Below, piece after piece: positions 1-64,000 of a stretch of DNA of 64,000 nucleotides. The position numbers and the translations under genes were made by a program. Positions within the stretch are counted from its first letter, which is position 1. Each line of letters begins with the position of its first letter. Source of the DNA: Mimachlamys varia (lineage: Eukaryota > Mollusca > Bivalvia > Pectinida > Pectinidae); the NCBI GenBank assembly GCA_947623455.1, contig OX392536.1, positions 11,775,282 through 11,839,281 on the forward strand. Direction: 5' to 3'. The notes below the pieces were generated by a model. The model saw only the letters and a list, made by a program, of their open reading frames with translations. It was not told where the DNA came from and made no database searches.

Positions 1-312
1 GGCTGAAAGGTTCCTTTGATGAAGCCCAACAACGTTTGCGAAAAGAAATTACCTTGACCTATATTCATGGCCACAGGGGTCAAATCTGTTAAAATATTTT
101 AACGACTTATGAAATGCTAAAAGGCCTAGAGACATATTTGGCTGGTAGCTTCCTTGGAAGAAGCTGAACAAAGGGTAATATATGTTTAATTTTAATATCT
201 TAATTAACAAATTTTTCTGAATGTCTGACAGTAATGGATATTAGGCGACTTTAGGGTTACAAGTAAGGGATTGATACCAGGTGAGTGATGCAGGCCCATT
301 GGGCCTCTTGTT
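1..312. other. Intronic sequence, no feature seen
   Basis: No open exon with matching splice sites was found. It is presumed to be the intron upstream of TRPM exon A. It is AT-rich without clear repeats. Confidence 0.5.
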
Positions 313-499
313 GTCGACCCTTATCTGTGTATACTGTTGATTGTTTTGCTGACTATCTTTGTCAGGTCGTTCCTGTCGACCCTTATCTGTGTGTACTGTT
401 GATTGTTTTGCTGACTATCTTTGTCAGGTCGTTCCTGTCAACCCTTATCTGTGTGTACTGTTGATTGTTTTGCTGACTATTTTTGTCAGGTCGTTCCTG
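313..499 (+). repeat. 62-bp tandem repeat, triplicated 3' splice acceptor of TRPM exon A
   Basis: Three 62-bp units begin at 313, 375 and 437. Each ends in a pyrimidine-rich stretch with TTTGTCAG followed by GTCGTTCCTGT, which is the acceptor and first codons of exon A. Candidate acceptor AGs end at 365, 427 and 489. Read in phase 0, only the last leaves the exon open; the first two run into TGA stops. The two upstream copies therefore look like decoy or ancestral duplicate acceptors. Confidence 0.85.
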
Positions 500-633
500 T
501 TGTCTTGTTTCCACTTCTGTTGTTGTTTCCACGAATATTGGAAGTACATCTACTGGGAGAGGAAACTCTTACGTTCTTCCACAGAGTGACAACGTTCTTC
601 ACAGCTCCTATTACTAAATTTGCTTATTTTTCG
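490..633 (+). CDS. TRPM: TRPM exon A: pre-S1 linker (alternative to exon B)
   Basis: 144 bp, phase 0 in and phase 0 out, acceptor TTTTTGTCAG and donor GTAAGT. It encodes 48 residues with the run LLLLFPRILEVHL followed by TTFFTAPITKFAYFS. The TAPITKF stretch is the TRPM segment that precedes S1. It joins in frame to the S1 exon at 4548 to give KFAYFS-LMYIAFL. Exon B, 63 bp downstream, is a homologous copy with the same phases, so the two are probably used one at a time. Splicing A to B would also keep frame but would duplicate the segment. Confidence 0.85.
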
Positions 634-3600
634 GTAAGTACCTTGAGAATTTCTCATTGAACCATATCATTCATGCTTTGTTTCCCATGTCCCTAGGTAC
701 TCGCGTGTATGATTGTACCATTTCTGCTGATGACCCGTTATTTGGAGATGAGTTTCATGGGAGAGCAAGGCTTCAACTTGATGCAGAAGATAACTACATT
801 TTATACTGCACCCATTACAAAGTTTGCAAACCATACGGTATGTCAGGGCACGCGTGCTTGTCTGTCCTCTGCAGGCTTTTCCTCAATGCACAGTTTGTTA
901 AATATACATTGTATACTGTATAAGTATATGGGGAAAGTCATCTGCATGTCATCTCTACTAATCAATCATACTTCCACTTCTAATCACCTTCGTTCACTAA
1001 AAGTTACAGTGTGTGATACTAAGTACTATCTACCAAGAGGACCCTTGTCAGTATTGACTTTTTTTTTTAATGAAAATCTAGAATAACATGTGTTTAGTCC
1101 ACCTCAATCAGGGCCCAGTTGTTCAAAAGGTGTTAAGCTTAATCAGTGATTAGTGCAAATGTTTAATTTTCCTGTAATTTTAAAACCAAACCATTGAATT
1201 TTCCTGTAACTTTAAAACCAAACCATTGAATTTTCCTGTAACTGTTATTTCCAGGTATCAAAAATCTGGTACAATCAATTCATATGCAAAATCGTGGGAT
1301 TGTACCTTGTATATTGACAGAATTATTAAAGGTTGAAAAATATTGTAAAATAGTGAATATTAAGCTGATCATCTTTTGAACAACTGGGGCCTGATATTGA
1401 AATCATCCTATGTTTATCTTGTTCTGTTTAATTCCTGTTACTGCTATTTCTCAGAAAGTACAGGAAGGGGATTTTCTCAGATTCCACACTTATCAATGAT
1501 TCTTTACTTTCATTTCTAATTTAGAGACTGATTGGAAAACTGGGTAACAATACTGATATCTTCGGTAGGTTAAAGTTTGATATTGCTATTTCTCAGAAAG
1601 AACTTGGTTCGAGGGACCTTTTTCAAATATGATATGTTGTGGATCCCTTTTAAGAGTTGTACAAGTTTGGCAACTTTTGAGACTGAACAAGATGGCTGCC
1701 AGGCAAACTATCTGAACAGATTTGATGGTGAAAAGATCAAACTAATGTAGAACTAAAGAAGCTGATGGACACTTATATCCCTTTCGGATCTCTTATTTTT
1801 TTTATTAGTTTTGAAAAAAAAGTACTTACAGATTTCAACTTTGATCATAGCTCCAACCATTTATCATCTTCATATCAGTTAACCTCTGAAACCTTTAATG
1901 AGGGAAACCTCCCTACGGTTACTACAGTAATATATACCGTTGCTAATTTGATCCACTTTCATGATTACCACGTTGTAATGAAATGATGTGTTTGACAGTA
2001 GATGTGGAGGTACACTGGATTAATAACTTAACTGCCAAATCTAACTTCTGTGACATCAAAACTTTCCTTAATGCACTTGCTTAAGCGGGTAATGCTATAC
2101 AGTTTTTAGGATCTTTATTGGAACATTTTGATGTTATCAATGTTGTGTAGTTAATGTATTTGATTGTTAAATGCTTGTTGTAGTTATTGTTCAGACATTG
2201 GGCAGGTGTATGTACAGAATGTTCAATTGATATGTTCAGTAATTTTCATCAGACTTACTTAAAATTCAGAGCTTGGATGAATTGGATTACAACTATATTC
2301 TCATAGTAACTAATGGAGTTATGGCCCTTGGAAAGAGCTGAAATAGTGTCCACACTACACTATGAATAATTTTAGTCGATTAATTCAAACTTAAAGGGAA
2401 GGTTTTAAAAACTGCTTTTTTCTGACTGTCAGTTGCAGAATTATGCCACTTTATTCAATTGTCTAAATGTTGTCTGTTCAATATCTCTGGTCATTTTCCA
2501 TGGATTAATTTCAAACTGTATAGGAAGGTTAATTGCCTTTAGAGCTCCAAACATTCAATAACCATTTTGGTCTGACTTACATTTACAGAGTAATATTAAT
2601 ATCCCCCTAACACAGTGTCAGGCTAATTGATTCACACCTGTTTGGTACTGGTGTGCCTATTCAAGTCGGGTCCCAAGCTAAAATGACCAGTTATGGCTTC
2701 TTGTGAGGTGGAGGGAGAAACCTTCATGAATGTGTGAGAAATTTAGCTCACGTGGCGTGAGGATTGTTTCAGCATGAGAGAGGTCATTTTTTTTATGAAT
2801 TTAAGTGAGTTTTTGTCTCACGCCGTGAGAGTTGGCAACCCTGCCTGAATGACATGAATGCTATACCATTGATCAAACTATGAATAAATATAAGCTTAAT
2901 GGTCAAGTAGGTGTGTTGAAGTATATCAACTTTATGAGGATTACTCGCAAATTAAACAGTCACTAATTACTTACAAGTGGAATTATTTTCTCCCTAACAC
3001 TCAATATTTTGCTATTAATCTTGCACAAACATGTAAATGTTGCATAACAATGTTAGATTCAGATATAATATGTATGTACCATTGAATTTAGTGTAACTAT
3101 TGTAGTGTAATTATTATTGTAATGTCTTTATGAATTCCATTTCATTTTAATTTTGATGTATTTACATTTTGAATATTTCTTTTATATCACTATTTAATTT
3201 CAATAATATTGATATAAAAAATGTATTGTATCAATTTCAGAAATGCTAATTTTTTTCAAAAATTTCAAATATCATCCCTGTTTCCTAGCTAATTTAAATA
3301 ATGAATTTTTGGCAAGAGATACCCGGGACCATATACTACTAGACACTCTGATTTGATGGAACTTAAAAATTATTCTACCTGATACAAAACGAAAGGTTTT
3401 AACAAAAGTTTGTTTTGTGATCATTTTAAGTGGTCAAATCTGTAGAAAGCTGACAAAATGGACTCTACTTTGTCCAGAAGTGTATCTGATTTACAGACCC
3501 TTGTATATATACTTAATAAAGGGCTAGAAGTATTACTCATCATTAATGGGAACACATGCTTATCACTGATAAAATCAATTTGATAAGTGTTAATTTTTAT

Positions 3601-6600
3601 TATACAGTGGAGACTTCTCATTTGTAGAGTCTAGTCAACAAAGGGTGGATATGATACTGATTATGGAATATTTACTGTAAAACTTGTAAATAAGGAGGTA
3701 AATAAGGAGGTAAATAAGGGGGTAAAAAAAAAGGTAAATAAGGGGGTAAAAACAGAGGTAAATAAGGGGGTAAATAAGGAGGTAAATAAGGGGGTAAATA
3801 AGGAGGTAAATAAGGGGGTAAATAAGGGGGTAAATAAGGAGGTAAATAAGGAGGTAAATAAGGGGGTAAATAAGGGGGTAAATAAGGGGGTAAATAAGGA
3901 GGTAAATAAGGGGGTAAATAAGGAGGTAAATAAGGGGGTAAATAAGGAGGTAAATAAGGGGGTAAATAAGGAGGTAAATAAGGGGGTAAATAAGGAGGTA
4001 AATAAGGAGGTAAATAAGGGGGTAAATAAGGAGGTAAATTAGGGGGTAAATAAGGGGTAAACAAGGAGGTAAATAAGGAGGTAAATAAGGAGGTAAATGA
4101 GGGGGTAAAAAAGGGGGTAAATAAGGGGGTAAATGAGAAGGTAAATAAGGAGGTAAATAAGGGGTAAATAAGGGGGTAGATTTATTGTTGAGTTTTGTCT
4201 GTCTCTGGTAAAATCTGGTTTACAAGTTAAGGGGTCAATATATCATTAAGCAGTAAATTGTGTTAGTAAAATAAAGTTACCAAGCTAGATTGGGCTAATT
4301 TCTGAGCATCCTGGCCTATCATTGTCTACACTTCATAGGCAAATTTCTACTAATTAGTGTGGAAATCGCTTAAATAAGATTGACGCTTATAATGTTAGAA
4401 CCTTTAGTTTACAGTATACAGTTATCTGTGGGTTGAGTGTTCATTAAGTGTATAATGCTATATATTGTATTTATAACCTGTAGCTGATCATGATGTACTT
4501 TGATATAAGTGTTAATTAATGCTATATATTATGTTTATGACCTGTAGCTGATGTACATAGCGTTCCTGGTGCTGTTTACCTACATGTTACTGGTGGACTT
4601 TGAGGCTCACAGAGTCACCCCCATAGAGTGTATATGTGTGGCCTGGATCTTCACTTTCATGGTGGATGACATTTACACGGTAAGTAGCATCACAAACTTC
4701 TGGTGTCTGATATATGTGTGTTATGTTAACGCATTCCGTCAAATGTGTAGATTGTCAAACACTAGTATATGTCAAGTGTGTAGATTGTCATAATTTATGT
4801 TTTTTGTCAAATGTGTAGATTGTCAAACATTATTTGTTCAATGTGCAGATTGTCAAACATTATTTGTTAAATGTGCAGATTGTCAAACATTATTTGTTAA
4901 ATGTGCAGATTGTCAAAGATTATTTGTTAAATGTGCAGATTGTCAAAGAGTATTTGTTAAATGTGCAGATTGTCAAACATTATTTGTTAAATGTGCAGAT
5001 TGTCAAAGAGTATTTGTTAAATGTGTACATTGTCAAACATTATTTGTTAAATGTGTAGATTGTCAAACATTATTTGTTAAATGTGCAGATTGTCAAAGAG
5101 TATTTGTCAAATGCACAGTTGCTTGAGTTTCTGTCAGTAAATAATAAATATATACGTGTGAAATGAGCCTCCCATTACAGTAATGTAATAATGGGCCGTG
5201 GCTCAATATATATAAACATTTTTTTTATATACTGACTGAAACTCAAGCAACTGTGGTCAAATGTGGAGATTGTCAAACATTATTTGTCAAATGTATCCAA
5301 AAAATAATTTCTGTATTTCAGTTGTTGACATTTCCGTCCCCGACATTTTATGGGAAGTTACGTGACTGGTACGGATTCCTGAAGTGGCTGGATCTGATCA
5401 ACTTCATCCTGGCTTTTATTGCCTTCGTTATCCACTTCAGAGAGGACTACTTTGAGGTGACCAAGATCATGTACTGTATCAACGGAGTCATCTTATACAT
5501 CAGGATCCTCAAAACCTACACAGCCAACGCTAACTTGGGGCCGAAGATGGTCATGATTCAACGCATGGTAAGAATCATTGACATACCCGTTAACCCTCCC
5601 TCATTACGACCAAAATTTTCCAATCTCTTGAAATCTCCCTCATCCAAGTCCAAACTCACACAAACTCAAAATCTACATCCTGTGGTCAATTGATCTCCTA
5701 GTTACTGCAGGGTATGTGTAATGACCATAACAGGTGTATCAAATGGATCAAATGAATACTTTGTAAAGTTATTTTGATACATAAAATGGGAAAGAAAAAA
5801 TTAATTGAGTTATACAGTTTCAGTCACATTTCACACACTTTCTGCCACATTGGAAATATGGAATGAGGGAGATCTCCCTCATTGGAGGTTTCAAAGGTTA
5901 ACACCGATGCATTGATCGCAGAGATTGCAGAAATTTACACGAAACAAAATTTCTTCTCATTCAGTTCCTCACATCAGTATTAATATTACTTCACAAAATC
6001 TAATTAACCAGTCCCAGATGATAATTTAAACTCATTTAATGACAGTTTATATGATTTGCCTTTATTTAGATGGCTGAACTGAAAATGTTTGTGATGGTGC
6101 TGCTTGTCTTCCTGCTGGCTTATGGCATTTCCAGCCAGGCATTACTCTACAAACAGCGGCGTCCTAGCTGGATTATCCTCAAGGACATGTTCTATTTCCC
6201 CTACTGGCAGCTGTTCGGCGAAATCTTCCTGGATGACCTCAACAGTAAGTTGACCTGTCATTTTCTACATAACTGAGATCATTGTATATAATCTTTGTAT
6301 AGATGTACCCAGTCTGTGTTTATGTATAGGTACCCAGCCTGTGGTATATATGTATAGATACCCAGCCTGTGGTTATGTGTAAGTATATATTGTTCTCTAT
6401 ATTTTCCAGCTGACACAGACTGTTTGGAAGCTGCTCGTCAGATCAATGACACGGCACTGGCTGCCAAAGAAGAGTTGTACTGTCTACAAAACCACTGGCT
6501 TGTGTACTTCCTCCTGGCAGCCTACCTCATGGTGGGGAATGTCCTCCTTCTCAACCTCCTCATAGCCATATTCAGGTAACTACCTCATCAGCCTCCTCAT

Positions 6601-9600
6601 AGCCATATTCAGGTAACTACCTCATCCTCCTCATAGCCATATTCAGGTAACTACCTCCTCAACCTCCTCATAGCCATATTCAGGTAACTACCACCTCAAC
6701 CTCCTCATAGTCATATTCAGGTAACTACCTCCTCAACCTCCTCATAGTCATATTCAGGTTACTACCTCCTCAACCTCCTCATAGCCATATTCAGGTAACT
6801 ACCTCCTCAACGTGCTCATAGCCATATTCAGGAAACAACCTCATCAACCTCCATATAGCCATATTCAGGTAACTACCTCATCAGCCTCCTCATAGCCATA
6901 ATCAGGTAACTACCTCCTCAGCCTCCTCATAGCCATATTCAGGTAACGACCTCCTCAGCCTCCTCATAGCCATATTCAGGTAACTACTTCCTCAACCTCC
7001 TCATAGCCATATTCAGGTAACTACCTCATCAACCTCCTCATAGCCATATTCAGGTAATTACCTCATCAACCTCCTCATAGCCATTATCAGGTAACTACCT
7101 CATCAACCTCCTCATACCTATATTCAGGTAACTACCTCCTCAACTTCCTCATAGTCATATTCAGGTAACTACCTCATCAACCTCCTCATAGCCATATTCA
7201 GGTAACTACCTCATCAACCTCCTCATAGCCATATTCAGGTAACTACCTCATCAACCTCCTAATAGCCATATTCAGGTAACTTCCTCCTCAACCTCCTCAT
7301 AGTCATATTCAGGTTACTACCTCCTCAACCTCCTCATAGCTATATTCAGGTAACTACCTCCTCAACGTGCTCATAGCCATGTTCAGGAAACAACCTCATC
7401 AACCTCCGTATAGCCATATTCAGGTAACTACCTCATCAGCCTCCTCATAGCCATAATCAGGTAACTACCTCCTCAGCCTCCTCATAGCCATATTCAGGTA
7501 ACGACCTCCTCAGCCTCCTCATAGCCATATTCAGGTAACTACTTCCTCAACCTCCTCATAGCCATATTCAGGTAACTACCTCATCAACCTCCTCATAGCC
7601 ATATTCAGGTAATTACCTCATCAACCTCCTCATAGCCATATTCAGGTAATTACCTCATCAACCTCCTCATAGCCATATTCAGGTAACTACTTCCTCAACC
7701 TCCTCATAGCCATATTCAGGTAACTACCTCATCAACCTCCTCATAGCCATATTCAGGTAACTACCTCATCAACCTCCTAATACCTATATTCAGGTAAGTA
7801 TCTCCTCAACTTCCTCATAGTCATATTCAGGTAACTACCTCATCAACCTCCTCATAGCCATATTCAGGTAACTACCTCATCAACCTCCTCATAGCCATAT
7901 TCAGGTAACTACCTCATCAACCTCCTAATAGCCATATTCAGGTAACTTCCTCCTCAACCTCCTCATAGCCATATTCAGGTAACGACCTCCTCAGCCTCCT
8001 CATAGCCATATTCAGGTAACTACTTCCTCAACCTCCTCATAGCCATATTCAGGTAACTACCTCATCAACCTCCTCATAGCCATATTCAGGTAATTACCTC
8101 ATCAACCTCCTCATAGCCATTATCAGGTAACTACCTCATCAACCTCCTCATACCTATATTCAGGTAACTACCTCCTCAACTTCCTCATAGTCATATTCAG
8201 GTAACTACCTCATCAACCTCCTCATAGCCATATTCAGGTAACTACCTCATCAACCTCCTCATAGCCATATTCAGGTAACTACCTCATCAACCTCCTAATA
8301 GCCATATTCAGGTAACTTCCTCCTCAACCTCCTCATAGTCATATTCAGGTTACTACCTCCTCAACCTCCTCATAGCTATATTCAGGTAACTACCTCCTCA
8401 ACGTGCTCATAGCCATGTTCAGGAAACAACCTCATCAACCTCCGTATAGCCATATTCAGGTAACTACCTCATCAGCCTCCTCATAGCCATAATCAGGTAA
8501 CTACCTCCTCAGCCTCCTCATAGCCATATTCAGGTAACGACCTCCTCAGCCTCCTCATAGCCATATTCAGGTAACTACTTCCTCAACCTCCTCATAGCCA
8601 TATTCAGGTAACTACCTCATCAACCTCCTCATAGCCATATTCAGGTAATTACCTCATCAACCTCCTCATAGCCATATTCAGGTAATTACCTCATCAACCT
8701 CCTCATAGCCATATTCAGGTAACTACTTCCTCAACCTCCTCATAGCCATATTCAGGTAACTACCTCATCAACCTCCTCATAGCCATATTCAGGTAACTAA
8801 CTCATCAACCTCCTAATATCTATATTCAGGTAACTACCTCCTCAACTTCCTCATAGTCATATTCAGGTAACTACCTCATCAACCTCCTCATAGCCATATT
8901 CAGGTAACTACCTCATCAACCTCCTCATAGCCATATTCAGGTAACTACCTCATCAACCTCCTAATAGCCATATTCAGGTAACTTCCTCCTCAACCTCCTC
9001 ATAGTCATATTCAGGTTACTACCTCCTCAACCTCCTCATAGCTATATTCAGGTAACTACCTCCTCAACGTGCTCATAGCCATGTTCAGGAAACAACCTCA
9101 TCAACCTCCGTATAGCCATATTCAGGTAACTACCTCATCAGCCTCCTCATAGCCATAATCAGGTAACTACCTCCTCAGCCTCCTCATAGCCTATTCAGGT
9201 AACGACCTCCTCAGCCTCCTCATAGCCATATTCAGGTAACTACTTCCTCAACCTCCTCATAGCCATATTCAGGTAACTACCTCCTCAACCTCCTCATAGC
9301 CATATTCAGGTAATTACCTCATCAACCTCCTCATAGCCATATTCAGGTAACTACCTCATCAACCTCCTCATAGCCATATTCAGGTAATTACCTCATCAAC
9401 CTCCTCATAGCCATTATCAGGTAACTACCTCATCAACCTCCTAATACCTATATTCAGGTAACTACCTCCTCAACTTCCTCATAGTCATATTCAGGTAACT
9501 ACCTCATCAACCTCCTCATAGCCATATTCAGGTAACTACCTCATCAACCTCCTCATAGCCATAATCAGGTAACTACCTCCTCAGCCTCCTCATAGCCTAT

Positions 9601-12600
9601 TCAGGTAACGACCTCCTCAGCCTCCTCATAGCCATATTCAGGTAACTACTTCCTCAACCTCCTCATAGCCATATTCAGGTAACTACCTCCTCAACCTCCT
9701 CATAGCCATATTCAGGTAATTACCTCATCAACCTCCTCATAGCCATATTCAGGTAACTACCTCATCAACCTCCTCATACCTATATTCAGGTAACTACCTC
9801 CTCAACTTCCTCATAGTCATATTCAGGTAACTACCTCATCAACCTCCTCATAGCCATATTCAGGTAACTACCTCATCAACCTCATCATAGCCATATTCAG
9901 GTAACTACCTCATCAACCTCCTAATAGCCATATTCAGGTAACTACCTCATCTACCTCCTCATAGCCATATTCATGTAACTACCTCATCAACCTCCTAATA
10001 GCCATATTCAGGTAACTACCTCAACAAAATGAAGGTCAGAGACCCACAATTTTTAAACAATTTCTCTGAAACTGTGCAGGTTTAAAAAATTTTAAGATGA
10101 TAAAGAATGCAAAAAAGAAAAAAATTGTATATTCTAATTAAGTTAGGTTTTTCACTTTGGCATGAGACAGGTGTATATTGTTATGTCCTGGCAGGAGACA
10201 GGTATATATTGTTATGTCCTGGCAGGAGACAGGTATATATTGTTATGTCCTGACATGAGACAGTTGTATACTGTTATGTCCTGACATGAGACAGGTGTAT
10301 ACTGTTATCTCCTGGCAGGAGACAGGTGTATACTGTTATGTCCTGACATGAGACAGGTATATATTGTTATCTCCTGGCAGGAGACAGGTGTATATTGTTA
10401 TGTCCTGACATGAGACAGGTGAATATTGTTATGTCCTGGCAGGAGACAGGTGTATATTGTTATGTCCTGGCAGGAGACAGGTGATTATTGTTATGTCCTG
10501 GCAGGAGACAGGTGTATATTGTTATGTCCTGACATGAGACAGGTGTATATTGTTATGTCCTGGCAGGAGACAGGTATATATTGTTATGTCCTGAGATGAG
10601 ACAGTTGTATATTGTTATCTCCTGGCAGGAGACAGGTGTATAGTGTTAAGTTATGGCAGGAGACAGGTATATACTGCTATCTCCTGGCAGGAGACAGGTG
10701 TATATTGTTATGTCCTGACATGAGACGCCCGGTGTATATTGTTATGTCTTGGAGTACTTATTATCATTGCCATTTCTTAAAGGAATTGTGAAATCATAAA
10801 CAGTATTTAAGAGCAAATGAGAGGCAAGAAAAGAAAGGAAGGAAAAAGAAAAATGAAAATCAGACATTTATCAGCGCCAAGAATATATTTCAATATCTTG
10901 TTTATCTCTGTTGAGTTTGGATGAAGTGAGAGAGTACCGTAATGGAATCTGTTTTTTTTTTTTTCAGTCACGTGTTTGACACAATTGAAGAAAACTCCAT
11001 TGAGATCTGGAAGTATCAGATGTACTTCCTCACCATGGAGTTTGATAACAAGACAGCGTTTGTGCCGCCCTTCAGCATCTTCGCCCACTTCTACCTTACA
11101 TTTAAGTGGATATTCCGTAAAACTTGTTGTCACAAGGGCACAAAAGGTAGAGCACCTCAACAACACACATATATACATGGCTTGTATTCATCTTGGGTTG
11201 TTTTTTAAATTTGTTGATTTTTTTTTTTTTTTTTTCAGAAACATAATGTATGTGGAAAAGTTGTAACTGTATTGTCCACTACAAATATTTTCTGTCATGT
11301 TAAGATATAAATGATGGATTCTTTGCAATGTGAAAAAAAAATATTGTATCGCAATGACTCAGTTTCCATTGTTTCATGCCTTTTATTTTAAGTATTTTGG
11401 TGGATTTGAAACAAAAATTGTTGGAAGTTTTTATCTAAACTTAGGAACAACAAATTTGATTGGAATCTGTTTTTTCTGAATATCTTAATACCATGGTTTT
11501 TAACTCTGCTCATTTCAATATTGTTTCAGGTGTGCAATTCTCAAAGCGTCACTTAGAATACCTTCAGTTGTTTGAGAAAGAGGAGATGACAAACTTGTTA
11601 CGTAGGAAGAAGGCCAGAGATAAGGAGACTATTGAAACCAAGATTAACCTGCTCCAGAAAAGGTGAGTCATCAACTAAGGACGATAACTTGTATTAAAAT
11701 AAAAATCACTTAATCTTCTTTGAGACAAGCATTTCCTTTGGCTTAAAAAAATTATGACATCGTTGTTTATAATGTTGCTTTTGATTAGCTGATGCAGCAG
11801 CGTAATGATTTGTGTGAGAAAAAACCCCATCAGGTGAATTTTGGCAGGGTGTAGATTAAATTATAAGGATGAACTTGAATGTATATTTAATGTTATGGAG
11901 TTATAACACAGAAAACCGGTGTACTCCGAGTACACTCAGTTTTTTTGTGCTATACGTCCATATCATAAAAGATCAATTCAAGTTAATCCTTGAATGCAAT
12001 TTTATCAAAATTTTGACAAAATAAAAAATGCTATATAACTAATGTTTTTATGGAATGGTTCATTTGAAGTGAAAACAAATAACAGTCTTTTCAGCGAGAG
12101 TCAGTTTATTTCAAATTTGTTTATTGGGCAGTTGGGGTTTTGAAGTTCATGACTTTGATTTAGTTTATCTTCATCAGTTGTCATTGCCATTTGACAGGAG
12201 TAAACTTCAGAATACTTGGTTAGAGACAAACTCATGAGATGATAGTGAAGGTGTACCATATAGAATTGCGAGATTTAAAGTAATTTTGAGCTAAACTTCG
12301 GCCTTTTTATTTTATACAGAAATGAAGAGTTATTCAAAGTGCTTGAGGAAGACTTTTTCCCTGAGCTTGGAGCAGAGGATCACCATCGGCATTTCCTAGA
12401 AACCACATACTACAACCCACAAGAAGCTGCAAAAGCACCCGAGTTAGTAAAGGAGGAAACCAAAGAAACGATCATTCTTCCCGAGGTAAGCTGCGGAAAC
12501 GGCACAAAGTTAATCGTTCCTCAAGTTTACATTGCACAACAATTGGTCAAAAAATATATTTATTAAACACCGCTTTATGAGTTTCTGTGAACAAGACTTG

Positions 12601-13733
12601 CTTTGTCAGCTGTTTTTTATGTTCATTTAAATTTCACTTCTCACTGCAAAATTCATATTTTAGTTGTGGCAAACAGGAATGTTAATGTTCACTCTTTTAC
12701 CCCTGAAGACACATGTGAACTCTTCCATTTCAGAGGTTGGAATAGTCCATTATGAAATGTCAGGGATGAATGTGTAAATTGCCTTGTTTATGAAATCTTG
12801 TATACAGTTTAGGGAAACCAATCATGGGACAGGAGAGTTACCTGGTATTAAGTTAAGGCTGTAGGACATATTAGTTTGAGGGAATGAATCTTCTAAATGA
12901 CGATAAATGGTTCAAGGAGGGATCTTTTACTTGGTCACATTTTCCATGACATACATTATACTTATTTCCATCTGTGACAGATACATGAACATGGCATAAT
13001 ATTCCTGAAAACCTACAAAGCTGGTTTCCTTGCAAATAAAGCTGGACTTTTTCTGAAAGATAACATTATGATTTAGTCGAAGCATGTGTTGATATATTTC
13101 CTGGCAGCTTTTTGCCTCTTGTTTGAATTTCAATTTGCTGATGGAAAGACTTTTATTTCTATGATGTCTTTACAGCAAGAGGAAGATGAAGTAGCTAAAA
13201 AGAAAATGAAAAAGAAATTGAAAAAGGAAAAGAAGGAGAAGAAAAAGAAGGAGAAAGAAGAACGGATGAAGCTCAATAACTTTGACAATCCTGTCTTTAA
13301 GCATGATACGACCCCAGACAAATCATTACAGTTTTCTCCACATCTAGATGTTGTTACCCAACCTCGGGTCCAACCTGTGTCTCCTGTACGGAAAACCTCA
13401 CTAGAAGCCCCACAGCGCCCTGGACTGTACCGGCGCATATCCAGTAGGTCATACAGGGGAGAGGCACAGGACTCTGATTCCTCGGATGAAGATTTAATGC
13501 GTACAAGTGGCCATTTTGGAATGCGAAAAGCCTTGAACGTTCCATCAGGTCATATGTCATCGAGAAGAAGCTTATCTAGAGACTCGACTGATTCGGAGGA
13601 GAACAATATCAGGGCAGTGTCCCCTAGAATGTTCACACGGGTGGCAAGGGAAAGCAGCACCGAGGACGAGAGGAGGAAACACAAAAAGAAGAGGAAGAAG
13701 CTGATGAAGAAAATGATCTCGGATACTGAGTGA
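490..13733 (+). CDS. TRPM: TRPM-family cation channel, 3' two thirds of gene (gene-level entry)
   Basis: Nine coding segments read in compatible phase: 490-633 (A) or 697-837 (B), 4548-4679, 5322-5567, 6070-6244, 6410-6575, 10968-11146, 11530-11662, 12320-12485 and 13176-13733. With exon A they total 1,899 nt, 632 residues plus TGA. Seen in sequence: S1 with FTYMLLVDF, an S3-S4 segment with YIRILKTYT and LGPKMVMIQRM, S5 with AYGISSQALLY, pore motif YWQLFGEIFLDDL, S6 ending NLLIAIF, and the TRP helix IWKYQMYFLTMEF. These are hallmarks of TRPM channels, which are tetrameric Ca/Mg-permeable or monovalent membrane channels. The FGE filter resembles the TRPM1/3/6/7 type more than the FGQ type; this is inference from memory of the family. 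The tail shows no alpha-kinase or NUDT9-like domain. The N-terminal MHR exons lie upstream of the window. Exact subfamily unresolved. Confidence 0.93.
697..837 (+). CDS. TRPM: TRPM exon B: pre-S1 linker, homologous alternative exon
   Basis: 141 bp, phase 0 on both sides, acceptor TTTCCCATGTCCCTAG and donor GTATGT. The 47 residues align with exon A from the first Val: LLM-TRYLEMSFMGEQ against LLLLFPRILEVHLLGEE, then TTFYTAPITKFANHT against TTFFTAPITKFAYFS. The conserved core is TAPITKFA. Divergence is mostly upstream of the core and in the last three residues next to S1. The reading frame is fully open and both splice sites are good, which argues against a dead copy. Use in transcripts is not shown by the sequence. 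Confidence 0.8.
1109..1393. mobile_element. MITE-like element with ~20-bp terminal inverted repeats
   Basis: The left end CAGGGCCCAGTTGTTCAAAAG matches the reverse complement of the right end CTTTTGAACAACTGGGGCCTG with about one difference. The total is 285 bp with no coding capacity. Internally, two copies of a ~33-bp stretch (around 1165-1245) lie in tandem. A clear target-site duplication was not found. A degenerate relative lies near 18890-19045. It sits in the TRPM intron after exon B. Confidence 0.7.
1394..3685. other. TRPM intron, largely featureless
   Basis: AT-rich intron sequence with no conserved exon visible. Around 2730-2845 there are two inverted stretches of the GTGAG/CTCAC type, GTGGCGTGAGG and CTCACGCCGTGAGAG. 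These may be the remnant of a small inverted-repeat element; I could not define its ends. Confidence 0.4.
3686..4178 (+). repeat. 12-bp minisatellite (GTAAATAAGGRG)
   Basis: About 40 tandem units of GTAAATAAGGGG or GTAAATAAGGAG, mixed in irregular order, with a few decayed units such as AAAAAAAAGG. Every A-variant unit creates AGGTAAAT, which resembles a 5' splice site. The opposite strand reads as an open Pro-Pro-Tyr-Leu repeat only because 12 is divisible by three; this is not taken as a gene. Confidence 0.95.
4451..4549 (+). repeat. 64-bp tandem duplication of the S1-exon acceptor
   Basis: An imperfect two-copy repeat: AATGCTATATATTGTATTTA then CCTGTAGCTGAT (AG ending at 4483) is followed by AATGCTATATATTATGTTTA then CCTGTAGCTGAT (AG ending at 4547). 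The second AG is the one that gives the open S1 exon. Entering at the first AG in phase 0 meets TAA within about 12 codons. Confidence 0.75.
4548..4679 (+). CDS. TRPM: TRPM exon: S1 transmembrane segment
   Basis: 132 bp, 44 residues, phase 0 to phase 0, donor GTAAGT. S1 reads MYIAFLVLFTYMLLVDF. A linker and the start of S2 follow: TPIECICVAWIFTFMVDDIYT. This matches the family pattern of an FTYxLLVDF end of S1 followed by WxFT...EEI. The frame stays open past the donor for a further 38 codons into the intron, but those codons have no channel-like content. Confidence 0.9.
4738..5294 (+). repeat. 30-bp minisatellite in TRPM intron, interrupted by a MITE
   Basis: About 13 units of 30 bp carrying ATTATTTGTTAAATGTGCAG followed by ATTGTCAAAC or -AAGAG. 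The array is interrupted at 5114-5255 and resumes at 5256-5294. Because 30 is divisible by three, one frame is open as a ten-residue VKCADCQTLF repeat. It lies wholly between two verified channel exons and is not judged a gene. Confidence 0.9.
5114..5255. mobile_element. 142-bp MITE-like element inserted inside the 30-bp array
   Basis: The terminal inverted repeats are about 26 bp. Left CACAGTTGCTTGAGTTTC pairs with right GAAACTCAAGCAACTGTG, with a further TGTCAGTA/TACTGACT match at one difference. The inside is a hairpin-rich stretch with CCCATTAC and GTAATAATGGG. The flanks are array units (GTCAAATG on both sides), which fixes the insertion site but hides any target duplication. Confidence 0.8.
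5322..5567 (+). CDS. TRPM: TRPM exon: S2 end, S3 and S4
   Basis: 246 bp, 82 residues, phase 0 to phase 0, acceptor CTGTATTTCAG, donor GTAAGA. It encodes FYGKLRDWYGFLKWLDLINF (S2-S3 linker and S3), a hydrophobic S3 LAFIAFVIHF, then INGVILYIRILKTYT (S4) and LGPKMVMIQRM, the S4-S5 linker start. WLDL and YIRxL...LGPK are diagnostic of TRPM channels. Confidence 0.95.
5568..6069. other. TRPM intron, nothing recognised
   Basis: 502 bp of AT-rich intron. No repeat array, element ends or extra exon was seen. Confidence 0.6.
6070..6244 (+). CDS. TRPM: TRPM exon: S5 and pore helix/selectivity filter
   Basis: 175 bp, phase 0 in and phase 1 out, acceptor TTTATTTAG, donor GTAAGT. S5 reads MFVMVLLVFLLAYGISSQAL. 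It is followed by PSWIILKDMFYFPYWQLFGE and IFLDDLN, the pore helix and filter. Gly-Glu within FGE would sit at the selectivity filter. By family knowledge an acidic residue there supports divalent permeation; that is inference for this channel. Confidence 0.95.
6306..6386 (+). repeat. Short tandem repeat, 3 units of 25-28 bp
   Basis: Three units start with TACCCAGYCTGTG and end near TATGTATAGG, TATGTATAGA or TATGTGTAAG, just upstream of the S6 exon acceptor at 6409. Each carries a TAG or AAG at its 3' end but no strong polypyrimidine tract. Confidence 0.7.
6410..6575 (+). CDS. TRPM: TRPM exon: pore loop and S6
   Basis: 166 bp, phase 1 in and phase 2 out, acceptor ATTTTCCAG, donor GTAACT. It encodes the post-filter loop with two Cys (TDCLEAAR and ELYCLQNHW), which could form the pore-loop disulfide known in TRPMs, then S6 as YFLLAAYLMVGNVLLLNLLI and AIF. 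The last 25 nt of this exon are the seed of the 37-bp array that follows immediately. Confidence 0.95.
6576..10021 (+). repeat. 37-bp minisatellite made of the S6 exon/intron junction (~93 copies)
   Basis: A 3.4-kb array begins exactly at the exon donor. Each 37-bp unit holds 25 nt identical or nearly identical to the end of the S6 exon (coding NLLIAIF; core ATAGCCATATTCAG) plus 12 nt of intron starting GTAACTACCTC. Most units keep an intact AG-GTAACT donor; variants have GTTACT, GTAATT, GTAACG or GAAACA. A marker unit containing CAACGTGCTC recurs at 6809, 7364, 8400 and 9066. The spacings are 555, 1036 and 666 bp, which equal 15, 28 and 18 units, so blocks have been duplicated within the array. 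Confidence 0.97.
10160..10752 (+). repeat. 31-bp minisatellite in TRPM intron
   Basis: About 19 units of 31 bp, each with GTCCTGGCAGGAGACAGG or GTCCTGACATGAGACAGG followed by TGTATATTGTTAT. The two variants (GGCAGG and ACATGA) alternate irregularly. Each unit of the first type contains CAG-GAGACAG-GTGTAT, that is, an AG and a GT seven bases apart. Confidence 0.93.
10968..11146 (+). CDS. TRPM: TRPM exon: post-S6 and TRP helix
   Basis: 179 bp, phase 2 in and phase 1 out, acceptor with a long T tract then CAG, donor GTAGAG. It encodes HVFDTIEENSIEIWKYQMYF and LTMEF, the TRP helix, then VPPFSIFAHFYLTFKWIF, matching the family's xLPPPLxxxxHxxxxxK region. It closes with the basic Cys-containing KTCCHKGTK. 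The splice joins the S6 codon AG to T, giving AIFS-HVFD. Confidence 0.93.
11530..11662 (+). CDS. TRPM: TRPM exon: C-terminal helical region
   Basis: 133 bp, phase 1 in and phase 2 out, acceptor TTGTTTCAG, donor GTGAGT. It encodes a charged helical stretch with FSKRHLEYLQLFEKEEMTNL and ETIETKINLLQKR. The heptad-like hydrophobic spacing agrees with the C-terminal connecting helix and tetramerising coiled coil of TRPM channels. Confidence 0.85.
11663..12319. other. TRPM intron, nothing recognised
   Basis: 657 bp of AT-rich intron. No array, inverted repeat or open exon with splice sites was seen. Confidence 0.55.
12320..12485 (+). CDS. TRPM: TRPM exon: acidic C-terminal segment
   Basis: 166 bp, phase 2 in and phase 0 out, acceptor TTTTATACAG, donor GTAAGC. 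It encodes EELFKVLEEDFFPELGAED followed by YYNPQEAAKAPELVKEETKE. It is glutamate-rich and probably continues the helix. I recognise no named domain. Confidence 0.8.
13176..13733 (+). CDS. TRPM: TRPM last exon: Lys-rich and Ser-rich tail with stop
   Basis: 558 bp including TGA, entered in phase 0 after GTCTTTACAG. It starts with an almost pure Lys/Glu run (KKKMKKKLKKEKKEKKKKEK). A Ser/Pro/Arg-rich tail follows with acidic-serine clusters such as AQDSDSSDEDL and RDSTDSEENN (casein-kinase-2-like sites), and it ends KKLMKKMISDTE. No alpha-kinase (TRPM6/7) or NUDT9 homology (TRPM2) motif is visible, so the channel is probably non-enzymatic. The open frame extends 90 nt upstream of the acceptor, but that part is intronic in character. 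Confidence 0.88.
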   Translation, partial: QEEDEVAKKKMKKKLKKEKKEKKKKEKEERMKLNNFDNPVFKHDTTPDKSLQFSPHLDVVTQPRVQPVSPVRKTSLEAPQRPGLYRRISSRSYRGEAQDSDSSDEDLMRTSGHFGMRKALNVPSGHMSSRRSLSRDSTDSEENNIRAVSPRMFTRVARESSTEDERRKHKKKRKKLMKKMISDTE

Positions 13734-14905
13734 TAATTAGAAGAATGCCGTCCTGTACCTGTGACTTTATGTATACTGTGAACAAACATGCTGTGATACT
13801 TCTACACATTATCCATTCCTCATATGTTTTACATGTTATATATGTCATACTTTGTACATCACCTTTATCATCCGTGTATTACATGTCATATTTGTATAAT
13901 ATTATAATATTGATGTCACAATATACTTTGAATTTGACTTGCATTTCATAACATGTCCTACTTATAATACGTGTTATTATAAAATATTTTGTACTTTGTA
14001 CATACGTTACATTCTGTACATTGTATTATTTATGATACTTTGTACATGTCGTTAAGTGCTCTCCAGGTATATATACTGGGTGTAACACAATGTTTTATGC
14101 CGTGTTATACAATGTTATACAATGTTTCATGTAACAAACTATTTGCTTTCACTGATTAAAGGAAATAACAATGGCTGATTATTATTGATAGTCACATGAT
14201 CACGAGGTGATCTATAGATTATATCTACTGATAAATCACTTGATTTAATAATTAACTCGACCAGCCACTGAACCACCCTTACCTATAGTAAGAATAACAT
14301 TTATGGAAGTGCTGGTCACATTCCATTGGTAATATAACTTTGACATGATGTCACCCTTTTTGTTGACAGTTTATATCTGTTAAAGTGTTTGCTCATACCA
14401 CAAATCATTCCCTTCCGTTAAAGGGATACAGCTTTATCTGTCAAGTCATTCCAGATGGTGAAGTGTAATGAAATTCCTCATTTCTAGCCAATTTATATAT
14501 GGCAGTTCTAGATCCTGAATGATGAAAAAAGATGATTATGGTTCAACAATGTACTGATTTGAGAGGTTGCTGCTGATGCTGTTATTTCTATTATTTATTG
14601 CCTTATATTTTCTGTGATATGTTATTGACACAAGTTACATTGTAGTAGTACAATATGAATTATATGACATATTTTATGTGATGTTGTAAAAAGGGTATTT
14701 AATATATAAATGCTGCATTTCTATCATTTTACATCTGTGATGCTGTAGACCCAGTACTGTTAGCAGAGACTCATAATACAGCATTGAGTCTCTCAGTCTG
14801 GTCTACATTCGTTTTATTATTTATATTTTTTTGCAAACTTTTATTTTGATATAAAATGATAAATTTTAATACCTCATTTTTGTAATAAATCTAAGTGTAT
14901 CCATA
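13734..14905 (+). other. TRPM: TRPM 3' UTR with candidate polyadenylation sites
   Basis: AT-rich untranslated sequence after the TGA. The motif ATACTTTGTACAT recurs around 13848, 13925, 13989 and 14036. Candidate cleavage signals are ATTAAA near 14155 and a canonical AATAAA at 14884-14889. A more distal AATAAA with a T-rich downstream stretch lies at 15797-15802. The true 3' end cannot be fixed without transcripts. Confidence 0.55.
14884..14889 (+). terminator. Candidate poly(A) signal AATAAA
   Basis: A canonical hexamer about 1.15 kb after the TRPM stop codon, in TTTTTGTAATAAATC. It is the first canonical hexamer I see downstream of the stop. Confidence 0.5.
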
Positions 14906-16280
14906 ATTTCTTTCTTGCAAATTGTGTTGCAACATTTTTAAGTTATCAAAACCAAACTTTATTTTTCATTCTATTTTTATATTCCCAATTTACAAATACA
15001 ATGAATTGGTAGTACATGCACTTAGTTATTTTTATCAGATTGAACGAGAAATATGTTATACTTGTGTCTGTGATTATCAGTGTAGCTGTGAGGTTGTAGT
15101 TGTCTTATTCCTCACCATATAAGTAATAATCTATGTACATATTAATATACACAAAGGCTGAAAGGGGAAGCATCCATGTATAGTCTCCCCTTGCAGAATT
15201 ACATGAAGTTGTAATGAAAATTTGCCATATCATCTCTGATTACGATATATTTATGAACAATCTTGCATCCTTAAGCTTGTTGTGGTTCTTTTTTAAAAAG
15301 TCATCATTTTTGTCTGGAATTTCTCATCCCAAACATTTTCATACTAACTGTAATAGTTTGAATTGCACTGTGGAAGTTTTCCACTTATTTATAATCTCTC
15401 GCTTCATTGTCTGTGTAAAACAAATCCAGAATACAAATGTACATGGTTTGAAGATTCAAAATGAAGAAAACGTTTTGATAGTATGATTTTGCCGTTCCTA
15501 TTGGGACCAATATAATCCAGAGAATTGTATGTCTGTAAAACTACTCCTCTAGGAGAATGATTATGTGAGTTGACTAGTTTTAGACACGAGTATATCTTGA
15601 GTGTATGTGATTCTTACATTGATGTGCCAGCAGTCCCTAAATAGACCTGGAGTGTTAACACTATCTCTAGCAGTGACATGTTGATAATGTTTATGTATTT
15701 GACATGTAGTGATAACATTTCTGTATGGTTCCGTCCATTATTGTGACATAAAAGCTAGCGTGTATGAGGGATTTGTCATACTCTAGTCAAACGTTTAATA
15801 AATTATTCTTTTTTGAGTATACGAGAAACCGTCCTCAAGTTTATTATATGATGACTATCTTACATGTACCAGTCTCCCCTTTTTCACATATAATAAGGCA
15901 TGATTAGTTATTAATCTTTTTTGATCACATACATATGTGATGTTTCTGTGTTTAAGAAACAATTTGTTCTTGCAATGTTACTTTGAAATATCATTATTAT
16001 GAGAAAACTATTTATGACAAAAAGCATACATATCATGTTTCCTCATAAATGATGTTGGGATTTTTTTCTGTGCTTATATATTAGACGATCATGAAAATTG
16101 AACTGAACATCATTTTTTAATTTCCCTATTTACGAAATATATTCTGCAACTTTAAAAAAATACAAGTTCAAACCTTTCACTTGTTAGAAATTTCACTGAA
16201 CATTCATTAATTCAGAATATAAAACAAACTTATATTATCTTTATCAGATGAACCTTGTTGATATCATAATTTTCATATTT
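14906..16280. other. Intergenic sequence, no gene seen
   Basis: AT-rich sequence. Short open frames here lack splice sites, domains or composition that would support coding. Confidence 0.5.
15797..15802 (+). terminator. Distal candidate poly(A) signal AATAAA
   Basis: AATAAA followed by TTATTCTTTTTTGAG, a T-rich downstream context. It would give a 2.1-kb 3' UTR as an alternative end. Confidence 0.35.
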
Positions 16281-16766
16281 TGATGAATCCCATGAACATA
16301 GGTTGATGGATCCAAAAAACATAGGTTGATGGATCCAATGAACTTAGGTTAATGGGTCCAATGAACTTAGGTTAATGGGTCCAATGAACTTAGGTTAATG
16401 GGTCCAATGAACTTAGGTTAATGGGTCCAATGAACTTAGGTTAATGGGTCCAATGAACGTAGGTTAATGGGTCCAATGAACTTAGGTTAATGGGTCTAAT
16501 GAACTTCGGTTAATGGGTCCAATGAACTTAGGTTAATGGGTCTAATGAACTTCGGTTAATGGGTCCAATAAACATAGGTTAATGGGTCCAATAAACATAG
16601 GTTAATGGGTCCAATGAACTTAGGTTAATGGGTCCAATGAACTTAGGTTAATGGGTCCAATGAACTTAGGTTAATGGGTCCGATGAACATAGATTGATGA
16701 TCACATGAACATAGGTTAATGGATCACATGATCATAGGTTAATGGATCACATGAACATAAGTTGAC
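16281..16766 (+). repeat. 23-bp minisatellite
   Basis: About 20 tandem units of 23 bp with the core TTAATGGGTCCAATGAACTT followed by AGG. The outer units at both ends are more decayed (GTTGATGGATCC, TAATGGATCACATGAACA), the usual sign that an array is homogenised from its middle. Confidence 0.95.
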
Positions 16767-17360
16767 GAAAACCTGATGTTATCATGTATCAGTGTGGCAC
16801 TGGTATTGGTATTCTGTTGTAGAAAAATGTGGTTGTTAACACAGAATCAGTTATTGTATTATAAATGTGGTTGTTCAATAAGTGATGAACCCAATTTAAT
16901 GGTGTTGATGTGTGCGTGGTAGTTAACCGAATCATGAACAAGAAAAAAAACAAATTCACTGTTCTACAGATACAATGTGTTCATAGAGCTATGATCTTCC
17001 ATCAAAGTTTGTATGTGCCTTTTGAAGATTTATCATGTTAAGAAATTGATCAGATGCATGGAAAGATTATTTGTACAAACTAGATCAGGGTAATGTACTT
17101 ATAAATCAGGGAAAGGAAACACATTCTCATATTTATAATGTTTCTGGTCGAACTAAACAAGTTTGTTTACTGCACAATATAAAATTGTTTTCATCAATTT
17201 TGGACTGATCAAAATTAATGTGCTTTAGGTCATTACCAAAAAACAATAAAACGAAAATCTGCGTATAAACGGTCCCAAACACCTTATATAAGAGACTATA
17301 CCATACAGGCCTTATCAAGTAACATACTGCTACTATAAACATAATGTAGATCAGAAAGTG

Positions 17361-17508
17361 TTGGTCCGAAGGGTTTTGACTCTCTGGCCCGCTAAATATT
17401 TTGTTGACAGGCGGGTTCCACTTTTTAACTAATGAGGAATTCTGACTCTCGCACCCGCCTGTCGTCAAAATATTTAGCGGGTCAGAGAGTCAGAACCCTT
17501 CGGACTAA
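17361..17508. mobile_element. Foldback/MITE element with ~50-bp arms and 8-10 bp target duplication
   Basis: The arms pair over about 50 bp: left GTCCGAAGGGTTTTGACTCT with right AGAGTCAGAACCCTTCGGAC, and inner CCCGCTAAATATTTTG with CAAAATATTTAGCGGG. AGAAAGTGTT stands on both sides (17353-17362 and 17508-17517), a good target-site duplication of 8-10 bp depending on where the element ends. There is no coding capacity. Confidence 0.85.
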
Positions 17509-17639
17509 GAAAGTGTTTGATATCTGAATAACTGTTTCCTCTTGTCAGTTACAATTGATGATACATAGTGTTTTGTAACATTATCTTAATGGGACGAGCA
17601 TCACTAATATTAATACTATCGTAATTATCACAACATGAA

Positions 17640-17695
17640 TTCTTGTTCAGACATACAATATAGATAATGTCTATATTGTATGTACTGGGCAAGAA
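17640..17695. repeat. Imperfect palindrome, ~26-bp arms
   Basis: TTCTTGTTCAGACATACAAT pairs with ATTGTATGTACTGGGCAAGAA around a short AATG loop. It may be a remnant of an inverted-repeat element. Confidence 0.65.
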
Positions 17696-18889
17696 CCATT
17701 CTTACTCTTGTATTTGCTTAATGGAATTCCAAATAATATTGCTATACCATAACTGATATACTAGATATCTACTAATACAAAAACTACAAGTTGTACAAGT
17801 ATATTACCACTAATATAACAGGTAAGAACATATTAGATCAGATGAATTTTTAGGACGGTCAACGATGTCTGATATTTTAGACAAGAAAAACACACAGATC
17901 AAAGTTAACTGAAAAAGCTGACGTTACCCTTGTAAATACTAAGACAAAATTACATAAACAAATCATTTCAACAGTTAAACCATACCGAAGTGAGTCAATT
18001 TGTATAAACTGTAACTCTTATAGAATCTTAGACTTGTACCGGTGTTTTAATTTACAATAATTAAGTCACCCGCCCGTTTACTAACAAAAGTTTTCATTAA
18101 ATCAAATATAAATAAAATTGAGGACACAAATTAAAAAGAAAAATAATAATAGCTATATTGTTTTTTTAAAAGTAAAGTTGAAGTATCGGAGAAAATATAA
18201 CTTCAAGCAGACTACAAGATACACTATATAAAAACACGGACTTGGATAGCAAAAATAGATCTAATCTAATTCCCTGATAAAACAAGTATTTCGGACAACA
18301 AATATTTCGGACGAACAGGTATACCGTCTAGTCTACGTCTACAGATCAGATGGTATACTTGTGATACATATAGACTGTAGTTAAACATATTTACATTGGT
18401 TGACGTAGAAAGGTGAGCCTGTTTTAGTTACAGATAATTCTGTGTGATATTATATGGTTGCTGAATGTAACAAGAGTATGTGTGTAACAACGTCTTTCAT
18501 CATGGTAAATATACACATATACCAGCAGTCATCTTTACGTCATCAACTCGTTACGTATCTGTATGAATATGTAAAGCATAGCGATATGATTATGTTTGTA
18601 ATGATATGATGATGTTTGTTATGATGTGATTATGATTGAAAACTCATAATCCGGGCGGTTCGGACTGGGAACAAAGGTGTCCGGATTATCGCAGGTCCAC
18701 TGTATGTTTGTAATACCACAATACATTTGTATTGAAGTTTCTCTCCTTTACATTTTTTGTTTGTTTTCTAGGGCGTTTATAGTTGTTTTGTTTAAACATT
18801 AATTTTAACGATATAGAATAAAATAGATGAATAATGACTAAGCTTTGTAATTTTTGTTGACTTGATTGTTAATTAATGGAAAACACAGC
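17696..18889. other. Intergenic sequence, no gene seen
   Basis: No splice-bounded frames, arrays or element ends were recognised in this AT-rich stretch. Confidence 0.45.
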
Positions 18890-19045
18890 ATTTAATCAGT
18901 TACAACTTTCCAGATATCAAAATCTAGTACATTCAATTTACATACGAAATTGTGGAATTACACCTTCTATATTGACAGAAGTATTAAGGGTTGAAACATG
19001 TCGTTACATAGTGATTCAGCTAATCAACTTTTGAACTGTGCTCTG
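18890..19045. mobile_element. Degenerate relative of the 1109-1393 element
   Basis: AGATATCAAAATCTAGTACA, then TATATTGACAGAAGTATTAA and CAACTTTTGAACTG, follow the same order and spacing as the right half of the element at 1109-1393. The left terminus is not recognisable, so this is an old or truncated copy. Confidence 0.55.
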
Positions 19046-19372
19046 ATCAAAACTGGAATAAAAGATATTGCTATGTCCTTCAATTTCCCTTAACGATGTA
19101 TTGATACGTCGATGATATTTCTAACCCCCACCCCACCGACTCCACAAACGCAAAACACTATATATGTATAATGTAAGGGGACACCAAAAAGTCCACCTCA
19201 ATGGCTTACCTTCACCTAAACATGGCTACTTCTGTGAACATCACGCTGATTTCGTTTTTCTCATCAAATGTTTTTCTTTCTTGAAAGGAACATCCCTTCT
19301 TCCCAAACATGAGCTGGTTTGTATGACAAGTTTCGATATTCAGAATATATACAAAATAAATCACAGACTACT

Positions 19373-19440
19373 GAAGCGCCAACAAAACCATGATACGAAC
19401 TCAAAATCGACCGAACTAGGGACACGATACGCATGCATTA
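19373..19440 (+). repeat. Fragment of dispersed repeat family 'D'
   Basis: GAAGCGCCAACAAAACCATG, then CGAACTCAAAATCGACCGAA and CTAGGG, match the 5' part of the repeat seen in full at 33893-34185. Only this part is present. Confidence 0.55.
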
Positions 19441-20170
19441 ATTAACAAAGGAAATACTTACACGGATACCATTGAAAGCGTACAGGAGGAGAAGACCAAG
19501 AACATCCAGGAACATTTTCAATGGTGGAGTTTGAGGAATGTTACGTGTTATGAGTTGGATTTACGGTTACGATCTCTATATTTGTGTGATATGAAGGACG
19601 GTGATATGTTATCACAGTTCTCGGTGTGAGGAGGTGACATTACTAGTATATAACCTTGTTTTACATGACAATCGTAAACAGCAACACACCTACCCTTTTG
19701 GTATACCAGTCCCTTTTCCCTGTATGCATTCCCATGGTCTCTGTATTCATTTACAAACATAATTAGATCAAGCTAATTTATAATCGATATTTATTTTAAA
19801 TTACGATGTAATATACACATCGGTTTTTCCCATTCCGGCCTTAGTATCAACCATATAAGGCAATCCATGCATAGTTTATTTTCTTTTCTGGGTAACAATT
19901 TCTACCTAGGACTTTACTGATTATGCTGCCAATTTATTTTCTGTTAGTGTTCTCTAACTAGAGGGAGGGCATAGCCAAGATGTTGTCATATTTACCTGAT
20001 TTCTGCTCCGAGCTGTAGAAAAGACTATTGTCACATTGGAACTCCACCTTGTCTGCTTTTGTTACTCGGTATTTGTCTGGTATATTGAAAGGGTTAGCTA
20101 TATTCAAAATTCTTACATGCTTGCAGTAGGCCATAGTGGATCTGTTATCATATCAGTTCTCTGTTTGATT

Positions 20171-20255
20171 CAACGTCGGAAACCTACGGTATACTTCTCT
20201 GACTCTTGCATATATGTAAGCGTCAGAGAAAGTGTACCGTCGGTTTCTGACGTTG
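20171..20255. repeat. Hairpin with ~30-bp arms
   Basis: CAACGTCGGAAACCTACGGT pairs with ACCGTCGGTTTCTGACGTTG, and the inner arms TTCTCTGAC and GTCAGAGAA match. About 85 bp in total. It is probably a small foldback element; no target duplication was identified. Confidence 0.65.
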
Positions 20256-22563
20256 TGTTTGATCACTAAGTCCGTAGTTTGATTGATCTGATCACAGTTG
20301 TTACGATATCATATTTCGATTCAGTTGATATCAAACATTTGCGCATAACCCGGCATGAGAAATTCTGTTTGTAATTTGTCTCGGAGGATAATAATAAACC
20401 TAATACGAGGTAGATATGATGGAACAGTACTCTGTGAAAGCTCACTATCATTAAGTGAACCATTCGTAAAATATCGAGTTGTACAAGTCAATGGGACACT
20501 ATACGTGACAGCGCGGTATGTAAAGCCCTGCCACGTAGGCGGTGTTAATATGAATCAGAAATATTCCAATTACTGTAAACTTACATATTTTAGCGATAAT
20601 CTTATTTTAGCTAAATTATAATTGTTTCTCTGTATCGCTTTTTTTTAAACAAGTATTGTTAGTGCGCGAATGGCTCACTGCGAGTTTGTTTATTTTTATC
20701 TATGCGTTAAAATTTGGTACACACAGAGTGCAACTTTGTAACGTATGGTATGGTGCCCCTACTCCCCCCTAACCAACCCAAACTCTTTATATTGTAAGTG
20801 CCTGATACATACAATTAGGTAAAATATATACTCAAATGATTACAAACAGGTATGTTATATTCACGTTCAAATGGCCCCATATTTGTGCATTTATTGGAAT
20901 ATTTACGTATTGAATTTAGCATTCGATAGTGTTAGCCCTCCTAGATTACGGTATTCTGCAATCTGAGAAACGTATTTTCATTCATGAAAATCACACATAA
21001 ATGTGCATTGTATAAGACCGAATCAGCGAATGGGATTGAAATTAAAATCCGACCGATTACATGCCATCTGAGATTAATACAAGGCAAATCAACTTTATTA
21101 CTCTTTTTCAATCACAAGTGCAATTCGATGGCAGCACAAAAACATAATTAATAACATGACAGCATACAATGACTAGAATGTATTGTATTATATCAAATAT
21201 GTAAACAAGTTTACACTGAAAGCACACCCAATCACCTCAGCTCTAATGTCTGTTTTATTATTAACAATCTTATCGGTTACGCGAGGACACAATAAAAGCC
21301 GTTTTTTTCAGAATAGGGGACTGAGCACAGCTCATTTTTTTCTTGAGAAAATCTTATAAGCCATTTCAATTTAAAAGAAATGTTAGGGTAGAATGTTCTT
21401 CATTTGAAACACTATAGTGTAATTTGCATACTCTTGCGTTTATATGTATGTTTTTATGCGACTTCAGTAATTTCTGGATCATGTTTGCATAATGGACGTA
21501 TCCTCGACATTCAAGTAAGATTCTAGAAGATTGCTAGATTTTTAGCTTTTTATTAAAGAATACTTACTTTCGTAAAGAGAATGCATTTTATCAAAAATTA
21601 GATCTTGATGTTTTCAGGGAACAGATTGTTTTATTTTGATTTTATTATTTTGTTGCTTATCTACTTGCACTTTTCTAACACTATAAGTCCTGCCGACATT
21701 CTCAACGAAAGTATATATCATTGTCAAGTAGTGTTTAGCAAGTGATTCTTTGACAATAAAATTAGTATACCTGTGTGATATTCTAGATGGTAACTATTAG
21801 CTTACCTTGTCCGAAGGATCTTCTCCATAACTACTGATTAGAAATCAAACTGATTTGTTAGGAAGCATCCCTAGGTACTCAGGATGCAAAACTGTACTAA
21901 TGGTAGAACTGACCTCCCAGGGGACTGAGGGATGGGGCCAAAATGCCAAAAAAGCCTTAAGGCAAATCTTTTATAGTAGTAATTTGACCTGCTATTATTA
22001 GTATTTAATACGCATTTGTTTTGAGTTAGCCATGGCTTCCTTTTCTAAATCTATAGATAATATTGACTTCGGGGGTAAATTTGTGAAAATCATAGATTTA
22101 GTATGAATGCAAGTTGTCTGAAGATTGTTGGGGACCTTCAGCTGTCTCCGACAGTATAAGATCATCAGCAAAAATAAATTATATGTTAACATGATCGTTA
22201 ATATAACAATATAATTTAATTTTGCTTATTCCCGCAGTGTTAAACTTTTTCAGGTTATATCGTTTAACCTTAAAAAATAAGATAACGCAAAAACTGATGA
22301 CGTCATTTACCGCCATTTTTAGCGCGGTATTTTGTAATCAAACTTCTGATTGGTTGAAGTTGTTTTGCGGTGAAATTTAAACACATGTTGGTGTATTTTG
22401 CAAAACCGTTCAATTTTTGTTATTATAAATACGCAATCATTGTATAAGACTTGTGTCTTATATATGTAACTTTAGAAATGAAATTATAAGGAATGACGGT
22501 ATATACCGTATAACCCTAAAAAATTGTGGTAATTCCTTTAATATTAGCTAGAGTTGAAAATAA

Positions 22564-22850
22564 ATGAGAGAATACCGAAGCGTTAACAAAATCATAATCA
22601 GAACTCCAAATCGATTAAACCTGGGGCAAAATATGAACATAGGAAAGATTTACATGGAGACCCATGTAAAAGTACAAGAGAATAAGACCAGGTGTTCCGG
22701 AAGAGAAAGCGTCTTCTGCTTCATCGACGACACCCGTCATGTACATCTTTGTCACATCTAAGTAAACTTCAAATTCTCAAAATGAGAACCGAGTATCATT
22801 GTCAATCCTAACAGGTAACAATACTAATGAGCATACTCAAAAACCTAAGA
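22564..22850 (+). repeat. Dispersed repeat family 'D', degenerate full-length copy
   Basis: It begins AGAGAATACCGAAGCGTTAA and continues with TCAGAACTCCAAATCGATTA, GGTGTTCCGGAAGAG, GCGTCTTCTGCTTCATCGAC and AAAATGAGAACCGA, in the same order as the copy at 33893-34185. Read on the reverse strand, the peptide segment TGVVDEAEDAFSSGTPGLIL is still recognisable, but stops and a frameshift break it upstream. Confidence 0.75.
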
Positions 22851-24504
22851 TACAGGTGTCTCCGATAGTGAAAGAAGATCATCAGCAAAGATAATATATT
22901 AGTAAGAGTTGACCTTATAGATTATCCCCGTATTTGACTCCACTAAACTTGATGAAGTAGTCGAAATTAATGCTGGACATCTTATTGAGGAGGAGATGCT
23001 TCTTTACATACTATTTATAATAGAAAAAAGTTACCCCCAAACCAAAATAAGATAATTTGTACACGAGACATTTCCTCCATATAGAGTCGTATGCATTGTT
23101 ACAATCCCCAAAGTATGTAGATATTTTCTACTTATTTTGATAAATATACTATGTTATAAGAGTTTTCAATAAAAACTTTATGCCATATGCCCTTTGATAC
23201 TTTCTCAAATCGAACTGTTTTTATTCATTTTGTTGGCATGAATTCAAAAATGTATAATAAAGTTAAAAAACAGGATAGTTTATCCAAATAATTCATACTA
23301 GAAGGAAATGTCCCTTGCTGATAAATTGGAATAAAGTTTGATTTGGGCCACATATCTGGATAAACTCTACTAGATTAAATAGAGTTGAAAAGATTAGACA
23401 AAACCAGCGTCATTACAGGACAGTTGTGTCTCATTTGTTACAAAACCATTAAAAAAAACATGCAACTGAGATGCAAGAGATTTTAATTGAAAAGTTGGGT
23501 TTAACATAAGTATCCCTTCCGCGGATTCCAAATGTTCAACAAACTCTTGTCAATATGTCGGGTCTTGAATGTGATATACCGATGGTTTGACACATAAAGT
23601 TGAACACCGTTTTATTTATTATTCTCCAATGTTATTTCAGCTTCTAGGATTATATAATCATCGTCATAGAAATTATACGAGGAAGTGTGTATATAAACAG
23701 CACAGCACCCATAATCGATTGGAGGACCATCACCATCCCTCCGATCTTTTATTGTTACATTTATAGATTTGCATATAGTCCTGAATCTATCAAATCTAAT
23801 TTCTGTCTGATCACTAGTCCAGGAACAATATTGATGTCACACCTCGTGTAGCTACATGGTGATGTTTACATTAGCCTTTATTTCCCCACAAACAATCCAC
23901 TGAACCTTACCCTCTGTTTGAATGGTATTGATCGTCATTGTGGCAGGAAACATTGTTGACATATTTGTTTTAGAACTATTTGTAGTTGAAATGATTTTGC
24001 ATTTAAGTTCAAGGGGGTGTATACAACATTAAACAATGGGCAGTGTTGGAAATTAAGTTGTGGTCGAGGATATGACGTAGATTAGGCCACTTATGAGAAA
24101 ATCAACAGGGATAGAATTTTTGTTTTTGTTTTTGTTTTGTTTTGCATTTATTATATTTTCATTTAACGCGGATACTCTGTTGAATAGTCGGTAACATTTG
24201 ATTTTGTTTTTAAGCACATGAGAGCTCTAGATAGATTTTTCCCCATTGATCAGTATATAAAGTAAACAGACGTTTCTACCGTAGATGATTTAATTCATTA
24301 CATTGTGACCAGTGGAATATCAGAAAATATCATTATGATTAAACTAATATCAGCGCTAATGTGATATCATTTGACTCTATTTGTCTACTATTCTTGTCAT
24401 TTTTCAACGATCAAATCATAAAAAGGATGGCAATTTTTAAACCTTCATAGTATTTTGGAGATTAATAGATATGTAATGAAACAATTTATTTTTGTGTTCC
24501 ATAC

Positions 24505-25140
24505 GCCTGTCAAAATTGACTAGACGCATTATGGTATGGCGTCGTCCGTCCGTCGGTCGTGAACTTTTGTTTGTCCGGAGTCAAAATTGGTAGGCTTAAT
24601 CATCATGACATGGAGATGTGTTTTTCCTGAACGACAGTTTGAAAAGACCTTATTTAATAAGGTTATTGCCCTTTAGGACTTCGTATCAGATTCAACATAA
24701 GACATTATGTACAAAACGCCAGAACGTTTTTTGTGTTTTCTTCAATTTCTTTCAAATTAAGTATGATACTTGAAAAGCAATAACGTTAAAACGAATTACG
24801 GGTTTTGTTGTTTCAACTGTTTGAGTTATAGCATGACATGGTTTCCTTTTATGGGTATTGTGTTAAAAAAATGAGTTTCTGATATTACCCTTTGTTTGTC
24901 TGGAGATCTACTCCAACAGTTTTCAACCGATTTCTTTCAAACTGACAGGCGAAATCATCATGACATGAAGTTGTGTTTTCCAGATCTGAGTAGATATGGC
25001 TCTTCGAGGCAATATATAGAAAATGTATTTACGTTTGTTTGTTTTCGTGTACACAACTCCCTGAAAGGGACCGCCGGGCGTATCATACCCTTGCTTGTGA
25101 TGCGCTTGTTGTATTTTGTAATATTTTTTTGAAAATGAAA
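24505..25140 (+). repeat. Probable dispersed repeat (GGCGTCGTCCGTCCGTCGG type)
   Basis: It contains ATTATGGTATGGCGTCGTCC GTCCGTCGG followed by TTTGTTTGTCCGGAG. A second partial internal copy (TTTGTTTGTCTGGAG, ATCATCATGACATG) lies about 300 bp further on. From memory, similar sequence recurs widely in mollusc genomes. The class is unknown and no coding frame was recognised. Confidence 0.45.
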
Positions 25141-26030
25141 TGTTTTCCTGTGGCGAATAAATTTTCCATCAGCCTTAGGCAAACTGTTTAGAACATCTGT
25201 GACCGCAAATCTTAAAAATGAAACTGTAGACATAAAGGTCTTTGGAAATCTCTAAAATATATATAATTAAAGGAAAGTCATAGGTTGATCATTTAATATC
25301 AAATATTCTGCACTCGTGTAGTAGTTTCACTCGTGCTTAGCGCTCATGGAATTATAATTAAAAAAATCTGCCATACTCGTGAAATATATTTAAAATTTAA
25401 CGGGAAACCATTGAAAAGCCTCTATCGAAAAATGATAATCAAGCAGGATAATAAAGTCGTCATTTGTAATCAGAACGTTAACCTACATCGTTTAGATATA
25501 TATTTTAAAAAATAGATGACACCGAAGATATGAACGCTTAACATAAACATTGTATCATTGATACTGCTGTTGGAAATACACGAAAGATACGTTTTAATTG
25601 GTCATTAATTCCCAACAAGGCTATTGAATGTAAGAAACACCATATTGTCATTATACAAAATACTTAAATATATTGTTTATTTCCAATTCTGTACAATAAT
25701 ATTACATATAACATGGTATTAACAAGGAACAGGCTTTAATCTTTTAATTGCACTAATGGGGTGGAATATAAAAACATGATATTCATGATAATCATCTAAC
25801 AAACGAAGAAAGGCAGCATCCGTGTGGCAGATGCCGATGTAGAAAATGAATTCAAAAACAAAAACAAATAAATAAAATAAAAAATTAATTATAGCATCAT
25901 ATGGCCATTGTTTTCTTTGTGGACTCGTCCATATAGCGTAGGACCAACAATAACTGTCTTACGAGTTCTTAAATCTTCATAGAAGACAGTCGAGTTACAG
26001 ATCTACAACTTCCGGCTATGACCAGTGATA
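25141..26030. other. Intergenic sequence, no gene seen
   Basis: AT-rich, with only short unsupported frames. Confidence 0.4.
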
Positions 26031-26031
26031 T

Positions 26032-26037
26032 TTTATT
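26032..26037 (-). terminator. Candidate poly(A) signal of the lectin receptor gene
   Basis: TTTATT on the + strand is AATAAA on the - strand, about 1.1 kb after the lectin stop codon. Other TTTATT hexamers lie further downstream (for example near 25675), so the choice is uncertain. Confidence 0.35.
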
Positions 26038-26867
26038 TAGTTTTATATAAGCAGTCGTAATGAAGGTTTCTTATTATTGTTACTGACATTCCTAAGTAGT
26101 CTTCATGTACCGGTGATTTCAGCATACATATCAAACAATAGTTTTAAAATCAGTATCTGAATTAATTAGTGTCTAACATTCTTCATGAAATAAATATTCA
26201 TAAATGATGTTGGCAAGCAATGTCATATTAAACAAAATGTTAACGAGAATAAAAGATAAAAGAAAAAAAACCAGTTCCAGAAAACCGAATACTTGAGCAA
26301 ACATTCCTTTTCCCGAAGTATATGTCAGCAGGAGTTTTTGTAGTTTACTTCATTGAGTGAGAACATATATCCCGGATATATTTTCACTTCCATATAAAAT
26401 ATGATATTCTAAAAGAATTGAAAGCATTGAAAGTCTTCTAATAAGTTAACTAACACCAATGAGACAAGACAAGCTCGCCTTATCTGCTTCATTAAGATGG
26501 TATCCTTAGTAAACGGCGTTCCTCTGTAGGACACCCGAGGGGCATGACTTCTCCAACAATCAGTCGGCTGTACATACGTAATTTTCTACTTCAAAGAACA
26601 ATGTAAATGGGTATAGGGGTCGATTAAGTATATCAACATCCAGCTAGATAAGTAACATTACGTATTTATCGTTCCGAGTGCAAATTCTATTATCAGCGAA
26701 ATACAATGATGACTTTGATTTTCCAGACACAGTAAATCGATATGAGACAATTTACATGCTAATCCAGTGCAATAGCGTCCTTTCACCTGATACGACACCA
26801 TGCCAGCACACTCTCGCGGGTCCTGCTGACTAGGTAGCAGCGATGTCTATCAGTGAATGCATATTCT

Positions 26868-27071
26868 TTCGTAGGCACGACAGAGGAAGCTAACCTTCAA
26901 ACTGTATTTGGTAGTCCTTCATATCACTTTCTATTTCGTAGGCACGACATAGCAAGCTAACCTTCAAACTGTATTTGGTAGTCCTTCATATCACTTTCTA
27001 TTTCGTAGGCACGACAGAGCAAGCTAACCTTCAAACTGTATTTGGTAGTCCTTCATATCACTTTCTATTTC
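26868..27071 (-). repeat. 67-bp tandem triplication in the lectin 3' UTR
   Basis: Three near-identical 67-bp units, with GTAGGCACGA starting at 26871, 26938 and 27005. They contain AAGCTAACCTTCAAACTGTA and end in CACTTTCTATTTC. The units differ at only a few positions (GAGGAAGC, TAGCAAGC, GAGCAAGC), so the duplication is recent. They lie about 100 bp beyond the stop codon. Confidence 0.9.
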
Positions 27072-27176
27072 GCCTATAAAATCTGTTTCAAACACAATAT
27101 CTTTTGCTAAGAAAGCAACACTATTTTTCAGCACCACACAACACATGGGTCATAGTTCTATTGTAACTTCCACAAA

Positions 27177-28099
27177 TCAAACCATTCGCAGCCATACTGG
27201 TTCCTCACTGTTGTGTCTTTGATGTATATTCCTACCATGATGTTCTCTACTCATTATTCTGTTCGGAAGCATGTCTGCTTCATGATCGTCACTAGATGAT
27301 TTACACTGTTGTGCATCATTTGCTGATGATTTTACAGAGGATCTCGCCGAAGACTTTCTAGAAAGGTTTTTTGAAACGTTTCCTGAAATGCTTGAAGATG
27401 GTGTGGATAAATAGCTATGACATCCAGGTGAATCATTTGAACTTTGGTCTGCTCCCGTTCTACTTGAAGAACTTCGTGACCTGGTTGAAGACGTCGATCC
27501 GATGCTTAACGATGAGCGCGCATTTTGTGTTTTGGTAATTTCATTAACTGTGGGAACAGAAAGCATGACCATATCATTCCTTTGTAAAGATATGTCTTCT
27601 TTGATTTTTTGAGAAACTGGCGACGAAGTTGCGCTCACAACAACAGGACAACTAGAATCTGAAGTTAATTTCACTTTAGGTATAGACGGATCAACATGAC
27701 GCACGTGCCGCACGTGACTTTCTTTCTTGTTCCGACAGCAGCAGCTCCTTACATTGTGGTACATGTTGTTGAGGTCTGCCTTCAGCGTTCCGAGGTCCAT
27801 GATACAGATAGATATTAGGACTATAGCAAGCATCCCTACGCCAAATGACCCAATCCCAGTCGCCGATACTCTGTCGTCACTTGCACTGATAAACTTGCGT
27901 TTGTGGAGAGAGGTGTTTTTCTTATTTACCGTGAGTTCCTTTCTCAATAGTTCAACTTTCTCTTCAATTGTGAGTTCCGGTCTGTTTTCAATGGTACAGG
28001 GACACACACATATTGGTTGGGGTGTCGTTGTCGATGTCTGGGGCGTTTCTGTAGTGGCCATGACTTCAGTAGTTACGATGTCAGTAGTACTTGTTACGT
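27177..28099 (-). CDS. Lectin receptor exon 6: stalk, membrane span and cytoplasmic tail
   Basis: 923 nt including the stop, after acceptor CTTTTTGAACAG. It opens with the stalk VTSTTDIVTTEVMATTETPQ and an ICVCPC cluster. The membrane span GIGSFGVGMLAIVLISICIM follows, then a juxtamembrane RSCCCRNKK that could be palmitoylated. The remainder is Ser-rich (RSRSSSSRTGADQSSNDSPG, RKSSARSSVKSSAND) and ends EEPVWLRMV. An ATG at 28061 lies inside this exon but is not needed as a start, because the frame is open to the acceptor and joins exon 5. Confidence 0.88.
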
Positions 28100-31000
28100 C
28101 TGTTCAAAAAGAGAGACATAACTTAAATGACTTAATTGTCAAGTAAAATTGTTAAGTAAAACTTGCGGGAAAAAAAGGTCAATAACTTTTCGAATTATTT
28201 CTGAAATGTTTTCAAAATATGAATCCATGTCTTTGACTAGCCTAGCCCGAGATGGCTCTGAGACCAGATTAAGGCATTTTGACTGATAATCAAGCTGTCC
28301 GGTGTGAACACAAATATAAAAGTATCTATGCATAAATGACATCGACTGCAAATGAAATGGGTATAAAAAATACATAACCATTACAATCAATTAACAAGAT
28401 AACGATTAAGTGAAATGTTCCATGGAAAGGCCCCACTGAACATGGTGTTAAAACGTATGTGAAAGACGACGCTTGGCGATTTGTTCGCAGTGTTTTATAT
28501 AGTGTTAGGCGTAATTGTAGATACTAGTAACTTTAACACTTACACAGAGAATAAGCCTATCGACTATTTAAGCATTAAACTGCATTCTGTTTCGAGTTAT
28601 AGGCGATATGAACGCCCACTGAATTACAGGAAAATAGCATGAATTGCAATAACGGTTAATGTTTAATTTCCTGTAATACAGTATGAAATGTATTTGGTGT
28701 CAGATCGACAATAATGCTAACAATATTTCGGACGATAGGCTTTCTGCAAATTCCGAGAATCAGGGAGAGGGTCCCTCTTCATGGCGGAGAATGGTTGATA
28801 AAAAGCTCATATATGTGTTGACGACGCTTCTTTTTCGATGTTAAAATACGTTTACTCGAGTTTATCTATTAAGCGATTTAAATGACTTAATTAAGCTAAG
28901 AAGTTGTCTATCATTTTTTCTCGTCCAAACGAGAGTTCGGGGTAATATGCATTGTTTTTAGCCTTCATCTGACGTTCGTATTCATATTCGTTTCGGGTTA
29001 TAGTCCTATAGTGCTATGAACCGAAACGGAAGTTGTTTGGTTTATATGGTGAAACTGCAGCGCAAACGTAAATATACAATTATATTCCAAATTGACTGCA
29101 ACAGTGTACCAATCATTTCCCAGTATCTTCTTTATACTTGTACTGCCTCTGTTGTCAACCATAACCTCTTCACCTTTGAACTTTATCGTTCTGTTTTACG
29201 CTTCGTAGTAATAAAGATACAGATATCGATTAATATATAATAATGGATAATAAATGTTGTTAAAGTGGTGACCAAATCCCATTTTAAAGGATCAACAATA
29301 AAATATGTTTAAATCAAATCAAATATCGTTTCAAGGCGCCAATCGGCGTAGCAAAATGTTGTGAAAAAAAAATATGATGACTTTATTACACTGTATATTA
29401 CGGTAGTCATATGATAAAATAAACCATGTCTCTCTCATACATCATGTTTGTTTGTTTACATACCTGTAGAAGTACTTGGTAACGATGTGATCTCCTCTAG
29501 GAGACAGGTGCCATCCGGGTACGGATCGGCGTTGGTTATGTTAGCAGCATCGCCGAACCCTGAAATACATAAAACCAGTGAGCACGTGTTTTAAAACCAC
29601 ATCTCTAACTAATCTCACGAAAATACTATGTAATAGAGTTTTTGATTATGGAAGGAAGATTATCTGTTTTGCTACTAAGTACGACGTTTGGTATGATCAG
29701 AGACGTATATTACATAAATAACAAACGTATCTGGTATGGTACTGATTTCCTGCAACTTTTTAAATGATTTCATACCGCCGGGAGGATGTTGAACATCTAC
29801 ATTAAATATCTGAATTTGTGTTTAAGGTGTCAAGGCCAACATCAAGGTCACATTTCTATTTAGAGAGTCTTTGTCAGCGTTTTAGCGACTGCATTTTATA
29901 AAGGATGTTAATCAAACATCATATGTTGGTCAAGTAGAAGAATACAGTGAACGAGTAAGTGTTTCAGGATGTACCAAGATATACCAGTATCAAGTCCATG
30001 CCGGTAAATAAGCCCAGGTATACGTGACACACGAAAGGATTGATATCGCTTGTAATACGTTGTTATATAATAAACTGCATATAAACTTCATAAAATCAGG
30101 TATTTGCATTAACCTTTTGTATAAAACGTCACCTTAGTGAAATTGACAACGCTCACTCAACACAGTAATGGATGATCTGTATCTGATCATTTCACTGTAA
30201 CATGTCATATCAAGGCCAGGCCAAATGAATTTTACAATCTTAGTGACGCATATTTTTGTTGTGGTATGAATTGAACGTTTTGTATGGGCACATTTTTGTG
30301 TTTATTTACCCATTCAGTGATGACCAAATATCACATACAGAGTGCAGTATTTTTTCTTTACTTCTGACCCAAGGAAGTGCAAAGGCATATATTTAAACGT
30401 CATTAACAGAACTTGGACACGGTGGTCTACATGTATAGCGCTCTAGCAACAGGAAACACACGGGTTGCAATGAAAAGAGCACGAACTGGATGACAAAACA
30501 TTAATATTCTAAATGAGAGTTAATTGTGAGACAAAATGATAATATTGGCACATCTCATTCCTATCTGTTGATGGTGATATCTGAGATAATTAAATTAAAC
30601 CCGTTGAGTGATGTGCCATCCTGGTTAAGTATAGATGAGAACATTAAGTTTTTGTCTTTCATACTTATGTGTTGCTTACCATTATCACCTGGACAGGTAT
30701 TTATTGTGTCATTTCCGTAAACCAGACACATCCGATAGAACACGGAGCTCTGGTAGGCTGTTACGTTAAACACGTGACAAATCCCAACACCGGAAATGAT
30801 TGTGAAGTTAGTACGGCATTCTGGGACGTTCTGACACATGCTTATACACTGATTGTTGTCGGTGACCACTCGGACATATTCGTCACAGCCAGGGTAAGTA
30901 CATGATCCAACCGCAGCTAAACGTGGAATAGAAAAAAAATCCTTAGCTCAGATATTGAAATGTGCATTGATGGTATACCATTTTGTTTTTGTTAGGTACT

Positions 31001-34000
31001 ACATTTTTTTGGTGTTACAAATTTATGCCAGGGAAGAAAAGAAAAGCATTATAAACATAACTAGTTATATTTCACTATCATATGAAAGGACACATCGCAT
31101 CCTTTATCTAATACTAGTATTGTATCACTGCTATGTGTTACTATAAAGGGATTATTATAGATGTCCTGGTAGACTATTGTGTTTACCACTACATGTATCT
31201 AAAAAATTAGAGAATACCGAAGCGTCTACAAAAGCATAATCTGAACTTAAAATCGATTGAACTAGGGGCAACATCCACATGGAGACCCTTGTTCATAACT
31301 AATTTGCATATCATAATACACAGCTTAATCGCGTATCAAAGCCACAAGAGAATCGGAAACCTTCGGACAAGTTTAACATCATATAGATATTAGTTTAACA
31401 GGGTAAAACAATATTGACGTAACCAGTTTGTTTTGGATACGTCATCATGCACCTGCATCACAAGGACATGCGGTCATTGAACTTGAGGTCAGGTATAGCA
31501 ATGTAAAATGCTTGTCCTTACTGAGGTCAATATGTGGTGTCATAGAATAGGGCTAAAACGTACGTAAAAAACCCAACTATTGAGTAACATTTTTTATATC
31601 AGTTTCCATTTGATTAAGACGTCACTGTACCAAATCAGAAAAATATAACCATTGTATTATTGTTACATACTTTAAATGAAAATATGATTAAGAAGTACAA
31701 TGTACAGGTATTGTATTTGGACACATTTCTGATCTTACTTCAAAAACATTTGCAGAACTAGCCTTTACTTTGGCGTGAACAATCAATATTGCTAAAATAA
31801 GCACAAACAGTTAGTTAATCATATAAAGATGACGTAACACACACATGTGCTGCACCTTTTAAATTTAGTAATAGATACAGCATGCCGAAAAAATGAATCA
31901 AGCTGCACCATACAGCTGTTTCGTACTCCTAGGACTCTTCAGTGATGCTAGGGGCCAAAAGGTGGGAATCCAAAATGTCTAAACTAATGTAGAAGCAGAA
32001 GGGTCAGGTGCATAAAACCCTTTTAATTTATGAAAGTCGGGTCAAGTTTGATTGCACTGTAATACTTTATTTTAAAAACAAAAGTGATTGAATGTTCTAT
32101 GTTATATCCTCTTGTGAAGCATTTCAACATGGAATACGAAGATATTATAGAACTTACTATTTAAAGGCTCGCTACACACAAAATAATTGTTCGTAGCACA
32201 GCTGTCTGCCAGCCAGATCTTGAGAAGAATAGTGGTGAATGGTTTGAAATAAACATCGAAAGCTATACATTGCTGAGCTGGTACATAAGTACGGCCTTCG
32301 CTGATCCATTCTATCCAGGAGGGGATACCACAGTCAGCCCATACCAGTGACGTCATATTACTTGGATCTGGAGCATGGAGTCCGAACCAGTACCTGGAGT
32401 TGTCGAGGTCCCTTTGTAGGGCCTCACTCTCGGGGTTCCTAAAACAGCACGACCACAGGTTACAGGAGCCAACTTACTAAAACAATCAAATTACAATTGA
32501 ACAGTTTGGTAAACAATATACAAATGATCAGTTGTATTGATACTATACAATTAAATAATCAGTTGTGATGGTACTATATAATTAAATAATCATTTGTGTT
32601 GGTATATAATATATAGATAATCAGTTGTACTGGTACATAATATACAAATAATTAGTTGTGTTGGTATATAATATATAGATTATCAGTTATGTTGGTATAT
32701 AATATACAAATAATTAGTTGTGTTGGTATATAATATATAGATAATCAGTTGTACTGGTACATAATATACAAATTATTAGTTGTGTTGGTATATAATATAT
32801 AGATTATCAGTTATGTTGGTATAAAATATACAAATAATCAGTTGTGTTGGTATGTAATATACAAATAATCAGTTGTGTTGGTACTATACAATTAAATAAT
32901 CAGTTGTGTTGGAATATAATATATAGATAATCAGTTGTATTGGTATATAATATACAAATAATTAGTTGTGTTGGTATATAATTTATAGATAATCAGTTAT
33001 GTTGGTATATAGTATATAAATAATCAGTTGTTTTGGTATATGATATATAGATAATCAGTTGTTTTATGTATAATATATAGATAATCAGTTGTGTTGGTAC
33101 TATAAAATTAAAAAATCAGTTGTGATGGTATATATTGTATAGATAATCAGTTATGTTGGTATATAGTATATAAATAATCAGTTGTTTTTGGTACCATACA
33201 ATTAAATAATCAGTTGTGATTGTACTATACAATTAAATAATCAGTTTTGCTGGTACCATTCAATTAAGTAATCAGTTGGGTTTGGTATATAATATATAAA
33301 TAATCAGTTTTTATATATAATATATAGATAATCAGTTGTGTTTTGTATATAATACATATTGTAAATAATCAGTTGTGTTTTCGCAAAAGCCATTTAAACA
33401 GATATTTGTACATCGTTAACCGGCTGGACTTCAATAGAAGATTTCTTTGGCACTAAGAATTTATATCTTAAATGTGGATATTTATACAGTGATGTAACCA
33501 TCCATATACTTCTAAATTGTTCTTATACGGAACATCTCAGAGACCAGGTTTGGTGTGGTACTGCTAATGTATTCAATAATTTGTTACGCGTATTATACGA
33601 TATTATAAGAATTAACATGTATTTCGGTGCGTCTCAAATTTGTTTTTACTCCAATTTATGTACATCTTAAAAAAAACGTGCTACATGTATTTCCCTGCTG
33701 ACTGTAGATTTCACAACATTCGGTAGTTGTTCTGCCATGTGAGTATTACCTCGTTTCTTATCTGTGTATATAATTAATCCAATCTGTATACATTTTCTGC
33801 ATTCCATGCATGTGTTCAATTAATTTCATTCTCTTTTGTAATTTTGTATTTATGCGTCACATGTTGTAATTTTCAGTTATGGTGGAATAAAAAATCAGAG
33901 AATACCAAAGCATCAAAGAAACCATAATCCGAACTCAAAATCGATTAAACTATGGGCAAAATAGGAACAAAGGAAAGATTTACATGGAGGCTCTCGTAAA

Positions 34001-37000
34001 CGCACAAGATAATAAGACCAGGTGTTCTTGAAGAGTAAGCGTCTTCTGCTTCATCGACGACACCCGCCATGTAAATCTTGGTCACATCCAAGTAAGCATC
34101 AATCCTCAAAATGAGAACCGATTCATCATTGTCATCACAACAAGTAACCACACTAACAAGCAAACCCAAAAACGTCCATCTTCATATTACACAAAGATAC
34201 AGAATATTTCTCGATGAGAATAATGCAAATGATCAGTTATGTTGTTATACAATATGCAAATAATCAGTTGTGTTGTTATACAATATGCAAATAATCAGTT
34301 GTGTTGCTCTATGATATATAAATAATCAGTTGTGTTGGTATATAATATACAAATAATAGGTTTTATTGGTATATAATATAAATGAAAATAGTTACCGTTC
34401 GTCTTCTACTTACAGATTTCCGTAAATTTAGAAACAGACCATTTCCTAATTGGAAGGTACAGACATGTGGAATATCAGATGGACGTTATAAAGACATTTT
34501 GAATTGAATATTATTGTGAATAAGGCATATTGGAAACACCAGACGTATGCCTCTGTGGGGTGTTACAAAGAATATCTGTTTATAGCACAGACGTACATCA
34601 CAACCTTCGTCTGCGCGTGCGTACACACAAAGTCTTGTGCTATCTATGACGTAAGACACAAAAGTATTGGTTACGTATACTTTATCGATCTAATTTTTAT
34701 TTTTTTCCCACATATTTTAATTACGTCCCTAATGTAGTTCAATCAAATTGAATACAAAAAAGGAGTTATCGATACTCACTTGATTATAATAACATCTGTT
34801 ATATAAGTAACATGATGCTACTTTCTATTAACATTTAACACAACTTGTCTAGGATAATTTTATCCGCATTAATGCCTATTGTCGTGATTCTATGCTGAAG
34901 TGATGCTGCACGCAGGCTTAGTATTGATAAATAATCGGTCCAGCGGGAAGTTCATTGGCTCGGAAATAGACCCGGATATGACCAGCCAGGCAGAATAAAC
35001 GCACGACCTTTACATGAACCACTACCTCAGTTACTTCTGGCCCTAGGTAGGATTATATTGTGTCTACCCTGTCCCCGTTGTTTGTGTTTTCGTAGTACAT
35101 GATTTGAAATTATATAGATCAAGGATGACGTAGCACACACACATGTGTTGCACCATTTAAATTTAGTAATAGAAACAGTATGCCGAAAAATGAATTAAAC
35201 TGCGTCGTACAGCTGTTTCGTCCTCCTAGGACTCTTCAGTGATCCAAGGGGCCAAAGGTAATCTTGGGTTTTACGCACCTGACCCTTCTGCTTCTACATT
35301 AGTTTATAGTTTTTGGATTTCCACCTTTTGGCCCCTAGCATCACAGAAGATTCCTAGGAGGACGAAACAGCTGTATAATGCAGTTTAATTCATTTTTTTT
35401 CGGCATACTGTGTCTATTACTAAATCTAAAAGGTGCAGCATATGTTAGTGTTACATCACCTTTAGATAAGTACGTTAGAACGAGGTTCTCTCGGTCGCAA
35501 TTTGAGGGAAGCGTCACCCAATGTGTTCTTAAAGTATCCTCTAGCATCACCGAGAAGGGGAATACTAGCATGCATGCTGTATAACACCTTAGAGTTGGAA
35601 ACATGTCCATACACACGTCAATTTTAAACACATATATATACTTCTCTCGGAGATTCAAATTCCTACCGCAATACCAATATTTGTTCCCACATTAAACTGA
35701 TGATTACATTGCTACGTGTATTGGTGTTATAACTAGTATTCATTCAATCTCTTTAGTTATCTATGGCAGAGAAAATATGCAAATGGTTTATAAACAAGCA
35801 TTCATTTTATACCGGAAATCACGTTAAGTGACGCTCTCCAATGTAAATCTGAAATAGTGAAACACTGGCTCAGTGTAAATATGAAGGCTACGTCGAACCT
35901 TTTATCTACATTTCATGTTTTTTGTTGGATAAAATGTTGTCATACGATTCGAATGTTATACCGGGTATGTTTATGGCAGTTGCTTGTCTGTTTGAAGTTT
36001 AATGGATTCGGTAATCATATGCTGGTATTATTAATATTATCTAAAATACGGGTTCAATACCTAACCATAAACCAAGTTTCATGTTTGATATATTTCTACA
36101 TGAACAATAGCTAACTCGTTACCAAGTTTCATGTTTGATATATGTCGACATGAACAATAACTAACTCTATATACTGTACCAAGTTTCATGTTTGATATAT
36201 TTCTACATAAACAAAAGCTAACTCTATACCAAGTTTATGTTTCACATATTTCTTACTTTAACAATAGCTAACTCTATACCAAGTTTATGTTTCACATATT
36301 TCTTACTTTAACAATAGCTAACTCGTTACCAAGTTTCATGTTTGATATATTTCTACATGAACAATAGCTAACTCTATACCAAGTTTATGTTTCACATATT
36401 TCTTACTTTAACAATAGCTAACTCTATACCAAGTTTATGTTTCACATATTTCTTACTTTAACAATAGCTAACTCTATACCAAGTTTATGTTTCACATATT
36501 TCTACCTTTAACAATAGCTAACTCTATACCAAGTTTATGTTTCACATATTTCTTACATGAACAATAGCTAACTCTATACCAAGTTTATGTTTCACATATT
36601 TCTTACATGAACAATAGCTAACTCTATACCAAGTTTATGTTTCACATATTTCTTACATGAACAATAGCTAACTCTATACCAAGTTTATGTTTCACATATT
36701 TCTTACATGAACAATAGCTAACTCTATACCAAGTTTATGTTTCACATATTTCTTACATGAACAATAGCTAACTCTATACCAAGTTTATGTTTCACATATT
36801 TCTTACATGAAAAACCATATATCAAGTTCATGTTTCACATATATCTTTCACGAACAATAGCTAACCCTATACCGAGTTTCCTGTTTCACATATGATCAAA
36901 CATATGCGACAAATCTTTCTATTCTGACGTCAAGATCGCATTGACGTAGACAGGTGCTGACTGACGTAATTCCAGTAGTGGAAAGATGGAGGTTTTGCTG

Positions 37001-39133
37001 TATTTGACGTGGAAAACGCCCCCTCCCTCCTTCTGAATCCATTTAGTAACTATAGTAACCTTAGTAACTATATGTAGTGGTTGGTTTTATGTGTTCGTTA
37101 AGAGTTCCTGTTTTAGTGTCCCTATTGCGGTGGTGTCGTTATATCGACATTAACTGTATACATACCACATGGCAAATAGGATAGTAATGTCTGACCCTAT
37201 AATCTAAACATATCAGCTAATGGATCTTCATTTAATGAATACATGTAAAATAATTTGTGCTTAGAATAGAATCAAATATAATTTGATTCCAAATGTACTT
37301 TAAGCAATTATGGTGTCGGCGATCGTTTTAAATCTAGAGTACATTACACATATAAATCTAGTGACAATGCACAGTTCTAACTCATTTCGTCAGGAGAGCT
37401 TAATGACACTGTTGACATGGATGCTAGATTATATGCAAATGTGTATCAATTTCGGGATTAAATTATTGTAGTTTTTGTTGATACTGTCCGTTTTACGCCA
37501 TTATATTTATTGACAAGTGTTTGTATTCAATACAAAATTAGCGCCATGTGGACACCGCCTCGCGTCGATACCGCCTGTGTGTGATTGATCGCTCTACCAG
37601 TAAACGGCCATTGAGAATTTCTGCTGGGATGAAGGCAAATAAACAAAGTAGATTTGCTTAAAGTTTTATTACGTCACATAATCTGTTCATGAAAGAGCGA
37701 AAATCTATGTACAGATGTTCTCAAGCGTTATTTATACATTAACTGGCATCCAGCTTTTAAGTTGGTCTTTTGTGGCAAAACTGCATATTGCTTAATACAT
37801 GTTGTAATGATTCCATCAATAATGTATATATGGGACAATTCCGAAATACTAACAGAATTTTAAAAGTGTTGGATGCAAAAACATTTGATATAGAGTCAAG
37901 TACTCGTTATTGCCACTGCTAATTCCAATGATCTTTAGAAGCAGTGCGTTTGTTTATGATCTGGCAAGATCTCCCAAACTAAACTTCCAAATTAATTAGA
38001 TCTACCTGATCAGAATAAGTCATGGTAAAACTTCGCTATAACACGGCGTGTGCTTTATTTTATCACACAACTGATCCATTCAATCATGTCACACGATCAT
38101 GTCATAAATTTGGTATTACACACGTGTAATACACCGTAACACTACTGTGACGTCATAAACAAATGACTTTTTAATGACGTCATATGATTGTTTCGGTAGT
38201 GAAAATCGTACCATCAAAGTAGAAATTTGCATGCTTTATAAAGAAAGAATTTGAGTGTTTTGGGATCTTACACGAGTGTCAATGTAATATGAAATTTATA
38301 AAACTCGTTGAATAATATAATATGTCACTGCGCCTAAAGGCTCGGGATATATCTAATTATTCAACTCGTTTAATAAATTCCATATTACATGGACACTCGT
38401 GTAAGATCCTCTATATATGAAGTTGTTTATATTCTCAAGTTCTAGCTGTTTCTAGGAAGGTAAAATCGAGCTGAATATTCAATTTAAGATATATACTTAC
38501 AACACAAACTTCCAAAACGTCCAGTGGTTTTCGTCTGGTATAGTCAGGAGAGTGTTGTTGATATTCTCACATATTTGTCTCGCTCCATTCCAGGAGTGTT
38601 TGGTTCGGTAAACAGTGAAAACACTCGGCCCTATAACCCAGGCTTGTATGTGGTCACACACAGCACATAGCAGACCTACGGACAACAGACATATACTTAT
38701 TGCACCAAAGTATCTTTCAGGAGAGGGAGATGTATTAAAAATCATTGTCAAGTATATAGTATTAATCATTAGTATACAAGACTTATTAGTGAGTTATTTA
38801 CTGGACCGAAGATGTTAAAGGCCTTTTTTCCTCGGCACTGTTTACCGGGATTGCAGTCTGTTGCTCACAAGATCACTATTTCGCTTCATTTTTGAGAAGA
38901 AACTATCAAGGATTTAACGAATCTCGCAAATAAGTCGCATATAAGTCCATACGTTAAAGTTCTTTTTAGTACCAAAAGTCGTGTTTAGTGCAAGAGGGCG
39001 ATACAATAAGCAACATTTAGTAGTTCGATTGAGGAAAACATACGTAGAAATTGAAATAAACAGGATTTTGCTGATAAATGCGTTAATGAATTCAGAAATT
39101 CAACTTACTGAAAATCACAACTGTACCCAGCAT
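27177..39133 (-). CDS. C-type-lectin-like / PAN-like single-pass membrane receptor (gene-level entry)
   Basis: Six exons on the - strand, all with GT/AG borders and matching phases: 39133-39109, 38675-38501, 32438-32158, 30916-30680, 29559-29464 and 28099-27177. They give 1,737 nt, 578 residues plus stop. Order: signal peptide (1 to ~20), C-type-lectin-like domain (~21-160), Cys-rich PAN/apple-like module (~161-240), Thr-rich stalk (~270-305), membrane span (~353-373), then a ~205-residue Ser-rich cytoplasmic tail. Known family role: extracellular recognition of glycans or proteins. The canonical Ca/sugar residues (EPN or QPD, WND) are not visible, so the ligand may not be a Ca-dependent sugar. 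No ITAM or ITIM was seen. The exact product name is unknown to me. Confidence 0.88.
28100..29463. other. Lectin gene intron 5, nothing recognised
   Basis: No array or element ends were seen; the open frames on either strand lack support. Confidence 0.45.
29464..29559 (-). CDS. Lectin receptor exon 5: linker
   Basis: 96 bp, phase 1 in and phase 1 out, acceptor TATTTCAG, donor GTATGT. It encodes FGDAANITNADPYPDGTCLL and EEITSLPSTST, with one potential N-glycosylation site (NIT) and one Cys. It is a short spacer between the Cys-rich module and the stalk. Confidence 0.8.
30680..30916 (-). CDS. Lectin receptor exon 4: Cys-rich PAN/apple-like module
   Basis: 237 bp, phase 1 to phase 1, acceptor ATTCCACGTTTAG, donor GTAAGC. 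A single-exon module begins GSCTYPGCDEYVRV, then NNQCISMCQNVPECRTN, GICHVFN, FYRMCLVYG and TINTCPGDN. It has eight Cys. The spacing CxxxCxxxxxC, then C near an aromatic, resembles PAN/apple domains; this assignment is moderate. N-glycosylation motifs NFT, NVT and NDT are present. A symmetric 1-1 module of this kind can be shuffled as a unit. Confidence 0.82.
31205..31345 (+). repeat. Fragment of dispersed repeat family 'D'
   Basis: AGAGAATACCGAAGCGTCTA, ATCTGAACTTAAAATCGATT, GAACTAGGGGCAACAT and ATGGAGACCC follow the 5' part of the family D order. The half containing the GCGTCTTCTGCTTCATCGAC segment is absent. Confidence 0.6.
31829..32020 (+). mobile_element. Half-copy of the 35.1-kb foldback element
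   Basis: GATGACGTAACACACACATG, TAGTAATAGATACAGCATGC, CAGCTGTTTCGTACTCCTAG and GCTAGGGGCCAAAAGGTGGG match one arm of the palindrome at 35123-35460. The opposite arm is missing. It lies about 140 bp from lectin exon 3 in its downstream intron. Confidence 0.8.
32158..32438 (-). CDS. Lectin receptor exon 3: C-terminal part of C-type-lectin-like domain
   Basis: 281 bp, phase 2 in and phase 1 out, acceptor TGCTGTTTTAG, donor GTAAGT. It encodes SRYWFGLHAPDPSN, then VWADCGIPSWIEWISEG, QQCIAFDVYF and IWLADSCATNNYFVCSE. The GL, W..G and final C...FVC pattern follows the C-type-lectin fold. The usual EPN/QPD is replaced and WND reads WLAD, so calcium and sugar binding at the classical site is doubtful. 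Confidence 0.87.
32500..33385 (+). repeat. AT-rich minisatellite, ~28-33-bp units (first part)
   Basis: About 28 units of ATAATCAGTTGTGTTGGTAT followed by an AT-rich spacer such as ATAATATACAA or ATAATATATAG. Another spacer type is ACTATACAATTAA. Unit length varies with the spacer. The array resumes at 34226-34385 after an unrelated 840-bp block. Confidence 0.92.
33386..33892. other. Non-repeat block interrupting the AT-rich minisatellite
   Basis: Non-repetitive sequence between the last array unit and the family D repeat. No coding potential was seen. Together with the family D copy it separates two parts of one array. Confidence 0.5.
33893..34185 (-). repeat. Dispersed repeat family 'D', best-preserved copy with conserved peptide
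   Basis: On the reverse strand an open frame (34169-33945, 74 codons) reads from MGLLVSVVTCCDDND through SVLILRIDAYLDVTKIYMAG and VVDEAEDAYSS to SFVPILPIV. Relatives at 22564-22850, 43040-43178 and 45812-46097 keep the segment YLDMTKIYMAGVVDEAEDAY or close variants. I do not recognise the peptide. It may be a captured gene fragment or the remains of a coding exon spread by a mobile element. Confidence 0.7.
34226..34385 (+). repeat. AT-rich minisatellite (second part)
   Basis: Five units of AATAATCAGTTGTGTTGTTA followed by an AT-rich spacer (TACAATATGC, TATAATATAC). They continue the array seen at 32500-33385. Confidence 0.9.
35123..35460. mobile_element. Foldback element with ~130-bp inverted arms
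   Basis: The left arm (35123 to ~35255) contains GATGACGTAGCACACACACA, TAGTAATAGAAACAGTATGC and CAGCTGTTTCGTCCTCCTAG. The right arm (~35325-35460) is its reverse complement with scattered differences: CTAGGAGGACGAAACAGCTG, GCATACTGTGTCTATTACTA and TTACATCACC. The centre is about 70 bp. There is no protein coding. It sits in the lectin gene intron between exons 2 and 3. Confidence 0.88.
36065..36890 (+). repeat. 50-bp minisatellite
   Basis: About 16 units of 50 bp (ACCAAGTTTATGTTTCACAT, then ATTTCTTACATGAACAATAG and CTAACTCTAT). The first units are a different subtype (TTTCATGTTTGATATATTTC). The middle holds long runs of identical units, such as the five from about 36530 to 36790, showing recent homogenisation. 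It lies in the lectin intron between exons 2 and 3. Confidence 0.95.
36891..38262. other. Lectin gene intron 2, remainder, nothing recognised
   Basis: AT-rich. A small palindrome, TATTACACACGTGTAATA, occurs near 38114. No exon or array was seen. Confidence 0.45.
38263..38409. mobile_element. 147-bp MITE with ~50-bp inverted repeats
   Basis: GGATCTTACACGAGTGTCAA pairs with TTACATGGACACTCGTGTAAGATCC at the ends. The arms continue inwards through AAAACTCGTTGAATAAT and ATTATTCAACTCGTTTAAT. The loop is short with no coding. It lies in the lectin intron, about 90 bp from the exon 2 donor. Confidence 0.85.
38501..38675 (-). CDS. Lectin receptor exon 2: signal peptide end and N-terminal part of lectin domain
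   Basis: 175 bp, phase 1 in and phase 2 out, acceptor TGTTGTCCGTAG, donor GTAAGT. It encodes LLCAVCDHIQAWVIGPSVF, then SWNGARQICENINNTLLTIP, the first lectin helix with its conserved Cys. The frame also runs open upstream of the acceptor to an ATG at 38769 with a hydrophobic leader. The spliced exon 1 gives a shorter, cleaner signal peptide and is preferred; an alternative first exon cannot be excluded. Confidence 0.82.
39109..39133 (-). CDS. Lectin receptor exon 1: start codon and signal peptide
   Basis: 25 coding nt: ATG, then codons for MLGTVVIF and one base, followed by GTAAGT. Spliced to exon 2 it reads MLGTVVIFSLLCAVCDHIQ, a compact hydrophobic leader ending in small residues. It was too short to stand out as an open frame and was found by matching phase to exon 2. 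The 5' UTR and promoter upstream (above 39133) are not defined. Confidence 0.72.
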
Positions 39134-41066
39134 TGTGATCGCTCAGCTTGATATCCAAACCATATACATAGCTGTAAGTTCCAATAATCTTAAAATGTCC
39201 AACTCTCTTCTCGTCTCCATGTTATTAGTTGCTGTAAGTGAAAGCCACACATATTTGACGATTCTTCATGAAAATAGAATTATACATCCAACGCATCGCT
39301 TTGAATAAAACAAATGTTAAGATTTATAGAATGATTTTTTTTTACAATTACAGTTCAATAACAGACTGCAGCTTTTCTTAACGCTTTTATAGAGATTGAT
39401 TAGAATGGATTTGAAAACACAATATATACAAAACGACACGAGAATGAGATTGACTGCAGTTGTGTCCGTACTTGATAGTTGCGTTCATTCTTAAATTAAT
39501 ACATTGTCAGTTGAGTTTTTCGTCTAACAAGAATTAAACCTTGATATGATAGAACACAAAATGTAACAGTTCGGCGAAAATGTGTAAAATATCAAAACAT
39601 ACAAACAGTGTATCGACACAACTGGTGCTGTATTCTCAAAGGTTTTCAATTCCTCTTATTATCGTAGACATTGAAACCCTCAACAGATATAACTACTCGT
39701 CCCATCGATCACAATAAGTAAAAACCATTTCATAAGAGTTTAAACGTTAGAACAAAAAAAAAAGTTTGCATAATCAAGGTACAATTTTAATACTGGTTAG
39801 CTGAAAAGTAAAAACATGCATATATAATAAAAATTAAAAATGTCAATCAATTACCTTATGGCATTTGCTTTCCGTTTTTTTTTTTTGTAAAATGTGTCCA
39901 CCGCTTGATGCTTATCCGTCCTTTCTTAGCAATAGTAAGAGTAACTTATTCTTCGTATGGTAATAACTTTTGTTTTGCACAGAAACAAATTACAGCTGTT
40001 CAAATATTCACCGCGTTGTTTGTCAAATGCTTTGACAAATTAAAATGGTTCCACATACTTCCAGTACGAAGTTAGTCCACGGTACATTCAGCAATTCATT
40101 TTAAGGCACTTTTCCGAGTTGCTGCCTTCGAACACAGTTTCCGACTCTGATGTTACACGACCAAACAGGTGGACACGCCCGTGCTGTCGGTATCGATTGT
40201 CTAGGTGGCATTGGTGATGAAGCTTTGAACCGACAATCGATTCCATTTACATAAACGATTAACATTAATCAAGCCCTGTTCTTGACATCTTTTACAAGCT
40301 TCTGTTAGTTGAAATAATAATTGAGGTTGATTGAAATGAGCAATTATATGAGGTGCACCTGGAAATGTTTGTGACATAATTATAGATAGTTATTATGTTG
40401 ACGTCTCGCCTCTTCAATGTGGTATATGTATATAACAACCGTACTTAACGTAATGACCATTCTCTCGACTGAACTCTTGCTAACCGGTCTGTCTCTATAC
40501 TGGTACGTAGGATTTGTGTGTATGTGACAGAGAGAGAAAGAATGAGTGTGTGTACGGGGTTGTTTTCTTCATAATAATAACAATGTTATTCAAAAGATAC
40601 ATTCGTATCAAATATTTGTGCATGTAACTATGAGAAAAGAAAAGCTTTAGTTTGGAAGTCACAAGTCAATTGCTGTCGTTGGCTAGAACAGGACATGTCT
40701 CTACAGAGTACTATCAGGATCTAACCCGCCATAGTTTTTATATCATTAGTTTCTTTGAGGCGTAACTAGGGACTTGCATAAGAGATTAAACAAATTATGC
40801 CAGAAAAGTGTTATATATCTGTATAAACTATAGTAAACTTGACCTCCTCCCTGGTAACCCAGGGATACTATACAACAGTTGTCACATGATGATAAATGTT
40901 ATTCAAGTTTGAATAATACACCTCTGAAAACAATCAAAGCATAATATCCAAACGTGTAATATCTCCACACCAACTATAATAAACGTGCCCCTTTCTTATT
41001 GAACAGGTGACCCAGGTGTCACGAAACTCAAACTTATGATAATTTCACCTTCGGACATAAGCTTAA
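39134..41066. other. Region upstream of the lectin gene, no promoter element confirmed
   Basis: This should hold the 5' UTR and promoter of the - strand lectin gene. I see no convincing TATA box at a fixed distance and no further exon. It is AT-rich with no array. Confidence 0.4.
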
Positions 41067-41709
41067 GGAAGCCGGTTAGTGCCAGATGAAGTAAACTTTT
41101 TATCTCGTAATTACGACTTAGTTATCTCGTAATTACGACTTAGTTATCTCGTAATTAGAAACAATAATAATAATAATTTTTCTCAGGTAAAAGGAAAAAT
41201 TAAATACATAAAAACTTTTGAATTTAAAATTTTACAGATGGTAATTATCAAAACAGATTTTGACTTGAATTCCTTGGGATAGCCCATATAAAGCTTAAAA
41301 GGCTTATTTGCTGCACATAAGATATTCCATAAGTCATAATTACGGGATAACTAAGTCGTAATTACGAGATAGTTAAGTCGTAATTACGAGATAACTAAGT
41401 CGTAATTACGACATACTAAGTCGTAATTACGAGATAGCTAAGTCGTAATTACGAGATAGTTAAGACGTAATTACGAGATAACTATGTCGTAATTACGACA
41501 TACTAAGTCGTAATTACGAGATAACTGAGTCGTAATTACGAGATAGCTAAGTCGTAATTACGAGATAGCTAAGTCGTAATTACGAGATAGCTAAGTCGTA
41601 ATTACGAGATAGCTAAGTCGTAATTACGACATACTAAGTCGTAATTACGAGATAACTAAGTCGTAATTACGACATAAAAGTTTACTTCATGTGGCACTAA
41701 CCGGCTTCC
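41067..41709. mobile_element. Inverted-repeat element filled with GTAATTAC palindromes
   Basis: The ends are GGAAGCCGGTTAGTGCCAGA and its near reverse complement GTGGCACTAACCGGCTTCC, followed on each side by GAAGTAAACTTTT / AAAAGTTTACTTC. Just inside lie tandem units of about 22 bp (TAAGTCGTAATTACGAGATA plus AC or GC). There are three on the left in inverse orientation and about 15 on the right. The unique centre is about 41163-41335. There is no open frame. It is non-autonomous, and a clear target duplication was not found. Confidence 0.85.
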
Positions 41710-41878
41710 GTAATAGTATGCATCTACGTAAAAAATATTTGTTCCAGAATATCTAGGTCTGGGGTAGAAGATTTTCGGTTTTTTTTTTTTTTACCAATTT
41801 GGCCCCTCTTTTGCTCTACCTCTCAAGCCCCTTGCGGGTAAGAAGCACACAATTTAATTTGCATTTGACAAAACTCTT

Positions 41879-41951
41879 CTACAAAACAAAACAAAACAAA
41901 CAAACAAACAAAAACAAAAACACGACAAAAACAACAAAAAACAAAAACAAG
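41879..41951 (+). repeat. A/C-rich simple repeat
   Basis: Low-complexity (AAAAC)n and (AAAC)n tract, preceded by a T tract at 41779-41792. No other signal. Confidence 0.9.
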
Positions 41952-43039
41952 CCTGATATTGGATTAGTGGTTTTGGAGAAGTCAAAAATGTTACCAGTTA
42001 ACGGACGACGGACTAGGACAAATGAAAGTAGCTCACATGAGCAATCACGTATTAAGTTAAAAGACAAAGTACAGAAATCACAGTTGTGCTTTTCATGTCG
42101 AATTTGCTTTTGTTTTATAATTTTAATTGAAACAGCTGAACAATAAGAGGTTTGATATAGAGTTTATATATATAACACGTCTATGTCAATGACACAATAG
42201 CTGTGCTTCTAACGCTGGGTGCACATTACCATTGTTGTGTGCACCTTGCTGTGCTATATTTTAGAGATATTGGATGATGCTTATTCTCTTTTGAATAAAT
42301 TCATTCAAGGTGCGCGCTGATTGGATTTTAAAATCTAAACTGGGACCACGTTGTAAAGAATGTTCTACTGAATATACATGGCTGTCGGTAAAGTGGAATT
42401 CCCTGTAGCTGTACCGTATACACAACAATACCAATAACGGGACGGACGTGTACAGAGGTTCTGGCGTATTGTCTAGACATGCTAATAGCACTTTCTCGGT
42501 TGACATTTATAAAGCAGTGTATGTACATATCTAATGTTTCCATAGATTTCTGTTTCTTTTTAAGTTGTCTGAAGCGAGAGGATGTTTGTATTTACAGTCT
42601 GTTTAATCTTGTTACTATGTGACATTATTTGTTTTATACCACAGCCTCTTTTTCACCCCAACCGTTATTGTGTCCCAATGACATGGACACTTGTTATTTA
42701 CACTCGAAGGATACGATTAAGATAAATGTATTAATTAAAGCTATTATAAACTGGAACGCTTTTTCAGTATCTATGAGGTATTAAATCCCACATGACCATT
42801 TGAAATTTGTCCTGTGATATCGCCAAAAGCAATGAAATTTGGCCATGAAAGGGGACATCCCAACAAAAGCAAAGTTAAAAAGAAAAACACCAGGGTCGGG
42901 ATAAATCAGCTCTAAGTATTAAGTTCGCCAGAATTTGACATTCGTCGAATCCTGGATGTAGTCATCCAAAAGTAATATCTTTTCTCACTCCTCAAATGAG
43001 ACGTTAATGTAATTTGGTCATCGGCATTATAATGGTCTG
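41952..43039. other. Intergenic sequence, no gene seen
   Basis: Short frames on both strands lack splice context or recognisable residues. The sequence AAGTGGAATTCCCTGTAGCT near 42390 may belong to a dispersed repeat, but a second copy is not present in the window. Confidence 0.4.
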
Positions 43040-43178
43040 ACGGACCCTTTAAAAAGTACAAGAGAATAAGACCACGTGTTCCGGAAGAGTAAGCGTCTTC
43101 TGCTTCATCGACGACACCCGCCATGTAAATCTTTGTCAAATCAAAGTAGACATCAAGTTCTCAAAAGGAGAACCGACA
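43040..43178 (-). repeat. Dispersed repeat family 'D', partial copy
   Basis: TACAAGAGAATAAGACCACG, TTCCGGAAGAGTAAGCGTCT and TCATCGACGACACCCGCCAT match the family. On the reverse strand it keeps MTKIYMAGVVDEAEDAYSSG. Confidence 0.75.
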
Positions 43179-43505
43179 TTGTATTCACTACCTCAGGAAT
43201 TGCCAACTCTGCAATCGTTGCAAACAAAACATGTTGAAGATGACCTGCTGAAGCTGGAGTCGAGGCTAAGTAAGAGTATTGACGAAATTCGACTAGTTAA
43301 GCTTGTTCTACTAGACAGCCACAAGATACCATCGACTCGACATACTATGAGAGTCAAATCTGCTAACAAGGGGACTGATACCATTAACATCAACAATATA
43401 TTGCACCATACTGAAAAGTGGATATTTTTCCGCGTTGGTTTTTTTTGGCTAAGTCAGCCTCCAAACTATCAGTACCACCGTATTTCCGATATAAAAGTAA
43501 CCTAG
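43179..43505 (+). other. Open frame of unknown nature between two family D fragments
   Basis: 108 codons with a helical, charged middle: ELPTLQSLQTKHVEDDLLKL, ESRLSKSIDEIRLVKLVLLD, SHKIPSTRH. Composition is more protein-like than most short frames here. ATTCACTACCTCAG directly upstream could act as an acceptor. It is boxed between a partial family D copy and its inverted fragment at 43553-43634, so it may be internal cargo of a larger repeat. I do not recognise it; a real exon is possible but unproven. Confidence 0.3.
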
Positions 43506-43552
43506 AGCTATTCTGTACCTTTTTCATCTCAACTTTTCTTGTAGTTGTAAAT

Positions 43553-43634
43553 CTTTCCTTTGTTCATATCTTGGCCCTGGTATAATTGATTCTGGGTTTG
43601 AATTATGGTTTTGTTGACGCTTTGGCAATCACCG
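43553..43634 (-). repeat. Dispersed repeat family 'D', 5' fragment, inverted
   Basis: AAATCTTTCCTTTGTTCATA, then GAATTATGGTTTTGTTGACG and CTTTGGCAATC, is the reverse complement of the family D 5' part. It is in opposite orientation to the fragment at 43040-43178. Confidence 0.65.
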
Positions 43635-43986
43635 GTTTTCAATGGTTAAACCGAAGCATACACTAGGATATTTTGACAAACAGTTGTTTTAGCTACGCAA
43701 TTGCTCCACTAGGTGAAAGAAAGGTAGTTGTAGTAATGATTTGTATACTTGATAGGGTTACGTGTGTCCTGTCGGCAATGCACATATCTAACAAGGATTT
43801 AATCAAACACGAGAATAACTATACAGAAACACATTTAAAAATGGCTCTTTGTATACATGTCTAATAAAATCGTGTCAACTAAATAACGAAATGGAATGAT
43901 TTTTGATAATTATCTGATTCCATTAAAAACCGGAAAACAACAAGTATAACTAAACAAGACAGATCATGGATGGCAGCACCTTGGGA

Positions 43987-44085
43987 AAAAATCAGAGGAT
44001 ACCAAAGCGTCAACAAATTATCCAAACTCAAAATCGTTTAAACTAGTAAGAGGCAAAATATGAATAAAGGAAAGATTTTACATTG
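43987..44085 (+). repeat. Dispersed repeat family 'D', 5' fragment
   Basis: AAATCAGAGGATACCAAAGC, CAAACTCAAAATCGTTTAAA and GGCAAAATATGAATAAAGGA follow the family order and then break off. Confidence 0.65.
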
Positions 44086-45531
44086 TAACCATGATCTATA
44101 TTAAGACAGCAACATAAATGTAAAATGTAGGTGATAAAAGAAAGTATAATTACATTGATAAAGTTGTATAAAATATAGGTCTGACTACAAATCTCCAATA
44201 CATGTTACACGCTCTACGGGACATTATGTTGCAGAAGATAACAAGCCTCATAAAATAATTATATATTGCATATAAATCACTTTGATAAACCAATTGGAAA
44301 TATCGGGATTGCCGAGTGTGAACGGAATAATAGATCAGCACGGAGCGATGTTAGTGAGTACGGCTAGTCTAGTCGACTGCACGCCACTCATAAAGGCGAT
44401 CTGTAAACTTGATTAAATTCCTTTGGAAAAGAAACACGCAAACATCGTCAAAATACAAAAAAAAACTATGTGAAAATAAGAACGAAACGTAGGTTAAGAT
44501 CACGTTTATAAACCAATGGTCATGATGAATTTATTTTCAATTCAAAAATCGAAAATTGTAAAACCAGAACCAGAACGTATTTAAAGAAAAGTCGATACTT
44601 GCGAACCAGACGTATTCCACCAAATCTTATGACGATGTTGCAGTCTATAAATCAATTTATATTCAACTACAGATATCCCGACATCAATGCTCTAACTTGT
44701 GTGGCTGAAATACCACTGCCCGATTTTTACACAGAGCCCATTGTGTCTGGAGGTCTGCTTTCTCTTAATTAAGTTACTACCAAAGTGGAAAACATAATTA
44801 TATGAGTTGGTTTTCAATAAACTTTCATATTTAATACCATTTCAAAGTTTTAGATGACTACTAGTAATTGCTTGTTTGTTTAATATATGTAGTCGGTTAC
44901 TATCACACGACAGGATACACCTCACGCTCCCAAACACGTGGCTGATCTATATTGGTGGTGAGGTTCATGGTATGTTTCTGGCTTTCTCTTTATTGTTGGC
45001 TCCGTGTTCGTTTTTGTGTAATTCCGCTATCAATTTTTTTTTTATATCCAGGGGATAATCATTTTGGTTACTGAGATTGGTTGTGATTAAACTGTCGCGG
45101 AACCGGAAAAACAATGTGTTTTCTTGAAATCTCGTGTCTGCTGTCTTAAATTAGTGACGTCAGATTCATCTTAAGTGAGGCTGAATCTCGTTGACTTTTC
45201 GGGGACACGTCATTGTAAGCAACATCATTTATAAACAAATAGATGATGTTTTAGGGTTAGTCGGTATCACAGACGTCGTAAATAATCACCACTAATAAAA
45301 TACGTAGAGTGACCAATCAAATGTTTTGCACCCGTAAAATATGTTGATTGAATAATCATTTGTTTTGTTACAAATAAATAAAATTATATTCAATGTACAT
45401 TGACAGAGTGAAGACTATTATGTATCAATTCGTTTCGCGGTTACACTACAAGATCTGAAATATATGCATCAATTTCTTTCGAGGTTAAGTTGCAAGATTT
45501 AAAAATAATTTACTTGTTGAAAGAAGATTTT

Positions 45532-45584
45532 CAGTAACTCTCACTAGACTAACAATTTTGTCCTACAAGAATACAGTAACTCTC
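45532..45584 (+). repeat. Isolated single copy of the satellite unit
   Basis: CAGTAACTCTCACTAGACTA, then ACAATTTTGTCCTACAAGAA and TACAGTAACTCTC form one degenerate 48-bp unit. It stands 514 bp before the main array. It is likely a founder copy or an edge remnant cut off by the family D insertion. Confidence 0.8.
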
Positions 45585-45811
45585 GTACATACCCTACTGA
45601 ACTTGAGATTAAAGACACAACCGACTCTCCTGCATCAGCTTATAACCTTGATCTTTACTTAAACTACGACCAACACGGGCAATTTACTACTTAGTTGTAT
45701 GATAAACGTGACGATTTCTATTTTCCGATCGTGAACTTTCCCTTTCGTGATAGAAACATCCCCGCTTCTCCATCATATGGTGTTTACTTCGGGGTTGTGT
45801 GATATGAAGAT

Positions 45812-46097
45812 GGACGTTTTTGAGTTTGCATATTAGTATGCTTACTTGTTGGGATTGACAATGATGACTCGGTTCTCATTTTGAGGATTGATGCTTACTT
45901 GGATATGACCAAGATCTACATGGCGGGTGTCGTCAATGAAGCAGAAGATGCTTACTCTTCCGGAACATCTGGACTTATTCTCTCCTTCTTTTACGAGGGT
46001 CTCCATGTAATTTTTTCATTCATTCCTAGTTTGCCTCTAGTTTAATCGATTTTGATTTCGGATTATGGTATTGTTGACCCTTTGGATTTTTGTTTTG
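45812..46097 (+). repeat. Dispersed repeat family 'D', full copy at the satellite edge (inverted)
   Basis: This is the reverse orientation of the copies at 22564 and 33893, so the peptide side is on the + strand: LILRIDAYLDMTKIYMAGVV, then NEAEDAYSSGTSGLILSFFY and SFIPSLPLV followed by TAG. It ends TATGGTATTGTTGACCCTTTGG and within about 15 bases the satellite begins. Confidence 0.75.
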
Positions 46098-47730
46098 TCA
46101 CCAGACTAACATTACAAAACTTGTCCTTCAAGAATACAGTAACTCTCACCAGACTAACATTACAAAACTTGTCCTACAGTAACTCTCACCAGACTAACAT
46201 TACAAAACTTGTCCTTCAAGAATACAGTAACTCTCACCAGACTAACAATACAAAACTTGTCCTACAAGAATACAGTAACTCTCACCAGACTGACATTACA
46301 AAACTTGTCCTACAAGAATACAGTAACTCTCACCAGACTAACAATACAAAACTTGTCCTACAAGAATACAGTTACTCTCATCAGACTAACATTACAAAAC
46401 TTGTCCTACAGTAGTTCTCACCAGACTAACATTACAAAACTTGTTCTACAGTAACTCTCACCAGACTAACATTACAAAACTTGTCCTACAAGAATACAGT
46501 AACTCTCACCAGACTAACATTACAAAACTTGTCCTACAAGAATACAGTAACTCTCACCAGACTAACATTACAAAACTTGTCCTACAAGAATACCGTAACT
46601 CTCACCAGACTAACATTACAAAACTTGTCCTACAGTAACTCTCACCAGACTAACATTACAAAACTTGTCCTACAAGAATACAGTAACTCTCACCAGACTA
46701 ACAATACAAAACTTGTCCTACAAGAATACAGTAACTCTCACCAGACTAACATTACAAAACTTGTCCTACAGTAACTCTCACCAGACTAACATTACAAAAC
46801 TTGTCCTACAAGAATACAGTAACTCTCACCAGACTAACATTACAAAACTTGTCCTACAGTAACTCTCACCAGACTAACATTACAAAACTTGTCCTACAAG
46901 AATACAGTAACTCTCACCAGACTAACATTACAAAACTTGTCCTACAGTTACTCTCACCAGACTAACATTACAAAACTTGTCCTTCAAGAATACAGTTACT
47001 CTCACCAGACTAACATTACAAAACTTGTCCTACAAGAATACAGTAACTCTCACCAGACTAACATTACAAAACTTGTCCTACAAGAATACAGTAACTCTCA
47101 CCAGACTAACATTACAAAACTTGTCCTACAAGAATACAGTAACTCTCACCAGACTAACATTACAAAACTTGTCCTACAGTAACTCTCACCAGACTAACAT
47201 TACAAAACTTGTCCTACAGTAACTCTCACCAGACTAACATTACAAAACTTGTCCTTCAAGAATACAGTAACTCTCACCAGACTGACATTACAAAACTTGT
47301 CCTACAGTAACTCTCACCAGACTAACATTACAAAACTTGTCCTACAGTTACTCTCACCAGACTAACATTACAAAACTTGTCCTACAAGAATACAGTAACT
47401 CTCACCAGACTAACATTACAAAACTTGTCCTACAAGAATACAGTAACTCTCACCAGACTAACATTACAAAACTTGTCCTACAGTAACTCTCACCAGACTG
47501 ACATTACAAAACTTGTCCTACAGTAACTCTCACCAGACTAACATTACAAAACTTGTCCTACAGTTACTCTCACCAGACTAACATTACAAAACTTGTCCTA
47601 CAAGAATACAGTAACTCTCACCAGACTAACATTACAAAACTTGTCCTACAAGAATACAGTAACTCTCACCAGACTAACATTACAAAACTTGTCCTACAGT
47701 AACTCTCACCAGACTAACATTACAAAACTT

Positions 47731-50700
47731 GTCCAACAAGAATACAGTAACTCTCACCAGACTAACAATACAAAACTTGTCCTTCAAGAATACAGTAACT
47801 CTCACCAGACTAACAATACAAAACTTGTCCTACAAGAATACAGTAACTCTCACCAGACTAACAATACAAAACTTGTCCTACAGTAACTCTCACCAGACTA
47901 CAGTAACTCTCACCAGACTAACAATACAAAACTTGTCCTACAAGAATACAGTAACTCTCACCAGACTAACATTACAAAACTTGTCCTACAAGAATACAGT
48001 AACTCTCACCAGACTAACATTACAAAACTTGTCCTACAAGAATACAGTAACTCTCACCAGACTAACATTACAAAACTTGTCCTACAGTAACTCTCACCAG
48101 ACTAACATTACAAAACTTGTCCTACAGTAACTCTCACCAGACTAACAATACAAAACGTGTCCTACAGTAACTCTCACCAGACTAACATTACAAAACTTGT
48201 CCTACAAGAATACAGTAACTCTCACCAGACTAACATTACAAAACTTGTCCTACAAGAATACAGTAACTCTCACCAGACTAACATTACAAAACTTGTCCTA
48301 CAGTAACTCTCACCAGACTAACATTACAAAACTTGTCCTACAGTAACTCTCACCAGACTAACAATACAAAACTTGTCCTACAAGAATACAGTAACTCTCA
48401 CCAGACTAACATTACAAAACTTGTCCTACAGTAACTCTCACCAGACTAACAATACAAAACTTGTCCTACAAGAATACAGTAACTCTCACCAGACTAACAT
48501 TACAAAACTTGTCCTTCAAGAATACAGTTACTCTCACCAGACTAACATTACAAAACTTGTCCTACAAGAATACAGTAACTCTCACCAGACTAACATTACA
48601 AAACTTGTCCTACAAGAATACAGTAACTCTCACCAGACTAACAATACAAAACTTGTCCTACAAGAATACAGTAACTCTCACCAGACTAACATTACAAAAC
48701 TTGTCCTACAGTAACTCTCACCAGACTAACATTACAAAACTTGTCCTTCAAGAATACAGTAACTCTCACCAGACTGACATTACAAAACTTGTCCTACAGT
48801 AACTCTCACCAGACTAACAATACAAAACTTGTCCTTCAAGAATACAGTAACTCTCACCAGACTAACAATACAAAACTTGTCCTACAAGAATACAGTAACT
48901 CTCACCAGACTAACATTACAAAACTTGTCCTACAGTAACTCTCACCAGACTAACAATACAAAACTTGTCCAACAAGAATACAGTAACTCTCACCAGACTA
49001 ACAATACAAAACTTGTCCTTCAAGAATACAGTAACTCTCACCAGACTAACAATACAAAACTTGTCCTACAAGAATACAGTAACTCTCACCAGACTAACAA
49101 TACAAAACTTGTCCTACAGTAACTCTCACCAGACTACAGTAACTCTCACCAGACTAACAATACAAAACTTGTCCTACAAGAATACAGTAACTCTCACCAG
49201 ACTAACAGTACAAAACTTGTCCTACAAGAATACAGTAACTCTCACCAGACTAACATTACAAAACTTGTCCTACAAGAATACAGTAACTCTCACCAGACTA
49301 ACATTACAAAACTTGTCCTACAGTAACTCTCACCAGACTAACATTACAAAACGTGTCCTACAGTAACTCTCACCAGACTAACATTACAAAACTTGTTCTA
49401 CAGTAGTTCTCACCAGACTAACAGTACAAAACTTGTCCTACAGTAATTCTCACCAGACTAACAACACAAAACGTGTCCTACAGTAGTTCTCACCAGACTA
49501 ACAGTACAAAACTTGTCCTTCAAGAATACAGTAACTCTCACCAGACTAACAATACAAAACTTGTCCTACAGTAGTTCTCACCAGACTAACAGTACAAAAC
49601 TTGTCCTACAGTAATTCTCACCAGACTAACAACACAAAACGTGTCCTACAGTAGTTCTCACCAGACTAACAGTACAAAACTTGTCCTTCAAGAATACAGT
49701 AACTCTCACCAGACTAACAGTACAAAACTTGTCCTACAGTAACTCTCACCAGACTAACAACACAAAACGTGTCCTACAGTAGTTCTCACCAGACTAACAG
49801 TACAAAACTTGTCCTACAAGAATACAGTAACTCTCACCAGACTAACATTACAAAACTTGTCCTACAAGAATACAGTAACTCTCACCAGACTAACATTACA
49901 AAACTTGTCCTTCAAGAATACAGTAACTCTCACCAGACTAACATTACAAAACTTGTCCTTCAAGAATACAGTAACTCTCACCAGACTAACATTACAAAAC
50001 TTGTCCTTCAAGAATACAGTAACTCTCACCAGACTAACATTACAAAACTTGTCCTACAGTAACTCTCACCAGACTAACAACACAAAACGTGTCCTACAGT
50101 AGTTCTCACCAGACTAACAGTACAAAACTTGTCCTACAAGAATACAGTAACTCTCACCAGACTAACATTACAAAACTTGTCCTACAGTAACTCTCACCAG
50201 ACTAACATTACAAAACTTGTCCTTCAAGAATACAGTTACTCTCACCAGACTAACATTACAAAACTTGTCCTACAAGAATACAGTAACTCTCACCAGACTA
50301 ACAATACAAAACTTGTCCTACAAGAATACAGTAACTCTCACCAGACTAACATTACAAAACTTGTCCTACAGTAACTCTCACCAGACTAACAATACAAAAC
50401 TTGTCCTTCAAGAATACAGTAACTCTCACCAGACTAACAATACAAAACTTGTCCTACAAGAATACAGTAACTCTCACCAGACTAACATTACAAAACTTGT
50501 CCTACAAGAATACAGTAACTCTCACCAGACTAACAATACAAAACTTGTCCTACAAGAATACAGTAACTCTCACCAGACTAACATTACAAAACTTGTCCTA
50601 CAGTAACTCTCACCAGACTAACATTACAAAACTTGTCCTTCAAGAATACAGTAACTCTCACCAGACTGACATTACAAAACTTGTCCTACAGTAACTCTCA

Positions 50701-51230
50701 CCAGACTAACAATACAAAACTTGTCCTTCAAGAATACAGTAACTCTCACCAGACTAACAATACAAAACTTGTCCTACAAGAATACAGTAACTCTCACCAG
50801 ACTAACATTACAAAACTTGTCCTACAGTAACTCTCACCAGACTAACAATACAAAACTTGTCCAACAAGAATACAGTAACTCTCACCAGACTAACAATACA
50901 AAACTTGTCCTTCAAGAATACAGTAACTCTCACCAGACTAACAATACAAAACTTGTCCTACAAGAATACAGTAACTCTCACCAGACTAACAATACAAAAC
51001 TTGTCCTACAGTAACTCTCACCAGACTACAGTAACTCTCACCAGACTAACAATACAAAACTTGTCCTACAAGAATACAGTAACTCTCACCAGACTAACAG
51101 TACAAAACTTGTCCTACAAGAATACAGTAACTCTCACCAGACTAACATTACAAAACTTGTCCTACAAGAATACAGTAACTCTCACCAGACTAACATTACA
51201 AAACTTGTCCTACAAGAATACAGTAACTCT
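47731..51230 (+). repeat. Higher-order duplications within the satellite, offsets 1236 and 1892 bp
   Basis: The rare variant GTCCAACAAG occurs at 47731, 48967 and 50859, each time followed by the same succession of unit types including the 20-bp unit. The spacing is 1236 and then 1892 bp. The match between the second and third copies extends from about 48680 to 49240 and from 50570 to 51130. Confidence 0.85.
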
Positions 51231-52544
51231 CACCAGACTAACATTACAAAACTTGTCCTACAAGAATACAGTTACTCTCATCAGACTAACATTACAAAAC
51301 TTGTCCTACAGTAACTCTCACCAGACTAACATTACAAAACGTGTCCTACAGTAACTCTCACCAGACTAACATTACAAAACTTGTTCTACAGTAACTCTCA
51401 CCAGACTAACAATACAAAACTTGTCCTACAGTAGTTCTCACCAGACTAACAGTACAAAACTTGTCCTACAGTAATTCTCACCAGACTAACAACACAAAAC
51501 GTGTCCTACAGTAGTTCTCACCAGACTAACAGTACAAAACTTGTCCTTCAAGAATACAGTAACTCTCACCAGACTAACAGTACAAAACTTGTCCTACAGT
51601 AACTCTCACCAGACTAACAACACAAAACGTGTCCTACAGTAGTTCTCACCAGACTAACAGTACAAAACTTGTCCTACAAGAATACAGTAACTCTCACCAG
51701 ACTAACATTACAAAACTTGTCCTTCAAGAATACAGTAACTCTCACCAGACTAACATTACAAAACTTGTCCTTCAAGAATACAGTAACTCTCACCAGACTA
51801 ACATTACAAAACTTGTCCTACAGTAACTCTCACCAGACTAACAACACAAAACGTGTCCTACAGTAGTTCTCACCAGACTAACAGTACAAAACTTGTCCTA
51901 CAAGAATACAGTAACTCTCACCAGACTAACATTACAAAACTTGTCCTTCAAGAATACAGTAACTCTCACCAGACTAACATTACAAAACTTGTCCTACAGT
52001 AACTCTCACCAGACTAACATTACAAAACTTGTCCTACATTAACTCTCACCAGACTAACATTACAAAACTTGTCCTACAGTAACTCTCACCAGACTACAGT
52101 AACTCTCACCAGACTAACATTAAAAAACTTGTCCTACAGTAACTCTCACCAGACTACAGTAACTCTCACCAGACTAACAATACAAAACTTGTCCTACAAG
52201 AATACAGTAACTCTCACCAGACTAACAACACAAAACGTATCCTACAGTAGTTCTCACCAGACTAACAGTACAAAACTTGTCCTTCAAGAATACAGTAACT
52301 CTCACCAGACTAACAATACAAAACTTGTCCTACAGTAACTCTCACCAGACTAACATTACAAAACTTGTCCTACAAGAATACAGTTACTCTCACCAGACTA
52401 ACAATACAAAACTTGTCCTACAAGAATACAGTTACTCTCATCAGACTAACATTACAAAACTTGTCCTACAGTAACTCTCACCAGACTAACATTACAAAAC
52501 TTGTCCTACAAGAATACAGTTACTCTCACCAGACTAACATTACA

Positions 52545-55500
52545 AAACTTGTCCTACAAGAATACAGTAACTCTCACCAGACTAACATTACAAAACTTGT
52601 CTTACAGTAACTCTCACCAGACTAACATTACAAAACTTGTCCTTCAAGAATACAGTAACTCTCACCAGACTAACATTACAAAACTTGTCCTACAGTAACT
52701 CTCACCAGACTAACATTACAAAACTTGTCCTACAGTAACTCTCACCAGACTAACATTACAAAACTTGTCCTTCAAGAATACAGTAACTCTCACCAGACTA
52801 ACATTACAAAACTTGTCCTACAAGAATACAGTAACTCTCACCAGACTAACATTACAAAACTTGTCTTACAGTAACTCTCACCAGACTAACATTACAAAAC
52901 TTGTCCTTCAAGAATACAGTAACTCTCACCAGACTAACATTACAAAACTTGTCCTACAGTAACTCTCACCAGACTACAGTAACTCTCACCAGACTAACAA
53001 TACAAAACTTGTCCTACAAGAATACAGTAACTCTCACCAGACTAACAACACAAAACGTGTCCTACAGTAGTTCTCACCAGACTAACAGTACAAAACTTGT
53101 CCTTCAAGAATACAGTAACTCTCACCAGACTAACAATACAAAACTTGTCCTACAGTAACTCTCACCAGACTAACAACACAAAACTTGTCCTACAAGAATA
53201 CAGTAACTCTCACCAGACTAACAATACAAAACTTGTCCTACAAGAATACCGTAACTCTCACCAGACTAACATTACAAAACTTGTCCTACAGTAACTCTCA
53301 CCAGACTAACATTACAAAACTTGTCCTACAAGAATACAGTAACTCTCACCAGACTAACAATACAAAACTTGTCCTACAAGAATACAGTAACTCTCACCAG
53401 ACTAACATTACAAAACTTGTCCTACAGTAACTCTCACCAGACTAACATTACAAAACTTGTCCTACAAGAATACAGTAACTCTCACCAGACTAACAATACA
53501 AAACTTGTCCTACAAGAATACAGTAACTCTCACCAGACTAACATTACAAAACTTGTCCTACAAGAATACAGTAACTCTCACCAGACTAACAATACAAAAC
53601 TTGTCCTACAGTAACTCTCACCAGACTAACATTACAAAACTTGTCCTACAGTAACTCTCACCAGACTAACATTACAAAACTTGTCCTACATTAACTCTCA
53701 CCAGACTAACATTACAAAACTTGTCCTACAAGAATACAGTAACTCTCACCAGACTAACATTACAAAACTTGTCCTACAGTAACTCTCACCAGACTAACAT
53801 TACAAAACTTGTCCTACAAGAATACAGTAACTCTCACCAGACTAACAATACAAAACTTTTCCTACAAGAATACAGTAACTCTCACCAGACTAACATTACA
53901 AAACTTGTCCTATATTAACTCTCACCAGACTAACAATACAAAACTTGTCCTACAGTAACTCTCACCAGACTAACATTACAAAACTTGTCCTACAGTAGTT
54001 CTCACCAGACTAACAGTACAAAACTTGTCCTACAGTAACTCTCACCAGACTAACATTACAAAACTTGTCCTACATTAACTCTCACCAGACTAACATTACA
54101 AAACTTGTCCTACAAGAATACAGTAACTCTCACCAGACTAACATTACAAAACTTGTCCTACAGTAACTCTCACCAGACTAACATTACAAAACTTGTCCTA
54201 CAAGAATACAGTAACTCTCACCAGACTAACAATACAAAACTTGTCCTACAAGAATACAGTTACTCTCATCAGACTAACATTACAAAACTTGTCCTACAGT
54301 AACTCTCACCAGACTAACATTACAAAACTTGTCCTACAAGAATACAGTAACTCTCACCAGACTAACATTACAAAACTTGTCCTACAAGAATACAGTAACT
54401 CTCACCAGACTAACATTACAAAACTTGTCCTACAGTAACTCTCACCAGACTAACATTACAAAACTTGTCCTACAAGAATACAGTAACTCTCACCAGACTA
54501 ACAATACAAAACTTGTCCTACAAGAATACAGTAACTCTCACCAGACTAACATTACAAAACTTGTCTTACAGTAACTCTCACCAGACTAACATTACAAAAC
54601 TTGTCCTTCAAGAATACAGTAACTCTCACCAGACTAACATTACAAAACTTGTCCTTCAAGAATACAGTAACTCTCACCAGACTGACATTACAAAACTTGT
54701 CCTACAGTAACTCTCACCAGACTAACAATACAAAACTTGTCCTTCAAGAATACAGTAACTCTCACCAGACTAACAATACAAAACTTGTCCTACAAGAATA
54801 CAGTAACTCTCACCAGACTAACATTACAAAACTTGTCCTACAGTAACTCTCACCAGACTAACAATACAAAACTTGTCCTACAAGAATACAGTAACTCTCA
54901 CCAGACTAACAATACAAAACTTGTCCTTCAAGAATACAGTAACTCTCACCAGACTAACAATACAAAACTTGTCCTACAGTAACTCTCACCAGACTAACAT
55001 TACAAAACTTGTCCTACAAGAATACAGTTACTCTCACCAGACTAACAATACAAAACTTGTCCTACAAGAATACAGTTACTCTCATCAGACTAACATTACA
55101 AAACTTGTCCTACAGTAACTCTCACCAGACTAACATTACAAAACTTGTCCTACAAGAATACAGTTACTCTCACCAGACTAACATTACAAAACTTGTCCTA
55201 CAGTAACTCTCACCAGACTAACATTACAAAACTTGTCCTACAAGAATACAGTAACTCTCACCAGACTAACATTACAAAACTTGTCTTACAGTAACTCTCA
55301 CCAGACTAACATTACAAAACTTGTCCTTCAAGAATACAGTAACTCTCACCAGACTAACATTACAAAACTTGTCCTACAGTAACTCTCACCAGACTAACAT
55401 TACAAAACTTGTCCTACAGTAACTCTCACCAGACTAACATTACAAAACTTGTCCTTCAAGAATACAGTAACTCTCACCAGACTAACATTACAAAACTTGT

Positions 55501-57654
55501 CCTACAAGAATACAGTAACTCTCACCAGACTAACATTACAAAACTTGTCTTACAGTAACTCTCACCAGACTAACATTACAAAACTTGTCCTTCAAGAATA
55601 CAGTAACTCTCACCAGACTAACATTACAAAACTTGTCCTACAGTAACTCTCACCAGACTACAGTAACTCTCACCAGACTAACAATACAAAACTTGTCCTA
55701 CAAGAATACAGTAACTCTCACCAGACTAACAACACAAAACGTGTCCTACAGTAGTTCTCACCAGACTAACAGTACAAAACTTGTCCTTCAAGAATACAGT
55801 AACTCTCACCAGACTAACAATACAAAACTTGTCCTACAGTAACTCTCACCAGACTAACAACACAAAACTTGTCCTACAAGAATACAGTAACTCTCACCAG
55901 ACTAACAATACAAAACTTGTCCTACAAGAATACCGTAACTCTCACCAGACTAACATTACAAAACTTGTCCTACAGTAACTCTCACCAGACTAACATTACA
56001 AAACTTGTCCTACAAGAATACAGTAACTCTCACCAGACTAACAATACAAAACTTGTCCTACAAGAATACAGTAACTCTCACCAGACTAACATTACAAAAC
56101 TTGTCCTACAGTAACTCTCACCAGACTAACATTACAAAACTTGTCCTACAAGAATACAGTAACTCTCACCAGACTAACAATACAAAACTTGTCCTACAAG
56201 AATACAGTAACTCTCACCAGACTAACATTACAAAACTTGTCCTACAAGAATACAGTAACTCTCACCAGACTAACAATACAAAACTTGTCCTACAGTAACT
56301 CTCACCAGACTAACATTACAAAACTTGTCCTACAGTAACTCTCACCAGACTAACATTACAAAACTTGTCCTACATTAACTCTCACCAGACTAACATTACA
56401 AAACTTGTCCTACAAGAATACAGTAACTCTCACCAGACTAACATTACAAAACTTGTCCTACAGTAACTCTCACCAGACTAACATTACAAAACTTGTCCTA
56501 CAAGAATACAGTAACTCTCACCAGACTAACAATACAAAACTTTTCCTACAAGAATACAGTAACTCTCACCAGACTAACATTACAAAACTTGTCCTATATT
56601 AACTCTCACCAGACTAACAATACAAAACTTGTCCTACAGTAACTCTCACCAGACTAACATTACAAAACTTGTCCTACAGTAGTTCTCACCAGACTAACAG
56701 TACAAAACTTGTCCTACAGTAACTCTCACCAGACTAACATTACAAAACTTGTCCTACATTAACTCTCACCAGACTAACATTACAAAACTTGTCCTACAAG
56801 AATACAGTAACTCTCACCAGACTAACATTACAAAACTTGTCCTACAGTAACTCTCACCAGACTAACATTACAAAACTTGTCCTACAAGAATACAGTAACT
56901 CTCACCAGACTAACAATACAAAACTTGTCCTACAAGAATACAGTTACTCTCATCAGACTAACATTACAAAACTTGTCCTACAGTAACTCTCACCAGACTA
57001 ACATTACAAAACTTGTCCTACAAGAATACAGTAACTCTCACCAGACTAACATTACAAAACTTGTCCTACAAGAATACAGTAACTCTCACCAGACTAACAT
57101 TACAAAACTTGTCCTACAGTAACTCTCACCAGACTAACATTACAAAACTTGTCCTACAAGAATACAGTAACTCTCACCAGACTAACAATACAAAACTTGT
57201 CCTACAAGAATACAGTAACTCTCACCAGACTAACATTACAAAACTTGTCTTACAGTAACTCTCACCAGACTAACATTACAAAACTTGTCCTTCAAGAATA
57301 CAGTAACTCTCACCAGACTAACATTACAAAACTTGTCCTTCAAGAATACAGTAACTCTCACCAGACTGACATTACAAAACTTGTCCTACAGTAACTCTCA
57401 CCAGACTAACAATACAAAACTTGTCCTTCAAGAATACAGTAACTCTCACCAGACTAACAATACAAAACTTGTCCTACAAGAATACAGTAACTCTCACCAG
57501 ACTAACATTACAAAACTTGTCCTACAGTAACTCTCACCAGACTAACAATACAAAACTTGTCCTACAAGAATACAGTAACTCTCACCAGACTAACAATACA
57601 AAACTTGTCCTTCAAGAATACAGTAACTCTCACCAGACTAACAATACAAAACTT
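52545..57654 (+). repeat. Higher-order duplication within the satellite, offset 2684 bp
   Basis: The block from about 52545 to 54970 recurs at about 55229 to 57654. Markers include the rare AAAACTTTTCC at 53852 and 56536, GTCTTAC at 52599 and 55283, and the same order of 48/40/20-bp units throughout. The copies are near identical, so the event is recent. Confidence 0.88.
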
Positions 57655-58329
57655 GTCCTACAAGAATACAGTAACTCTCACCAGACTAACAATACAAAAC
57701 TTGTCCTACAAGAATACAGTAACTCTCACCAGACTAACAATACAAAACTTGTCCTACAAGAATACAGTAACTCTCACCAGACTGACATTACAAAACTTGT
57801 CCTACAGTAACTCTCACCAGACTAACAATACAAAACTTGTCCTTCAAGAATACAGTAACTCTCACCAGACTAACAATACAAAACTTGTCCTACAAGAATA
57901 CAGTAACTCTCACCAGACTAACAATACAAAACTTGTCCTTCAAGAATACAGTAACTCTCACCAGACTAACATTACAAAACTTGTCCTTCAAGAATACAGT
58001 AACTCTCACCAGACTGACATTACAAAACTTGTCCTACAGTAACTCTCACCAGACTAACATTACAAAACTTGTCCTACAAGAATACAGTTACTCTCACCAG
58101 ACTAACAATACAAAACTTGTCCTACAAGAATACAGTTACTCTCATCAGACTAACATTACAAAACTTGTCCTACAGTAACTCTCACCAGACTAACATTACA
58201 AAACTTGTCCTACAAGAATACAGTAACTCTCACCAGACTAACATTACAAAACTTGTCCTACAAGAATACAGTAACTCTCACCAGACTAACATTACAAAAC
58301 TTGTCTTACAGTAACTCTCACCAGACTAA

Positions 58330-61300
58330 CATTACAAAACTTGTCCTTCAAGAATACAGTAACTCTCACCAGACTAACATTACAAAACTTGTCCGACAGT
58401 AACTCTCACCAGACTAACATTACAAAACTTGTCCTACATTAACTCTCACCAGACTAACATTACAAAACTTGTCCTACAGTAACTCTCACCAGACTAACAT
58501 TACAAAACTTGTCCTACAGTAACTCTCACCAGACTACAGTAACTCTCACCAGACTAACAATACAAAACTTGTCCTACAAGAATACAGTAACTCTCACCAG
58601 ACTAACAACACAAAACGTGTCCTACAGTAGTTCTCACCAGACTAACAGTACAAAACTTGTCCTTCAAGAATACAGTAACTCTCACCAGACTAACAATACA
58701 AAACTTGTCCTACAGTAACTCTCACCAGACTAACAACACAAAACTTGTCCTACAAGAATACAGTAACTCTCACCAGACTAACAACACAAAACTTGTCCTA
58801 CAAGAATACCGTAACTCTCACCAGACTAACATTACAAAACTTGTCCTACAGTAACTCTCACCAGACTAACATTACAAAACTTGTCCTTCAAGAATACAGT
58901 AACTCTCACCAGACTAACATTACAAAACTTGTCCGACAGTAACTCTCACCAGACTAACATTACAAAACTTGTCCTACATTAACTCTCACCAGACTAACAT
59001 TACAAAACTTGTCCTACAGTAACTCTCACCAGACTAACATTACAAAACTTGTCCTACAGTAACTCTCACCAGACTACAGTAACTCTCACCAGACTAACAA
59101 TACAAAACTTGTCCTACAAGAATACAGTAACTCTCACCAGACTAACAACACAAAACGTGTCCTACAGTAGTTCTCACCAGACTAACAGTACAAAACTTGT
59201 CCTTCAAGAATACAGTAACTCTCACCAGACTAACAATACAAAACTTGTCCTACAGTAACTCTCACCAGACTAACAACACAAAACTTGTCCTACAAGAATA
59301 CAGTAACTCTCACCAGACTAACAACACAAAACTTGTCCTACAAGAATACCGTAACTCTCACCAGACTAACATTACAAAACTTGTCCTACAGTAACTCTCA
59401 CCAGACTAACATTACAAAACTTGTCCTACAAGAATACAGTAACTCTCACCAGACTAACATTACAAAACTGGTCCTTCAAGAATACAGTAACTCTCACCAG
59501 ACTAACATTACAAAACTTGTCCTACAGTAACTCTCACCAGACTAACATTACAAAACTTGTCCTTCAAGAATACAGTAACTCTCACCAGACTAACATTACA
59601 AAACTTGTCCTACAGTAACTCTCACCAGACTAACATTACAAAACTTGTCCTACAAGAATACAGTAACTCTCACCAGACTAACATTACAAAACTTGTCCTA
59701 CAGTAACTCTCACCAGACTAACATTACAAAACTTGTCCTACAAGAATACAGTAACTCTCACCAGACTAACAATACAAAACTTGTCCTACAAGAATACAGT
59801 AACTCTCACCAGACTAACATTACAAAACTTGTCCTACAGTAACTCTCACCAGACTAACATTACAAAACTTGTCCTACATTAACTCTCACCAGACTAACAT
59901 TACAAAACTTGTCCTTCAAGAATACAGTAACTCTCACCAGACTGACATTACCAAACTTGTCCTACAGTAACTCTCACCAGACTAACATTACAAAACTTGT
60001 CCTACAGTAACTCTCACCAGACTAACAATACAAAACTTGTCCTACAAGAATACAGTAACTCTCACCAGACTAACAATACAAAACTTGTCCTTCAAGAATA
60101 CAGTAACTCTCACCAGACTAACATTACAAAACTTGTCCTACAAGAATACAGTAACTCTCACCAGACTAACAATACAAAACTTGTCCTACAAGAATACAGT
60201 AACTCTCACCAGACTGACATTACAAAACTTGTCCTACAGTAACTCTCACCAGACTAACAATACAAAACTTGTCCTTCAAGAATACAGTAACTCTCACCAG
60301 ACTAACAATACAAAACTTGTCCTACAAGAATACAGTAACTCTCACCAGACTAACAATACAAAACTTGTCCTTCAAGAATACAGTAACTCTCACCAGACTA
60401 ACATTACAAAACTTGTCCTACAGTAACTCTCACCAGACTACAGTAACTCTCACCAGACTAACAATACAAAACTTGTCCTACAAGAATACAGTAACTCTCA
60501 CCAGACTAACATTACAAAACTTGTCCTACAAGAATACAGTAACTCTCACCAGACTAACATTACAAAACTTGTCCTACAAGAATACAGTAACTCTCACCAG
60601 ACTAACATTACAAAACTTGTCCTACAGTAACTCTCACCAGACTAACATTACAAAACTTGTCCTTCAAGAATACAGTAACTCTCACCAGACTAACATTACA
60701 AAACTTGTCCTACAAGAATACAGTAACTCTCACCAGACTAACATTACAAAACTTGTCCTACATTAACTCTCACCAGACTAACATTACAAAACTTGTCCTT
60801 CAAGAATACAGTAACTCTCACCAGACTAACAATACAAAACTTGTCCTTCAAGAATACAGTAACTCTCACCAGACTAACATTACAAAACTTGTCCTTCAAG
60901 AATACAGTAACTCTCACCAGACTAACATTACAAAACTTGTCCTTCAAGAATACAGTAACTCTCACCAGACTAACATTACAAAACTTGTCCTACAGTAACT
61001 CTCACCAGACTAACAATACAAAACTTGTCCTACAAGAATACAGTTACTCTCATCAGACTAACATTACAAAACTTGTCCTACAGTAACTCTCACCAGACTA
61101 ACATTACAAAACTTGTCCTACAAGAATACAGTAACTCTCACCAGACTAACATTACAAAACTTGTCCTACAAGAATACAGTAACTCTCACCAGACTAACAT
61201 TACAAAACTTGTCCTACAGTAACTCTCACCAGACTAACATTACAAAACTTGTCCTACAAGAATACAGTAACTCTCACCAGACTAACAATACAAAACTTGT

Positions 61301-63800
61301 CCTACAAGAATACAGTAACTCTCACCAGACTAACATTACAAAACTTGTCCTACAGTAACTCTCACCAGACTAACATTACAAAACTTGTCCTACAGTAATT
61401 CTCACCAGACTAACAACACAAAACGTGTCCTACAGTAGTTCTCACCAGACTAACAGTACAAAACTTGTCCTTCAAGAATACAGTAACTCTCACCAGACTA
61501 ACATTACAAAACTTGTCCTACAGTAACTCTCACCAGACTAACAACACAAAACTTGTCCTACAAGAATACAGTAACTCTCACCAGACTAACAACACAAAAC
61601 TTGTCCTACAAGAATACCGTAACTCTCACCAGACTAACATTACAAAACTTGTCCTACAGTAATTCTCACCAGACTAACAACACAAAACGTGTCCTACAGT
61701 AGTTCTCACCAGACTAACAGTACAAAACTTGTCCTTCAAGAATACAGTAACTCTCACCAGACTAACATTACAAAACTTGTCCTACAGTAACTCTCACCAG
61801 ACTAACAACACAAAACTTGTCCTACAAGAATACAGTAACTCTCACCAGACTAACAACACAAAACTTGTCCTACAAGAATACCGTAACTCTCACCAGACTA
61901 ACATTACAAAACTTGTCCTACAGTAACTCTCACCAGACTAACATTACAAAACTTGTCCTACAGTAACTCTCACCAGACTAACATTACAAAACTTGTCCTA
62001 CAGTAACTCTCACCAGACTAACATTACAAAACTTGTCCTTCAAGAATACAGTAACTCTCACCAGACTAACATTACAAAACTTGTCCTTCAAGAATACCGT
62101 AACTCTCACCAGACTAACATTACAAAACTTGTCCTACAGTAACTCTCACCAGACTAACAATACAAAACTTGTCCTTCAAGAATACAGTAACTCTCACCAG
62201 ACTAACATTACAAAACTTGTCCTACAGTAACTCTCACCAGACTAACAACACAAAACTTGTCCTTCAAGAATACAGTAACTCTCACCAGACTAACATTACA
62301 AAACTTGTCCTTCAAGAATACAGTAACTCTCACCAGACTAACATTACAAAACTTGTCCGACAGTAACTCTCACCAGACTAACATTACAAAACTTGTCCTA
62401 CATTAACTCTCACCAGACTAACATTACAAAACTTGTCCTACAGTAACTCTCACCAGACTAACATTACAAAACTTGTCCTACAGTAACTCTCACCAGACTA
62501 CAGTAACTCTCACCAGACTAACAATACAAAACTTGTCCTACAAGAATACAGTAACTCTCACCAGACTAACAACACAAAACGTGTCCTACAGTAGTTCTCA
62601 CCAGACTAACAGTACAAAACTTGTCCTTCAAGAATACAGTAACTCTCACCAGACTAACAATACAAAACTTGTCCTACAGTAACTCTCACCAGACTAACAA
62701 CACAAAACTTGTCCTACAAGAATACAGTAACTCTCACCAGACTAACAACACAAAACTTGTCCTACAAGAATACCGTAACTCTCACCAGACTAACATTACA
62801 AAACTTGTCCTACAGTAACTCTCACCAGACTAACATTACAAAACTTGTCCTTCAAGAATACAGTAACTCTCACCAGACTAACATTACAAAACTTGTCCGA
62901 CAGTAACTCTCACCAGACTAACATTACAAAACTTGTCCTACATTAACTCTCACCAGACTAACATTACAAAACTTGTCCTACAGTAACTCTCACCAGACTA
63001 ACATTACAAAACTTGTCCTACAGTAACTCTCACCAGACTACAGTAACTCTCACCAGACTAACAATACAAAACTTGTCCTACAAGAATACAGTAACTCTCA
63101 CCAGACTAACAACACAAAACGTGTCCTACAGTAGTTCTCACCAGACTAACAGTACAAAACTTGTCCTTCAAGAATACAGTAACTCTCACCAGACTAACAA
63201 TACAAAACTTGTCCTACAGTAACTCTCACCAGACTAACAACACAAAACTTGTCCTACAAGAATACAGTAACTCTCACCAGACTAACAACACAAAACTTGT
63301 CCTACAAGAATACCGTAACTCTCACCAGACTAACATTACAAAACTTGTCCTACAGTAACTCTCACCAGACTAACATTACAAAACTTGTCCTACAAGAATA
63401 CAGTAACTCTCACCAGACTAACATTACAAAACTGGTCCTTCAAGAATACAGTAACTCTCACCAGACTAACATTACAAAACTTGTCCTACAGTAACTCTCA
63501 CCAGACTAACATTACAAAACTTGTCCTTCAAGAATACAGTAACTCTCACCAGACTAACATTACAAAACTTGTCCTACAGTAACTCTCACCAGACTAACAT
63601 TACAAAACTTGTCCTACAAGAATACAGTAACTCTCACCAGACTGACATTACAAAACTTGTCCTACAGTAACTCTCACCAGACTAACATTACAAAACTTGT
63701 CCTACAAGAATACAGTAACTCTCACCAGACTAACAATACAAAACTTGTCCTACAAGAATACAGTAACTCTCACCAGACTAACATTACAAAACTTGTCTTA
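58330..63800 (+). repeat. Nested higher-order duplications, offsets 540 and 3964 bp
   Basis: The rare variant GTCCGACAG occurs at 58391, 58931, 62355 and 62895. The pairs are 540 bp apart and the two pairs 3964 bp apart. A 540-bp tandem duplication therefore came first, and a block holding both copies (about 58330-59840) was then copied to 62294-63800. A few single-base differences, such as ACTGACATT against ACTAACATT near 63640, separate the copies. Confidence 0.88.
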
Positions 63801-64000
63801 CAGTAACTCTCACCAGACTAACATTACAAAACTTGTCCTTCAAGAATACAGTAACTCTCACCAGACTAACATTACAAAACTTGTCCTACAGTAACTCTCA
63901 CCAGACTAACATTACAAAACTTGTCCTACATTAACTCTCACCAGACTAACATTACAAAACTTGTCCTTCAAGAATACAGTAACTCTCACCAGACTGACAT

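What the first reader, a model, noticed from the sequence alone, without database searches (positions are those of the whole stretch)
6410..10021. A splice junction amplified into a ~93-copy minisatellite inside the TRPM gene
The 37-bp unit contains the last 25 nt of the S6 exon (coding NLLIAIF) and the first 12 nt of the intron including the GT donor. It repeats for 3.4 kb directly after the real donor. Most copies keep an intact AG-GTAACT, so the pre-mRNA would carry dozens of near-identical 5' splice sites side by side. The true donor is only the first of them. Donors further in would add repeat-encoded sequence to the S6 end, because 37 is not a multiple of three and shifts the frame with each unit. 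Use of the first donor, or three units on, is needed to keep frame. This could act as a splicing buffer, a regulated brake on channel expression, or a purely selfish array. Copy number should vary between individuals.
Basis: partly seen in the sequence, partly recalled or inferred. Interest (0 to 1): 0.9.

Follow-up and report, generated by a model that had tools for sequence, protein, structure and literature searches.

The report
Splice-donor minisatellite in scallop TRPM gene
In a scallop ion-channel gene the signal that marks the end of an exon has been copied about 94 times in a row, and similar copied splice signals turn up elsewhere in the same genome, so this looks like an extreme case of a known but rarely described kind of repeat and a natural test of how cells pick the right splice site.

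Summary
The array is real: 94 head-to-tail units of about 37 bp at 6551-10027, each the last 25 nt of a TRPM S6 exon plus the first 12 nt of its intron. 89 of 94 units keep AG|GT, 69 an exact AGGTAACT. The genome is the scallop Mimachlamys varia. A genome-wide search found the unit only here, so the exon is its source.

Donor positions vary as much as the rest of the unit, so selection on the extra donors is not visible.

Junction repeats are known as 'mirages' in amphioxus, and human IFI6 has a donor minisatellite. New here: copy number, two more donor arrays and one acceptor array in this gene, and a genome-wide excess of arrays carrying CAGGTAAG (14,241 triple hits against 940 for the reversed word; 3.6-fold after correcting for word abundance). 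Four of eight such arrays inspected start at a recognisable exon's donor. Splicing is untested.

The parts
6410..6575 (+). TRPM exon 'F': pore to end of S6, ...GNVLLLNLLIAIF + AG (phase 2)
   Evidence: frame and AG/GT borders; homology to TRPM3 and scallop TRPMs
6551..10027 (+). 94-unit, 37-bp splice-donor minisatellite; units 1-25 exon-derived, 26-37 intron-derived
   Evidence: TRF, unit table, donor table
6576..6577 (+). first (true) GT donor, CAG|GTAACT; the only one of 90 GT donors that leaves the frame open
6576..10967 (+). intron of 4392 nt, 92% of it inside tandem arrays
10158..10752 (+). second array in the same intron, 31 bp x 19.1, unit with ACAG|GTGTAT; not exon-linked
10968..11146 (+). 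next exon 'G' (S)HVFDTIEENSIEIWKYQMYFLTMEFDNKT... (TRP-helix side), acceptor T12-CAG
312..500 (+). 62 bp x 3.0 array covering the acceptor TTTTTGTCAG and the first 11 nt of exon A: a splice-acceptor array in the same gene
490..633 (+). TRPM exon 'A' (48 codons), alternative to exon B
697..837 (+). TRPM exon 'B' (47 codons), 44% identical to exon A; the form seen in the four scallop proteins read
4548..4679 (+). TRPM exon 'C'
5322..5567 (+). TRPM exon 'D'
6070..6244 (+). TRPM exon 'E'
   Evidence: the automatic junction search gave a worse pair here
11530..11662 (+). TRPM exon 'H'
12320..12485 (+). TRPM exon 'I'
13176..13733 (+). last TRPM coding exon 'J', ends ...ISDTE-stop
3686..4178 (+). 12 bp x 41 array (GTAAATAAGGAG) deep in another intron of the gene, GAG|GTAAAT donor-like words but no exon beside it

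Best explanation
It is a splice-junction minisatellite of the 'mirage' kind. A short tandem duplication straddling the donor of the S6 exon arose once in an ancestor of this scallop and grew, by slippage and by unequal exchange of multi-unit blocks, into 94 copies. All but the first copy lie inside the intron. The channel is made only when the first donor, the one bounded by the real exon, is joined to the exon at 10968; the other 89 GT donors are decoys, and any of them, if used, leaves NLLIAIFR-stop right after S6, with three exon junctions still downstream, so the product should be a truncated subunit or an mRNA removed by nonsense-mediated decay. The array is tolerated because the first donor, next to a 166-nt exon, normally wins. 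Shown: anatomy, single-locus origin, block duplications, frame consequences. Inferred: first-donor use, decay of mis-spliced mRNA, near-neutrality. The same genome holds more arrays of this kind, so a general tendency of this genome to turn donor junctions into minisatellites is the likely background.
For: Array and donors. Source is the exon: the exonic part encodes the TRPM S6 end NLLIAIF, present in the four pectinid TRPMs read and close to TRPM3, and 88 of 88 genome-wide hits of a 29-mer with up to 3 mismatches lie in this array. Growth by blocks: 21 consecutive units identical at a lag of 28 units, 1036 bp. Six-base CTCAAC on both sides of the array, in the exon and right after the last unit (sequence printed), fits a slippage origin. 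Only donor 1 open: 1 of 90. No extra conservation of donor positions (7 variants in 8 positions against 24 in 29, from the table). Same kind elsewhere in this gene: donor arrays at -14878 (34 bp, 20 intact AGG|GTACC) and -2441 (42 bp x 4), acceptor array at 312-500. Precedent that mirages do not disturb splicing: passages of PMC3087553 and PMC3902484. HiFi-based assembly at 44-fold coverage.
Against: No RNA evidence at all. The true donor GTAACT is of middling strength by U1 pairing (-8.0 kcal/mol; the 8 other donors scored run from -5.5 to -10.9) and one internal unit, number 34, carries a perfect CAG|GTAAGT (-14.0), so first-donor use is not guaranteed by strength; from recall, duplicated donors in test genes often favour the copy nearer the acceptor. 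The HiFi assembly is one individual, one haplotype. Neutrality is argued from a small number of variants in related units.
Confidence: 0.75

Rival explanations
1. A regulated brake: use of internal donors is tuned, and the resulting NLLIAIFR-stop mRNAs lower channel output (unproductive splicing).
For: 89 of 89 downstream GT donors give the same stop, so the brake would work with any of them; three exon junctions follow the stop. The Elysia marginata TRPM entry P0003 (617 aa) ends exactly at ...NLLIAIFR, which is what reading past this donor gives, though it may be just a truncated gene model.
Against: Donor positions of the units are not better conserved than other positions (table). Four pectinid TRPM entries are full length across the junction. 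Arrays of the same kind occur at unrelated genes.
Confidence: 0.08
2. A recursive or re-splicing ladder: every unit ends CTCCTCATAGCCATATTCAG|GTAACT, a weak acceptor joined to a donor, so the intron could be removed in steps, and an mRNA made with a wrong donor k could be re-spliced from donor 1 to the AG that then sits at the junction, which restores the exact reading frame.
For: Follows from the unit: any donor i to AG j splice removes whole units. The TTCAG|G acceptors score 2.2 on average (0.15 to 4.6), as high as or higher than all but 3.8% of 1586 background AGs, and within the range of the gene's ten acceptors (-0.6 to 8.3, median 4.0) (weights recalled, approximate). Ratchet points are juxtaposed acceptor and donor sites (PMC8605326 passages).
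Against: Pyrimidine tract is short and a competing ATAG lies 10 nt upstream. In Drosophila recursive splicing needs an RS-exon (PMC8605326 abstract passage), which was not looked for here. No intermediates seen.
Confidence: 0.07
3. A chance by-product: this genome is rich in minisatellites, and one of them happened to start on a splice junction; nothing about donors matters.
For: Tandem arrays (period 10 or more, at least 2.5 copies) make up 13.9% of ten sampled 5-kb stretches, 15 arrays in 50 kb, of which 1 carries AGGTAA on either strand. Of 20 ion-channel exon loci taken from the Pfam list, 1 has an array across an exon edge, and none across a donor.
Against: In the TRPM gene 4 of 15 arrays cross a splice junction against 0.97 expected for randomly placed seed units, P = 0.011 (tested after the fact). 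Genome-wide, CAGGTAAG in tandem triples is 15 times commoner than the reversed word and 3.6 times after correcting for single-word abundance; 4 of 8 such arrays inspected start at an exon's donor.
Confidence: 0.25
4. Assembly artefact.
For: One assembly only; no reads seen.
Against: The assembly is HiFi, 44-fold, contig N50 19.4 Mb; the units differ (32 distinct types), so the array is not a collapsed or duplicated read path; the gene continues in frame on both sides.
Confidence: 0.02

Closest known systems
Amphioxus 'mirages' (Adh3, globins BflGb6 and BflGb9, PGBD5, troponin C)
   Same: Minisatellite-like tandem duplication spanning an exon-intron boundary, many units keeping AG/GT; both 5' and 3' borders can be affected; higher-order copying. 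From passages of PMC3087553 and PMC3902484; the original Adh paper is not held.
   Different: There 2-6 units (BflGb6) with 150-160-bp units, Adh3 units 10-72 bp; here 94 units. There regular splicing and length polymorphism were observed; here neither could be tested. Animal group differs: a bivalve.
Human IFI6 (6-16, G1P3) minisatellite with multiple splice donors (Turri et al. 1995)
   Same: Tandem repeat that offers several splice donors at one exon end. Seen only as a reference title and one passage of PMC4526556: two downstream units are used as donors, giving three mRNA species.
   Different: There downstream units are used productively; here every downstream donor gives an immediate stop, so productive use is excluded. 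Copy number here is far higher than the two to three donors reported used.
Intron gain by tandem duplication of AG|GT (Rogers model; potato RdRp case PMC4974935, seen as search listing only)
   Same: Tandem copies of a segment with AG|GT, which can serve as new donors and acceptors.
   Different: Here an old intron is lengthened; no new intron is shown.
Drosophila ratchet points (recursive splicing)
   Same: Acceptor and donor juxtaposed as AG|GT inside a long intron.
   Different: Here they are by-products of copying the donor; no evidence of use; no RS-exon sought.

Membership tests
Mirage (tandem-duplicated exon/intron boundary) | Tandem repeat whose unit spans an exon-intron boundary | tested here: met
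   25 nt exon + 12 nt intron per unit
Mirage (tandem-duplicated exon/intron boundary) | Source boundary is the gene's own, not a dispersed repeat | tested here: met
   88 of 88 genome-wide hits in the array; counts may be lower bounds by the tool's own note
Mirage (tandem-duplicated exon/intron boundary) | Length polymorphism or somatic instability | not testable with these tools
   one haplotype only; block duplications inside the array are indirect
Mirage (tandem-duplicated exon/intron boundary) | Normal mRNA splicing in spite of the repeats | not testable with these tools
   no RNA data; four relatives' predicted proteins are correctly joined but whether they carry the array is unknown
Multi-donor minisatellite of the IFI6 type | Many units keep a donor word | tested here: met
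   90 of 94 GT, 69 of 94 AGGTAACT
Multi-donor minisatellite of the IFI6 type | Downstream donors give productive isoforms | tested here: not met
   89 of 89 downstream GT donors give NLLIAIFR-stop in silico
Recursive-splicing ratchet point | Acceptor with pyrimidine tract fused to a donor | tested here: inconclusive
   moderate acceptor scores with recalled weights
Recursive-splicing ratchet point | Stepwise removal shown by intermediates; RS-exon | not testable with these tools
   no RNA data; RS-exon not sought
TRPM channel gene | TRPM transmembrane region homology | tested here: met
   PDB TRPM3 2.3e-58; Mizuhopecten TRPM 91% identity over the searched 491 residues; Ion_trans 30.5 bits, cut-off 25

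The most novel reading that the evidence does not exclude
In this scallop splice donors are a genome-wide seed for minisatellites: a donor-linked mutational or selective process has turned donor junctions at many genes into tandem donor arrays (order of a thousand by extrapolation from six arrays in the first 4.2 Mb of one scaffold), so that many pre-mRNAs carry dozens of near-identical donors, and the arrays persist because the AG|GT unit lets mis-spliced products be re-spliced or discarded.
Probability: 0.4. Interest if true: 0.88.

Novelty: new variant of a known kind. Interest (0 to 1): 0.68.

Why it matters
A single gene with 90 GT donors in a row, only the first of which makes protein, is a natural experiment on how a 5' splice site is chosen among near-identical rivals. 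If donor arrays are common in this genome, it also gives a tractable system for two open questions: why splice junctions become repeats, and whether AG|GT duplication is a live route to new introns. Public HiFi reads, an alternate haplotype and muscle RNA-seq of the same animal exist (accessions), so the main predictions can be checked without new sampling.

Tried and rejected
Dispersed repeat or transposon as source: rejected. Known RNA family in the window: 0 Rfam matches at gathering score. Selection on donor letters: looked for, not seen (table). Comparison with TRPM DNA of other scallops: not possible, no such genomes are held; only their proteins were read. Paralogue search with P0015 in the genome: not answered, dropped. 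Control word CAAGTGAG turned out to be donor-like itself (GTGAG), so it is a conservative control; its reversal gave the highest control count, 1815. Acceptor word TTTTACAG: 5185 triples against 1... 2003 for its reversal, 2.6-fold, not corrected for single-word abundance. Donor of the exon before A/B: the automatic pair (-1102) is wrong; by eye it is CAACGG|GTGAGT at about -1156 (one search used -1158), with no array near. One search also used two edges (-9638, -9026) that one search had left unresolved, and counts the 34-bp array with TRF's 100-bp period, which raises the null. Four of the eight C1 arrays (L042, L044, L045, L047) show no recognisable exon at their start. L078's array stops short of its exon.
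Full report
What is there. TRF reports 94.1 copies of a 37-bp unit at 6551-10027. Cutting it unit by unit gives 94 units, the first inside the exon. Each unit is the last 25 nt of the exon that ends transmembrane segment S6 (coding NLLIAIF plus AG) and the first 12 nt of the intron, CAG|GTAACTACCTCA. 90 of 94 units keep GT, 89 keep AG|GT and 69 an exact AGGTAACT; one unit (number 34) has the perfect CAG|GTAAGT. Three units were cut as 34, 36 and 36 nt. Within the window 91 matches to a 26-mer with up to 3 mismatches were found, against 0 in 100 shuffles.

The gene. Exons A (490-633), B (697-837), C, D, E, F (6410-6575), G (10968-11146), H, I and J (to the stop at 13733) read in one frame and match TRPM channels: TRPM3 in the PDB at 2.3e-58, the TRPM of the scallop Mizuhopecten at 91% identity over the searched part. 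Ten thousand bases upstream at a time, three stretches (L009-L011) carry the rest of the gene to its start near -20336 (script coordinates: window base 1 is 1, the base before it 0).

The organism. The window lies in a genome of 975,302,275 bases in 71 contigs. Its C1 is 65,822,114 bases and its C9 50,749,371, exactly the longest scaffold and the scaffold N50 published for Mimachlamys varia xbMimVari1.1 (passages of PMC11252643; there 975,381,475 bases in 82 scaffolds, so some small scaffolds are missing here). That assembly is from HiFi reads at 44-fold coverage.

Origin. A 29-mer of the unit with up to 3 mismatches hits 88 places in the genome, all inside this array; the exact 37-mer hits 20, again all inside. 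The tool warns that counts can be lower bounds. The exonic half is conserved TRPM coding sequence, so the exon is the source. There are 32 unit types; the longest identical run is 21 units at a lag of 28 units, 1036 bp, so blocks of many units have been copied. CTCAAC stands both in the exon (6550-6555) and directly at the array's far end (10020-10025) (sequence), as expected if slippage at short homology began it; that step is inference.

What the donors would do. The intron is phase 2 and the donor reads ..TTC AG|G TAA. Splicing from donor 1 gives NLLIAIF-S-HVFD. For the other 89 GT donors the spliced frame in silico ends NLLIAIFR-stop, because the first GTAA is itself an in-frame stop. So the frame argument in the finding fails. 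The exon junctions G/H, H/I and I/J lie downstream of that stop, so decay of such mRNA is expected from general knowledge of nonsense-mediated decay, not shown. U1 pairing: -8.0 kcal/mol for the real donor, -5.5 to -10.9 for the eight others scored in this gene, -14.0 for unit 34; 0.6% of 2045 background GTs pair as well as the real donor.

Is it kept by selection? Counting distinct variant letters in the table (89 units of 94; five left out for length or register; 28 distinct units), the eight donor positions have 7 variants and the other 29 positions 24, i.e. 0.88 and 0.83 per position. There is no sign that donor letters are protected.

More of the same in this gene. Two further donor arrays exist: at the exon ending -14878 (..AYQHYTG), 34 bp, 20 intact AGG|GTACC words, only the first leaving the frame open (1 of 20), and at the exon ending -2441 (..SMAASAFDR), 42 bp x 4, where all four donors keep the frame through the next exon and would add 14 residues per unit. 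At 312-500 a 62-bp unit repeated three times covers an acceptor and 11 nt of exon A. In all, 4 of 15 arrays in the gene cross a splice junction, against 0.97 expected when one unit of each is placed at random, P = 0.011; for donors 3 against 0.49, P = 0.010. This test was made after seeing the arrays, and some exon edges in it are approximate (see Tried and rejected).

Genome-wide. The pattern CAGGTAAG three times at gaps of 10-40 bases is found 6964 + 7277 times, its letters reversed 439 + 501 times. A permuted word, CAAGTGAG, gives 428 + 488 and its reversal 1036 + 779. Single CAGGTAAG: 36,409 + 34,436; reversed: 8354 + 8693. So triples per single word are 20.1% against 5.5%, a 3.6-fold excess beyond the abundance that real donors give the word. 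The acceptor-like word TTTTACAG gives 2561 + 2624 triples against 998 + 1005, 2.6-fold, uncorrected for singles. The listed places (first 100 only) hold six distinct CAGGTAAG arrays within C1:0.67-4.17 Mb, each with its own unit, against two CAAGTGAG arrays up to 16.5 Mb and four TTTTACAG arrays up to 7.8 Mb. I inspected those six CAGGTAAG arrays and two more seen. Four of the eight start at the donor of a recognisable exon: EGF (L043, 35 bp x 88.6, Pfam EGF 23.9 bits, cut-off 21.5), DSL (L046, 45 bp x 8.1, 28.6 bits, cut-off 24.2), axonemal dynein heavy chain (L058, 66 bp x 8.7, PDB match 9.7e-35) and CUB (L060/L059, 64 bp x 35.5, 27.0 bits, cut-off 21.4). The other four show no recognisable exon.

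Results that pull the other way. Of 20 ion-channel exon loci (the first 20 hits of at most 420 bp in the list of 122), one has an array across an exon edge: L079, an acceptor array of 60 bp x 6; a 24-bp x 12 array sharing AGTACAGGTGAGACA with its donor starts about 50 nt after that donor. No locus of the 20 has an array across a donor. In a 50-kb sample, 1 of 15 arrays carries AGGTAA on either strand. So junction arrays are not at most exons, and the genome-wide claim rests on word counts and eight arrays.

Known kinds. Tandem repeats spanning exon-intron borders are called mirages in amphioxus; they may be unstable and are reported not to disturb splicing (passages of PMC3087553, PMC3902484). 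Human IFI6 has a minisatellite that supplies several donors (title in reference lists, one passage of PMC4526556). Eight full-text searches of the held library listed no report of such arrays in scallops or other bivalves; the library lacks most subscription papers.

Verdict. Most likely it is a near-neutral mirage whose first donor does the work, in a genome where donor junctions seem prone to become minisatellites.

Noticed in passing
490-633 and 697-837: Two tandem exons, 44% identical (20 of 45), both phase 0 and separated by 63 nt, encode the same TRPM segment (..TFFTAPITKFAYFS / ..TFYTAPITKFANHT): probably mutually exclusive exons.
   Followed up: partly
L009 (upstream of the window, script coordinates -2474 to -2307): 42 bp x 4 donor array in frame and free of stops: use of donors 2-4 would add 14, 28 or 42 residues (VCIS.SMAASAFDR) to the channel.
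   Followed up: partly
L046 (C1:3401300-3411299, minus strand): 45 bp x 8.1 array at the donor of a DSL exon; the unit reads in frame without stops as far as printed, so downstream donors could add cysteine-rich repeats.
   Followed up: no
L043 (C1:1159800-1169799): 35 bp x 88.6 donor array filling the intron between two EGF exons: a near twin in size of the TRPM array, with the stronger donor CAG|GTAAG.
   Followed up: partly
L079 (C1:523987-524763): An ion-channel exon with an acceptor array (60 bp x 6) before it and a donor-like array (24 bp x 12) about 50 nt after it.
   Followed up: partly
46098-64000: A satellite of about 17.9 kb running off the window, made of 40- and 48-bp units in 88- and 136-bp higher-order repeats.
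   Followed up: no
3686-4178: 12 bp x 41 array of donor-like words (GAG|GTAAAT, GGG|GTAAAT) deep inside an intron with no exon beside it; 42 GT, mean U1 pairing -6.6 kcal/mol.
   Followed up: partly
P0003 (Elysia marginata protein, 617 aa): This deposited TRPM ends exactly at NLLIAIFR, as reading past the same donor would give; it may be a truncated gene model or an unspliced form.
   Followed up: no
27177-28061, minus strand: Open reading frame of 294 codons with no Pfam match at E 0.01.
   Followed up: no
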